Below, piece after piece: positions 1-64,000 of a stretch of 64,000 nucleotides of DNA (position 1 is its first letter; every line of letters starts with the position of its first letter). The position numbers and the translations under genes are program-made. Below the pieces are notes generated by a model. That model had not been told where the DNA came from. It worked only from the letters and a program-made list of their open reading frames with translations, and did not search any database. This DNA comes from Lunularia cruciata (lineage: Eukaryota; Streptophyta; Marchantiopsida; Lunulariales; Lunulariaceae). Location of the stretch: positions 3,415,001 to 3,479,000 of the forward strand of contig OX419758.1 in the NCBI GenBank assembly GCA_948567375.1. The letters are read 5' to 3'.

Positions 1-1919
1 AACACACTCATTGCTTAGAATAGGGAAAATTATTCCGGCCCCTAAGTACTTATCAATTTTGTCTTTTACCAAGAGGGAGTACTTTGGGTTCAGGTGGTAT
101 TGTCTTTGCCAATCCGGAATTGCACCTTTGACCAGATCAATCCGGTGCTCGCCAAATTCTTGTGGAATTCCCGGCATTTGGTCAATATACCAGGCGAATA
201 CATCCCGGAACTCTATAAATAGGGCAGTGTATCCTGCCAACTCCTCGGTGGTGACTGTCTTTGAAATTTTCAAAATCTTTTCTTCAGTCAAGACCACATG
301 TTGACAGTCATCGGGGTTAATGACACCTTCTACGTGACTTACTCGGCTCAATCCAAGACGTACTGCCGTCAAACCCCCTTCTTCCAAGTCTTGTTCACCC
401 GAAGCAATGTCCTATGGGTCTTCATCGTTGACCTCTACCTCGTAGCATTCTAAATAATTTACTTGGACATCGGCTTTGGAGTCCTCGGAAGACAAAGACA
501 ATGTATCTTTGGATTCATCCTTGTCTTCTGACGAAGAAGTTTCCCCAAGATGAGGAACCTTTGTCCAACTTACCGTCACCAGCTTTTGTTCTTTAGACAA
601 AATGTCTTTAAATCATATTTTTTGCTGGTGCCAATCCACCATAACCTGTGCACTATACAACCAAGGTCTCCCAATCAAGAGAGGGTAGCCAGTTTTGGTT
701 ATTGGTCATAACATAATGAAGTTTAATTTGAAGGGCACCCCTCCTATAATCGTGGTGATATTCGACAGCATGCCCAAGGGCCATCTCCTGATTTGATTTG
801 CAAACTTAAGTATTCGGGGTGTTGGTTCAAATGTTGTGTACCCCAGTCGATGTGCAGTGTCTTCTATCATGACATTTACACCCGACCCCAAATCAATGGG
901 TATGGATGTAATCATACAGCCTACTATCTCTGCATCCACCTCGGGAGATCCCAAATCTTCCTATTCAATACAATAAATTGCGGGCAAGTCTTTCTTGGTC
1001 ATCGCCCTTACTTTCTTAAGAGTTGAACTTAGCTACTTTTTATAAAGCTTATTGTCCTCCCATAACTGTTTAAATGTGACATTTGTGCTTGTAGATGCCA
1101 TATCTGCCACAATATTGTACTGTGGAACTCCTCCCAATTTCACCTACTTCGTCTTTGGCTTTGGTTCTTAATTGTTTGCATGTTCAAAGCGAACTTTGGG
1201 ATGCTTGAGGATAGTAACCGGAGTGCATAGGTGCTTGACCCGATGATCATCAGGTTGACCAACTTCGGCGTGGATCAGGTCTTTTACTTCAGACCTGATA
1301 TCCACCGAAAAGACGGGAGGTTGTGTCTCCGTATTTGTCTCCACACTCATCTCCCGCATGCGTAGTATTGCTTCCTTAATTTCTTTCTGCATGGCTTTTG
1401 CTTTGGCTTTTGCTAGGACCTTTTCCTCCTTCGCAGAAAGGATAGCTTTTGGTCGTAGTCTCTTCATTTTCCGTGAGGAAGAAGACGCCATACTTGCTTC
1501 TTCGGAAGCTCAATTCTTCCTCTCCGTGTGAGTTTCTACCTTCAAAATTTTGAGGTCCGGCCAATCTCCTTCTGAAGCTAGACTCCCTTCTCGAGGCCTC
1601 TCTTCCTCGGGTGTAATACAATTGACATTAGTGTCCCACTTTGCTTGGAGCGCAGCATGCTCAGCGGGAGTTAGAACATACTTTACAAGGGGCTTTGGAT
1701 TGGGTGGTTGTGGGCACTGGTTTCTTGTGTGCCCCAATCCTTTACAATTCCCACAAAGGAGTATGTACCCAATTTGTCATCTTGGCTCCGGACAATTTGG
1801 AGACCAATGTCCCATGGAGCCACAATTGTAACAAGCACCCGATGCAACTTTTTGAGGTCTATTTTGAGCACCCATTGGGGGTCTTTGTGGAGGAGCAGTA
1901 GGATTGTACTCCCGTGGTC
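1..1919 (-). mobile_element. LLR2 gag end, protease and RT start (Ty3/gypsy fossil, runs off the left edge)
   Basis: This stretch matches, segment by segment, bases 14760-16620 of LLR1 on the same strand. Read on the minus strand it carries part of gag with a zinc knuckle of the form CYNCGSMGHWSPNC (near 1800-1850). Next comes a retropepsin-like region around 706-954 with the signature IPIDLGSGVNVM, and then the lead-in to reverse transcriptase towards base 1. These are parts of a Ty3/gypsy polyprotein. The element is broken, with several breaks in this part alone, and it continues beyond the window. Its upstream part resumes at 5765, because the solo LTR LLR3 sits in between. Family assignment is firm; age is only relative (older than LLR3). 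Confidence 0.85.
1915..1919. repeat. Target-site duplication TGGTC, left of LLR3 (right copy 5760-5764)
   Basis: The five bases before the LTR start and the five after its end are identical (TGGTC), as expected for a Ty3/gypsy integrase. Removing the LTR and one copy restores a continuous match to the LLR1 gag region across the site. Confidence 0.93.
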
Positions 1920-2427
1920 TATGGTGCCCACATTTTTTGTTTTTTTTCAAATTAGAGAAGAAGAAGTGTATAGAGAAGTCGGATTGTGCCTGTATGGCCG
2001 AAGAAGGCAAAGAAAAGAGTCTTCGGGATAAAACCCAAAGTAAAGTGACTTTGGGTCATAAGGCAAAGTACTCGGAAATGCCCTATTAGCATACAACCCG
2101 AGGTAAGGAGTCTTCATATCGGGGGAGCTCAACCCGAGGTGAAGTCAATCTAACAACCTTTTGTCGGGAGGAGAAATTCAAGAAGGGACGGTTCAAAACC
2201 GGCGGCCCATACGCATGAAGTTTGATTGACAATGACAGGTGCATGCAAGAGGTGTGATTTCTCGGTAGAAACTTGAAGTGAAGAAAGACAAAGAAAGTGC
2301 AACTCTATAAAAATCAAACTCGCAATGAAGAAATATCAAGCAATTTTCCTTTGCCATTGAGAAGTTGTCTTGTAGGTGATCATGGGAAGGGAAATAGAGT
2401 TGGAAACGCGTTAGTGTGTAAGGGAGA

Positions 2428-2550
2428 AGTTGCAAGAGTGAAATCGAGAGACAGTGAGAAGGCATGAGAGATGAGAGGAGGAAAGAATTCTTCTTTCCTC
2501 TTCTCGTCTCTCCTGCCTTCTCACTGTCTCTCGATTTCACTCTTGCAACT
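2428..2550. repeat. Near-perfect hairpin inside LLR3
   Basis: Bases 2428-2463 and 2515-2550 are perfect 36-nt reverse complements. The 51 bases between them are themselves mostly self-complementary, closing on a few bases near GAATTC. The matching place in the LLR1 3' LTR (about 11640-11720) has no such palindrome, so the fold-back is specific to this copy. It looks like a template-switch product rather than a conserved structure. Confidence 0.85.
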
Positions 2551-2559
2551 TTCCAAATT

Positions 2560-3226
2560 CTTAATGATAAATCATGCGATTCGGAGGTTAGATGTGATCG
2601 CTCGGAACAAAGTCTTGAGCCGACTTTGGATCACTTTCTTGGCGTGGAACTGGAATGTGAGTTTTCCAGGTTTCATGACATAGATCATCGAGAGCAAGTG
2701 TCTTGATGGACCCAAGGAAGAAGGGAAGAGAGGAAATCCGGCTCGCTGGACAAAGTCGGATTGGAGATTAGTCTTGGGGAAGGAAGCAAGCTCGGAGCAG
2801 GGGGCCATGTTCTTGGGGAAGGGAGAGATAGCCCAAGAAACCCAAGAGGTGAGAGATGCATTCTCGTCAAAGTGGACGAAGAATGGATACAAGGTAGAGA
2901 GTTACAAAGACCCTGTCAAGAGAGGAATTGTGAGTGCTCTGATGGCAATCCTAAAGCTGGAGAGAACAATATATGTGATGAAACACCAAGCGGTGTTCTT
3001 TCACAAATTGTTTGCAGGAGAACCAATGAATTGGGCAAGGTGTTTCCATGGGAGAATGCAACAAATGGTGTGGAATCTGCGGGATAAATTGCCTCCACAC
3101 TACATCGTGCCATTTGTAGCGCATTTCTACCTCGGGTTGAATTTGTTGAACTTGGCGGAGCAAACTCGGATGGTGTCGCATTTCCATCCCAATTTGAGAC
3201 AAGAGGTTGATGTAAAGGAACAGTAG
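2560..3226 (+). pseudogene. LTR-borne reading frame, N-terminal domain (LLR3 copy)
   Basis: This is the first half of a reading frame that lies wholly inside the long LTR. It is recognised because the same protein sequence recurs in both LLR1 LTRs and, more diverged, in LLR2. Shared landmarks are FLAWNWNVSFPGF, GNPARWTESDWRLVLG, KVESYKDPV, and a segment reading roughly GEPINWARCFHGR followed by VPFAAHFYLGLNLLNLAE. It looks globular, with aromatic residues and Arg/Trp-rich turns. I recognise no catalytic motif. Its shape faintly recalls the 'putative plant transposon protein' domain found near plant gypsy elements, which is only a guess. This copy is a fossil with some breaks. Confidence 0.6.
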
Positions 3227-3388
3227 TACATTTTGCAAATCAGAAGCACCGACGAGTACTACAAGAAGACAGGGAAGACTATGGAGATCAAAGTGAGTAC
3301 TCCAAACTCAAAGAAGAGAAGTCGGCAGGGCAAAGCCAAATATAGGAAGAAACCTCGGAAGACAAGAAGAGGAAACCTGAGGTGAGGT

Positions 3389-4426
3389 ATGGTGGTGATA
3401 GAGTTGGAAGACAAAGACTCGGAAGGTGACGCCGAGCTCAAGACTGAAGACTTGGAACATGAGGAGGAGTCTCAGCTAATGCTGCAGAGTGGAGATACGA
3501 GTAGCGACAACAATGAGGGTGGAGAAATGACATCAGCACCGGCTGCTACAGAAGAAGAAGAAGTTCAGGCAAAGATCGAAGCCAAGGACAACACGAAGTT
3601 GGAAGACGAAGTACCCAAGGCAGAAGAGAAGATTGCAGTTCAGAGAGGAGTCCACTCGAAGCATAAGGCAAAGTACGATGCAAGTCCGAGTAATGTGAGA
3701 GAAGAAGTGAATGAAAGCTCGGGAAGCGAGGCATCCATTCCAATACAAAGACTACAGAGAAGAAGACGAGTATCGGATGAACAAGAAGTGCGAAGGGAAG
3801 TGGCCACACAAGAAGAAGTAAAGCCAAGCGATGGAGTCGAGTACCTGAGGGAGGTGGTGTGTCCTCTACTGGTGAAGTTAGAGAAGAAGAAGAAGGAGAT
3901 GCAGTCGACTTGTTCAGAGGTGAAGATTGTCTTGCAGGTGTTAGCAAGATTAGAAGAAGAGAACTTGGAGTTGAAGAAGAGTATAACCCGAGGTGAGGAG
4001 GAAAGGGAAGTACTGCGAGCAGAGGCAGTAGTGAGAAGTCAGGTAATTGAAGACCTGAAGAGAGAAGTGAGTTATCGAGAGGATCTTGTTAAGAAAAGCG
4101 ACATAGCAAGGGAGAGACAAGTAGCTGAATATGAGATCTTGAAGCAACAATTTGCTGATTCAAGAGTAGAAGTTATCCATGCTATGGCGAGAGTAGCAGC
4201 AAAAGATCAAGAGCTTGATCGGGTAAGGGAGAGTGTCGAGGAGAAGAAGCAACTCTGGCAAAGAGAGTTGGCAACAAGATATAGGGAAGAAGAGAGATTA
4301 CGAGAGTTACTTCATAATCAGGAGGAGAAGGTTGTACAGAAGGAGAAGGAGAAGGAGATGGTGAAAGCCAAGTTCAAAGCGGAATTGGCAATGTATAGGG
4401 AAGACTGGCTCACAGATCGAGAGTGA
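3389..4426 (+). CDS. LTR-borne coiled-coil protein region (345 codons open, LLR3 copy)
   Basis: An open frame inside the LTR encodes an acidic, Ser/Glu-rich N-terminal part of about 130 residues. After a basic patch (QRRRR near residue 125) comes a long heptad-like charged stretch (about 150-345) rich in E, K, R, L and Q, with signatures such as LARLEEENLELKKS and REEERLRELLHNQEEK. This predicts an extended coiled coil for self-assembly or partner binding. No signal peptide or membrane segment is seen. The same stretch occurs in both LLR1 LTRs (around 9686-10840 and 29579-30730, minus strand). A homologous tail follows at 4583-4891. Function is unknown. It is not a host gene, because it moves with the LTR. 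Confidence 0.6.
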   Translation: MVVIELEDKDSEGDAELKTEDLEHEEESQLMLQSGDTSSDNNEGGEMTSAPAATEEEEVQAKIEAKDNTKLEDEVPKAEEKIAVQRGVHSKHKAKYDASPSNVREEVNESSGSEASIPIQRLQRRRRVSDEQEVRREVATQEEVKPSDGVEYLREVVCPLLVKLEKKKKEMQSTCSEVKIVLQVLARLEEENLELKKSITRGEEEREVLRAEAVVRSQVIEDLKREVSYREDLVKKSDIARERQVAEYEILKQQFADSRVEVIHAMARVAAKDQELDRVRESVEEKKQLWQRELATRYREEERLRELLHNQEEKVVQKEKEKEMVKAKFKAELAMYREDWLTDRE

Positions 4427-4891
4427 GAGAGGAAGATGAGATTGGAGCCGTTGAAGGAGATAGTCCTTAAGATGAACGCAATGTTGAGTACAGAGGCCAG
4501 CATTTGGATTGAAGAGATGAGGTTGCATGAGTTGAAATTGTTGGTGTAGGAGACAAGGCAAAGACAAGCGAAAGATACTGATTTGAATGCCTTGTTGATC
4601 AGTCTCTGGACTCATGTAGACAGGAAGATCTTAGAAGAAGAAGATAATATTGCAATTAGATTAGACTTAGTGAAAATAGAGATAGAAAAACTTTGGAAAG
4701 ATGTTAGAGCAAAACCCAAAGTAGATAACATAGGAGTGCAGATGTCTTTGGAGTTAGAGATGGGGACATTAGAGAAGAGTGGATCGAGAGATGAAGAGTT
4801 AGATAGATTACCCACTAGTGCAATTTTTAAATCAAGAAAGAGAATTGCTGGATCTGGTAGAAGAAGTAGAAGATACGAAACCCGAGGATAG

Positions 4892-5759
4892 AGTAGTAGG
4901 AAGTAAATTTACTTTGGGTTCGGGTTTGAAAGCCGATGACAAAGTAGACATTGGATCCGAGTAGTAACAATTTTGAGATTTGAAGAGGCAGATATGAAGA
5001 GGTGCATTGACATTTTGGATCTGCAGGTTAGAAGAGTTGTTGTAGGACGGTATAGTTGTTAGAATTGTCGATTTGTTCACTACTTAAGAGTGGCATTCGC
5101 AGTAAAATGTTATTCAGTGCTCATTATTTCTGAGAATAGATAAAGCAAAGTGCTGTGAAGCAGTGCTCGTTGCTTAAGCTTGATTCCGAGTATCAACTTT
5201 TTGTTTGTGTTTGTGAGTGTTTGGAGAAATTCAAAATGAAAATCAGTGTTCTTGTTGGATGTTGGATTCCGCAACCTTGATCTTCATTTTATGTGTTTGA
5301 TCTTGAGTGAAGTGCAATCAAAGCAATGCCTTGACAGATCTGAGAGGAATTGTAGTGTTGGTAGTATTCTGCATTTGTGAGTGTAGTGCAAAGTTGATGT
5401 GAAGCAATTTTGATTGAGAAAGTTGTGCCTTCAGTGGAGGGGTGGAACACAATTTTGAGGCAAAGTCATTTTGCAGTGAAGTGCCATTTTTTGAAAAGAG
5501 CCTGAATCATCACAATCAAGATTGTTTGGAAAGATTTGATGGAGTTGTGATTAAGGAGTGAATTCGTGACAAGATTATGAATCAGTGCTTGTTACTCTCT
5601 TCTGGGTGTGGTTTCTACCTGAGAGATTATAGACGCAACCAAGAAGAACTAAAATGTTACTATTTGACTTTGTATTTGACCAATTCTGACTCGTATCTAT
5701 GCGGGAACAAACTTTACTTACCCGATTACCGCAAAAGTGATATTTGCCGGGTTGTCACA
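4892..5759 (+). other. Non-coding 3' part of the LLR3 LTR
   Basis: No conserved frame continues here. The segment is shared with 8323-9230 and 28329-29120 in inverted orientation and ends at the LTR terminus. It presumably holds transcription start or end signals of the LTR, but I could not pick out a convincing TATA box or polyadenylation signal. Confidence 0.5.
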
Positions 5760-5764
5760 TGGTC

Positions 5765-6373
5765 CAAACTTGGGACCTTGATATGATGGGCTTGATGGAG
5801 GCTGTATTTCTTGGGTTTGGTATACCGTCTCTTCTTCTTTGCCTTGATCCCATCCTGGAACCCAATTTATTTGTTGCACTGGAAATGTCATGCAAGTTAA
5901 ACACTCCGTATTAGCGTGGCCAGATTTACCACACGCAGTGCACCATACATTTGGTCACCCAAATGATGGGGGTTTTCTTTGGTCCTTCGCCCCAATCATC
6001 TGGATCTTAAAATCCACAAACTCTTTAATAAGAGTTTCCAACTTTTGATACACCTTAGATACATTCTTTACTGGCGGTGTTACTGGCTTCTTTCCTCCGT
6101 GTCTTCGTCTTTTTCTCGGCTAGGGTTCTTTGTCGGATTCCAAAGAAGAACTAGAAGATGTGGAGGATTCTTTCGAAGAAGGAGAAGTACTACATGAAGC
6201 TCTTCATCTTGGCTTTTTGCCTTTCTTCTCATAATTTCTTTGGTTACTGGACGAGTTAAAATGAGCCGCCTCATATTGGGCAACATGTTTGAGAACTTTG
6301 TCTAGAGAAGTTACATTCCTCTCCTTGGCAAAGATTTGAATCTCTGGTGAAAGCCTGCCAAGAAACCAGAAAC
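5765..6373 (-). mobile_element. LLR2 gag part, resumed
   Basis: Immediately after the right-hand TGGTC, the minus strand resumes the gag sequence interrupted at 1919. It matches LLR1 bases from about 16668 to 17250, including the Ser/Glu-rich linker and the region before the zinc knuckles. It is decayed, with several breaks. On its far side it adjoins LLR2 LTR sequence directly. Confidence 0.8.
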
Positions 6374-8101
6374 CCCGTCATTGGCTCCTTCATCCAAAGT
6401 CACGATCTTTGTATCTTCATCGTGTCAGCACTTTCTTTGTCTTGGCCTCTTGTACTTGGCCCTGTGGGATTCTCTGCTTCCTCTTCTGCTCTTGACGTAT
6501 TGACTACCATTGTCTGACAAGCCTCACTTACTGCTGCCAATTGCTGGACCTCTGGCTCTCCATCGCTATCACTCCCAGACTCCTCACTTTTCAAGGTGAG
6601 CTCCTCTTCTTCCGATTCCTCTTCTTGCGACTCAATCTCTTCTCCAGACTCCGATCTCGATGATGCCTCTTTTATGATCTTTGCCGTCTTCAACATCAGC
6701 CGCCGAGTCTTCCTTTGCATGGGAGGCAACCTTGCTTCTTTGGGTTTGCCGCATTTCTTTGTCTTCAGACTGGTAATTTCTTTGACTTTCCACTGTCCCG
6801 TCCTTGCAAAGTATTCGTCATTTGCTCAAAGATGCAGCATATACTGGCGCTCCTCCTTGTCTGCTTCTCATTGCAAATCGGGATGCATGTGAGACACCAT
6901 ACGATGACTCTCTTCTTTGGATAGTAAGTTCAGCCCGAAGTAGAAGTGGGCTGCAAACGGTGCAAAATAATGTGGTGGCGAGCCCGTTTGCCAATTCACC
7001 ACCATCTGCCTCGTTTGGTGGTAGAAACACTTCGCCCAATTCACTAGAGCTCTTGCAAACATATGATGGAAGAAAACCGCCTGCTGCATGTTCACATAGG
7101 TGGTTCGTTCTGGCTTGAACATGGCCATCATTGCCCCCACAATACTTCTTTGGATCGGATCCCAATAGGACTCCACCTTGTAGCCATTCATGGTTCTCGG
7201 AGTAAAGAATGAATTGCAGATTATCCGCTATCTCCTCTACAGCATCACACTTCCGATAAAAGGTGATCCCTGTTGGTTCTCCTGCTTCTCTTCCCAATAC
7301 CAACTTCCAATCCGACTCAGTCCATCGAGCCGGATTGCCTCTCTTCCCTTCTACCTCGAGACCCTCCTCACAATTACTGGCAGCGATCTTTGCCATCACT
7401 CTTGGGAAACTGAAATTCCAGTTCCATGCTAAAAAGGTAATATGAAGTCTGATCAAGACTTCGATTCTTGCCACTACATCTACCCTTTGAATTGCAAAAC
7501 CTCTCACTGCCAGTGCGTTGGCCACCTTCTTTGCCATGATCTGTTCTTTCGTTTTACGATGTTGGAAAATGAGACCCTCTCCTGGACGAGACACTCTAAC
7601 TCCCTTAGGGTTTTGGAAAATCTCACTCTTGATGGGCTTTCAGACACGCATTACTGCATGACGACTACTCAAAGGAATTGGAAATTTACTCAAAGTATTC
7701 AACTTTCCCCTGCTTAGTTGCAATTTTATATTGCCCCGAATCATAGTCATTCTTCAGTCGATTTCATCTGTGAATTTCTCTCTTCTGCGTGCACTCCCGA
7801 TTACTGCCAAGACATGCTTCTTCTGCCCCCGCCGTTTCTTGAAATGTACTTTCTTGCCACGTATAGAGGTTGTTAAACATTCTTTGTCTTTCCTGCGTCT
7901 TCCAACCCAAAGACGGTGATCTTCGGACTTTTTCCGGCGTACTCCTCTTCCGAGTACCTCCATCATCGGATCCGATGTCATCTTCTTTGGATTTCCTCCG
8001 AAGTTACTTCCGTCCATTCTTTGTCCGCAATTTGACTTTCAGTGCTTACTTTGTCTCTTAAACACTACTAACCATAGAAAAACAAAAATGTGAGTACCAC
8101 A
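6374..8101 (-). mobile_element. LLR2 5' LTR portion, diverged from LLR1
   Basis: On the minus strand this begins at 8101 with TGTGGTACTCACATTTTTG, a close match to the LLR1 LTR start (TGTGGTGCCCACATTTTTTG). It then carries a diverged version of the LTR-borne frame. An open stretch at 6818-7594 contains FLAWNWNFSF and GNPARWTESDW, and an acidic stretch at 6400-6729 resembles the Ser/Glu-rich part of the coiled-coil protein. Divergence from LLR1 is clearly greater than between the two LLR1 LTRs, so this is an older copy or a different subfamily. The LTR is incomplete. Its outer edge abuts element E at 8102. Confidence 0.75.
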
Positions 8102-8322
8102 GCACAAACTATTGGAACTACCATTGGGACCTTAGAAACTATCACTCATTGATAATACTCCTCACCAAAATTTCTAACCACAAAATCTCTAAACATCACT
8201 TTTGGTCTCACTACATAACGGATTTCTACTTGAGTGTTGAAAGGGAGAGGATTTGGGACATTCACATCTATATCATCTGAGTAGAATGTAGATTGTCAAA
8301 TTCCACTCTCTGTCATATATCA
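8102..8322 (-). mobile_element. Element E internal fragment, left piece
   Basis: This 221-bp stretch lies between the LLR2 LTR start and the LLR1 3' LTR. Its last five bases, TATCA, are the LLR1 target duplication, whose partner is at 31713-31717, so it was once continuous with 31718-32019. That region is the start of the internal part of element E. I recognise no protein domain in it. Confidence 0.65.
8318..8322. repeat. Target-site duplication TATCA of LLR1 (partner 31713-31717)
   Basis: Five bases identical on both outer flanks of the LLR1 LTRs. This proves that 8323-31712 is one insertion event despite its 23-kb span. Confidence 0.95.
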
Positions 8323-8916
8323 TGTGACAACCCGGCAAATATCACTTTTGCGGTAATCGGGTAAGTAAAGTTTGTTCCCGCAGAGATACGAGTCAGAAAT
8401 GTCCAAATACAAAGCAAAGTAACAGTTTCAGTTCTTCTTGAGTTCTTCTTTAGTCTCTCAGGTAGAAACCACACCCAAAAGAGAGTAACAAGCACTGACT
8501 TGCAGTCTTGTCACAAATTCACACTCCTTAATCACAAATCCTTCAATTCTTTCCAAACAATCTTGATTGTGATGATTCAGGCTCTCCCAAAAACGGCACT
8601 TCACTGCAAAACGACCTCGCCTCAGAATTGTGTTCTACCCCTCCATTGAAGGCACAACTTCCTCGATCGAAATTGCTTCACATCAACCTTGCAATGCACT
8701 CACAAATGCAGAATACTACCAACACTACAATTCCTCTCAAATCTGTCAAGGCATTGCTTCGATTGCACTTCACTCAGGATCAAACACACAGAATGAAGAT
8801 CAAGGCTGTGGAATCCAACATCCAACAAGCACTCTGAATTGCACTTCAAATTTCTCCAAACACTCACAAACACAATTGCAAAATTGATACTCGGAATCAA
8901 GCTCAAGCAACGAGCA

Positions 8917-9142
8917 CTGCTTCACAGCACTTCACTTTATCTATTCTCAGAAATAATGAGCACTAAACAACATTTTCTTGCGAATGCCACTCTTAAATAG
9001 TGAAGCAATCAACAGTTCTAACAACTATACTGCTTCACAGCACTTCACTTTATCTATTCTCAGAAATAATGAGCACTAAACAACATTTTCCTACGAATGC
9101 CACTCTTAAATAGGGAAGCAATCGACAGTTCTAACAACTATA
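8917..9142. repeat. 113-bp tandem duplication in the LLR1 3' LTR
   Basis: Bases 8917-9029 and 9030-9142 are near-identical direct repeats, each starting CTGCTTCACAGCAC. The 5' LTR (around 28925-29040) has a single copy, so the duplication arose after insertion or during the last replication cycle. Confidence 0.9.
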
Positions 9143-9229
9143 CCATTTCTACAACAACTGTTCTAACCTGCAGATCCGAAATAACAATGCATCTCTTCAT
9201 ATCTGCCCCTTCAAATCTCAAATCTGTTA

Positions 9230-11659
9230 CTAATCTGATCCGATGTCTACTTCTTCCTCGGCTTTCAAACCCGAACCCGAAGTAATCTCACTTCCTACTA
9301 TCTTTTCCTCGGGTTTCAGATCTCCCACATCTTCTACCAGATCCAGCAATTCTCTTTCCTGATCTGAAATTGCACTAGTGGGTAATCTATCTAACTCCTC
9401 ATCCTTCGACCCACTCTTCTTTAATGTCTCTGAGGGCAACTCCGAAGACATTTGGATCCCTATGTTATCTACTTCGGGTTTTGCCTTAACATCCTGCCAA
9501 AGCTTTTCTAACTCTATTCTCACTAAGTCTAATCTAATTGCAATATTGTCTTCTACTTCTAAGATCTTCCTATCTACACGAGTTCTCAATTTAATCAACA
9601 AGGCATTCAAATCTGTATCTTTTGCTTGTCTTCGCCTTGTTTCCTGGACCAACAGTTTTAACTCATGGAATCTCGTCTCTTCAATTCAAACGCTGGCCTC
9701 TGTACTCAACATCGCGTTTACTCTGAGGATGATTTCCTTCAATGGCTCCAATCTTGTCTTGCATTCGCGTTCCCGATCTGCGAGCCATTCTTCTTTGTAC
9801 ATCGCCAATTCTTCTTCAAATTTGGCCTTCACCGCTTCCTTCTCTTTCTCCTTATGTGCAACCTTCTCTTCCTGATTACGAAGTAAGTCTTGTAATCTCT
9901 CTTCTTCTTTATATCTCGCAGCCAACTCTCGCTGCTAGAGTTGCTTCTTCTCCTCCATACTCTCCATCACTTGATCGAGCTCTTGATCCTTCAATGCTAC
10001 CCTTGCCATAGTATGGATAAGTTCGACTCTTGAATCAGCAAACTGCTGCTTCAAGATTTCATGCTCCGCTACTTGTCTCTCCCTTGCGATGTCACTCTTC
10101 CTCGCAAGATCTTCTCGATAACTCACTTCTCTCTTCAGGTCTTCGATTACCTGACTCCTCTCGACTGCTTCCGCTCACAATACTTCTCTCTCTTCCTCAC
10201 CTCGGGTTATACTCTTCTTCAACTCCGAGTTCTCTTCTTCCAATCTTGATAAGACCTGCAACACAGTCTTTACCTCTGGACAAGTAGACTGCATCTCCTT
10301 CTTCTTCTTCTCCATCTTCACCAACAGTGGGCATACTACCATCTGCAGGTAATCCACTCCATTACTGACAACTTCGTCCTCCCACGAAGTGGTCTCTCTT
10401 CTTTCCTCGTTTTCTCCCGATACTCGCCTTCTTCTCTAGAGTCTTTGTATCGGGATCGATGCCTCACTGCCCGAGCTTCCTTCTACCTCTTCCTTCACTC
10501 TATTCGGTCCCGCTTCACAGTTCGCCTTATGTCTTGAGTGAATTCCTCACTAAACTGCGATCTTCTTCTCCTCGCACACTGGTACTTTGTCTTCCAGCGC
10601 CGCATTGTCTTCGGTTTCTACTTCAGCTTGCATTTCTTCTTCATATTCTTCAGCCGCTGGTACCAATGTCATCTCTCCTCCTTCCTCACTGTCACTGCTC
10701 GTATCTCCACTTTGCAATGTCAGCTCAGGTTCCTCCTCACGGTTCGAGTCCTCCGTCTTGAGCTCGGCTTCGCCTTCTGAGTCTTCATCTTCCAACTCAA
10801 TCACCACCATTCCTTGCCTCGGGTTATTTTTCTGCATTTTTCAAGGTTTCTTGTTTTCTTTGGCTTTTGCTTGCCGAGTTCACTTCTTCGTCGGGGTACT
10901 TTCAACGACCTCTACGTTCTTCCCTGTCTTTGCGGAGTAATCGTCCGTGCTCCGGATTTGGAGAATGTATTGCTGCTCCTCCGCGTCGACTTCTCTTCTC
11001 AAATCAGGATGGAAATGAGACACCATTCGATTACGCTCTACCAAATTGAGCAGATTTAACCCAAGGTAAAAATGGGCTGCAAATGGTACGATGTAGTGTA
11101 GAGGTGACTTATCTCGCAGATTCCATACCATCTGCCTCGTTCTTCCATGAAAGCACCTTGCCCAATTTATTGGCTCTCCTGCAAATAACTTGTGAAAGAA
11201 CACCGCTTGGTGTTTCATCACATAGGTAGTTCTCTCCGGCTTTAGGAGGGCCATTAGTGCACTCACAATTCCTCTCCTCACTGGGTCTTTATAGCTCTCA
11301 ACTTTATACCCATTCTTCGTACTCTTCAACGAGAAGGCATCTCTCACCTCCTGCGTTTCTTGGGCTATCTCTCCTTTCCCCAAGAATGTGGCTCCCTGCT
11401 CCGAGCATGCCTCCTTCCCGAGTACGAGTCTCCAATCCGACTCTGTCCAATGAGCCGGATTTCCTCTCTTCCCTCCTTGCTCGGGACCATCGAGACATTT
11501 ACTCTCGATGATTTCTGTCATGAATCCTAGAAAACTTACGTTCCATGCCAAAAAAGTGATCCGAAGTCGGCTCAAGACTTCAATCCTCGCTACTATATCT
11601 AATCTCTGAATTGCATGATTTCTCACTACAAATTCGGAGTTCTTCTTCCCTCCTCCCAT
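9230..11659 (-). pseudogene. LTR-borne reading frame in the LLR1 3' LTR (globular domain plus coiled coil)
   Basis: On the minus strand an open stretch of 259 codons (11659-10880) starts MGGGKKNSEF and carries the shared N-terminal domain: RLDIVARIEVLSRLRITFLAW, GNPAHWTESDWRLVLG, KVESYKDPVRRG and GEPINWARCFHGR. Downstream follow an acidic Ser/Glu-rich segment (about 10837-10550), a coiled coil (10357 to 9686) and a tail with DNIAIRLDLVRIELEKLW (9652-9230). The layout is the same as in LLR3 and the 5' LTR. It is a fossil with a handful of breaks. The role is unknown; a structural or nucleic-acid-binding accessory protein is possible. Since it lies in the LTR, each full element carries it twice. 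Confidence 0.65.
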
Positions 11660-12211
11660 CTCTTTTGCTTTCTTTCAGTCTCTCGATTTCTCTCTCTCGA
11701 CTTCTCCCTTGCGCACTAACACGAGTCCAACTCTATTTCCCTTTCCCCGATCACCTACAAGACGACTCCTCAATGGCGAAGGAAAATTGCTCAACATTTC
11801 GTCATTGCAGTTTCAATTTTTATAGAGTTGCACTTCTTTGTCTTCCGTCGCTTTGAGTTTCTACCGAGAAATCACACCTTCGGCATGCACCTGTCACTGT
11901 CACTCAACCTTCGCGCGTATGAGCCGCCAATTTTGAAACGGCCCCTTCTTGAATTTCTTGCCCCGACGAAAGGTTGTTAGACTGTCTTTGCCTCGGGTTG
12001 AGCTCCCCCCAAGCCGAAGACAATTTACTTTGTATTGTATGCTGACACGGCATTTCAGAGTACTTCGCCTTATGACCCGAAGTCACTTTACTTTAGGTTT
12101 CACCCCGAAGACAATTTTCTTTGTCTTCTTCGGCCATACAGGCGCAATCCGACTTCTCTATACACTTCTTCTCCTTTATTTTGGAAAAAAACAAAAAATG
12201 TGGGCACTACA

Positions 12212-12227
12212 TACCCCCTCCCTCAAA
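12212..12227 (-). other. Polypurine tract of LLR1
   Basis: On the minus strand TTTGAGGGAGGGGGTA lies immediately before the 3' LTR start TGTAGTGCCC. This is the standard position and composition of the plus-strand primer of LTR retrotransposons. Confidence 0.9.
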
Positions 12228-12384
12228 TGTGAGCGTCCCCGCAAACATAGACCTCGGGTGTCTTAGAAACTTCCGAGTCTATGGTCCAATATCTCCGAAC
12301 TCTCCACCCGTTTACTTGAGTGGCAAAAGGATTACCTTCCAAATCGATGAGTTGCATGGATCCATTTTTGTAAAGATGACGAAC

Positions 12385-14820
12385 TCAATAGGGACCCATC
12401 CATCTCAAATGCAACTTGCTTGGAAAAAATATTTGGCAATTGTCATATAACAAAACCAAATCCCCTTCTTGTACAGTCACAGGCTTGATTCTTTGATTGT
12501 GCCTGACTTTCCTCTGTGCTTGTACTTCTTTCGTGGTTTGCATTGCATCGTCTCTTTTCTCTTCTAACCACATCAGTTGATGAATCCAAAGATCTTGACT
12601 TTCCTCTTCTGACATTCGTTCTTCGCACAGAACTCGATAAGTCGGAACTTCAAATTCAACTGGCAGTATGGGATGCAAGCCATATGTCAAGAAGTATGGG
12701 GTTTGTTTGGTTGTAATCTTCTCTGTCGTCCGATAGGCCCATAACGCGGCTGGTAATTTCGTATCCCAATCATAGGCATAATTGACAGTCACCTTATTCA
12801 AAATTTTACACAGTAACCCATTCGCTTTTTCCGTTAAGCCATTTGCTTTTGGGTTATAAGGAGTCGTCTTCCGATGTTTAATCTGAAAATACTTGGTTAA
12901 CTCCTCCATTACAGAGTTCAAAAAATGTGTTCCTCGGTCACTGACCAATTCCAGAGGACACCCATATCGGGAGATGATGTTTCAAAAGAAAAATTCCACC
13001 ACAGTTTCAGCATCATCTCTACAAGTTGCTTCCGCTTCAACCATCTTGGTAGCATAATCAGTGCAAACCAAAATGTAGCGCTTTCTTGTGACTCGGGTCA
13101 CTGGTTGAATGGGACACACAAAATCAATCCCCCATTTCTCAAAGGGGGCCAAAGGAAAAATTGGTTTCAAAGGCCATTGAGAAGTGGCCGTCGGCTTCCC
13201 CGTTCTCTGACACGCATCACAGCTTTGGATATGAGCATGTACATCTTTGTACATTGTAGGCCACCAATACCCTGCCGAAAGAATTTTCTTTACAGTATTC
13301 TTCAGAGCATAGTGTCCTCCCGATGCCTCGGAGTGTAAAGATTCAATTACTCCTCCTACTTCGTATGACTCCAAGCATGGCCGAAGTACTTTATCTTCGC
13401 CCATCTTAAATAAAATGTTGTGTTTAAGCTGGTACGGCCCCATTTTCCGGAGAAAGACTGCCCGCTGTTCCGGATCCATCCTCTCAGGACAATGGAGAGT
13501 ATTCAGATAATTATATTCATCTGCATACCTCATACTTCTCATTGCTGATAAGTGATACAACTCTTCGTCAGGGAACCGATTGTCAATTTCCCACTCCTGG
13601 TCTTGAGTGTCTAACCTAGACAGGAAGTCCGCATTCGAATACAAAGCTCCCTTCCTCACTTGTACAGTATACGTGAACTCTTGTAATAACAAGATCCATC
13701 TTGCAATTTGTCCCGATAAATCTGCCTTCTTGACCAGATGTTGCAATGCATAATGGTCAACATAGAAGACAAACTCATACCCCAACAAATAATGATGAAA
13801 TTTCTTGCAGGCATACACCATTCCGAGTGCTTCTCTTTCAGTCGTCAAATAATTCTTTTCAGAAACTGAAAGTTGTCGGCTGGCATAATACACCGGGTAG
13901 TCCTTCTCCTTCTCGTCCTTCTGACTTAAGACAACCCCGATGGCCATGGACGAAGTGTCCACATACACATGAAAAGAGACTTCCCAATTCGGGGCCCTCA
14001 TGACTAGTGCTTCAACCAGTTTCTTCTTCAACACCTGGAAGGCTTCTTCTTGATGTGCTTCCCACAGATAGTCTTCGGATTTCTTCAAAAGCTTTGTAAG
14101 TGGTGCAGCAAGCACTGCATAGTTTGACACAAAGCGTCTGTAATATCCGACATGTCCCAAGAAGGCTCTCAGCTCCCGGATGTTCTTCGGGGATTCCAAA
14201 GCTACGATTATCTTAACCTTCTCAATGTCAACTTCAATACCTCGGCTTGACACCCGATGCCCCAGAAGAATTCCCTCCTTCATTGCAAAGAAGCATTTCT
14301 CCGGGTGTAATGACAAGCCGACAAAATGACACCTTTCAAATGTTTGGCGAAGGTAATCTATATGTACATCCCTTCGCCCAAACACACAAAAGTCATCAAT
14401 AAAAACTTCGACAAATTTGCACAGGAAATCTTTGAAGATCGAATTCATCATCCGCTGGAAAGTAGCGGGAGCATTACACAACCCAAAGGGCATTTGATTG
14501 TAAGCGAAAGTGCCCCAATCGGTCGTGAATGTAGTTTTATCCTTGTCTTCTTCTCGAATGGATACTTGATTGTACCCTGAAAATCCATCGAGAAAACTAT
14601 AACAAGGATGCCCAGCTACCTGATCTAAAATTGTATCGGTAAAAGGCAAGGGATGATGATCTTTCCTTGTGACTGCGTTCAATTTTTGGAAGTCTTGGCA
14701 CACTCGGATCTTCCCTATTTTCTTCTTCGGGACAATGACAATGGGGGAGATCCATTCAGTGCTTAAAACAGGGAAGATGATTCCGGCCCCTAAGTACTTA
14801 TCAATTTCATCTTTTACCAA
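12385..14820 (-). mobile_element. LLR1 pol: reverse transcriptase, RNase H, integrase
   Basis: The minus strand reads RT with WISPIVIVPKKKIGKIRVC, PFGLCNAPATFQRMM and the catalytic box VFIDDFCVFG (Y/F-x-D-D class). RNase H follows with YASRQLSVSEKNY, FYVDHYALQHL and NADFLSR. Then comes the integrase zinc finger (HSEASGGHYAL ... CDACQ) and the DDE core with WGIDFVCPIQP, SDRGTHF and NPKANGLTEKANGLL. This is typical Ty3/gypsy order. A basic tail follows before the polypurine tract, and no chromodomain is visible. The protein would act in the particle (RT, RNase H) and in the nucleus (integrase). Fossil; few breaks in this part. Confidence 0.92.
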
Positions 14821-14853
14821 GAGCGAGTACTTCGGGTTCAGGCGGTATTGTCG

Positions 14854-16137
14854 CTACCAAACCAGAACTGCACCTTCAATCAAATCAATCCGGTGTTCTC
14901 CAAATTCTTGTGGAATACCCGGCATTTGATCAATTGACCAGGCGAATACATCCTGGAATTCTATAAACAGGGCAATGTATCCTGCCAACTCCTCCAAAGT
15001 AACTGTCTTTGAGATTTTTAAAATTTTTCCTTCAGTGAGTAACACCTCTTGACAGTCATCGGGGTTGATGACTCCTTCAACATGGCTTACTCGGCTTATC
15101 CCGAGGCGAGTGGCCATCAAACCCCCTTCCTCCAAGTCAGGTTTACCCGAGGCGAGGTCATATAGATCTTTGTCATCAGCCTCTACCTCGTAGCATTCCA
15201 AGTAATTAACTTGGACTTCTTCGGATTCATCTGAAGATGAAGACAATGAGTCTTCGGGCTTGTCCTCCTCTTTTGACAAACTTGTTTCCCTGAGATGGGG
15301 AACCTTTGTCCAACTCACAGTCACCAGCTTCTGATCTTTGGACAAAATGTCCTTGAATCTTAACTTCTGCTGATGCCAATCCACTGCAACTTGGGCACTA
15401 TACAACCAGGGTCTGCCGATCAACAGAGGGTAACCAGTTTTTGTCACTGGCCGCAACATGATGTAATTCAACTTGAAGGGTACTCCTCCAATGATTGTGG
15501 TAATGTTCGACAGCATGCCCAAGGGCCGTCTCCTGGTTTGGTCTGCAAACTTCAAAACTCGGGGTGTTGGTTCAAACGTATGATACCCGAGTCGATTTGT
15601 AGTATCTTCAGTCATGACATTCACATCGGACCCAAAGTCAATGGGTATCGATGTGATCATGCACCCTGCAATCTCCGCGTCTACCTCGGGAGATCCCAAA
15701 TCTTCTTGTTCAATACGATAGATAGCAGACAAGTCCTTCTTTGACATCGACCTCACCTTCTTGAGGGCCGAATTAAGCTGTCTCTTGTACAGCTTGTTAT
15801 CTTCCCACAATTGCTTAAATGTAACATTGGCATTTGTGGTGGCCAAGTCGGCTACAATATCATATTGGGGAACTCCTCCCAATTTGACCGTCTTCGTCTT
15901 TGGCTTTGAGTCTGAGGACTCTCCATGCTCCCTCTTGACTTCGGGACGCTTCAAAATGGTGACGGGCTTGCTAATGGTCTTAACCCGAGCTTCCTCGGGT
16001 TGGCCTACCTCAGCTTGAATCAGACCCTTTACTTCGGATCGGATGTCCACCGGAAAAATTGGAGACTTCGTCTTTGTCTCTTCTTCCAAACTCAGTTCCC
16101 GAGTCCTGAGTAATGCCTCCGTTAATTCTTTCTGCAA
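14854..16137 (-). mobile_element. LLR1 protease and linker to RT
   Basis: A 427-codon stretch on the minus strand. After a charged N-terminal part it carries a retropepsin-like domain with IPIDFGSDVNVM (the D-S/T-G box in variant form), a flap-like IIGGVPFKLNYIML and the C-terminal signature PLLIGRPWLYSAQV. It then runs through an acidic linker to FAWSIDQMPGIPQEFGEHRI, the usual lead-in to gypsy RT. It belongs to the gag-pol polyprotein and would cleave it during particle maturation. Confidence 0.88.
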
Positions 16138-16200
16138 GGCTTTAGCTTTAGCTTTTGCGAGGATCTTTTCCTCCTTGGCCGAAAGAATTGCTTTTGGGCG

Positions 16201-17472
16201 CTATCTCTTTGCCTTTTGGGAAGACGACAAGGTCATACTCAGTTCTTCGGGATCACGCTTCTTCTTGGTGGAGCGTGTCTCAACTTTCAAAATTTCAAGG
16301 TTTGGCCATTCTCCTTCTGAGGCCGGACTCCCTTCTTGAGGTCTTTCTTCCTCAAGAGTTATACAATTTACATTTGTATCCCCCTTTGGCTGAAGTGCTG
16401 CACGCTCAGCGGGGGTCTGTACATATTTTACAAGAGGCTTTGGGTTTGGCGGGTGAGGGCATTGGTTGCCCGTATGCCCCAATCCTTTACAATTTCCACA
16501 CAGGAGAACGTACCCAATTTGCCTTCTTGGCTTGGGACAATTTGGAGACCAATGTCCCATCGAGCCACAATTATAACAGGCTCCGGGCGCAACATTCTGA
16601 GGGCGATTTTGGTTGCTCATCGGTGGTCTTTGTGTAGGAGCATTGGGGTTATACTCCCTGGGTCCAAACCTCGGACCTTGATACGATGTGCTCGGTTGAG
16701 GCTATACCTCTTGAGTTTGGTACACCGCCTCTTTGTCCTTGTCTTGGTTCCATCCCGGAACCCAATCAATTTGTTGCACCGGGAATGCATTACAAGTATT
16801 GCATTCTGTGTTGGCATGGCCGGATTTGCCACATGCGGTGCACCACACATTAGATCGTCCAAATGCTGGGGCCTTTTTTTGGTCCTTAGCCCCAATCATT
16901 TGGATCTTGAAATCCGAAAACTCCTTGATGAGGGCATCCAGCTTCGTATCCGCCTTATGTACACTCTTGGCTAGTGGAGTCATTGGTTTCTTGCCTCTAC
17001 GTCTTCTGACTCATCTTGGCTTTGATTCTTCTTCGGATTCCAAAGAAGAGCTCGAAGACGTAGAGGATTTGTTCGAAGAAGGGGAGGTGCTGCGTGAAGC
17101 TCTCCTTCTGGGCTTCTTACCCTTCTCCTCCCAATTTCTCCGGTTACCGGCAGAGTGAGAGTGGGCCGCTTCATAACGAGTGACATGTTTGAGTACTTTA
17201 TCCAAGGAAGTTATGTTCCTCTCCCTGGCAAAGATTCGTATCTCTGGTGAAAGGCCCCTGAGGAACCAGGTAATGGCTTGGGCATCGGAGTATCCCACCA
17301 CCCCCGATTGCTTGGGAACTCGGTTCAATAATGCCATGAACCGCTCAGAGTAGTCTCTCAACTTCTCTTTCTTGCCCCGGTCCAAATCGTTTAGTGCCGC
17401 GAAGACACTCGTATCATAGTCAACCTCCCGGAATCATTCCAGGAAGTTGTTTCTCAAGTCTGCCCAGTCCAA
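16201..17472 (-). mobile_element. LLR1 gag, C-terminal part with three zinc knuckles
   Basis: The minus strand reads DRGKKEKLRDYSERFMALL and ITWFLRGLSPEIRIFARE, standard plant gypsy gag motifs. A Ser/Arg-rich linker follows, then three CCHC knuckles: CTACGKSGHANTEC (about 16842-16801), CYNCGSMGHWSPNC (16578-16537) and CGNCKGLGHTGNQC (16500-16459). Three knuckles is more than the usual one or two. Gag forms the particle and binds RNA through the knuckles. The N-terminal part lies at 27420 and above, separated by MTR1. A few breaks are present. Confidence 0.87.
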
Positions 17473-17923
17473 TGTGTCACGCCATTTGTAGTTCCGCATC
17501 TAGATGCTCGGACACTGGAGTTCCAGTGATGGTAGTTAGAGTTATTCTAGCTGTTTCTCAGGGACTACTTTCCGATGGTTAGATTTCGTGTTCGGGGTAC
17601 TGACTTCACGGTGGGGCCCACCGTCACTTTGCACTGTTTGCACCGTCAAGTGTGCCGTCAGTGGGACCGTTAGGGTTTCAGGGCTAGCTTGAGTCCAGGG
17701 GGTATAGTTTCGAAGTGAGCTCCAGAGAGCTCACTTCTCTGATGTTGAGCCTTCGAGTTCTTGGCTATGGTGGACAGAGGCCGGCGAGCGTCACCTGGAT
17801 TCTCTATGCTTGAGTGGGTGTGGCTTGACTGTAATCAGTGCCCAGTTGTTGGCAGTTTATAGAGTGACAGATCAAGTACTGATCTGAGTTGAGTTGAGTT
17901 GAGAATGTTAAGCAATCTGATTA
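17473..17923 (+). repeat. MTR1 terminal block A1
   Basis: This 451-bp block starts TGTCACGCCATTTGTAG and ends at AAGCAATCTGATTA. It recurs near the 3' end as A2 (26865-27313) with roughly ten differences in the stretches I compared. Unlike a normal 5' LTR it is not preceded or followed by block B. A1 in MTR2 (39651-40093) starts at exactly the same base, so this is the true 5' end of the family. Confidence 0.9.
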
Positions 17924-19187
17924 CATCAGAGAAGTGAAGTCAGGGGGAAATCGGGTGCAGGAACGTTGAGTGTTGGTAGTATCTCCAAGCTCGGTGGATC
18001 GTGGTAGCTCGATTCAGGTTCTGTGTTTCCCTAGTGTGCAGAACTCGTGTAGTTGATGCAAATTTGGCAGTTAGGCGGACGGTGTGCGGAAGCGCTGGCC
18101 AAATTTCGAGCAAAGAAGAAGCAAATTTTCGAGCAGTGTTGTGATTTTGAGCTCAGGAGGTGAAGGCAGGACCAATTTGCTACGAGTTGGGCTCAAAAAG
18201 TGAAATTGAAGGTGGAGTTGGAAAGCTCTTCTCATGAAATTGTGATTTGGAAAAACCCGTTTTGTCAATTTGGCTCGAGTGGAAAGTTAGCGGGGGATTT
18301 GGCGGACATCCATCTTTAGGGTTTACGTCAGATTTTACGTCAGATTTACGTCAGATTTTGGGCCAGAATTGGAGGAGTTTCGCTGTTTGGCCAGATTTGG
18401 AGAAGTTTCGCTAGTTTGGAGGAGTTTCGCAGATTTAGAGAAGTTTCGCCAATTTTGGAGGAGGTTCGAAGTGGCAACAAGAAAGGCCTCATTTGGCTGA
18501 ATTTTGGTGTTTAGAGGCTTCGAGGCATAGGGCTGTGGGCTACGAAGGCCTAGAAGGGCCAGAAGGGCCAGCAAGCCAGCTTGCTGGCGTGAGGCTAGCT
18601 AGTTTAGTGTAGATCTTGGTCATTGGTTGGCAAAATCTGCCTTTGTTGCTAGATTGTGCGCAACAGGGTTTGACCCCTAGATCTCTTGTTCCTAGACTGG
18701 TGCCCTAGCCAACTGGTCCACCCTCACTTGTTGTCATAGTGACTGTGCCACTGTTATCTATACACATGTAGCTTTGGCTAGGAGAGGCAGTTTGATCCCA
18801 TTCTTGGTGATCCTGGTAGCTTAGGACTTAGATACGAACTACTCTTATGTCAAATGCCAAATGGTGGCAGAGTCAGTCCCGTGTTGTGTTATGAGATGGA
18901 GGGTTTTCGTTTAGATTTCTTGTGATTTGATCCCCTCCATTCTCTGCTTCCTGTTTGTGCACCACGTTTGTGTGAGGTGCCTTGACTTTTGAGCGTTGGT
19001 GCTCTGGTGTGCTCTCGATAGTGAGGCTGGAGTGATGACCAGTCAGACTACCTTTGTTTCTCTCCGGTGAGGCAGGAAGTGATGACCTGCAGACCGTGAG
19101 AGTGCGTGTTATGATGGCAGGTTACAGGTTGCCCTTCCCCTAGTGTAGTTATCTCGGTTAGAGTTACATTAGTGGGTGGTGTTTTAG
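17924..19187 (+). other. MTR1 leader between A1 and gag
   Basis: There is no open frame that I can support. It holds short internal repeats: TTTACGTCAGATT repeated three times (about 18325-18358) and GGAGGAGTTTCGC / GGAGAAGTTTCGC motifs (about 18371-18450), plus GGCC-rich palindromic bits near 18550-18590. A possible primer-like string TGGTGGCAGAGTC lies at 18862-18874. The 5' half is shared with MTR2 (40094-40540). Confidence 0.6.
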
Positions 19188-20927
19188 TTGGTGTTGGCAC
19201 GCGGTGGTGTTGGCACTTGGTGGGGCACTTGCGGTTGCGACTTGCTGTTGCAGTTGGTGGTTCGGGTTTGTTGGTGTGGTTACTTTGTCACGACGGAGTT
19301 CTTTGGAGATTCCAGAGGAGTTAGCCCTGCAGTACGCAGTGGGTTTACTCGGAGTGGTGCTCGGTATCAGCCTGTATCTCAGGTCCCAGTGAGGGAGGAG
19401 ATTGACTCTGAGTTGGAGTTTGACACAAGAGCTGATTCAGTTGAGAGTGCACTTGGTGTGTCCGCACCGTTGTTGTGGGACATGGACGAGATTTATGGGG
19501 CCTCCAAAGGCCCTAGGCGTTACTCTGGTACAGTGGGTACCATTGAGTTGGATGACTTCATCCAGGAGTTCGATAGTTGGTGTGATCTGCAGCAGATGCG
19601 GAACCCAACTTTGTTCACACCCTTCATGGCATGGAAGGGGTTGTTTCAGCACTTGGAGGGTCCACCGATGGACGACTACCATGAGTTCAGGAGAGCTCAT
19701 TTGGAGGAGATTGAGTTATGGAGACAGTATTGGTCTCCACACTATGTCTCCATCACTTCAGGTTCGGTGGCCAGGAGTAGGTCGGCTATACCTACGAGTT
19801 CTAGCTCGAGTAGTGTTGGTGGAGCTAGTGGAGGTGCACTAGCTGGAGATAGTGCTACTACGAGTGGAGGTACCGCTGCAGGAGGTGGTGTGGTACCGGG
19901 GTTTAACCCCATGGTTGAGTTCTTCCTATGTTTGAGGCAGAACTACCAGGGAGTGCGGACTGACAAGCTGAGGAGCTTGCAGGAGTTCCAGCGGAAGGCT
20001 GGAGAGAGCCTACGCGAGGCATACACTCGCATGAGGCGGCTGATCAGTTTCACTCAGGGAGTTACTGAGGCCCAGGCAGTCCAGTTTTGGTATGGGATAC
20101 TGGACAGGGAGTTGCGACGTAGAGTTCGTGATGCTACGTTGTTGCAGGCTACTTCGCCCACTTTGGCAGTAGTCTTTGGTTTGGCTGAGCGTATTGAGCT
20201 CAACATGGTGGAGGAGAGAGTGGTGACATCTGGATTTGGTAGAGAGACCTCATCCACCGTTGTGACTTCTTCTAGAGTGCAGCAGAGTGCACCACGCCCA
20301 GTTGGTTTTCGAGGACAGGGTGGACAGCCCAGATCCTATGGAGCGAGTGGAGGGCCTAGTGGAGTTAGACCCTTACCCTCATTTTTGGGGCAGCAACAGC
20401 CAGTGAGTGGTGGTGTTGCTTGTTGGACTTGTGGTGGACCTCACCATAGGAGAGAGTGTACTCAGGGCAGCGGACCTGATACCTCTGGTGCATCACAGCC
20501 AGCACAGAGGCAGTGTGAGCACTGCCATAGATTTGGTCATACTAGTGACCGGTGTTTTGACCTACACCCGGAGTTACGGAGTGGTAGGGCTGCTATGGCA
20601 GGTAGTAGAGGAGCTCCAGTTCATGGAGGACGAGGTGGTAGAGGTGGTGGTAGAGGATCTACACCTAGTAGGGGTGCAGTACCTGCCCTTACTTCTGACA
20701 CAGCTATGGCTACTCGGATTGAGCAGTTGGAGCAGAGATTGGCTAGTATGGCTATTGCTCATAGGAGATCAGATTCGGGTGCTGAGGCTTCCACCTCATA
20801 TGCTGGTGATAGAGATGCTTTGGACTTCATGTGCGGAGCAGCACAGGTGGATGCATCTGCAGCAGTGACTAGGAGTGCAGTATGTGCTCCAGAGCCTAGA
20901 GGAGCATCAGTGGAGTTGGACCCATAG
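19188..20927 (+). mobile_element. MTR1 gag (579 codons)
   Basis: An open stretch with an N-terminal part, then a retrotransposon gag domain at about residues 120-350 (FIQEFDSWCDLQQ, RSLQEFQRKAGESLREAYTR, VQFWYGILDRELRRRV). Two CCHC-type knuckles follow: CWTCGGPHHRREC, a spacing variant, and canonical CEHCHRFGHTSDRC. An RG-rich tract (HGGRGGRGGGRGSTPSRG) and a short helical segment (RIEQLEQRLASMAIA) complete it. Gag would build the particle and bind RNA through the knuckles and RG tract. The start used is the first ATG of the open stretch; the true start may lie downstream, because the first ~40 residues are low-complexity. The matching region in MTR2 is at 47559-48420. Confidence 0.85.
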
Positions 20928-21428
20928 AGAGGAGAGGTTGGGAGACAGGTCAGACTTCCCCAATCTTTCACGTTATCTGAGGCATTGCAGACGACATCCA
21001 TGGTTCCTAGACGTCCCAGTGCAGGTGTGGTAGGTGGTGATGGAGTACTTGATGGAGTACCTGCTAGTCAGCCACCTGCTACTACACAGATTGAGTCTAG
21101 CATGATGTTAGGGGCGGCTCAGCTGATTATGCGGCATCCTTTATTTTCAGCCAGTGACATGTTTACATTGGGAGTGGACCCAGCCCCAGTGTTCCGGTTG
21201 GCTGCCACGTTGTGTGAGAGTAGGGATGGTGCAGTTCCTACTACTAGAGCAGAGGTGGTTGGTAGTGGAGCTGACTTGGTTGAGGAGCATGGGATCCGTT
21301 CAGTGACCAGTGGTTTATGGCAGGCAGCAGCGGATAGACTGGAGGAGTTGCCAGCTAGACCGGCCTTTGAGAGAGCGCGGTTTACACCTGGTGTTGTCCT
21401 ATTGGATAACTAGAGGGGGATCTTTCGT

Positions 21429-21659
21429 TTGGTAGGACCTTTAGGGAAGGTCTATACACCACAGAGAGTCTTGTTAGACTCTGGTGCGCAGCCCCTTATG
21501 TTGGGGAAGGCTGCAGTTGTTGGTCTAGAGTTACGGAAGACCGATGTGGAGAGGTGTCCATTTCAGATCCAGACATCTCTTGGTGGTGGTTCGACACAGT
21601 ACATCACACGTGGAGAGCTTGTTGTCCAGGTTTAGCCTGGTCATCCGACTGATAGCTCG
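21429..21659 (+). mobile_element. MTR1 aspartic protease region
   Basis: The forward frame gives GKVYTPQRVLLDSGAQPLML, in which DSGA is the retropepsin active-site motif. GLELRKTDVERCPFQIQTSL and a flap-like GGGSTQYITRGELVVQV follow. The protease continues into the frame at 21660 with VLVGRAVLYPMGFSIDYW, matching the hydrophobic-Gly end of gypsy proteases. It would cleave the gag-pol polyprotein. The same arrangement occurs in MTR2 (about 48900-49250). Confidence 0.82.
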
Positions 21660-22190
21660 GTGGTGAGAGCTCAAGCTATTGCGACGATAGCTGAGTCCTA
21701 TGATGTGCTAGTTGGGAGAGCAGTGTTATACCCTATGGGTTTCAGTATTGACTATTGGGAGGAGACAGCCTCTTATAGACCTGGTTGGCAGTCTGGTGAG
21801 GGACAGGTATGTCGCCTACCAGTACGCTTCAGTAGTGGCAGTCTTGGCTCACTACAGTCCGGGACCATGGCAGCATCAGTTTTGGCTTTCAGCGGTGCAG
21901 TTACTTGGCCTGGTGACTTGTTGGAGGGGAACGCCCATGCAGAGGATACTCCAATACCAGAGGAGATCACTCGGCTATGGAGTACGAGTGGGATTGTTCC
22001 ATCCACCTTGGATGTTCCATTGTGGAGTTCAGAGGAGGCATTGCAGCAGCATGCAGATCAGTTGGTGCAGCAGGCTTGGAGTGGAGCCTTCGTACCATCA
22101 GGGGATGAGTGTGAGGATGAGCCTCCAGAGGCGATTGCTTTGACACCTCTGGATACCACACTCATGGCTTGGCAGTATCCAGTAGAGGGG

Positions 22191-23222
22191 ATATGCCTAT
22201 TGGAGTTGTTTGGTGGGATCAGCACCGGACTAGCTGCGGTGTTACAGGCGGGTATCCGAGTACAGAGGTACTTGTATGTAGAGAGAGATGAGACTGCTAG
22301 GCGAGTCTCTCTACATCATGTGGCACACTTGGCCTATCGGTATCCGGAGTTATTACCGATGTCAGCAGTCAGAGGTTACCAGAAGGCCTTACCAGGAGAC
22401 ATTTCCTTACTGGGGGCGCATGACCTAGAGAGACATGGGCCTGTTCACTTGGTGATTTTTGGATGGCCATGTCAGGGACATACACGTGCGGGCCGTGGTT
22501 TGGGTCTTCAGGATCCTTGTTCTGGTGTGTTTTGGGAGATGTTACGAATACTACGACATCTCCAGGTTCATCAGTCTGTTTCTCCAGCTTACCTTTTGGA
22601 GAACATTCCATTGATGGGTGATTCCCGTACTAGAGTGGTGGCGAGTACACATCAGGTCCATTCATGGATGGGACCTGCTGTATTGTTAGATGCAGCCAGA
22701 GTGGGATCACGGGCTCATCATCTTCGTCTTTGGTGGACAAACCTCTTACCCAGAGAGGTTCTACAGCGTGCTTATGATGGGATTCAGCGACTGGACCACA
22801 TTCTTGTTGATGATATCTTGGATGTTGGGCGTCAGTCTCAGACAGTGGTAGTGGCTGATAGGTCACCCATGGCAGTGGTGAACCTAGTTGGACAGCCTAG
22901 AGCTGCATTTCCCACACTCATGAGTTTCCCAGGCTCTCATGCTTTTCGAGAGGGAGGACCTGGACTTGTTTGGGACTCACAGTTACAGCAGTTGGTGGAG
23001 CCCAATGCTGATGAGAGAGAGCGGGCGATGGGTTTTCGCACCGGTATTACCGCTATTCCAGCAGTGTCAGAGGCATCCAGGCGTCAGGTGTTAGGTCAGG
23101 CTATGGACCTGAACTGTTTGACCTGGATTGTGAGCCTTGGTTTGGCAGAGCAGCGTAGGATGCGCTTGATAGGCATCACCACTCGGACACTTGTGAGCCC
23201 TGTGCCTATCGAGACGATTTAG
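22191..23222 (+). mobile_element. MTR1 cytosine-5 DNA methyltransferase domain, between protease and RT
   Basis: The second two-thirds of an open stretch (21660-23222) carries the ordered motifs of C5-cytosine methyltransferases. Motif I is LLELFGGISTGLAAVLQAGI (from about 22194), the AdoMet-binding loop. VERDETARRV follows, with the acidic residue expected at motif II. Motif IV is FGWPCQGHTRAGRG, with its catalytic Cys codon at 22470-22472. Motif VI is LLENIP (ENI at 22599-22607), an RxHHLRLWW segment sits in the place of motif VIII, and a C-terminal ERERAMGFRTGIT resembles motifs IX/X. The stretch between IV and VI (RGLGLQDPCSGVFWEMLRIL) resembles DNMT3/DRM-type enzymes more than DNMT1, a by-eye inference. 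It would transfer methyl groups from AdoMet to cytosine in DNA. No separate target-recognition insert or CXXC/BAH domain is seen. Confidence 0.88.
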
Positions 23223-23582
23223 GCACATGCTGGGGGCGATGGACCGAGTAGACATGGTATTCTTGGGACACATCCAGTAGCTACTAGGGAGAGTGGTCTA
23301 CTTGGAGTCCATCCAGGTGAGCGTGGGCTACTTGGATTACACCCTTGGTCCACATGGGATGCAGCCAGAGGACGTATGGAGCTTGCAGCCAGAGTGGAGG
23401 GAGTTTTTCACACAGAGGTTGGGACCTCTAGTGGTCGGGAGCATGACACCATTGCTCCCAAGGGCCCAGTATAGCAGCCAGTCAGTACGTCTTCCACTCC
23501 TACTACAGTTACAAAGGATACTTGGGAGCCAGATCTTGGACCCAAGCTTACTGGAGAGGAAAGACGGAGGGTTTGGAGGTTC

Positions 23583-24960
23583 TTGAGGAGTCACACAAGT
23601 TGTTTTGCCTTCAATATGAAGGATTTGGGTGCTCTGAAGGGACCTGGTATACGGATTGAGCTGACTAGCGACACACCAGTTTTCCGACGTCCTTATCGAT
23701 ATAGTGAGATGGAGAGGACATTGATTCAGAGCCAAAGTAGTGACCTTTTTGAGGCTGGTTTGGTGGAGATTTCACATGGAGAGTATGCATCAGCGATAGT
23801 GATGCCAGCCAAGAAGGATATGCATGGCAACTATACATATAGGCGGATGTGTGGAGATTACCGTCCTATCAACCGACAGACCAGGGCTGATCGGTATGCC
23901 ATGCCTACACCGGAGGAGATTTTTGATGCGATTGGGCATGCAAAGGTCTTCAGTACTTTGGATCTTTGAGCGGGATATCATCAGTTGCCGATCAGGGAGG
24001 AAGATAAGTCCAAGATAGCATTTTGGGCTATTGATCCTCACGGCAAGGATGTGTTATATCAGTGGAGATTCTTACCATTTGGGTTGAAGAATGCTCCTGC
24101 TGAGTTCCAGAGGGTCATGGATAGGATCCTAGCTGGATTGGATTTTGCTCGGTGCTATATTGATGACATTTTGGTGTATAGCACTACTGTGAAGGAGCAT
24201 GAGAGACAGTTGTTGGAGGTGTTTGAGAGGTTGAGATCTCATGGACTCAAATTACATCCTGGGAAGTGTAGGTTCTTCCATGAGCAGGTTGAGTATTTGG
24301 GTCACACTATCTACCCCGGAGGACTTGGTGTTCAGCAGACTAAGGTGGAGGCTATTGCACGTATTCCTCGGCCTACGGATGTGAGCAGAGTGCGAGCATT
24401 CCTTGGGTTGGCAAACTTCTATCGCCGCTATGTTAGAGGATTTAGTGCCATTGCCAAGGCCTTGACGAAGCTGACCAAGCTTACACAGGAGTGGTGTTGG
24501 GGAGATGAGCAGGAGAGAGCTTTTGTAGAGCTCAAGGAGAGGTTGACATCTACTCCTATTTTGAGGAGACCGATCAGGGGACGACCATTTCAGGTTCACA
24601 CTGATTGGAGTATGTTGGGGCTTGGAGCGGTGCTCACCCAACATGATGATGAGGAGAAGGAGTTTGTGGTGGCCTATGCTAGTCGCTCCAACAATTCAGC
24701 GGAGGCGAAGTATAGTTCATATGAGGGAGAGTGCTTGGCAGCAGTTTGGGCAGTAGCACATTTCCGATATTACCTATTTGGTAACCCCTTCACTCTCATC
24801 ACTGATCATCAGCCGCTGAAGTGGTTGATGGAGTCCGACAAGCTTTCAGGGAAGCTTGCACGATGGGCTCTGATTTTACAGGAGTATGATTTCACGGTTG
24901 TTCACAGACCTGGAGTGGTGAACCGTGATGCAGATGGGTTGAGTAGAAACCCATGTCCCA
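23583..24960 (+). mobile_element. MTR1 reverse transcriptase and RNase H
   Basis: RT begins with GPGIRIELTSDTPVFRRPYR, then YRRMCGDYRPINRQT, FLPFGLKNAPAEFQRVMDRI and the catalytic box CYIDDILVYS (YIDD, about 24155-24180). It continues through LHPGKCRFFHEQVEYLGH and AFLGLANFYRRYVRGF. RNase H follows with VHTDWSMLGLGAVLTQ, ASRSNNSAEAKYSSYEGE, TDHQPLKWL and NRDADGLSR. These are clear Ty3/gypsy motifs. Together they copy element RNA to DNA and remove the RNA strand. One or two breaks lie in the RT part. Confidence 0.93.
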
Positions 24961-25329
24961 GCCAGCAGGATCAGACCGGAGCACGTTGGCATGGTGAGAC
25001 AGATGGGGAGATGGTGCCAGGTTGGCATGCATCGGCCTTTCTGTGTATATTTGCAGAGACTTTGGTGGTATCTCTCTCAGCGCATACAGGAGGAGTTATT
25101 GAGGTCACAGATCCAGAGAGTGAAGATATTGGTACAGTTCAGCGAGACATTCATGATGATGTCTTAGTGATGGACTATCTTCGCACTGGTGTTGTGGGTG
25201 GCACAGTTGGGGCCAAGGAGAGAGACCGTGTTCTTCAGCGGGCCAGACGGTTCAGATTGGAGGGTAGACACCTTTTGCGTGTATGGGAGGATGGTAGAGT
25301 GCGAGTAGTACCACTTCCATCACAGAGAC

Positions 25330-26400
25330 CACAGTTGGTCCGTCATGCTCATGAGGAGCTAGGACATTTTGGAGTAAAGCGTACATATAGCTTACTCCAG
25401 AGTCATTATTGGTGGCACGGTATGCAGACCGAGGTACAGCAGTTTGTTGCCAGATGTGTGGTTTGTGACCGAGTTAGAGCATCATTCAATGCTCCTACGC
25501 CACAGTTACACCCATTACCTATCATGGGATTGGGTTACCGTTGGAGTTTGGACTTCGCCGGACCTTTACCGCTGACTGTGAGACATCATTGGTATGTTTT
25601 GGTGATGGTGGAGCACTTCTCCAAGTGGATTGAGTTGGTGGCACTTCCTGACAAGTCTAGTGAAGGGACAGCTTACTCGTTCCTGGATCGAGTTCTTAGT
25701 CATTTTGGTGCACCAGCTGAGGTTTTGACTGATCAGGGTACAGAGTTCTTGGGAGAGTTTCAGGTCTTGTGTGACAAGGCTTTGATTGATCATCGTACTA
25801 CATCCCGAGATCACCCTGAGGCAGATGGCTTAGCAGAGAGAGTGGTTCAGACGGTGAAGAGAGGATTGCGAAAGTATGGTTTGCAGAGAGGCCACTTGGG
25901 AGATTGGGATCTCCAGTTACCTTGGTTGGCCATGGGCTATCGGTTCAGCCGGCAAGCCTCCTTAGCATCCTTCTCTCCATACTTTCTACTCTATGGACGA
26001 GATCCAGATTTACCTGCAGCCATTCATCGAGATGCTACTGTAGTTTTGGACTTGGATGACCCTGATGTATGGATGAGTGCATGTTCTCAGCGGGCAGAGA
26101 TCTTTCAGAGAGTGATGCCGATGGCCTTCGAGAACTTGGCGATTGCTCAGCATAGAGATACTTTACACTATGCTACCATTCGAGGAGGAGGTTATAGACC
26201 CTCGATCCGTCGATTTCATCCAGGCGACTATGTATATCTACAGCAGATAGCACCAATGACACTTGATGTTTCTACAGGCCGCACTATCTTGAGAGTGCAC
26301 GAGGTTTTGCCATCTGGAGTCCTTGTGTTAGAAGGACGTGATGGTGTTGTTTGGAAGGATCATGTGCGCAATTGTGCGCCATGCCACCTTCCAAACATTG
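25330..26400 (+). mobile_element. MTR1 DDE integrase
   Basis: The HHCC zinc finger reads HAHEELGHFGVKRTY ... HYWWHGMQTEV ... CVVCDRVRASFN. The catalytic core shows SLDFAGPLPL (first Asp), LTDQGTEFLGEF (second Asp) and HPEADGLAERVVQTVKRGL (Glu). The C-terminal part has RRFHPGDYVYLQQIAP, the GPY/F-like region of Ty3/gypsy integrases. This places the element among DDE-integrase LTR retrotransposons rather than tyrosine-recombinase elements, although its terminal repeats are unusual. Open throughout in this copy. Confidence 0.93.
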
Positions 26401-26429
26401 ATGGTACTATGGACCCAAGCTTGGCACTT

Positions 26430-26588
26430 GTACGTGCAGGCTTGAGGTGTATGTTATGTGGCTCTTCTGGTGGAGCTGCTACTATGTTAGTGTGTGATAG
26501 TTGTTTGAGAGGATGGCATATGGCATGTATGACTCCTCCCCTCAAGGTGGTTCCTCAGGGACAGTGGTTATGTCCTAGATGTACTTGA
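26430..26588 (+). mobile_element. MTR1 C-terminal PHD finger
   Basis: The polyprotein ends in a Cys/His array: CMLCGSSGGAATMLVCDSC, then LRGWHMACMTPPL, then WLCPRCT. The pattern C-x2-C ... C-x2-C-x4-H-x2-C ... W-x-C-x2-C is that of a PHD finger (C4HC3). It has the aromatic residue (GWH) and the W two residues before the last CxxC that are typical of the fold. PHD fingers often read histone H3 tails. It occupies the place where chromoviruses carry a chromodomain, so a targeting role in integration is a reasonable inference. The same finger closes MTR2 (53938-54077), and a decayed start of it is seen in MTR3 next to 35333. Confidence 0.87.
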
Positions 26589-26741
26589 CCTATAGCTAGT
26601 TCATTCTTTATATGGTATAGATTGCAGACAGGCGACTAACGATGGGGCTCCATAGCACCCGGCCTCCTGATCTTTGCCCATTAGAGGGTATACCATATAC
26701 TTAGAGTAGATGGCTATTTGGAGTTAGAGGGACCTAACCGC

Positions 26742-26757
26742 CAGCTAGGGGGGCGAT
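26742..26757 (+). other. Purine-rich tract before MTR1 block B1
   Basis: CTAGGGGGGCGAT lies directly before TGTGGCAC, the start of B1. MTR2 has the same tract (CTAGGGGGGCGCT, about 54233-54246). Position and composition fit a polypurine tract, which would make B1 the start of the 3' terminal unit. Confidence 0.7.
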
Positions 26758-26862
26758 TGTGGCACTTTAGAGTCTATGTATGACTTATGTGTGAGTTGTG
26801 CTTTTATAGTATATGATGTTGACAGCGATGTATGTTGTGTAGCGATGTATATACGCACGACA
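26758..26862 (+). repeat. MTR1 terminal block B1 (105 bp)
   Basis: Starts TGTGGCACTTTAGAG and ends CGCACGACA. It recurs as B2 at 27315-27419. B1 reads TATAGTATATGATG and GTGTAGCGATG where B2 reads TATAGTGTATGATG and GTGTAGTGATG. The same two distinctions separate B1 and B2 in MTR2. Confidence 0.9.
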
Positions 26863-26864
26863 AT

Positions 26865-27313
26865 TGTCACGCCATTTGTAGTTCTGCATCTAGATGCTCA
26901 GACACTGGAGTTCCAGTGATGGTAGTTAGAGTTATTCTAGCTGTTTCTCAGGGACTACTTTCCGATGGTTAGATTTCGTGTTCGGGGTACTGACTTCACG
27001 GTGGGGCCCACCGTCACTTTGCACCATTTGCACCGTCGAGTGTGCCATCAGCGAGACCGTTAGGGTTTCAGGGCTAGCTCGAGTCCAGGGGGTATAGTTT
27101 TGAAGTGAGCTCCAGAGAGCTCATTTCTCTGATGTTGAGCCTTCGAGTTCCTGGCTATGGTGGACAGAGGCCGGCGAGCGTCACCTGGATTCTCTATGCT
27201 TGAGTGGGTGTGGCTTGACTGTAATCAGTGCCCAGTTGTTGGCAGTTTATAGAGTGACAGATCAAGTACTGATCTGAGTTGAGTTGAGTTGAGAATGTTA
27301 AGCAATCTGATTA
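26865..27313 (+). repeat. MTR1 terminal block A2
   Basis: Second copy of the 0.45-kb block that opens the element, here enclosed between B1 and B2. A 2-bp spacer (AT in MTR1, GC in MTR2) separates it from B1. It ends at CTGATTA and then passes directly into B2, whereas A1 at the 5' end continues into the leader. Confidence 0.9.
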
Positions 27314-27314
27314 T

Positions 27315-27419
27315 TGTGGCACTTTAGAGTCTATGTATGACTTATGTGTGAGTTGTGCTTTTATAGTGTATGATGTTGACAGCGATGTATGTTGTGTAGT
27401 GATGTATATACGCACGACA
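27315..27419 (+). repeat. MTR1 terminal block B2 and 3' end
   Basis: Second copy of block B. The element ends at CGCACGACA, and LLR1 gag resumes at 27420 with AATGGTACAAACC. MTR2 ends at the homologous base. Confidence 0.9.
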
Positions 27420-28302
27420 AATGGTACAAACCCCTTTTGAGTCACATGGGTGTACCAGCTCCAAGCTTTCTTGCGAAGCAAACTTGGAAAAATTCTTAGT
27501 CAATCCGCCGAGTCATGCTCCTTGTTACCAAAGGAGATGACTTCGAATTCTTTGATGAATTCATCGGGGTCTTCGTCTTGTTCTGTCTCCTTATACTTCT
27601 GATAGGCGTGTCAAGTGACAGGAAGCAAAGTCATCATTCGATGCATTGGGATTGGCTGAGGTAATGTGGAACTTGACGGAACGGAAGAATTGGCTGGAAT
27701 TGACGCCGTGTTGTCAGCCCAGGGATTCCAATTCGTCAAATTCAATGCAAGGTCTTCTTCGACAATTTCTACTCTGAGAGGGTCGACTTCAACCCGAGTG
27801 GAAGATTCAGGATCAACACCTTTAATACGTTCTTCCAAATTCCTTCGGGACAACCGAGGAATCGTTCGTAGAAGATGTTGACACTCGTCTTCAGTAAGTG
27901 TGCGTGCTGTCTTTTCTCAAACAAAGGTCTTCAAGGAAACAACTTCCTTTACAGCTCTAGGGGAAGTTGGTGTACTAGACCACAATGCATATGTTTGCCC
28001 ACTTGATTCTTTCTTCTTCTTGGAAGAAGAGGGAGATGCAAAGTAGCCTTGCCAACCACCTTCGCGTTTCTTGTGATCAAGTTCTCATAGGGCTTCTTGC
28101 ACTTCGTGAAGGAGTTGAAACTCCAACGCCTCTCGCTCAGTTTCGTCAACAATGGATGGGATGTTCAGACGTTTGTCTTCTTCACGCTGAAGTGCTCGTC
28201 TTTGAGCTCTCTCTTCCCTTTGTTCTTTCAATCCAGACATTCATATTGCCTTGATACCCAGTTTCCAATTTGGCTTCGTATTCTTCCACTTCCGAGATTT
28301 GT
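27420..28302 (-). mobile_element. LLR1 gag, N-terminal part
   Basis: On the minus strand, next to the MTR1 junction, the frame reads RKKAWSWYTHVTQKGFVP, the usual gag segment before WADLRNNFLEWF, which is found across MTR1 at 17472 and below. Upstream is an acidic, Ser/Pro-rich region (27853-27611). The first ~300 bases after the primer site are the untranslated leader and gag start. There are a few breaks. Confidence 0.8.
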
Positions 28303-28320
28303 ATCCCCGGCAGCGGCGCT
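28303..28320 (-). other. LLR1 primer-binding site (tRNA-Asp type)
   Basis: The minus strand reads AGCGCCGCTGCCGGGGAT, eight bases inside the 5' LTR end. This matches the plant tRNA-Asp primer site consensus (TGGCGCCGTTGCCGGGGAT) with few mismatches, the type used by many plant Tat/Athila-side gypsy elements. Confidence 0.9.
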
Positions 28321-28328
28321 AAAAATCA

Positions 28329-31300
28329 TGTGACAACCCGGCAAATATCACTTTTGCGGTAATCGGGTAAGTAAAGTTTGTTCCCGCAGAGATACGAGTC
28401 AGAAATGTCCAAATACAAAGCAAAGTAACAGTTTCAGTTCTTCTTGAGTTCTTCTTTAGTCTCTCAGGTAGAAACCACACCCAAAAGAGAGTAACAAGCA
28501 CTGACTCGCAGTCTTGTCACAAATTCACACTCCTTAATCACAAATCCTTCAATTCTTTCCAAACAATCTTGATTGTGATGATTCAGGCTCTCCCAAAAAC
28601 GACACTCCACTGCAAAACGACCTCACCTCAGAATTGTGTTCCACCCCTCCACTGAAGGCACAACTTCCTCGATTGAAATTGCTTCACATCAACCTCGCAA
28701 TGCACTCACAAATGCAGAATACTACCAACACTACAATTCCTCTCAAATCTGTCAAGGCACTGCTTTGATTGCACTTCACTCAGGATCAAACACACAGAAT
28801 GAAGATCAAGGCTGTGGAATCCAACATCCAACAAGCACTCTGACTTGCACTTCAAATTTCTCCAAACACTCACAAACACAATTGCAAAATTGATACTCGG
28901 AATCAAGCTCAAGCAACGAGCACTGCTTCACCGCACTTCACTTTATCTATTCTCAGAAATAATGAGCACTAAACAACATTTTCCTGCGAATGCCACTCTT
29001 AAATAGTGAAGCAATCGACAGTTCTAACAACTATACCATTTCTACAACAACTGTTCTAACTTGCAGATCCGAAATAACAATGCATCTCTTCATATCTGCC
29101 CCTTCAAATCTCAAATCTGTTACTAATCCGATCCGATGTCTACTCCTTCCTCGGCTTTCAAACCCGAACCCAAAGTAATCTCACTTTCTACTATCTTTTC
29201 GTTGGGTTTCAGATCTCCCACATCTTCTACCAGATCCAACAATTCTCTTTCCTGATCTGAAATTGCACTAGTGGGTAATCTATCTAACTCCTCATCCTTC
29301 GACCCACTCTTCTCTAATGTCTCTGAGGGCAACTCCGAAGACATTTGGATCCCTATGTTATCTACTTTGGGTTTTGCCTTAACATTGTGCCGAAGCTTTT
29401 CTAACTCTATTCTCACTAAGTCTAATCTAATCGCAATATTGTCTTCTACTTCTAAGATCTTCCTATCTACACGAGTTCTCAATTTAATCAACAAGGCATT
29501 CAAATCTGTATCTTTCGCTTGTCTTTGCCTTGTTTCCTGCACCAACAATTTTAACTCGTGCAATCTCGTCTCTTCAATTCAAACGCTGGCCTCTGTACTC
29601 AACATCGCGTTTACTCTGAGGACGATTTCCTTCAATGGCTCCAATCTTGTCTTGCGTTTGCGTTCCCGATCTGCAAGCCATTCTTCTCTGTACATCGTCA
29701 ATTCTTCTTCAAATTCGGCCTTCACCGCTTCCTTCTCTTTCTCCTTATGTGCAACCTTCTCTTCCTGATTACGAAGTAAGTCTCGTAATCTCTCTTCTTC
29801 TCGATATCTCACAGCCAACTCTCGCTGCCAAAGTTGCTTCTTCTCCTCCATACTCTCCATCACTTGATCGAGCTCTTGATCCTTCGATGCTACCCTTGCC
29901 ATAGCATGGATAAGTTCGACTCTTGAATCAGCAAACTGCTGTTTCAAGATTTCATGCTCCGCTACTTGTCTCTCCCTTGCGATGTCACTCTTCCTCGCAA
30001 GATCTTCTCGATAACTCACTTCTCTCTTCAGGTCTTTGATTACCTGACTCCTCTTGACTGCTTCCGCTTGCAGTACTTCTCTCTCTTCCTCACCTCAGGT
30101 TATACTCTTCTTCAACTCCGAGTTCTCTTCTTCTAATCTTGATAAGACCTGCAACACAATCTTTACCTCTGGACAAGTAGACTGCATCTCCTTCTTCTTC
30201 TTCTCCATCTTCACCAACAGCGGGCATACTACCATTTGCAGGTAATCCACTCCATTACTAACAACTTCGTCCTCCCACGAAGTGGTCTCTCTTCTTTCCT
30301 TGTGTTCTCCCAATACTTGCCTTCTTCTCTGGAGTCTTCGTATCGGGATCGATGCCTCACTGCCCGAGCTTCCTTCTACCTCTTCCTTCACTCTACTCGG
30401 TCCCGCTTCACACTTTGCCTTACGTCTCGAGTGAATTCCTCGCTGTACTGCAATCTTCTTCTCCTCGCACACTGGTACTTCGTCTTCCAGCGCCGCATTG
30501 TCTTTGGTTTCTACTTCAGCTTGCATTTCTTCTTTGTATTCTTCAGCCGCTGGTACCAATGTCATCTCTCCTCCTTCCTCACTGTCACTGCTCGTATCTC
30601 CACTTTGCAATGTTAGCTCAGGTTCCTCCTCACGGTTCGAGTCCTCCATCTTGAGCTCGGCTTTGCCTTCTAAGTCTTCATCTTCCGACTCAATCACCAC
30701 CATTCCTCGCCTCGGGTTATTTTTCTGCATTTTTCGAGGTTTCTTGTTTTCTTCGGCTTTTGCTTGCCGAGTTCACTTCTTCGTCGGGGTACTTTCAACG
30801 ACCTCCATGTTCTTCCCTGTCTTTGCGGAGTAATCGTCCGTGCTCCGGATTTGGAGAATGTATTGCTGCTCCTCCGCGTTGACTTCTCTTCTCAAATCAG
30901 GATGGAAATGAGACACCATTCAATTACGCTCTGCCAAATTGAGCAGATTTAACCCGAGGTAAAAATGGGCTGCAAATGGTACGATGTAGTGTGGAGGCGA
31001 CTTATCCCGCAGATTCCACATCATCTGCCTCGTTCTTCCGTGAAAGCACCTTGCCCAATTTATTGGTTCTCCTGCAAATAACTTGTGAAAGAACACCGCT
31101 TGGTGTTTCATCACATAGGTAGTTCTCTCCGGCTTTAGGAGGGCCATTAGTGCACTCACAATTCCTCTCCTCACTGGGTCTTTATAGCTCTCAACTTTAT
31201 ACCCATTCTTCGTCCTCTTCAATGAGAAGGCATCTCTCACCTCCTGCATTTCTTGGGCTATCTTTCCTTTTCCCAAGAACGTGGCTCCCTGCTCCGAGCT

Positions 31301-31712
31301 TGCCTCCTTCCCGAGTACGAGTCTCCAATCTGACTCTGTCCAACGAGCCGGATTTCCTCTCTTCCCTTCTTCCTCGGGACCATCGAGACATTTACTCTTA
31401 ATGATTTCTATCATGAATCCTGGAAAACTTACATTCCAGTTCCATGCTAGAAAAGTGAAACGACTCGACGAAAGGTTGTTAGACTGTCTTTGCCTCAGGT
31501 TGAGCTCCCCCCAAGCCGAAGACAATTTACTTCGTATTGTATGCTGACACGGCATTTCAGAGTACTTCGCCTTATGACCCAAAGTCACTTTACTTCGGGT
31601 TTCACCCCGAAGACAATTTTCTTCGTCTTCTTCGGCCATACATGCGCAATCCGGCTTCTCTATACACTTCTTCTCCTTTATTTTGGAAAAAACAAAAAAT
31701 GTGGGCACCACA
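28329..31712 (-). repeat. LLR1 5' LTR (3,384 bp)
   Basis: Ends TGTGGTGCCCAC...GGTTGTCACA on the minus strand. It aligns with the 3' LTR (8323-12211) throughout, shows one difference in the first ~260 bases from the PBS-proximal end, and is shorter overall. The outer flank is TATCA. Confidence 0.93.
29123..31711 (-). pseudogene. LTR-borne reading frame in the LLR1 5' LTR
   Basis: Same protein as at 9230-11659. The minus strand gives FLAWNWNVSFPGFM, GNPARWTESDWRLVLG, GEPINWARCFHGR and HYIVPFAAHFYLGLNLLNLA (within 31711-30920). Next is the acidic Ser/Glu segment with a basic patch (30730-30095), then the coiled coil (30019-29579) with REEERLRDLLRNQEEK, and the tail (29563-29123). Coding capacity is better preserved in the coiled-coil half. 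The frame opens close to the LTR start, so an LTR-initiated transcript would have to begin upstream of or within it. Fossil with a few breaks. Confidence 0.62.
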
Positions 31713-32019
31713 TATCACCACAGGTAGAATCATTGGGTGTGGTGAGTTCATCACCCTGTCCATGAATTCTATGCCAAAGTGATAAACTAGCAATACCCTT
31801 ATTTGCTTACGCTGGATATACATAACCTTGATGTGGAATGGATTTGGGAATGGAAAGCTTGGTGTAGGAAATTGTTCTCCCGGTGCATCCATCCCGTCTG
31901 CTCTCTAAAGTCCTTCTTAAGTCCAACAATTACTCTATATTCTCCACCTCAAATTACTCAGTTTCAATAGTTTGTGCTCTTCCAAGAGGGGTGATCTACT
32001 CTCTTGGACTAAGATACTT
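31713..32019 (-). mobile_element. Element E internal fragment, right piece (gag start)
   Basis: The minus strand below the E primer site carries a short frame starting MDAPGEQFPTPSFPFPNPFH (from 31892). It runs into the TATCA duplication of LLR1, so E continues at 8322 on the other side. The frame resembles the start of a gag but is too short to assign to Ty1/copia or Ty3/gypsy. Confidence 0.6.
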
Positions 32020-32031
32020 GCTCTGATACCA
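32020..32031 (-). other. Element E primer-binding site (initiator tRNA-Met type)
   Basis: Minus strand TGGTATCAGAGC, one base from the LTR end GTATTACA. This is the classic plant initiator-Met primer site. Confidence 0.88.
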
Positions 32032-32032
32032 T

Positions 32033-32767
32033 TGTAATACTCCGAGGACAAGAGAAGAGAGAGAAACACAAATTACACACTCAACATTTGGTGCCCCAAA
32101 GGAGCACCTTCTCTTTATTATATAGACAAAGAGGATCTCCTCCAAGGAAGCTCCACCATAAGATTAGGCACACAGATTGGTGATATGTCAGCAAGCTCCA
32201 CCCTTGGATTACTTACTTGGATGGGTGACATGTCGGTCTAGGTCCTATCTGGTTGGTCAAACAAGCTTTGACCGAGGGAATCTTTTGGGGAATCTTTTTG
32301 GAGGAGTCTCAAAATCACATAAGGTACCATTGGAAAGCTCTCAATGAGACAAACTAAGGGGGAGAGAAGGCTAGCCTTTCCTTTGTTGGAGGGGGGGAAT
32401 TTGCACATTTTTTAGGCCCAATTCATCCGTTTAGGTCTCCAAAATTACCTTCAAAGATTTTAGGCATATTTTGGTTACTACTCTATTTGTAGAAGTTCCC
32501 TTTTGGTGATACCTCTTTCTGATCTATTTAGTCCATCATGTGTTACATCCTCCCAGATGTTACCAAACCAATTCTCACCTTTAAATCATATGTCTAACTA
32601 CTGGTTCTAAGGTTCTCAAGTCTATTTTGGTTTCTACTCTATTAGTAGAAGTACTCTTTTGGTGATACTTCTATCTGATCTATTTTTACCATCATGTATA
32701 ACTTCATTCTAGATGTTACAAAACCAAATTTCACATCTAGATCATATGGCTAGCTCTTGGTATTACA
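32033..32767 (-). mobile_element. Element E 5' LTR (735 bp)
   Basis: The LTR runs from TGTAATAC at 32033 to GTATTACA at 32767, giving perfect 8-bp terminal inverted repeats. Orientation is set by the primer site at 32020-32031. An internal near-duplication of about 170 bp lies at roughly 32463-32767: TTTTGGTTACTACTCTATT and TTTTGGTTTCTACTCTATT begin the two units. The far flank is F sequence (32768 on). The second LTR of E is not in the window. Confidence 0.85.
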
Positions 32768-33813
32768 AAGAATGGGTCTTGAAGACACCATATGTTTCAG
32801 CTTTTGGAATGCTTCTTTGTGCTTGTTGGTCTAGTGAAAGTTGAGTTCTTCTCCAAGAGATTGGTCAATGGTATGGTTACATGAGCATAATATTGGATGA
32901 ACCATTGGTAAAAAATGGCCAATCCATTATGCCCATATTATTTTAGAATCCTTCAGAGTAGACCAATCAGTGATGGCCTTGATTTTCTCCTCTTCCATCT
33001 TGATCCCCTCTAATAAGATCTTGCGACCCAAGAAGGTAACTTCCTTTGTGCCAAAATGCACACTTTGACTTCTTGTAGTAAAACTTCCATTGTTGTAATT
33101 GTCTTAAGACTTCTCACACATGATTTTCATGTTCTACTTTTGTCTTACTATAGATTAAAATGTCATCCAAGAACACCACTATGTATCGATCCAATAGTCC
33201 ATCCAATAGCTAGTGCATCTTATCCATGAAGACTACAAGAGCATTAGTGAAACCCAAAGGTAGAACTATCCATTCAAAATGCCCATACCTTGTACAAAAG
33301 GCAATATTTTGCACATCTTTCCCAACAATGGGGTTTTTCAATAGTCATTATGAAGATCCAACTTGGAGAAGTATTGTGCTCCATTCAATTGATCAAGAAA
33401 ATCATCAATTCAAGGCAAGGGATATGTATTCTTCACTAATTTTTTATGGATCCCATAGTAATCAATATAAAAACAAAGTCCTCCATGGTTCTTTGGAACA
33501 AATAGTCGGTGCTCCCCAAGGAGATGTACTATGTTGTATAAAACCCTTCTCCAACAACTTTGTAAGCGTTATTTGCAACTCCTCTAACTCCTTTGGTGAG
33601 AGCCAATAGATTGGTCTACGCATTGGAGTACTCCTTGGCAATAACTCAATCTTGAACAATATACAACAATTGAAGTGTAATCCCTTTGGCAAATCATCTA
33701 GAAACACATCCGCAAACTCTTGAACTATTTGATCAACCATTGCTTGGTGAGGTTTCTGACACTCCTCAGATTTTTATTGTGCAATTGGCTTGATCCACAT
33801 CCAAAAAATAGAT

Positions 33814-34052
33814 TTATCTTCCTCCAAAGCTTACTCTATAGTTATTTCATTGACAAACTTTCCATCTAGAGACTTATATCTTCCTTCAAAGCTTGCTCTA
33901 TGACTGCTTTCTTGACAAACTTCTCATCTTGAGACTTATCTTCCTTCAAAGCTTGCTCTATGGCTGCTTTCTTGACAAACTTCCCATCTTGGGACTTATC
34001 TTCCTTTGAAACTTGCTCTATGGCTACTTTCCTAACAAACTTTCCATCTTAG
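33814..34052 (-). repeat. Four tandem ~60-bp units in F, encoding a 20-residue repeat
   Basis: Units begin near 33814, 33873, 33935 and 33995. The best-preserved unit reads DKSQDGKFVKKAAIEQALKE on the minus strand. The repeats lie between the protease-like part and RT of F and keep a period close to a multiple of three. Confidence 0.75.
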
Positions 34053-34924
34053 GATTGATTATTCTTAGGTGTCTTATTCAAAGGTGCTAGACAATCTAAT
34101 GAGAAATTCTTACCTTGGTGTTGTACTTGAATTTTTCATTTGGTCCAATTAAATTGAACCTTATGACGTTCCAGCCAAGGTAGATCTAAAATGACATCAT
34201 AGTGTAGAGGTACCACTATAAACCTCATACATTCCAAATACTCTTTCCCAATGTCGAAGGTAACAAGATGCAAAGTACAAAATGCAAATTATTTTCTATA
34301 TCCACTATCATCAATCTACTTCCAATTACTAGGTTGATAAGAGTATGTAATTCCTTTGCTAATTGCATGGACAAGTAATTTTTTGAACTTCAAGAATCAA
34401 CCAAAATTCTATAACCATGATCAAATATCATACATTGCAAGTGAAGCAAACTTGCATAGGTTGAGCCTTTGAGTCATAGTCAAACAAAAAATTCTCCAAT
34501 GCACATGAGAGATTCTTGCCTTCAAAACCCTAGGTTTTGGAAATTAGATTTGGTCTTCTCCTTCTTGAATTGGTACTCTCTTTATGTGCTCTTGTCATCA
34601 ATGATCTTGTTCATCCAACAATCAAGTAAAGTACTCAATTTGTTACTGCATAACAATGGTAACTTTGAGCATTACCACTATGGTTAACTCTACCACACCA
34701 CCCCAACCTATTTAATTTATCAACACATAGATATAACATATCCATCATTCTCCATAAGTTACAATCGGAAGTACCAAGGGTGATTGTATTTAGAAAATCC
34801 TACCCAAAGTGTGAGGTGATGAACTATGTGAAATGATACTTGGGTAGTACCTTGGACACAAAAATCCCAATGGTTTGGTGGAAATGGATATGGTGGTCTA
34901 TAAATTCCATCCATCCCATTCTTG

Positions 34925-34935
34925 CCCTGATACCA
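34925..34935 (-). other. Element F primer-binding site
   Basis: The minus strand reads TGGTATCAGGGC (34935 down to 34924), one base from the LTR end. It is an initiator-Met type primer site with one mismatch from TGGTATCAGAGC. Confidence 0.8.
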
Positions 34936-34936
34936 A

Positions 34937-35332
34937 TGTAAAAGACCAAGATCAAGGAGAAATAGGAGAATGGAAGATCACATTGGGACACTTGAGTATG
35001 GAAAACTCCAAATGTCTAGCATGAGCTTCCGTTTTGGTATTTATAGGGAACATACAAGGCTCTTGAGAGCTTCTCAAGAAGCTTCCTTGAGCCGCTTTCA
35101 TGGAGTGCAAGCCAAGTTAAAGGGAAAGTTTCCTTCTAGAAGTTGCCTACTTGGTGTGCAAACTAAGCTAGTTGGAAGCTTCTAAAAGCTACCTACTTGG
35201 ATGCAAGCTAAGCTAGTTGAGAAGCTTCCCAAGAAGCTTCCTAGATACTTCTAGAATATTTTAGGCTACTTTGGCCTATTTATTACTTTGTTAACCCTAA
35301 CTAACTTAGTCACTAAACTCCATATTGTTACA
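34937..35332 (-). mobile_element. Element F 5' LTR (396 bp)
   Basis: TGTAACAATATGG...GGTCTTTTACA on the minus strand, the same family as solo LTR D (38050-38477). It is full of AAGCTT-containing short repeats. It abuts MTR3 sequence at 35333; CTAAC at 35333-35337 is presumably one copy of its target duplication, the other being outside the window. Confidence 0.85.
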
Positions 35333-38049
35333 CTAACATAGTAGTAGCTCTTCCATAAGAGCCATATAACATACACTGCAAGCTTGCTTGTACAAGTGCC
35401 AAGCTTAGATCCATAGTACCATTAATTTTTGGGAGGTGGCATGGTGCACAATTGTGCACATGATCCTTCCAAAGAACACCATCATGTCCTTCCAACATAA
35501 GGACTCTAGAAGGCAAAACCTCACACATTCTCAAGATAGTGCGCCTCGTAGTAACATCAAGTGTTGTTGGTGTTGTTTGTTGTAGATATACATAGTCACC
35601 TAGATGAAATTGACAGATTGTGGGTCTATAACTTCCTCCTCAAATAGTAGCATAACATAAGGTATCCTTATATTGAGCAATCACCAAGTTCTTAGAGACC
35701 ATTGACATCACTCTCCAAAAGATCTTTGTCTATTAAGAACATGCACTCACCCATATGTTTGGATCATCAAAGTCCAAAACTACAATAGCATCTTGAAAAA
35801 TGGATGCAGGTAAATTTGGATCTCATCCATAGAGAAGAAAGGAAGGAGAGAAGGATGCTAAGGAGGCTTGCTGGCTGAACCAATAGCTTATGGCCAACCA
35901 AGGTAATTGGAGACCACCAATCTCCAAAGTGGAATCTTTGCAAACTATACATATGCAATCTTCTCTTCACCATTTGAACCACTCTCTCTGCTAAGCCATC
36001 TACCTTAGGGTGATCTTGGAAGTTAGTATGATGGTCAATCAAAGCCTTGTCACACAAGACCTGAAACTCCTCCAAGAACTTTGTATCCTAATTAGTCAAA
36101 ATCTATATTAGTGCACCAAAATTACTAAGAACCCAATCCAAGAATGAGTAAGCCATCCCTTCATTGGACTTGCCAAGAAGTACCACCAACTCAATCCACT
36201 TGGAGAAGTGCTCCACCATAACCAAAACATGCAGATGTCTCACAATCAATAATGAAGGGTCAACAAAGTCCAAACTCTAATGATAACCCAACTCCATGAT
36301 AGATAATGGGCGTAGTTGTGGTGTAAGAGCATTTGATGATGCTTTAACTTGGTCATGAACCACACATTTGGCAACAAATTGCTATATATTGGTTTGCATA
36401 CCATGGCACCAATAATGACTATGGAGAAAGCTATATGTGTGTTTTACTCCAAAATGTCCTAGCTCCTCATGAGCATGATGGACCAATTGTGGTCTCTAAG
36501 ATGGAAGTTGTACTACTTGGACTCTACCATTCTCTCATACACAAAGAAGGTGTTTGCCCTCTAATCTGAACCACATGGCTTGTTGAAGAATATAGTCTCT
36601 CTCCTTGACCCCAACTGTGCCACCCACAACACCAGTGCAAAGATAATCCATCACTTAGACACCACTATGAATGTCTTGCTGAACTGTACCACTATCTCCA
36701 CCCTTTGGATATGTTACCTCAATAAGTTCTCTTATATGCATTGAGAGAGATACTACCAAAGCGTCAAAGAATATACATAGAAAGGTAGATGCATGCCAAC
36801 TTAGCACCATCTCCTCATCTATCTCACCATGCCAATGTTCTTTGGTCCAATCCTATTGGTTGGGATATGGGTTTCTACTTAACCCATCTATATCATGGTT
36901 CACTACTCCAGGTTTGTAAATATCATGAAATCATACTCTTGTTAAATTAGATCCCATTGTGCAAGCTTCCTTGAAAGCTTGTTGGACTCCATCAACCACT
37001 TTGGTGGTTGATGATCAATGATGAGAGTAAAGGGGTTAATAGGTAACATATATGCTATTGCCCATACTACTACCAAACACTCTCCCTTATATGAACTACA
37101 ATTTGCCTCTATTGAATTTTTGGAGTGATTAGCATAGGTTACCATCAACTCCTTCCTCTCATCATTATGTTGGGTGTGCACTACTCCAAGCTCCAACTTA
37201 CTCCAGTCAGTGTGAACCTAGAATGATCATCCTCTAATTGGTCTCCTAAGAATAAAGGTAAATCTCAACCTCTTCTTGAGCTCTATAAAAAGCTCTCTCT
37301 TGCTCATCTCCCCAACACCACTCATTAATTAGCTTTGTAAGCTTAATTAGCTTTGTTAAGGCCTTGGCAATGGCACTAAATCCTCTAATAGAGCGGCAAT
37401 AGAAGTTTGCCAACCCAAGGAATGCTTGCACTTTGCTTACAATTGTAAGCTGAGGAATATGTGCAATAGCCTCCACCTTGGTTTGTTGAACACAAAGTCC
37501 TCCAGAGTAGATAGTATGACCCAAATACTCAACTCGCTTGAAGAAGAATCTACACTTCCTAGGATATAATTTGAGTCCATGAGATCTCAATCTCTCAAAC
37601 ACCACCAACAAATGTCTCTCATGCTCCTCTATAGTAGTGCTATAGACCAAAATGTCATCAATATAACACCAAGCAAAATCCCAATCAATCCAATCTTGTC
37701 CATGATCCTCTAGAACTTGGCAAGAGTGTTCTTTAACCTAAATGTAAGAATCTCCACTAATATAATACATCCTTGTTGTGAGGATCAATAACCCAAAATG
37801 TTATCTTGGACTTATACTCCTCCCTAATCTGCAATTGATGATATCTTGCTCAAAGATCCAAAGTACTAAAGACCTTTGCATGACAAATTTCATCAAAGAT
37901 TTCCTTGAGTGTAGGTATGGCATACCAATCAGCCCTAGTTTGTTGGTTGATATGATGGTAATCTCCACATATCCACCTACTTGTGCAATTTCCATGCATA
38001 TCTTTCTTTGTTTGCATCACTATAGCTAATGCATACTCTACATGTGAAA

Positions 38050-38477
38050 TGTAACAATATGGAGTTTAGCGACGAAGTTAGTAGGGTTAACAAAGCTATC
38101 AAATAAGACAAATTAACCTAGAATATTCCAAAAGTATCTAGGAAGCTTCTTGGGAAGCTTCCCGACTAGCTTAGCTTGCACATCAAGTAAGTAGCTTCTA
38201 GTAGGAAGCTTCTAGAAGCTTCTAACTAGCTTAGCTTGCACGCCAAGTAGACGGCTTTTAAAAGAAAGCTTCTTGGGAAGCTTCCTAGTTAACTTGGCTT
38301 GCACTCTAAGAAAATGGCTCAAGGAAGCTTCTTGAGAAACTTCTCAAGGGCCTTGTATGCTACTGATAAGTACCAAAGCCAAAGCTCATGCTAGGCATTT
38401 GGAATTTTCTCATATTCAAGTGTCCCAATTTGAGGTTTCCATTCTCCTATTTCACTCCTTGGTCTTGATCTTTTACA
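38050..38477 (+). mobile_element. Solo LTR D (F family), 428 bp
   Basis: Starts TGTAACAATATGG and ends GATCTTTTACA. It matches the F LTR in opposite orientation and is flanked by TGAAA on both sides (38045-38049 and 38478-38482). It contains repeated AAGCTTC and TAGCTTAGCTTGCAC words. It lies inside the RT region of MTR3. Confidence 0.92.
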
Positions 38478-39646
38478 TGAAATCTCTACCAAATCAGCCT
38501 CAAAAAGGTCTCTACTCTTGCTTTGAATCAATATTCTCTCCATGTCACTATATCTATAGGGACTTAAAAAAACTAGTGTGTCATTAGTAAGCTCAATCCA
38601 AATACCAAGTCCTTTTAGAGCACCCAAATCCTTCATATTGAAGGTAAAACAACTCATATAGCTCCTCACTAACCTCCAAACTCTTTGTCTTTCCACTCCT
38701 GTAAGCTTAGGTCCAAGATATGGCTCCCAAGTATCCCTTATAACTAATGTAGGAGTAGAAGATGTATTGACTGGCTGCTACATTGGGTCATTGGGAGCAA
38801 CCTTAGTGTAGAAAACTCCTTCCGATTTGACTACAAGCTCCATATGTCCTCTAGTTGCATCCCAAGTAGACCAAGGGTGTAACCCAAGTAAACCACACTC
38901 ACCTAGATTGATCCCAAGTAGACTACTCTCACCAATAGCCACTAGTTGTGTCCCAAGAATACCCTACCTACTTGGTCCATTGCTCCCAACATGTGCCTAA
39001 ATTGTGTCAATAAGCACAAAGCTCACAAGTGTCCAAGTAATGATGCTTATCAAGTGCATCATATGCAACTCTACCAAGCCAAGGCTCATAATCCAAGTCA
39101 AATAGCTTAGCTTGACTTAACATTTGAAGCATGGATACCTCTAACACTATTGTAACAACGATAATACCAATGTAAAAACCCATCATCTGCTCCCTCTCAT
39201 TTGCATTGAGTTCCACCAACTATTATAATTGTGATTCCCAAATAAGTCCAAGTCCTCCTTCTTGAAAAGCATGAGATCATGGGAAACTCATAAGTGTAGG
39301 TAAAGCAACTCTAGATTGTCCAACAAGGTTCATCACTACCATAAGTGACCTATCAGCCGCTACTACCATTTGAGATTGGTACCCAACATCCAAAATGTCA
39401 TCAACAATAAAGTGGTCTAGTCATTGAATCCCATCATAAGCATGTTGTAAAATCTCTGTAAGTAAGACGTTTGTCCACCAAAGATAAAGACGATGAGCCC
39501 GTGATCCCACTTTGGTTGCATCCAATAACATGGTAGGTCCCATCCAAGAATGAACCTAATGTGTATTCACTACCACTAGAGTACAATAATCATCCATCAA
39601 AGAGGACATTCTCCAAAATGTAGGCTGAAGAAATAAATTGATGAAC

Positions 39647-39650
39647 CTAG
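39647..39650. repeat. 4-bp target duplication CTAG of MTR2 (partner 54908-54911)
   Basis: Identical four bases on both flanks; the fifth base differs. The pre-insertion sequence is inferred from the homologous stretch in MTR1, which supports four rather than five bases. Confidence 0.82.
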
Positions 39651-40540
39651 TGTCACGCCATTTGTAGTGCCGCATCTAGATGCTCGGACACTGGAGTTCT
39701 AGTGATAGTAGTTATTCTAGTAGTTTCTCAAAGACTACTTTCCGATGGTTAGATTTCGTGTTTGGGGTATTGACTTCACGGTGGGGCCCACCGTCACTTT
39801 GCACCATTTGCACCGTCGAGTGTGCCGTCTGTGGGACCGTTAGGGTTTCAAAGCTAGCTCAAGTCCAGGGGGTATAGTTTCGAAGTGAGCTCCAGAGAGC
39901 TCACTTCTCTGATGTTGAGCCTTCGAGTTCTTGGCTATGGTGGACAGAGGCCAATGAGCATCACCTGGATTCTCTATGCTTGAGTGGGTGTGGCTTGATT
40001 GTAATCAGTGCCCAATTGTTGGCAGTTTATAGAGTGACAGATCAAGTACCGATCTGAGTTGAGTTGAGTTGAGAGTGGTAAGCAATCTGATTACATCAGA
40101 GAAGTGCAGTTAGGGAGAAATCGGGTGTAGGAACTTTGAGTGTTGGTGGTATCTCCAAGCTCGGTGGATCGTTGGTAGCTCGATTCATGTTCAGTGTTTC
40201 CCTAGTGTGTAGAAGCTTGTTCAAGTGATGCAGATTTGGCAATTAGGCGAATGGTGTGCGGAAGCGCTGGCCAAATTTTGAGCAAAGAAGAAGCAAATTT
40301 TGAGCAGTGGTTGTAATTTTGAGCTCAAGAGGTGAAAGCAGGACCAATTTGCTGCGAGTTGTGCTTAGAAAGTCAAATTGAAGGTGGAGTTGGGAAGCTC
40401 TTCTCATGAATTTGTGATTTGGAAAAACCCGTGTTGTCAATTTGGCTTGAGTGGAAAGTTAGCGGGGGATTTGGCGGACAGCCATCTTTAGGGTTTATGT
40501 TAGATTTTGGCCAGATTTGGAAGAGTTTTGCTGTTTGGCC

Positions 40541-40877
40541 TGTAACACCCATTTGTGCATGTGTGTGGTATTGTGATATTTAGCTTGGTATTACAAGTAC
40601 TTAAGAGATATTATTTATATAGAGATAAAGGATGGTTCTATATTAGTCATGGTTAGCTAAAGTTAGTCATAGCTAAGATAGATGGGACCTTACTTTAGAG
40701 GAAGTAGAAAAGATGAGCACCACTATTTTGGATTTTAGTGTGTTGACTTGGTATTATTCCTAGGTGTTTGGCTTTGGGGAAAGAGTTGAGAACTCTTGGG
40801 CCCGCAAGCCTTTTTGTTTTGGATTCTTCTTTAGTCCAAGGATAGCCCATGTGAAGGAATCCTTGCTTTAGTGGTTG
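40541..40877 (+). repeat. Inverted LTR piece at the left end of H
   Basis: This is the reverse complement of 47222-47558, including the terminus TGTAACACCCATTTG, so both outer ends of H read TGTAACACCC inward. A normal LTR element would have its two LTRs in the same direction. Confidence 0.9.
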
Positions 40878-42949
40878 ATGCAGAAATGGAGGGGGCTAAA
40901 CATCATTGGGACAAGAGGATTCATGCAGAGATCATGCAGGTTTGTCCTATACTCCCACAAAACTGCATGAATCCTCTTGTCCCAATGATGTTTAGCCCCC
41001 TCCATTTCTGCATCTTTGGCCAACATCATGCACAAGGTCTGATTGGTTCTCTCTGCCAAGCCATTGGAATTTGGCTTATAGGATGTAGTTACTCTATGTG
41101 TGATAGAGAAATGTCGTAGCATGGCTGTAGTAATGCTTCCTGTAAACTCTCCTCCTCTATCAGAAACCAACTCCAAAGGGCATCCAAACCTAGTGATAAT
41201 GCGTTCATAAAGAAATCTACCCACTTCATCTTCATTCTTGTCCCTCAATGGTCTAGCCTCAACCCACTTGGTAAGGTAATCAGTAACTACCACAATGTAC
41301 CGATTGTTCCTTGGGGTTCTATTGAGAGGTCCTACAAAATCAATTCCCCACTTCTCAAAGGGTCCTAGCAATGGAATTGATCTAAGTGGTGGAGTGGATG
41401 TAGACTTTCTAGCAAAAGCTTGACAAACATGACAAGTTTTGCAATAATCAAGACAATCCTTGAAAATCCCTCTCCAATGGTAACCTGCATCTAGAATCTT
41501 GAAAGCAGTCACCTTTCCTGCAAAGTGTCCTCCACATACTAAACCTTCATGAAACTCCTTTATGAGTAGGATAGACTCTTCCTTACCCACTGCTCTTCGA
41601 AGTAGACCATCTGCTCCTTGGTGAAAAAGAATATCATCCACCATTGTGTAAGGTCTAGATCTTGCTGCAAAGGCCTTCCTCTCCCTAGCATGCATCCCTT
41701 CTGGATAGTTACCTCTTGTCACAAAATCCACAATCTCCTTGTACTCCATTGGAACCTCTTGAGTGACTGAGATTGTCATGAGCTCCTCATCCGGGAAGGA
41801 ATCATCTACTGGCTCATCTCCATCATGATCATAGGCTCTAGATAACAAATCAGCATTTGCATGTTTCTTTCCTGGCCTATCCTCAATTGTGTAATCATAC
41901 TCAGACAAGAGAATCATCCACCTTGCTAGTCTCCCTTCAACATTAGGCTTGTTGAAGATGTACTTCAAAGCCTTGTGATCCGTGACAATTGTGGCCTTCC
42001 CTCCAATCAAGTAGTGTCTAAACTTCTTGAGACCAAAGATCACTGCCAACCCTTCTCTCTCTGTGACAGAGTAGTTCTTCTCTGCTGAAACCATCTGCCT
42101 ACTAGCATAAGCTATTGGATGATCATGCCCATCTTGGTCTAATTGACTAAGAGTGCATCCTATAGCTACATTAGAAGCATCAGTGTAGAGGATGAAAGGC
42201 TTACTCCAATCAGGTTTAGCAAGAATTGGAGCTACAACAAGGGATTGCTTGAGCTCCTCAAAAGCTTTGAGAGCCTCCTTGTCTTCCAAAATCACCATGT
42301 AATCTACACCCTTCTTCATGTAGATGGTCAATGCATAAGCCTTGTTGGAAAATGAGAAGATGAACCTCCTATAGTACCCAACCATTCCCAAGAATTGGCG
42401 TAACTTTGTCAAGCTTGAAGGGAATGGAAGGTCTGAGATTTTCCTCACCTTCTCAGGATCAACTGCTATTCCATCCTTGGAGATGATGTGCCCCAAAAGT
42501 AGACCTTCTTCACATCCAAAAATGCACTTCTCTGGGTTGAGTGATGCATTTGCCTCATCCAAGCGTTGCAAGACTTTGATTAGGTGCTCAAAGTGCTCCT
42601 CCTTGCTCCCATAGACACAAAAGTCATCAATGAAATCTCTCACAAATTTCCCAATGAAAGGTTCAAATACCTTGTTCATGAACCGTTGGAATGTGGCTGG
42701 AGCATTGCAAAGCCCAAAAGGCATGACCTTGAAAGCGTAAGTTCCCCAAGGTGTGGTGAATGTGGTGAGTTGTTGATGCTCTGGTGCAATCTTGATTTGG
42801 TTATATCCACTATAACCATCTCCAAAACTGTACCTCTCATGACCTGCAACCTCCTCCAAGATCTCATCAATGAAATGGCAATGGGTAGTAGTCCTTCTTG
42901 GTAACAGCATTGAGCTTCTTGTAATCCACACATACCCGAAGCTTGCCAT
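40868..42949 (-). mobile_element. H pol: RT, RNase H, integrase (693 codons open)
   Basis: The minus strand shows RT with GYSGYNQIKIAPEHQQLTTF, MPFGLCNAPATFQRFMNKVF and FIDDFCVYG. RNase H has LYTDASNVAIGCTLSQ, YASRQMVSAEKNYSVTEREG, TDHKALKYI and HANADLLSRA. Integrase has GGHFAGKVTAFKILDAGYHW ... CHVCQAF, then WGIDFVGPLNRT, VSDRGGEFTGS and SYKPNSNGLAERTNQ. Wording is close to LLR1, so both belong to the same broad side of Ty3/gypsy. The far end runs into the hairpin at 40877-41014. Confidence 0.93.
40877..41014. repeat. Hairpin of integrase sequence in H (52-bp arms, 34-bp loop)
   Basis: Bases 40877-40928 and 40963-41014 are reverse complements around a 34-base loop. The right arm is integrase coding sequence in its normal orientation. 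The left arm is its inverted copy and joins the inverted LTR piece. Confidence 0.9.
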
Positions 42950-45305
42950 TCTTTTTCTTCACAATGACAATTGGAGACACCCATTCTGAATTCTCCACCT
43001 CAAAGATAAATCCAGCCTCCTTGAGCTTATCAATCTCCTCCTTCACAACCAAAGATATTGGTGGGCTAATGCGACGTTGCTTTTGGCGGATTGGTCTTGC
43101 ATGTGACTCCACCTCTATCTTGTGCTCCTCCAAGGTGACTTCCTTCAAATCCTTGTAACTAAAAGCAAACACATGGATGAACTTGCGGAAAATCTCCTCA
43201 AATCTCACCTTCTCCTCCTTGGTAACATTTGGGCCATACTTGAGGGTAGATAAACTTCTCTCTACCTCCTCAAGTGTCAATGGTGATTTATCTGGGTCCT
43301 TCAAAACCTCTGGCTTAGGTGCAAAATCCATAGCACACAAGGGATACACATCTGAATCAGATTCAGATTCATCCTCCTCCGTGGAAGTCTCCTCTTCCAT
43401 GCTTGTGTCCACACCTGAAGCTCCTTCTTCAGAATCTGATTCCCAATAATCAGAAGATGGGGTATCTGAATGTGAAGTGTTGGTGGTGTTAGTCACAGGA
43501 ACAGTGACTCTATGGTTTGATGGCCCAATCCTTAAGTACCCTTTGTGCCATCGATCAGTTGTGCGTGCTGCTCTCAACCATGGCCTCCCAAGAAGTAAGT
43601 CATAGCTTGAATCCTTCAAGACTTGGAAAGTCATGAGATTTTGAACTCCCATAACTGAAACTACCACCTTATCCATCACTCCTACTGGTCGAACTTGTTG
43701 CTTGTTTGCCATGCTCACCACAAATGTTGAAGCTCTTGAGGGTATCATACCCAACTTCTTCATCAACCTTTCTGACATGGCATTCACTGCTGATCCTCCA
43801 TCAACCAATGCATCCTTGATGTTGTGACCATTCACTCTCACATCAATCTTGGAGGCATATTCACAAGCTTCCCATGGTGTTGGCTTGGCATCCACCACCC
43901 CCATTGATATTGGAACTTTTGCCTTCTTCTTCTTCTTGCTCCTTGTAGAACTCAAACCACCTCTAAGCTCCTTTCTCAAGGTAGGGTTCAAAGCAATTAA
44001 TTGGCCCACTGTGATGTTAGCCTTGTGACTACCAACATCCTCCAACACATTGTAGTTCCATTGTTGCTTGGAGATCAAGAAGTCCTCCATCCCCAACTTC
44101 TTCCTTGGAGTCTTTGTTGTTGATGGTGTTGAGGTGCGAGTGCTCCTAGTAGACATAGGAGTATCCTTGCTTGAAGTAAATCCTTGAGAAGAGTGAACAT
44201 CCTCTGCAAAACGAGCTCTCTTCTTCTCTTGTGCCAAAAGCTCCAAATTAGGACCCTTGGAGTTTGAGCACTCTCCCTTCTCATACTTGCTCTCAACCAC
44301 ATCTATGGATGCTATCCCCTTACCTTTGTTGGGATTAGGAGCCACTTGGGTTTCACTACCTCCCTCTTTCCCTCTATTGGCTCCCTCATAACCCCTTCCT
44401 CCATGGTAAGTGGAATTTGGGCAATTCCTTTGGATATGGCCTCTTCCCCCACAACCAAAACAATTTCTATCATTGAAATTGTTGGCTGGTTGGCCTCCTC
44501 TATATGGATGGTTTCCATAACTCCTAGGCCCTCTCCCTACATTCTGATCCACCTCTCTCTTCTCCCATAATTGCACCACATTGATCTTGAGATCCGCAAG
44601 TTGTTCTGTGATGGTTTGGAGTGGATCTTTTGGTGGAGGTGCAAGAACTGGAGCAACTACTACTTGTGGTGCAACCCTTGTCACCAAAGTATCAGAAGTT
44701 CCACCATACTTGTAGCCTTGAGGAGGATGCACAACCTCCTTCACCACCAAATCACTCTCATCCCCTTCCAAACTCTCCTCCATACGAATTGCAATCTTGA
44801 TAGCTTCAACCTTGGAAGAAGGTTTCTCATATCTCACCTTGCTTCTAATTTGTGGTCTCAATCCTCCCACAAAATTCTTGGTGAGCATGGCCCCTATGCC
44901 AATCATTGTAGTCTCCACATCATCCCCACCCTTCCTCAACACTATGCGAAATCTGGACTCCAATTTTTCCACTCTTTCCACATAGACTCTCACTTTCTCT
45001 CCATCTCCTTGCTTGAGAAATGTAACCTCACTCATCAATCTCTCATAACTCTCATCAGGAAGAAAGTTCTCAATGAGTGCTGAAGTCAAAGTCTCCCAAG
45101 ACTCCTCTTCCCCCTCTCTCCTCTCTCTCTTTTGGTATTCTGACTCATACCATGTAAGTGCTGCATCCTCAAAGAAATCTGGTAATAATGAGGCCCACTC
45201 ATTCTTCCTCCTCTCATTGTTTCCTATGCAAGCTCTCTTGAAGTCTCTCACAAAGGCCTCCACATCTTCTCCATCCTTGCCAAAGAAAACCGGAAGTTTC
45301 CCCAT
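42867..45305 (-). mobile_element. H gag, protease and start of RT (812 codons open)
   Basis: Gag starts MGKLPVFFGKDGEDVEAFVR (residue 1) with WASLLPDFFEDAALTWYESE and SWETLTSALIENFL. It has one canonical zinc knuckle, CFGCGGRGHIQRNC (about 44410-44465). After a Ser/Thr-rich linker comes the protease with DALVDGGSAVNAMSERLMKK and LLLGRPWLRAA (DGGS in place of D-S/T-G). An acidic stretch and the RT lead-in FVFSYKDLKEV-like text follow, up to WVSPIVIVKKKNGKLRVC. The start ATG is well placed just after a T/A-rich stretch at 45340. It overlaps the RT frame on the same strand by about 80 bases. Confidence 0.9.
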
Positions 45306-45544
45306 CTTAACCCCTCACTATCTTTCTTTTCTCTCAATTTTTTTTTTTTTTCTCTTTACTTTTCTCTCACTCTATTACTAATAGAGTATATACATGACTA
45401 ACACCATCTGAGAATAATCCACTCTAGGGAACACAAAAGGTTCAGGTTGCTCCAAGATTTCTATAGCAACATCAAATCCTAGAGTGCATATTAATCTAAC
45501 TCTCATGGATAGTTTATCCATAAGTTGAAAGATTATCTCCATCA

Positions 45545-46042
45545 CTAATCTTGAGAACTAGCTGATGAAGGTGGTAGTATTTCTGTAGCTGTACTAAGAC
45601 TCTCTCCAAGATCCTTCACCAAAGTTTCCAAAAGTGCTTTTACTCCACTACACTCATGTCCTTTTGGAAGTCCTTCAACTCCACAAACCTCACACAACTC
45701 CTTGGTCTTAGATCTTCTCCCTCCCAATCTTGGTGAAGAAGGTCCAACATGCAAACCCAAGTCAAGTAAGCCTCTCCTTTCCCTCAATCTCTTGCTCTCA
45801 AAGGTTAATGGACATGAACTTGCCTTATGTCCCTTCTCTCCACATAGAAAGCACTTAGACTCACTCTTTCCTCCAAGTGGTGTAGGTTTTTGGATCCTCT
45901 CAACACTCTCTTCAAATTCTATTGTAAACTCTCTTTTCCTCAAATCCACCCCTACAATCACCTCAAACCCTTGGGGAACCTTGCATAATCTCAATTTCCA
46001 CTCTTGATGACCCTCCATGTTCCCAAAGATGAATCTAAACAC
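45545..46042 (-). CDS. Extra zinc-knuckle frame upstream of gag in H (165 codons)
   Basis: An open frame between the primer site and gag of H. The N-terminal half (KLRLCKVPQGFEVIVGVDLR, FTIEFEESVERI) is of mixed beta character. The centre has a canonical CCHC knuckle, CFLCGEKGHKASSC. The C-terminal part has a second Cys/His cluster, CEVCGVEGLPKGHEC, then a helical acidic tail. Extra frames before gag occur in some large plant gypsy lineages (for example Ogre-like), but I cannot match this one to them. The knuckle suggests RNA or DNA binding. It lies about 240 bases from gag, on the same strand. Not a host gene as far as can be seen. Confidence 0.6.
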   Translation of the reverse strand: MFRFIFGNMEGHQEWKLRLCKVPQGFEVIVGVDLRKREFTIEFEESVERIQKPTPLGGKSESKCFLCGEKGHKASSCPLTFESKRLRERRGLLDLGLHVGPSSPRLGGRRSKTKELCEVCGVEGLPKGHECSGVKALLETLVKDLGESLSTATEILPPSSASSQD

Positions 46043-46853
46043 TCAAACATGCTTTTTGTTGATCTCAAACTTCTCATGCATGAGATCTCCACTCTGCAGA
46101 ATTGACCCTTCCTCACAATGTCACTCAAATCTCCCAACGAATATGTCACAGTACTCTGAAATTTTCCACACTTGATCACAACTCTAGGGCGTCACTCCCT
46201 GCAAAATTTTAGATCTTTTCATCGAGCCATTTGGCCTAGACACCTTTCTATTCAGCACCCATATTTCAGATTTGGTCTGAAAACCACCCCCCTCATTTCA
46301 AAAACTCATAACGCACTGCGCAAAAATGATCTCTCTCTAATTTTTGTGGCACCAGGTAGGATACAATGCACTAAATTTTCTTGGAAATTTTCAGGACAAT
46401 TCACTAAAAATTGAAGAAATGGCAGACTCTGTACAATTTTCCAGAGAGCATGCAGTTGCGGGAGCACTTTACCCTATCAACTTTCAAAAATTCTAGCCCA
46501 GTGCGCATAGAAGCTCTCTCAATAATTTCAAGTGTGTTAACTGAAAGATAACCCAAGCTATCATGTGTAGAAATCTCAAGTCCAGATCTCAAACTTGAGA
46601 TTTTGCCCAAAATCACCTTAATCCCCAAAATCTGCAATCCACCTCACACAATCTCTCCAATTCCTCTCATGTGTACAAGATGTACAAAATCACCTCAAAG
46701 ACATCATAATGAACTACAGGGTATACAAATGGATCTTAGTTCTCTAACATAAGTTCAACCCTCTCCTCTCCTAATGTTCTCTCCAAGTGAGCTCTCATAG
46801 CCTCCTTCTGCCTAATGTAGAATTGGACGCGGAACATTATCTTGCCTTCTAGA
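46043..46853 (-). other. H leader between primer site and the extra frame
   Basis: About 0.8 kb without a frame I can support. It is the untranslated leader of H on the minus strand; no internal repeats were noticed. Confidence 0.5.
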
Positions 46854-46873
46854 GAGGTCCCGGCAACGGAACC
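46854..46873 (-). other. H primer-binding site (tRNA-Asp-like)
   Basis: The minus strand reads TGGTTCCGTTGCCGGGACC just inside the LTR end GGCTCACA. It resembles the tRNA-Asp type site with several mismatches near its start. Confidence 0.78.
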
Positions 46874-46879
46874 AAAAAA

Positions 46880-47558
46880 TGTGAGCCGGCCTGTCTCTCA
46901 CTCAGGATGAACCTCTGATGGCTATTATGGTAGCGCACCATGGACTAAGAAGGCAAGGAACCCCAACTCCATCATACTCCTCCAAGGCTAACACTCCAAG
47001 ACTCAAGACATTGCTCACTAGAGAACTCAATGAAAGAGAGATAGTTGCAAATGAAAGGATGATGAGTACCTCCTCACTCCTTGTTTATATACTTGTGAAA
47101 TAGTTACGTACCAAAGTTACTAATTACCGTAGTAACTCAAGTTACTAGACTAAAAGTCAAGTAAAGTCAAAAAGTAGAAAGGAATATCCATTCACATGGG
47201 CATATTCCCCTTATCTTGACCCAACCACTAAAGCAAGGATTCCTTCACATGGGCTATCCTTGGACTAAAGAAGAATCCAAAACAAAAAGGCTTGCGGGCC
47301 CAAGAGTTCTCAACTCTTTCCCCAAAGCCAAACACCTAGGAATAATACCAAGTCAACACACTAAAATCCAAAATAGTGGTGCTCATCTTTCCTACTTCCT
47401 CTAAAGTAAGGTCCCATCTATCTTAGCTATGACTAACTTTAGCTAACCATGACTAATATAGAACTATCCTTTATCTCTATATAAATAATATCTCTTAAGT
47501 ACTTGTAATACCAAGCTAAATATCACAATACCACACACATGCACAAATGGGTGTTACA
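46880..47558 (-). repeat. H 5' LTR (679 bp)
   Basis: TGTAACACCCATTTGTGC...GCCGGCTCACA on the minus strand, with the primer site beside its inner end. A 337-bp part is repeated inverted at 40541-40877. Confidence 0.88.
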
Positions 47559-49347
47559 GGCCCAGGCAGTCCAGTTTTGGTATGGGATACTGGACAAGGA
47601 GTTGCTACATAGAGTTTGTGATGCTACGTTGTTGCATGCTACTTCACCCACTTTGGCAGTAGTCTTTGGTTTGGCTGAGCGTATTGAGCTCAATATGGTG
47701 GAAGAGAGAGTGGTGACATCTGGATTTAGTAGGGAGACCTCATCCACGACTATGACTTCTTCTAGAGTGCGGTAGAGTGCACCACGCCCAATTGGTTTTT
47801 GAGGATAGGGTGGACAGCCTAGATCCTATGGAGCGAGTGGAGGGCCTAGTGGAGTTAGACCCTTACCCTCATTTTTGGGTCAGCAGCAGCCAGTGAGTGG
47901 TGGTGTTGCTTGTTGGACTTGTGGTGGACCTCACCATAGGAGAGAGTGTACTCAGGGCAGCGGACTTGATACCTCTGGTGCATCACAGCCAGCACAGAGG
48001 CAGTGTGAACACTGCCACAGATTTGGTCACACTAGTGACCGGTGTTTTGACCTACACCCAGAGTTACGGAGTGGTAGGGTTGTTATGGCTGGTAGTAGAG
48101 GAGCTCCAGTTCATGGAGGACGAGGTGGTAGAGGTAGTGGTAGAGGATCTACACCTAGTAGGGATGCATTACATGCCTTTACTTTTGACACAACTATGGC
48201 TACTTGGATTGAGCAGTTGGAGCAGAGATTGGCTAGTATGGCTATTGCTTAGAGGAGATCAGATTCGGGTGCTAAGGCTTCCACCTCATATGCTAGTGAT
48301 AGAGATGCTTTGGACTTCATGTGCAAAGCAGCACAGGTGGATGCATCTGCAGCAATGACTAGGAGTGCAATACATACTCTAGAGCCTAGAGGAGCATCAG
48401 TGGAGTTGGACCCACAGAGAGGAGAGGTTGGGAGACAGGTCAGACTTCCCCAGTCTTTCACGCTATCTGAGGCATTGCAGACAACATCCATGGTTCCTAT
48501 ACGTCCTAGTGCAAGTGTGGTAGGTGGTGATGCAGTACATGATGGACTACTTGCTAGTGAGCCACCTGCTACTACATAGACTAAGTCTAGCATGATGTTG
48601 GGGGCGGCTCAGCTGATTATGCGGCGTCCTTTGTTTTTGGCCAATGATATGTTTACATTGGGAGTTGACCCAACCCCAGTATTTCGGTTGGCTGCCACAT
48701 TGTGTGAGAGTAGGGATGGTGCAGTTCCTACTACTAGAGCAGAGGTGGTTGGTAGTGGAGCTGACTTGGTTGAGGAGCATGGGATCCGTTCAGCGACCAA
48801 TGGTTTATGGCAGGCAGCAGTGGCTAGACTAGAAGAGTTGCCAACTAGACCGGCCTTTGAGAGAGTGCAATTTACAACTGGTGTTGTCCTATTGGATAAC
48901 CAGAGGGGGATTTTTCATTTGGTGGGACCTTCAGGGAAGGTCTATACACCACAGAGAGTCTTGTTAGACTCTGGTGCGCAGCCCCTTATGTTGGGGAAGG
49001 CTGCAGTTGTTGGTCTGGAGTTACGGAAGACCGATGTGGAGAGGTGTCCATTTCAGATCCAAACATCTCTAGGTGGTGGTTTGACACAGTACATCACACG
49101 TGGAGAGCTTGTTGTCCAAGTTCAGCCTGGTCATCCGACTGATAGCTTGTTGGTGAGAGCTCAGGCTATTGCAACAATAGTTGAGTCATATGATGTGCTA
49201 GTTGGGGGAGTGATGTTATACCTCATGGGTTTCAGCATTGACTATTGGCAGGAGATAGCCTCTTATAGACCTAGTTGGCATTCTGGTGAGGGATGGGTAT
49301 GTCGCCTACCAGTATGCTTCAGTAGTGGTAGTCTTGGTTCACTATAG
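47559..49347 (+). mobile_element. MTR2 gag and protease regions
   Basis: Resumes MTR2 after H with VQFWYGILDKELLHRV. The zinc knuckles CWTCGGPHHRREC and CEHCHRFGHTSDRC, an RG-rich tract (47875-48252) and the protease with VLLDSGAQPLMLGKA and GVMLYLMGFSIDYW (48592-49347) follow. It aligns with MTR1 20068-21840. Several breaks. Confidence 0.88.
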
Positions 49348-49649
49348 TTTGAGACCATGGCAGCATCAGTTTTAGCTTTCAGTGGTGCAGTTACTTGGCG
49401 TAGTGACTTGTTGGAGGGGAACGCCCATGCAGAGGATACTCTAGTACCAGAGGAGATCACTCAGCTTTGGAGTACGAGTGGGATTGTTCCATCCACCTTG
49501 GATGTTCCATTGTGGAGTTCAGAGGAGGCATTGCAGTAGCATGCAGATCAGTTGGTGCAGTAGGCTTGGAATGGAGCCTTCGTACCATTAGGAGATGAGT
49601 GTGAGGATGAGCCTCCAGAGGCGATTGCTTTGACACCTCTGGATACCAC

Positions 49650-50710
49650 ACTCATTGCTTGGCAGTATCCAATACAGGGGATATGCCTATTAGAGTTGTT
49701 TGGTGGGATCAGCACCGGACTAGTTGCGGTGTTACATGCGGGTATACGAGTATAGAGGTACTTGTATATAAAGAGAGATGAGACTGCTAGGCGAGTCTCT
49801 CTACATCATGCGGCACACTTGGCCTATTGGTATCTGGAGTTATTACCGATGTCAGCAATTGGAGGTTACCAGATGGCCCTACCAAGAGACATTTCCTTAT
49901 TGGGGGTGCATGACCTAGAGAGACATGGGCCTATTCACTTGGTGATTTTTGGATGGCCATGTCAGGGACATACACGTGCAGGCCGCGGTTTGGGTCTTTA
50001 GGATCCTCATTCTGGTGTGTTTTGGGAGATGTTACGGATACTACGACATCTCCATGTTCATCAATCCATTTCTCTAGCTTACCTTTTGGAGAACATTCCT
50101 TTGATGGGTGATTCTCACACTAGAGTGGTGGTGAGTACACATCATGTCCATTCTTGGATAGGACTTGCTGTATTGTTAGATGCAGCCAGAGTGGGATCAC
50201 GGCCTCATTGTTTTTGTCTTTGATGGACAAATCTCTTACCCAAAGAGGTTCTACAACGCGCTTATGATGGGATTCAGCAACTTGACCACATCCTTGTTGA
50301 TGATATCTTGGATGTTGGGCGTCAGTCTCAGATAGTGGTAGTGGCTGATAGGTCACCTATGGCAGCGGTGAACCTAGTTGGACAGCCTAGAGCCGCATTT
50401 CTCACACTCATGAGTTTCCCAAGCTCTCATGCTTTTTGAGAGTGAGGACTTGGACTTGTTTGGGACTCACAATTTCAGCAGTTGGTGGAGCCCAATGCTG
50501 ATGAGAGAGAGCGGATGATGGGTTTTTTCACTGGTATTATCGTTGTTCTAGCAGTGTTAGAGGCATCCAAGTGTTAGGTGTTAGGTCAGGCTATGGACCT
50601 GAACTGTTTGACATGGATTGTGAGCCTTGGCTTGGCAGAGCAGCGTAGGATGCGCTTAATATGCATCACCACTCAGACACTTGTGAGCCCTGTGCCTATC
50701 GAGACAATTT
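49650..50710 (+). mobile_element. MTR2 methyltransferase region (decayed)
   Basis: Aligns with MTR1 22160-23222. The motif I region (FGGISTGL), motif IV (IFGWPCQGHTRAGRGLGL, near 49945-50001) and motif VI (AYLLENIPLMGD) are still readable. The methyltransferase is thus part of the family and not a one-off capture in MTR1. This copy is broken in many places. Confidence 0.87.
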
Positions 50711-51059
50711 AGGCACATGTTGGGGGCGATGGACCGAGTGGACATGGTATTCTTGGGACACATCCAATAGCTACTAGGGAGAGTGGTCTACTTGGAGTCC
50801 ATCCAGGTGAGTATGGGCTACTTGGATTACACCCTTGGTCCACATGGGATGTAGCTAGAGGACGTGTGCAGCTTGCAGCCAGAGTGGAGGGAGTTTTCAC
50901 ACAGAGGTTGGGATCTCTAGTGGTCGAGAGCATGACACTATTGCTCCCAAGGGCCCAGTGTAGCAGCCAATCAGTACGTCTTCCACTCCTACTACAGTTA
51001 TAAAGGATACTTGGGAGCAAGATCTTGGACCCAAGCTTACTAGAGAGGAAAGACGGAGG

Positions 51060-54000
51060 GTTTGGAGGTTCTTGAGGAGTCACACGAGTTGTTTTGCCTT
51101 CAATATGAAGGATTTGGGTGCTATGAAGGGACCTGGTATACAGATTGAGCTGACTAGCAACACACCAGTTTTTTGACGTCCTTATCGATATAGTGATATG
51201 GAGAGGACATTGATTCAGAGCCAAAGTAGTGACCTTTTTGAGGCCAGTTTGGTGGAGATTTCACATGGAGAGTATGCATCAATGACAGTGATGCCAACCA
51301 AGAAGGATATGCATGGCAACTATACAGATAGGCGGATGTGTGGAGATTACCGTCCTATCAACTGATAGACCAATGCTGATCGGTATGCCATGCCTACACC
51401 GGAGGAGATTTTTGATGCGATTGGGCATGCAAAGGTCTTCAGTACCTTGGATCTTTGAGCGGGATATCATCAATTGCCGATCAGGGAGGAGGATAAGTCC
51501 AAGACAACATTTTGGGCTATTGATCCTCGCGGCAAGGATGTGTTATATCAATGGAGGTTCTTACCATTTGGGTTGAAGAACACTCCTGCTGAGTTCCAGA
51601 GGGTCATGGATAGAATCCTAGTTGGATTGGATTTTGCTCGGTGCTATATTGATGACATTTTGGTTTATAGCACTACTGTGGAGGAGCATGAGAGACAATT
51701 GTTGGAGGTGTTTGAGAGGTTCAGATCTCATGGACTCAAATAACATCCTGGGAAGTGTAGGTTCTTCCACGAGCAGGTTGAGTATTTGGGTCACACTATC
51801 TACCCCGGAGGACTTGGTGTCCAATAGACCAAGCTGGAGGCTATTGCACATATTCCTTGGCCTACGGATGTGAGCAGAGTGCGAGCATTCCTTGGGTTGG
51901 CAAACTTTTATCGCCGCTATGTTAGAGGATTTAGTGCCATTGCCAAGGCCTTGACAAAGCTGACCAAGCTTACACAGGAGTGGTGTTGGGGAGATGAGCA
52001 GGAGAGAGCTTTTGTAGAGCTCAAGGAGAGGTTGACATCTACTCCTATTTTGAGGAGACCGATCAGGGGACGACCATTTCAGGTTCACACTGATTGGAGT
52101 ATGTTGGGGCTTGGAGTGGTGCTCACCCAACATGATGATGAGGAGAAGGAGTTTGTGGTGGCCTATGCTAGTCGCTCCAACAATTCAGCGGAGATGAAGT
52201 ATAGTTCATATGAGGGAGAGTGCTTGGCAGCAGTTTGGGCAGTAGCACATTTTCGATGTTACCTATTTGGTAACCCCTTCACTCTCATCACTGATCATCA
52301 GCCGCTGAAGTGGTTGATGGAGTCCGACAAGATTTCAGGGAAGCTTGCACGATGGGCTCTGATTTTACAAGAGTATGATTTCACGGTTGTTTACAGACCT
52401 GGAGTGGTGAACCGTGATGTAGATGGGTTGAGTAGAAACCCATGTCCCAGCCAGCAGGATCAGACTGGAGCACGTTGGCATGGTGAGACAGATGAGGAGA
52501 TGGTGCCAGGTTGGCATGCATTGGCCTTTCTATGTATATTTGCAGAGGCTTTGGTGGTATCTCTCTCATCGTATACAAGAGGAGTTATTGAGGTCACAGA
52601 TCCAGAGAGTGAAGATATTGGTATAGTTCAGCGAGACATTCATGATAATGTCTTAGTGATGGACTATCTTCGCATTGGTGTTGTAGGTGGCACAGTTGGG
52701 GCCAAGGAGAGAGACCGTGTTCTTCAGCGAGCCAGACGGTTCAGATTGGAGGGTAGACACCTTTTGCGTGTATGGGAGGATGGTAGAGTGCGAGTAGTAC
52801 CACTTCCATCATAGAGACCACAGTTGGTCCGTCATGCTCATGAGGAGCTAGGACATTTTGGAGTAAAGCGTACATATAGCTTACTCCAAAGTCATTATTG
52901 GTGGTGCGGTATGCAGACCAAGGTATAGCAGGTTGTTGCCAGATGTGTGGTTTGTGACCAAGTTAGAGCATCATTCAATGCTCCTACGCCACAGTTACAC
53001 CCATTACCTATCATGGAATTGGGTTACCATTGGAGTTTGGACTTCACCAGACCTTTACTGTTGATTGTGAGACATCATTGGTATGTTTTAGTGATGGTGG
53101 AGCACTTCTCCAAGTGGATTGAGTTGGTGGCACTTCTTGACAAGTCTAGTAAAGGGACAACTTACTCGTTCCTGGATTGAGTTCTTAGTCATTTTGGTGC
53201 ACTAGTTGAGGTTTTGACTGATCAGGGTATAGAGTTCTTGGGGGAGTTTCAGGTCTTGTGTGACAAGGCTTTGATTGATCATTATACCATATCTCGAGAT
53301 CACCCTGAGGCAGATGGCTTAGCAGAGAGAGTGGTTCAGATGGTGAAGAGAGGATTGCAAAAGTATGGTTTGCAGAGAGGCCACTTGGGAGATTGGGATC
53401 TCCAATTACCTTGGTTGGCCATGGGCTATCGGTTCAGCCGGCAAGCCTCCTTAGCATCCTTCTCTCCATACTTTCTACTCTATGGACGAGATCTTGATTT
53501 ACTTGCAGCCATTTGTCGAGATGCTATTGTAGTTTTGGACTTGGATGACCCCAATGTATGGATGAGTGCATGTTCTCATTGGGCAGAGATCTTTTGGAGA
53601 GTGATGCTGATGGCCTTTGAGAACTTGGCAATTGCTCAACATAGAGATACTTTACGCCATGCTACCATTCAAGGAGGAGGTTATAGACCCTTGATCCGTC
53701 AATTTTATCTAGGCGACTATGTTTATCTACAGCAAACAGCACCGACGACACTTGATGTTTCTATAGGCCGCACTATCTTGAGAGTGCACGAGGTTTTGCC
53801 ATCTGGAGTCATTGTGTTAGAAGGACGTGATGGTGTTGTTTGGAAGGATCATGTGCGCAATTGTGCGCCATGCCACCTCCCAAACATTGATGGTACTATG
53901 GACCCAAGCTTGGCACTTGTACGTGCAAGCTTGATGTGTATGTTATGTGGCTCTTCTAGTGGAGCTGCTACTATGTTAGTGTGTGATAGCTGTTCGAGAG

Positions 54001-54077
54001 GATGGCATATGGCATGTATGACTCCTCCCTTCACGGTGGTTCCTCAAGGACAGTGGTTATGTCCTAGATGTACTTGA
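51060..54077 (+). mobile_element. MTR2 RT, RNase H, integrase and PHD finger
   Basis: Aligns with MTR1 23583-26588. Readable parts include CYIDDILVYSTTVEEHERQL (51474-51743), RNase H with DADGLSR-like NRDVDGLSR (51870-52814), and the integrase core with TDQGIEFLGEFQVL and HPEADGLAERVVQM. The PHD finger follows, with CMLCGSSSGAATMLVCDSC ... GWHMACMTPP ... WLCPRCT (to 54077). All PHD cysteines and the histidine are kept even though the rest is decayed. Confidence 0.9.
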
Positions 54078-54246
54078 CCTATAGCTAGTTCATTCTTTAT
54101 ATGGTATAGATTGCAGACATGCAACTAATGATGGGGCTCCATAGCACCCGGTCTCCTTATCTTTGCCCATTAGAGGGTATACCATATACTTAGAGTAGAT
54201 GGCTATCTAGAGTTAGAAGGACCTAACCGCTAGCTAGGGGGGCGCT

Positions 54247-54907
54247 TGTGGCACTTTAGAGTCTATGTATGACTTATGTGTGAGTTGTGTTTCTATAGTA
54301 TATGATGTTAACAGCAATGTATGTTGTGTAGCGATGTATATACGCATGACAGCTATCACGCCATTTGTAGTGCCGCATCTAGATACTTGGACACTAGAGT
54401 TCCAGTGATAGTAGTTAGAGTTATTCTAGCAATTTCTCAGAGACTACTTTCCGATGGTTAGATTTTGTGTTCAGGGTATTGACTTCACGGTGGGGCCCCC
54501 ATTACTTTGCACCGTTTGCACCATCAAGTGTGCCGTTAGTGGGACCGTTAGGGTTTCAAAGCTAGCTCGAGTCCATGGGGTATAGTTTTGAAGTGAGCTC
54601 TAGAGAGCTCACTTCTCTGATGTTGAGCCTTCGAGTTCCTGGCTATGGTGGACAGAGGCCGGCAAGCATACTTGGATTCTCTATGCTTGAGTGGGTGTGG
54701 TTTGATTGTAATCATTGCCCAATTTTTGGCAGTTTATAGAGTGATAGATCAAGTACTGATCTGAGTTGAGTTGAGTTGAAAGTGGTAAGCAATCTGATTG
54801 ATTGTGGCACTTTAGAGTCTATGTATGACTTATGTGTGAGTTGTGTTTCTATAGTGTATGATGTTGACAGCAATGTATGTTGTGTAGTAATGTATATACG
54901 CACTACA
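54247..54907 (+). repeat. MTR2 3' terminal blocks B1-A2-B2
   Basis: B1 is 54247-54351, a GC spacer follows, A2 is 54354-54801 and B2 is 54803-54907. Both B blocks are 105 bp, as in MTR1. B1 and B2 differ at the same places as in MTR1 (TATAGTATATG versus TATAGTGTATG; GTAGCGATG versus GTAGTAATG). Confidence 0.9.
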
Positions 54908-57900
54908 CTAGAGATGTCATAATATACGTAAAATTCCCAAAACACACTAGAATGGGGTCCTAGACACCTTGACCTTAGATAGCATATGTATGTCCATAAC
55001 ATAGCTATCTAGAAATTAATAAATGAATAAGACCATATCTCTCCAAATTCTGTGCCCCTAGCAAGGAGATGTTTGCTAGTAGGGTCTTTCTATAACCCCT
55101 TATTGTTAACATCAATAATAACTCAAGATATCAATAGGCCAAGTGTGCCACATGATGTAGAGAGACTTGCCTAGTAGTCTTGTTTCTCTCTACATACAAG
55201 TACCTCTATACTCAAATGTTATACTTGCCTATAATATTATTAGTTAGTCTAGTGCTAATCCCATTGAACAACTCTGATAGACATACTCCTTCTATTGGAT
55301 ATTGCCAAGCAATGAGTGTGGTATCCAAAGGTGACAATGCAATAGACTCTGGATACTCATCCTCACATTGGTCTCTTGGTGGTACAAAGGCTCCACTCCA
55401 AGCTTGTTGCACCAATTGATCTGCATGTTGTTGCAATGCCTCCCAAAACTCCACAATGGAACATCCAAGGAGGATAGAATGATCCCACTTGTACTCCAAA
55501 TCTAAGTGATCTCCTTTAGTACTAGAGTATCCTCTCCATGGACGTTTCACTCCAATAAGTCACTAGGCCAAGTAAGGGAAACATTAAAAGCTAAAACTAA
55601 GGCCATGGTCCTTGATTGTAGTGAGCCAAGACTACCACTACTAAGTATACTAGCAAGCAACATACCCGTCCTTCACTTGACTGCTAGCCTGGTTTATAGG
55701 AGGTTAACTCCTCCCAATAATCAATACTAAAACCCATGGGGTATAACATTACTCTACCAACTAGCCCATCATGTGACTCTACTATTGTCACAATAGCTTG
55801 AGCTCTCACCATAGAGCTATCAATTGGATGATTGGGCTGAATCTAGACAATGAGATCTCCACATGTGATGTACTATGTAGAACCACCTCCTAGAGATGTT
55901 TGGATCTGAAATAGATACCTCTCCACATTGGTCTTCTGTATCTCCAAACCAACAACTACAACCTTCCCCAACATAAGGAGTTGCATACCAAAGTCTAATA
56001 AGACCCTCTATAGTGTATAGACCTTCCCTAAAGGTCCCACCAAATGAAAAATCCCCCTCTAGTTATCCAATAGGACAACTCCAAGTGTGAGCCGCACTTG
56101 CTCAAAGGCATGTCTAGTTGGTAACTCCTCCAATCTAGCTACTTATTGCCTATCATAAACCATTGGTTGTTGAGTGGATCCCATACTCCTCAACAAAGTC
56201 AAGTTCACTATCAACCACCTTTGCTCTAGAAGCAAGAACCACATCATCCCTACTTTCACAAAGTGTGGCAGCCAATCAAAACACTAAAGTTGGGTCAACT
56301 TCCAATCTAAACATATCGCTGGTTGAGAATAAAGAGAAGCATATAATCAATTGATCCGTCTCCAACATTGAGCTAGACTCTATTGGTGTAGTAGTAGGTG
56401 GTTGACTCATAGGTAGTCTATCATGCATCCTATCACCATACTTGCAATAGGACATCTAGGAGCTATGGATATTGTTTGTAGTGCCTCAAAGAGTGTAAAG
56501 GACTAAAGGAGTCTGACCTATCTACCATTCTCTTCTCTTTATAGGTCCAACTCCATTGATGCTCCTTTAGGCTTTGAAGTACATACTACACTCTTAGTCA
56601 TAATGGTAGATGCATCTACCTATATTGCTCCACACATGAAGTCCAAGATGTCTCTATCACCAACATAAGAGGTGGAAGCCTCCAGACTCAAATCTGATCT
56701 CCTTTGAGTTATGGCCATGCTAGCCAATTCCAATTGCTCAATTTGAGTAGCCATGATTGTATCAAAAGTAAGGGTAGGTACTACACCTCTACCAAGTGTG
56801 GATCCTCTACTAACTCATAATTTATGACCTAGAGCTCCTCTACCACCTGCCATAGTAGCCCTACCACTCCAGAATTCTAGATGAAGGTCAAAGCATTGAT
56901 CACTAGTGTGACCAAATCTATGGCAATGGTCACATTATCTTTGTGTTGGTTGTAATGCACCAAAGGTATTACGTTCATTGCCCTAAGTGCAATCTCTCTT
57001 TTGGTGAGGTCCACCACAAGTCCAACAAGCAACACTACCACTCATTGGCTATTATTGACTTGAAAATGAAGGTAAGGGTCTAGCTACACTAGACCCTCTA
57101 CTTGCTCCATATGATCTAGGTTATCCACTCTATCCTTAGAAACCAACATGGCATGGTGCACTTTGTTGCACTCCAAAAGAAGTAACAATTGTGGATGAGG
57201 TCTCCCTACCAAATCTAGATGTCGCCACACTCTCCTCTACCATGTTGAGCTCAATGCACTCAGCCAAACTAAAGATCATTACCAAAGAAGATAAAATAGC
57301 CTATAACAACATAACATCACATACTCTATATTGTAACTCCTTATCTAGAATCCCATACCAAAATTGGATTGCCTAAGCCTCAATAACTCCTTGAATGAAA
57401 TTGATCAGCTATCTCATGTGAGTGTATGCCTTGCGTATGCTCTCTCTAGCCTTTTGTTGGAACTCTATAAGCTGCTTAGCTTGTCAATCTACACTCCCTA
57501 TTAATTCAACTTCAAACAAAAGAAGAACTCCACCATGGGGTTGACCTCAATACTACACCACCTCTTGCATTAGTGCCTCCACTTGTAGTAGCACCATCTC
57601 CCACTAATGCACCTCCACCGATGCTACTAGAGCTAGAACTTGTGGGTATTGCTAGTATACCCCTAACAATCAAGCCTAAAGTGATAGAGATGTAGTTCAA
57701 AGACAAATATTATCTCCATAGCTCAATCTCCTCCAAGTGAGCTCTCTTGAACTCATGGTAGTTGTCCATTGGTGGACCCTCCAAGTGTTGAAACGACCCT
57801 TCCATGCCATGAAGAGTGTGAACAAAGTCGGGTTCCACATTTACTATGAATCATACCAACTATCAAACTCTTGGATGAAGTCATCTAACTCAATGGTGCC

Positions 57901-59461
57901 TATTATACTTGAGTAGCGCATGAGGCCTTTGGAGGCCATATAAATCTTTTCCATGTCCCACAACAACAATACAGACACATCAAGTGCACTCTAAATTGAA
58001 TCATCAACTCTTATATCAAACTCTAACTTAAAGTCAATCTCCTCTTTCATGGGGACCTAAGATCTAGGCTGATATTGAGTGCAACTTTGGGTAAACCCAC
58101 TATGTATTGTAGTGCTATCTCCTTTAGAATTCCCAAAAAACTCAATCATGATAAAGTAACTCAAGCCGCAACTATAACCACCAAGAATCACCACCAAGAA
58201 TCACCACCAAGTGCCACCACCAAAAACAAACCACAAAGTGTTGACATCAACTTAACACCACCTATTAATGTAGCTCTAGCTATGACAACTACATTAGGAG
58301 AAAGTACGACCTATAATCTACCATCATAACACAAACTCTTACGATATGCATGTCATTATTTTTTGCCTCATCAGAGAGAAACACAAGTAATCTGATTGGT
58401 CATCACTCCAGCCTCATTACCAAGAGCACACCATAACACAAATGCTCTAAATTCAAGGCATCTCACACAACAAGGAAGCATAGAATGGAGAGGATTCAAT
58501 CACAAGAAGTCTAAACAAAACCCCTCATCTCATAAATTAACATCAAATTGACTTTGCCACCATTTGGGATTTGACATAATAGGAGTGTCTATTTTATTTC
58601 TTAAGCTACCAGAATCACCAAGAATTAGATCAAACTATCTCAAGCCAAAATTTAACATAAATTTGACATAATTCCTCTAGAATTAGCTGACCACTAACTC
58701 CTCCTCTAAATCTTTGCTTGAGCCAAATTGGAAGGATGCGGATCTCCAAATATCTGCTTCAAGGAGAAGAGGTCCCAATTCCACCTTCAATTTTTCATTT
58801 CAAGCTCAACTGACACCCAATTGAGCTTGATTTCACCTCTTGGCCTTGAATTAGACATTACTGCTTAAAATTGACTCCATTCTCATCAAAATTTAGCTAT
58901 TGTTTCCACACACAATCACTCTCAAATAAATTTGAACCATAATCAAGATACCAATGATCAACCAAGCTTGGAGATACCATCAACACCCTGAGTTCTTGCA
59001 CCTGATTTCCCCTTATTTCTCACTTCTCTAATGTAATCAATTCTTCATCAACTCGACTCACACTCAAACATACTCATTCACTCAATCACTCTGCTAACAA
59101 TTGGGCACAATTACAATCAAGCCACACCACTCTAGCTAAGAGATTCCAAGTGATGATTGTCACCTCTGTCCACCATAGCCAGGAACTTGAAGGCTCAACA
59201 TCAAAAAAGTGAGCTCTCTGGAGCTACACTTCAAAGGTATACCTCTAATTTTGACATAGGTCTCTAACCCTAACGGTCTTGTTGATGGCACATCCAACGG
59301 TGCAAACAGAGCAAGTGACGATAAGTTCCACCATGTGATCAATGCTCCAAATATGAAAACGACCGCCAATAAGTAGTCTATGAATAACTACCAAAATACC
59401 TTTGACTACCAACACTACTCCAATGTCTGAGCAATCTAGCTTCAACACCAATGTCATGACA

Positions 59462-60860
59462 TACTTCTTCTCCTACGTTGGATCTAATTGCTTTCTTTGA
59501 ATACTCTATTTGCAAAATATAGAGCAAATCTATATCAATTCAAGTATTTAGATATTTTGTTATACATTTCTTATTTCTATATGCCTAAAACTATTGGAAG
59601 CTAGAACAAGTTGAATCTATATAAAAAATTTCAATTTAATTTCAATAAAAAATTCAATTTAATCTCTTTGAATACTCTATTTGCAAAATATAGAGCAAAA
59701 AATTCATTTCTTTTTCTACTCATATATGGGATGATAGTTGATGAGATCCACTAGAATAGAAAATGAACCCCTATCCATCCTTTTTAAAAATCTAAAAGCC
59801 TCGAGACAAAGGTGTTGGAAATTTTTATTTACAAAATCTGAGCTTCTCATGCAGTGTGTAATAAATCCCACTTATTCAATAATTGAAATCCTTATCATTC
59901 TCCTCTTCAATCCATCCCTAGTCTTACTCTTGTCATCTTCGAATAATTCATAGAATCCTTCTCTTTGTTTTATTTCATTTTATTTTACTTTGTGCAGTTT
60001 CCCGCATGTGCCGTGCAATCTCTCTAAATAACTTTAGTACCAGTTTCAGTTATTTCAGTTCATCCTTTCCAATTGATACCCAATTCCCCATGTTAATGAC
60101 ACAACATAAAGGAGGACAGATGGTTGGATACTTTGGATGAAATTTGAATAAAGTCACTCGCAGAAAAAGGTCAGAAAAGCACAATTGAGAATCATCGACA
60201 AAGTAGTGAAAAGTAGTGCTCTTTCAGATTCCAAATTTAAATTATCATTCACATATTAACCAATAACTTTGAAATTTTATAGGTCATTTTTGGAGGTGAC
60301 AGGCAGCCTTTTATGGCTATAGGAACTTCACCAAAAATAATTTTAGGAACTATAATTTTAGGAGCATAGTATGATTTCAGATTTAAAGTTCGACCATTAC
60401 TTATGGGATATTTAGTGACATCCACAAAAATTTATATGGGTATCCAGAGAGAGGAATTGACAAGTAATAAAATCATCCCCTAATATTTTAGGTTTACAAA
60501 ATTACAGGTGAATTTAAATTCCCAGATTTACCAATTTACTAGAAACTATTTCATGGGTAATATGTAACCCAAAAGGACACACGAGTCACTTTTTAGATTA
60601 CCCATAAATTTTTTCAGACTGTCTTAGGGACCCATCGAAGCTAAATTTGAAACCCCCTAGTACCTATACAATCGTTTACGAATCCATTACACGTAACCAC
60701 CATAGCCTATTCAATCCAACGACTTTCACTTTCCAACTTCACCATAATTTGCAGAAAGTGATTTATCAAGATAGACATCGCAATATTTAATTGGTTAGAA
60801 GTGGGTAAGAAGATGAAAGAACGTGAAATGGGAGCGACTCTTGGATGACAAGCTTTGCAT
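59462..60860. other. AT-rich flanking DNA outside the nest
   Basis: No frame or element could be supported. A 35-bp direct repeat (TCTTTGAATACTCTATTTGC and on) occurs at 59494-59528 and 59664-59698, 170 bases apart. Base composition is clearly more AT-rich than the elements to the left. It may be old transposon or host intergenic DNA. Confidence 0.5.
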
Positions 60861-61020
60861 GGAAAGTAACTCCAATTCAGATCTAGCAATACTACAAGAA
60901 AGTAAGTGTATCTACTTGTTGTGGCTAGTACCAACTCCATGGCAAGTAACTCCAATTCAGATCTAGCAATACTACAAGAAAGTAAGTGTATCTACTTGTT
61001 GTGGCCAGTACCAACTCCAT
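60861..61020. repeat. Two tandem 80-bp units
   Basis: Units 60861-60940 and 60941-61020 are nearly identical. Each contains TCTAGCAATACTACAAGAAAG and ends ACCAACTCCAT. Too short and too similar to be old; a recent local duplication. Confidence 0.9.
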
Positions 61021-62592
61021 GGCGTCACCATAAACGCATAACAAGCTGGAATTTCCAGGTTTCTTGACTGGGCATGTTTAAAAAGTGTCATGAGAAACAC
61101 ATCTATTTGCTTTGCTCATGTAACGTAGGCTGACTAAAAACAAATGATTATTTATCCGTCTCTTCAATACCTTGGAGGTAATGATTGTTATTACAATGGC
61201 CGGGAAAGGATAAATGCACCAATAAGGGGGTGTTGAGTATCATGAGCAAGAGTTCAGGCGGACGGCTCACTACAAGAACAGCATGACGGTTCCACAACGT
61301 TGGTAACTGGGTGTATGTTCTTGTAACCTGTAGTTACGGAAGAGCGGAAGAAAGCGCTTTCTCATTTCGCTTTTAGAGTGCGTTTCAAGGAGCTGCTAAA
61401 GGGCTAATGGGTAAACTCTATGATTGAATTGGAACCCACCATCGTACAAGAACTCAGAGTAAACCTCACTACTCTATGAAGCGGTACTGTATCCGGGGTT
61501 CTTGTGCAAGGCTGTTCTTATATTTCAAATTGTCGGCGAGTGGTGTTACACTTGGTAAATCCTCAGGTCAGGGTTGCAGAATGCCAACTCAAGTTCACAA
61601 CAAGTTGATGACAATGACATCTGCGGTGGAAAGGCGGTGGTATTATCGACGGACGAAAAAACTGTGCCAACTCAGACTCACACAAATGGCATGAACGTCA
61701 GATCGACGGAGGAAATCGTCTTTGACGAATCGACGGGAAGGGAAAGAGGAAATACTCAGTAACAGTTTGCCAAACAGTGCTCGGGAAACTTCTCCCAAGA
61801 AGCCTTTTACTGTCCGGGAAAGAGACCCAAGAGATGCCGGTGTTTACTAGTTTACGGTTAATTTCGGAATGAAGAAGCGATTTCCAGGAATATTCTTGGA
61901 ACATCACCTGCTTTGTTTCCCTCGTATACCTTCCCGTTACCATTAAGGTGCAAAACCTGCCGGTAAGGATTGCACTATCTGCAGAACCTGCCCGAAGACG
62001 GTCGGGAAAAGCTTTTACCAGCTCCGAACCGAGGGGTTAATTGTGCGTCCGGAAGTCGGGGACCGAAGTGCTGTGTGGGGAGTCGGGACAGAAGAGCAAG
62101 GAAGGGAAAGAGAGAGCACGACATTCGCTGACAAGAGCCACATTTCTTTGCATTTTCTGTACAGTTCTTTCGTTATTTCTCGCCTTCCTCGAGGGCCGAC
62201 CTGCCGACGCTGCAGGAGGAGGTCGCTTAGCGCTGGGGCCCCTGCGCTGCTACTGCTGTCGATGGTGCTGGAGATTAATACTGGTACGGATGGATTGATA
62301 TGATTTACCGCTGCTGGAGCCGAGAGCGAGCACTGTTTGAGTTGGAAGAAGCTCGGGGTATTTGGACGAATCCGTCGGTGAGTGTGGATGACAATTTGTA
62401 GGAAAACGGCGAGGTAGTAGCTGAAGCGCGCGGAATAGGTAGTAGGAGTAGGAGGAACTTGTGCGGATTAGTTCAAGGCTTGGTGGCTGCCAGCGGATGC
62501 TCGTTTAGCGCCTGGTGGCAGGTGGTCTTTAACTCCGCTTCCATCTGCTGCGTTTGCTGCTGGTGTTTTGGTTTGGCTCTGGACTCACATAG

Positions 62593-62594
<2 letters not shown>
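61021..62594. other. Flanking DNA without a recognised gene
   Basis: Composition becomes balanced and CG-containing compared with 59462-60860. Short open stretches exist, but none shows a recognisable domain or the codon texture of a gene. Could be promoter or untranslated sequence of a host gene to the right. Confidence 0.4.

Positions 62595-62653
<59 letters not shown>
62595..62653. repeat. GA microsatellite
   Basis: An uninterrupted run of GA dinucleotides of about 58 bases. GA tracts are common near plant promoters and 5' untranslated regions, but nothing else here confirms a promoter. Confidence 0.95.
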
Positions 62654-62655
<2 letters not shown>

Positions 62656-63803
62656 TTGTTAGACTATAATCTCACAGGTCCTGGCTGAGAACTACACGGT
62701 GTTATTGCACAGAGAACGAGTGTGGTGAAGAAGAAGTTGTTACTTCTTGCAGGTCGGACACTTCGGACCAGTTTCCAGTTGTCCGTGCTATTTTGTTTCT
62801 TGTGCATTTTAATGGAGGTCAAACCAATTCATTTCGAAACCTCAAGTCCGAGTGTGAGTCGTCGGAACTAGAGAGAGCGAGTCTATCGGATGCTGGTAAC
62901 TGCATTTGGCGTTTCTCGGTCTGATGCGCTGTACTTCGGTAGAGCGTTAACACGCAGAGTGTAGTTGTGATCAGCGCAGCTTTGCCTCGGAAATTTTCCA
63001 GAGTTAGCGAATGTACGTAATTTACATATGAGCTTCCGCCATTAGTATCACTTCCCGTATCTTTTCGAAGACTAATCAACCCAACCTGTATCGTTTCCTG
63101 TATCTATTTTTTACTTCATCGACATAGCTGGTGTCGCAAGTATGATGGAGAATTTCGTGAAGTTCTGTTCTATTCATATTTGAAAAGCTGTTTCTCTCCA
63201 CCAGTGTCCCTTTTCCGCTCTGGAATGCTCTACCAAGGCAAATTTGATGAAGTTTAATTTGCACAAGCCACTAGATGGAGTTTCTGCCTTAAAGTAATTT
63301 AAATTGTAGAAGTCATTTCTGAGAAGGAAGAGGAGCATTTTGTAACATTGACTTCGGATACTTGGCTCATCAGCATTCTCCATCGTTGTTAGCCGTTCTC
63401 TAATTATTGTACGTCTGTAGTTCGAAGATCGTGTCCCTTACGGAGAGTCCGCCTCTGACTCGTAGACACGCCAAAGATTTCCGCAGTTCAATCAACAATG
63501 ATTGGAAATGCGCTTTAGACACGTTGCTGTGCGCACCCAGTTGTCTCTTTATTGCCAGTCCAAAGTCTAATTGCTGTTTAAGTACGGCCGTTTGTGGAGT
63601 TCCTCTGCACTTTGCACCCATTGGGACTTGAAACCAAAGCAATGTGTTCAGGCTTCATTTAGTCTTCAGGAATGTATAATTTACAGAAACTTCCCCGAAC
63701 TACTTTGCAGATCAGAATTCTCGCCTCCTACCGTGACTCAACGGTATCTTCATAGCGCATCTGAAGGGAGACTTGGTTATTAGTTGCGGGGTGAACGGCT
63801 GCG
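62654..63803. other. Flanking DNA without a recognised gene, possibly 5' region of the gene at 63804
   Basis: No domain is recognised on either strand. Several short open stretches overlap one another on both strands, which argues against any one of them. If 63804 is a true start codon, this stretch would hold its promoter and 5' untranslated region. Confidence 0.4.
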
Positions 63804-63915
63804 ATGCAGGAAGGTTCGAGAGAGTGGGGTGGAATTCTTGACCTGACTGGATACGATTCTGAGGATGATGCTCAGGACGTTTCGACCGATGGCCCAATCG
63901 TCCTGTCGTCACATC
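63804..63915 (+). CDS. Possible first coding exon of a host gene (runs off the right edge)
   Basis: An ATG at 63804 opens MQEGSREWGGILDLTGYDSE, followed by DDAQDVSTDGPIVLSSH. It ends at a donor-like GTAAGC (63916). Reading on without splicing soon leaves the frame. An acceptor-like GATGCAG ends at 63977, and the next bases keep the frame open as RQLEEGTK to the window edge. The proposed intron would be only 62 bases. The acidic GYDSEDDAQD stretch has no family I recognise. This rests on splice-site look and frame alone and could be chance. Confidence 0.3.
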
Positions 63916-64000
63916 GTAAGCAGAAATTCCACTCGTGTTAAGTTCATGTGATGCTCCTTGATAGCAATTTGATGCAGGACAACTCGAGGAGGGTACTAAA

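Follow-up and report, generated by a model that had tools for sequence, protein, structure and literature searches.

Sequence comparisons confirmed that positions 22191-23222 of the 64,000-nucleotide stretch of Lunularia cruciata DNA analyzed here (the window) encode a DNMT3-type C5 cytosine methyltransferase within a Ty3/gypsy retrotransposon. The element, present in three copies termed MTR1, MTR2 and MTR3, is of a kind already known from Klebsormidium nitens, as judged by description, and the arrangement of its repeats suggests insertion from a circle that is cut within the element's own terminal repeat. This integration scheme is one that we infer from the present analysis and not one taken from published work. 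Retrotransposons carrying the type of enzyme that is used to silence them pose a puzzle, and such elements have been reported in a charophyte and in dinoflagellates. In the MTR family, nested copies let ends and target duplications be read directly, and the DIRS-like layout becomes a testable scheme of self-priming, an A-B LTR and circle integration at an internal palindrome. If it is true, integrase action on LTR ends would not be universal, and the methyltransferase would gain a defined DNA intermediate as its substrate.

The original prediction of a cytosine-5 methyltransferase located between the protease and the reverse transcriptase (RT) of a Ty3/gypsy element was borne out. The domain of MTR1 (22191-23219, forward strand; 343 aa with no internal stops, P0001) matched Pfam PF00145 above the cut-off (E 1.5e-5, 25 bits; cut-off 22), with a protease DSGA motif upstream and RT downstream. 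Its best solved relative in phmmer was DNMT3A (E 3.5e-10), and mammalian DNMT3A/3B ranked first among solved relatives both by sequence and by predicted fold. Ordered motifs I, IV and VI and a C-terminal motif IX/X-like segment had been proposed, and all of them were located in order: motif I at 22191-22217, motif IV (PCQ) at 22458-22478, motif VI (LLENI) at 22593-22607, motif VIII at 22710-22751 and motif IX from about 23022. They stand in the unpermuted order I, IV (PC), VI (EN), VIII, IX, and MTR1 retains the catalytic motifs. Neither an ADD nor a PWWP domain was found by Pfam scan of the open frame 21636-23219, and an NCBIfam search gave matches below the cut-off only. Searches for close relatives of the methyltransferase returned no pattern match in viral_contigs and 20 in genome_contigs, none of them confirmed.

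The remaining coding regions of MTR1, all on the forward strand, are those of a gypsy element. A gag-like open stretch (19188-20927) matched Retrotrans_gag at E 0.017, below the Pfam cut-off, and contains two zinc-knuckle-like CCHC motifs (20421-20459 and 20514-20555, the second regular by eye), although Pfam gave no zinc-knuckle match in the gag region. The protease motif DSGA (21468-21491) was matched weakly by Pfam (E 0.065). Downstream of the methyltransferase, RT and RNase H (RH) occupy approximately 23601-25000 (Pfam; Ty3 7q5b), followed at 25001-26447 by an integrase with an H2C2 zinc domain and D-D-E residues that align to those of Ty3 (Pfam rve and H2C2); the segment 25860-26450 scanned alone gave no Pfam domain. 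The open reading frame from 23970 matched Ty3 7q5b with an E value of 6.1e-81, and RT-RNaseH-integrase was closest to Ty3 among solved structures. At the integrase C-terminus lies a PHD finger (26448-26585; PF00628, E 3.3e-10), whose nearest solved fingers include those of CHD4, MLL3, KDM5 and ATXR5 and which is also intact in MTR2 (E 6.5e-11). The finger occupies the position of the chromodomain in chromoviruses; no chromodomain was detected in the Pfam scans, which one too diverged for Pfam would escape. No tyrosine recombinase was found in the scanned frames, a search for RT-integrase relatives in viral_contigs gave a single, unconfirmed pattern match, and an Rfam search at gathering thresholds gave no match.

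The methyltransferase had also been placed in one forward frame with gag, protease and RT. The frame itself is indeed the same, but it does not run unbroken into RT, as in-frame stops at 23220 (TAG), 23472 (TAG) and 23967 (TGA, within RT) are common to the three copies. Parallel decay would be expected to yield 0.31 triple stops at 81 CAG-type codons, compared to the two observed, and 0.17 at six CGA-type codons, compared to the one observed. The TAG at 23220-23222, which closes the methyltransferase frame in every copy, was taken as the real end of the gag-protease-methyltransferase frame, and the best explanation is that RT-RNaseH-integrase-PHD forms a second part beyond this shared stop; RT may then be expressed by readthrough, an internal start or splicing. 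The TGA at 23967, likewise shared by all three copies, counts against this explanation. Three further stops in the gag and protease regions of MTR1 are not found in all copies. Between the methyltransferase stop and RT (23223-23600), where the second of the shared stops lies, the lengths of MTR1 and MTR2 differ by one base.

The youngest copy, MTR1 (17475-27419, +), has TG...CA ends and is flanked by the 4-bp target duplication AATG (17471-17474 and 27420-27423). The older MTR2 (39651-54907, +), with the duplication CTAG (39647-39650 and 54908-54911), is nested in the methyltransferase of MTR3 and is itself interrupted at about 40518-47549 by another gypsy element. MTR3, the most diverged and most decayed copy, spans 59461 to 35330 on the reverse strand: its 5' part (54908-59461) comprises B1, gag, protease and the start of the methyltransferase, and its 3' part (35330-39650) holds the remaining methyltransferase and continues as far as the point where the PHD region begins, with a solo-LTR-like insert at about 38050-38478. 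No right end of MTR3 was found in the window. The earlier view of three copies of different age that carry the methyltransferase held for its presence, which is at the same element position in all three, although the enzymes of MTR2 (49681-50709, +) and MTR3 are decayed, with several in-frame stops each compared to none in MTR1, and that of MTR3 is split by MTR2. Taken with the profile, solved-structure and fold matches, the three copies uphold the methyltransferase as a stable part of the family.

Selection was assessed from transversions only, to avoid methylation decay, in a set of 15 uncorrected and non-independent tests. For the methyltransferase, 5 synonymous and 9 nonsynonymous transversions separate MTR1 and MTR2 (p 0.12), 13 and 25 separate MTR1 and MTR3 (p 0.026), and 13 and 34 separate MTR2 and MTR3 (p 0.079). 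Transversion dN/dS ranged from 0.44 to 0.59 over these three pairs, in which two of the copies are decayed, and p was below 0.05 in one pair. In the MTR1-MTR3 comparison, gag showed 20 synonymous and 24 nonsynonymous transversions (p 5.6e-5) and RT-RH 11 and 34 (p 0.081), and dN/dS was 0.47 for the methyltransferase vs. 0.57 for RT-RH. These values point to some, modest coding constraint, with the methyltransferase about as constrained as RT-RH. Purifying selection with Ka/Ks < 0.2 has been reported for the enzyme of the K. nitens element (PMC5890265); the weaker constraint seen here is as expected for decayed copies. That the enzyme rides along passively and contributes nothing to transposition would fit the modest constraint in three copies, two of them decayed. 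We consider it very unlikely, given the conserved place of the methyltransferase in all three copies, the catalytic motifs retained in MTR1, a dN/dS similar to that of RT-RH and the purifying selection reported in K. nitens (PMC5890265).

In the two copies with a right end present (MTR1 and MTR2), repeats follow the order B1-coding-A1-B2-A2. In MTR1, B1 lies at the left element end (17475-17922), A1 at 26756-26862 directly before B2 (26865-27312, a recurrence of B1), and A2, a recurrence of A1, directly after B2 at the right element end (27313-27419), all on the forward strand. The order is the same in MTR2, with A1, B2 and A2 at 54245-54351, 54354-54799 and 54800-54907 (+). MTR3 also begins with B1 and internal sequence, and beyond its left end there is no match to A or B. 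Target duplications of 4 bp surround the TG...CA ends in both testable copies, and the empty site of MTR2, supplied by the MTR3 flanks and seen in the homologous sequence of MTR1, contains a single CTAG-like tetramer. Since the duplications flank copies that end in A2, and since MTR2 is nested in the MTR3 methyltransferase, A2 belongs to the mobile unit. Further, divergence between A1 and A2 is close to that between B1 and B2 in each copy (3/107, 2.8%, and 12/444 compared bases, 2.7%, in MTR1; 5.7% and 7.6% in MTR2), which indicates that A2 arose with the insertion. An origin of A2 by tandem LTR duplication or assembly artefact was ruled out by the two copies with target duplications, one of them in a known empty site.

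The junction of A1 and B2 in MTR1, GACAATTGTC (26859-26868, +), is a palindrome (GACA-AT-TGTC) that matches both outer ends, and we propose it as the integrase site. The corresponding site of MTR2, GACAGCTATC, has lost its perfect symmetry (GACA-GC-TATC), which counts against the model and which we ascribe to decay. The join of B2 and A2 reads CTGATT|ATTGTGG in MTR1 and CTGATT|GATTGTGG in MTR2, a one-base difference between two copies.

Directly after B1 lies a predicted self-primed primer-binding site, ACATCAGAGAAGTGA (17923-17937, +), which is the perfect complement of a predicted self-primer within B (17731-17745, +), close to where the RNA is predicted to start, over 15 nt in MTR1 and 14 nt in MTR2. 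A 15-nt complement was reached in none of 2000 shuffles and in none of 174 other 50-nt windows, and MTR3 can form a duplex of 16 pairs, including three G-U pairs (by eye). Of the 15 self-primer pairs, 13 form in both the MFE and the centroid RNA folds; taken overall, the RNA fold shows no greater stability than shuffled sequences do (z -0.91; 37 of 200 shuffles equalled or exceeded it). An 11-nt inverted repeat at 17712-17737 (GAAGTGAGCTC...GAGCTCACTTC) overlaps the predicted self-primer and could, by eye, fold into a hairpin at the 5' end of the RNA. Priming by a tRNA at B1, as in an ordinary LTR, was rejected because the site instead fits B itself over 14-15 nt; by eye it also has a short similarity to an initiator-tRNA motif. 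At the other side of the coding region, the polypurine-tract candidate GGGGGG (26748-26753, +) is the only such run in MTR1, and it has a single counterpart in those portions of MTR2 that were searched, in both cases directly before A1. With a self-primer site after B1 and a unique G-run before A1, the LTR of reverse transcription would be A-B. The B2/A2 join falls at the ends predicted by the primer site and the G-run and varies by one base between copies, and for this reason we read it as ligated LTR ends. The inserted copies nevertheless begin with B and finish with A, which places integration at A/B, inside the A-B LTR.

The scheme that we favor, at a probability of roughly 0.55, is that of a streptophyte Ty3/gypsy element of the KnitGypsy-Dnmt3 kind with self-priming, an A-B LTR, circle integration at A/B, a particle-borne methyltransferase and a PHD tether. 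The element RNA would prime itself at the site directly after B1, and plus-strand synthesis from the G-run would give an ordinary linear DNA with an A-B LTR, whose ends would be joined (B/A) in a circle or concatemer. Integrase would then cut the GACA-AT-TGTC palindrome within the LTR (U3); if both strands were cut after CA, the products would carry 2-nt overhangs resembling normal processed ends, and opening of the end-joined circle or concatemer at A/B would yield the inserted form B-int-A-B-A. The methyltransferase would enter the particle together with gag and protease and methylate the DNA of the element itself, either prior to integration or at about that time, and the PHD finger would tether integrase to a histone state. 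End-joined LTR circles are usually a dead end for retroviruses. More tentatively, and at somewhat less than even odds, the attachment site has shifted from the LTR ends to the U3 palindrome, only the end-joined circle is productive, the DNMT3-type enzyme may act on this circle and the PHD finger may pick target chromatin; an integrase site moved into U3 would account for split repeats of DIRS-like form in an element that has no tyrosine recombinase. A two-LTR circle has two A/B sites, and use of the other would give B-A-B-int-A, which is seen at none of the three left ends; the model has no explanation for this.

The repeat order is also that of split direct repeats, and de Mendoza et al. likened the layout of the K. 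nitens element to DIRS (PMC5890265). Replication could thus be DIRS/Ngaro-like but use a DDE integrase: the A1-B2 junction would act as an internal splint for rebuilding the two ends of a near-full-length cDNA, and a canonical A-B LTR product would not arise. We regard this as unlikely, in view of the Ty3-like DDE integrase, the 4-bp duplications and the lack of a tyrosine recombinase in the scanned frames, of a self-primer site and unique G-run that coincide precisely with the termini of an A-B LTR, and of the difference in the B2/A2 join between two copies. DIRS retrotransposons are not known to produce a target duplication, in contrast to MTR, with its rve and H2C2 integrase and duplications in both testable copies; they carry a tyrosine recombinase (PMC5890265).

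Among the literature matches listed, one report of such elements was recognized (de Mendoza et al. 2018, PMC5890265), and it confirmed the suggested precedent of retrotransposon-borne methyltransferases in charophytes and dinoflagellates. KnitGypsy-Dnmt3 of K. nitens, a methyltransferase-bearing gypsy element, shares with MTR, compared by description only, the Ty3/gypsy content with a DDE integrase, a Dnmt3-type enzyme in the polyprotein, DIRS-like repeats (the Fig. 4 legend equates the repeat structure with that of DIRS) and CG and CHG methylation in the host. MTR differs in its PHD finger, as none is mentioned in the main text of that paper, and in a methyltransferase frame that ends at a stop before RT. 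The sections and passages of PMC5890265 covered here describe no primer site, self-priming, target duplication or layout mechanism for the gypsy element; the K. nitens enzyme showed no activity in yeast, a result that its authors deem inconclusive. PMC12344493 cites this work but terms the LTR elements Copia, where PMC5890265 has Gypsy. The dinoflagellate SymbioDIRS-Dnmt3 and SymbioLINE-Dnmt also carry a C5 methyltransferase, which in SymbioDIRS-Dnmt3 is again of Dnmt3 type with repeats in the order A-coding-B-A-B (PMC5890265), but they employ tyrosine recombinase (DIRS) or LINE machinery rather than the DDE integrase and gag-pol of MTR. Predicted self-priming is shared with the Ty3/gypsy chromoviruses Tf1/Sushi and Tcn1, the latter being the plant chromovirus lineage that self-primes (Neumann et al. 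2019, PMC6317226); unlike these, MTR combines a methyltransferase and split repeats with a PHD finger, and no chromodomain was detected in it.

Streptophyte methylation leads one to expect decay at CG and CHG sites. Relative to MTR1, C-to-T type changes affected 75/369 CG, 124/716 CHG and 67/2416 CHH sites in MTR2, and 204/424, 345/808 and 345/2695, respectively, in MTR3. Four controls in the window lack a methyltransferase. By symmetric count, the CG, CHG and CHH values were 52/372, 17/351 and 25/1560 for the pair of LTRs of the LTR-X element, 80/355, 66/395 and 239/1983 for the solo LTR-X, and 46/234, 40/255 and 173/1255 for an X-like pol pair; a 341-nt pair (0/4, 0/6 and 2/246) had too few changes. 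The order CG > CHG > CHH was found in three of the four, and since methyltransferase-free elements show the same context order, decay appears to be mainly a host property. CG/CHG decay was accordingly discarded as evidence of self-methylation. Speaking against full equivalence, the CHG value came closer to the CG value in MTR1-MTR2 (0.114 to 0.144) than it did for the two LTRs of LTR-X (0.048 to 0.140). The K. nitens host likewise has CG and CHG methylation (PMC5890265). Instead of acting on cDNA, the methyltransferase might promote silencing of its own copies, as self-limitation, or act on host chromatin. The CG/CHG decay of MTR copies and a PHD finger that could place the complex on chromatin are consistent with this, and slowed retrotransposition is discussed as one option in PMC5890265; we hold it to be doubtful, as decay is similar in elements of the window that have no methyltransferase.

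With regard to the donor of the enzyme, the MTR1 methyltransferase scored 87 bits against a viral-contig protein vs. 57 against DNMT3A in blastp. With tblastn, 186 phage records gave matches to it (E down to 1e-12), one of them over at least 80% of the query, and PHROG phrog_116 matched it at 1e-14, better than Pfam. MTR1 has PCQG, as do most aligned phage enzymes, whereas DNMT3A, with which identity is about 22-25% in structural alignments (DNMT3A/3B), has PCND at the same place. These scores, together with a tree, weakened capture of a host Dnmt3 as a proven origin. In that tree of 29 rows with a single eukaryotic enzyme, MTR and DNMT3A stood apart, on branches of 5.0 and 4.05 changes per column, the position of DNMT3A itself being unsure; the tool warned of long rows and letter make-up, and the viral rows, as the best-matching loci of the search, are a biased sample. 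The blastp scores, the phage and PHROG matches and the shared PCQG suggest that what was captured was not the host Dnmt3 but a DNMT3 relative of phage- or bacterium-like kind. This is nonetheless a possibility to which we give well under even odds: DNMT3A, too, is nearer to a phage protein (119 bits in blastp) than to MTR1, so that the phage-like family may simply evolve slowly, and only one eukaryotic enzyme was placed, on a very long branch.

Several other elements surround the MTR copies. MTR1 sits inside LTR-X, a large gypsy-like element on the reverse strand (8321-31713) with LTRs of about 3.4-3.9 kb that are about 96% identical, one of them containing a 113-nt tandem duplication, and with the 5-bp duplication TATCA. 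The LTR-X family is also represented by a solo LTR (1916-5761) in the opposite orientation, inserted in X-like pol sequence (5-1919 and 5761-6369). The gypsy element inside MTR2 (40518-47549), where about 1.7 kb of MTR2 is missing, has gag, protease, RT and integrase on the reverse strand and 341-nt LTR-like ends that are inverted and 99% identical; it perhaps represents two inverted insertions that recombined. Two inverted copies of an LTR-like sequence of roughly 430 nt are located at 38050-38478, inside MTR3 with the 5-bp duplication TGAAA, and at 34936-35332, where MTR3 ends. Finally, a perfect (GA) microsatellite of about 28 units is found at 62596-62652.
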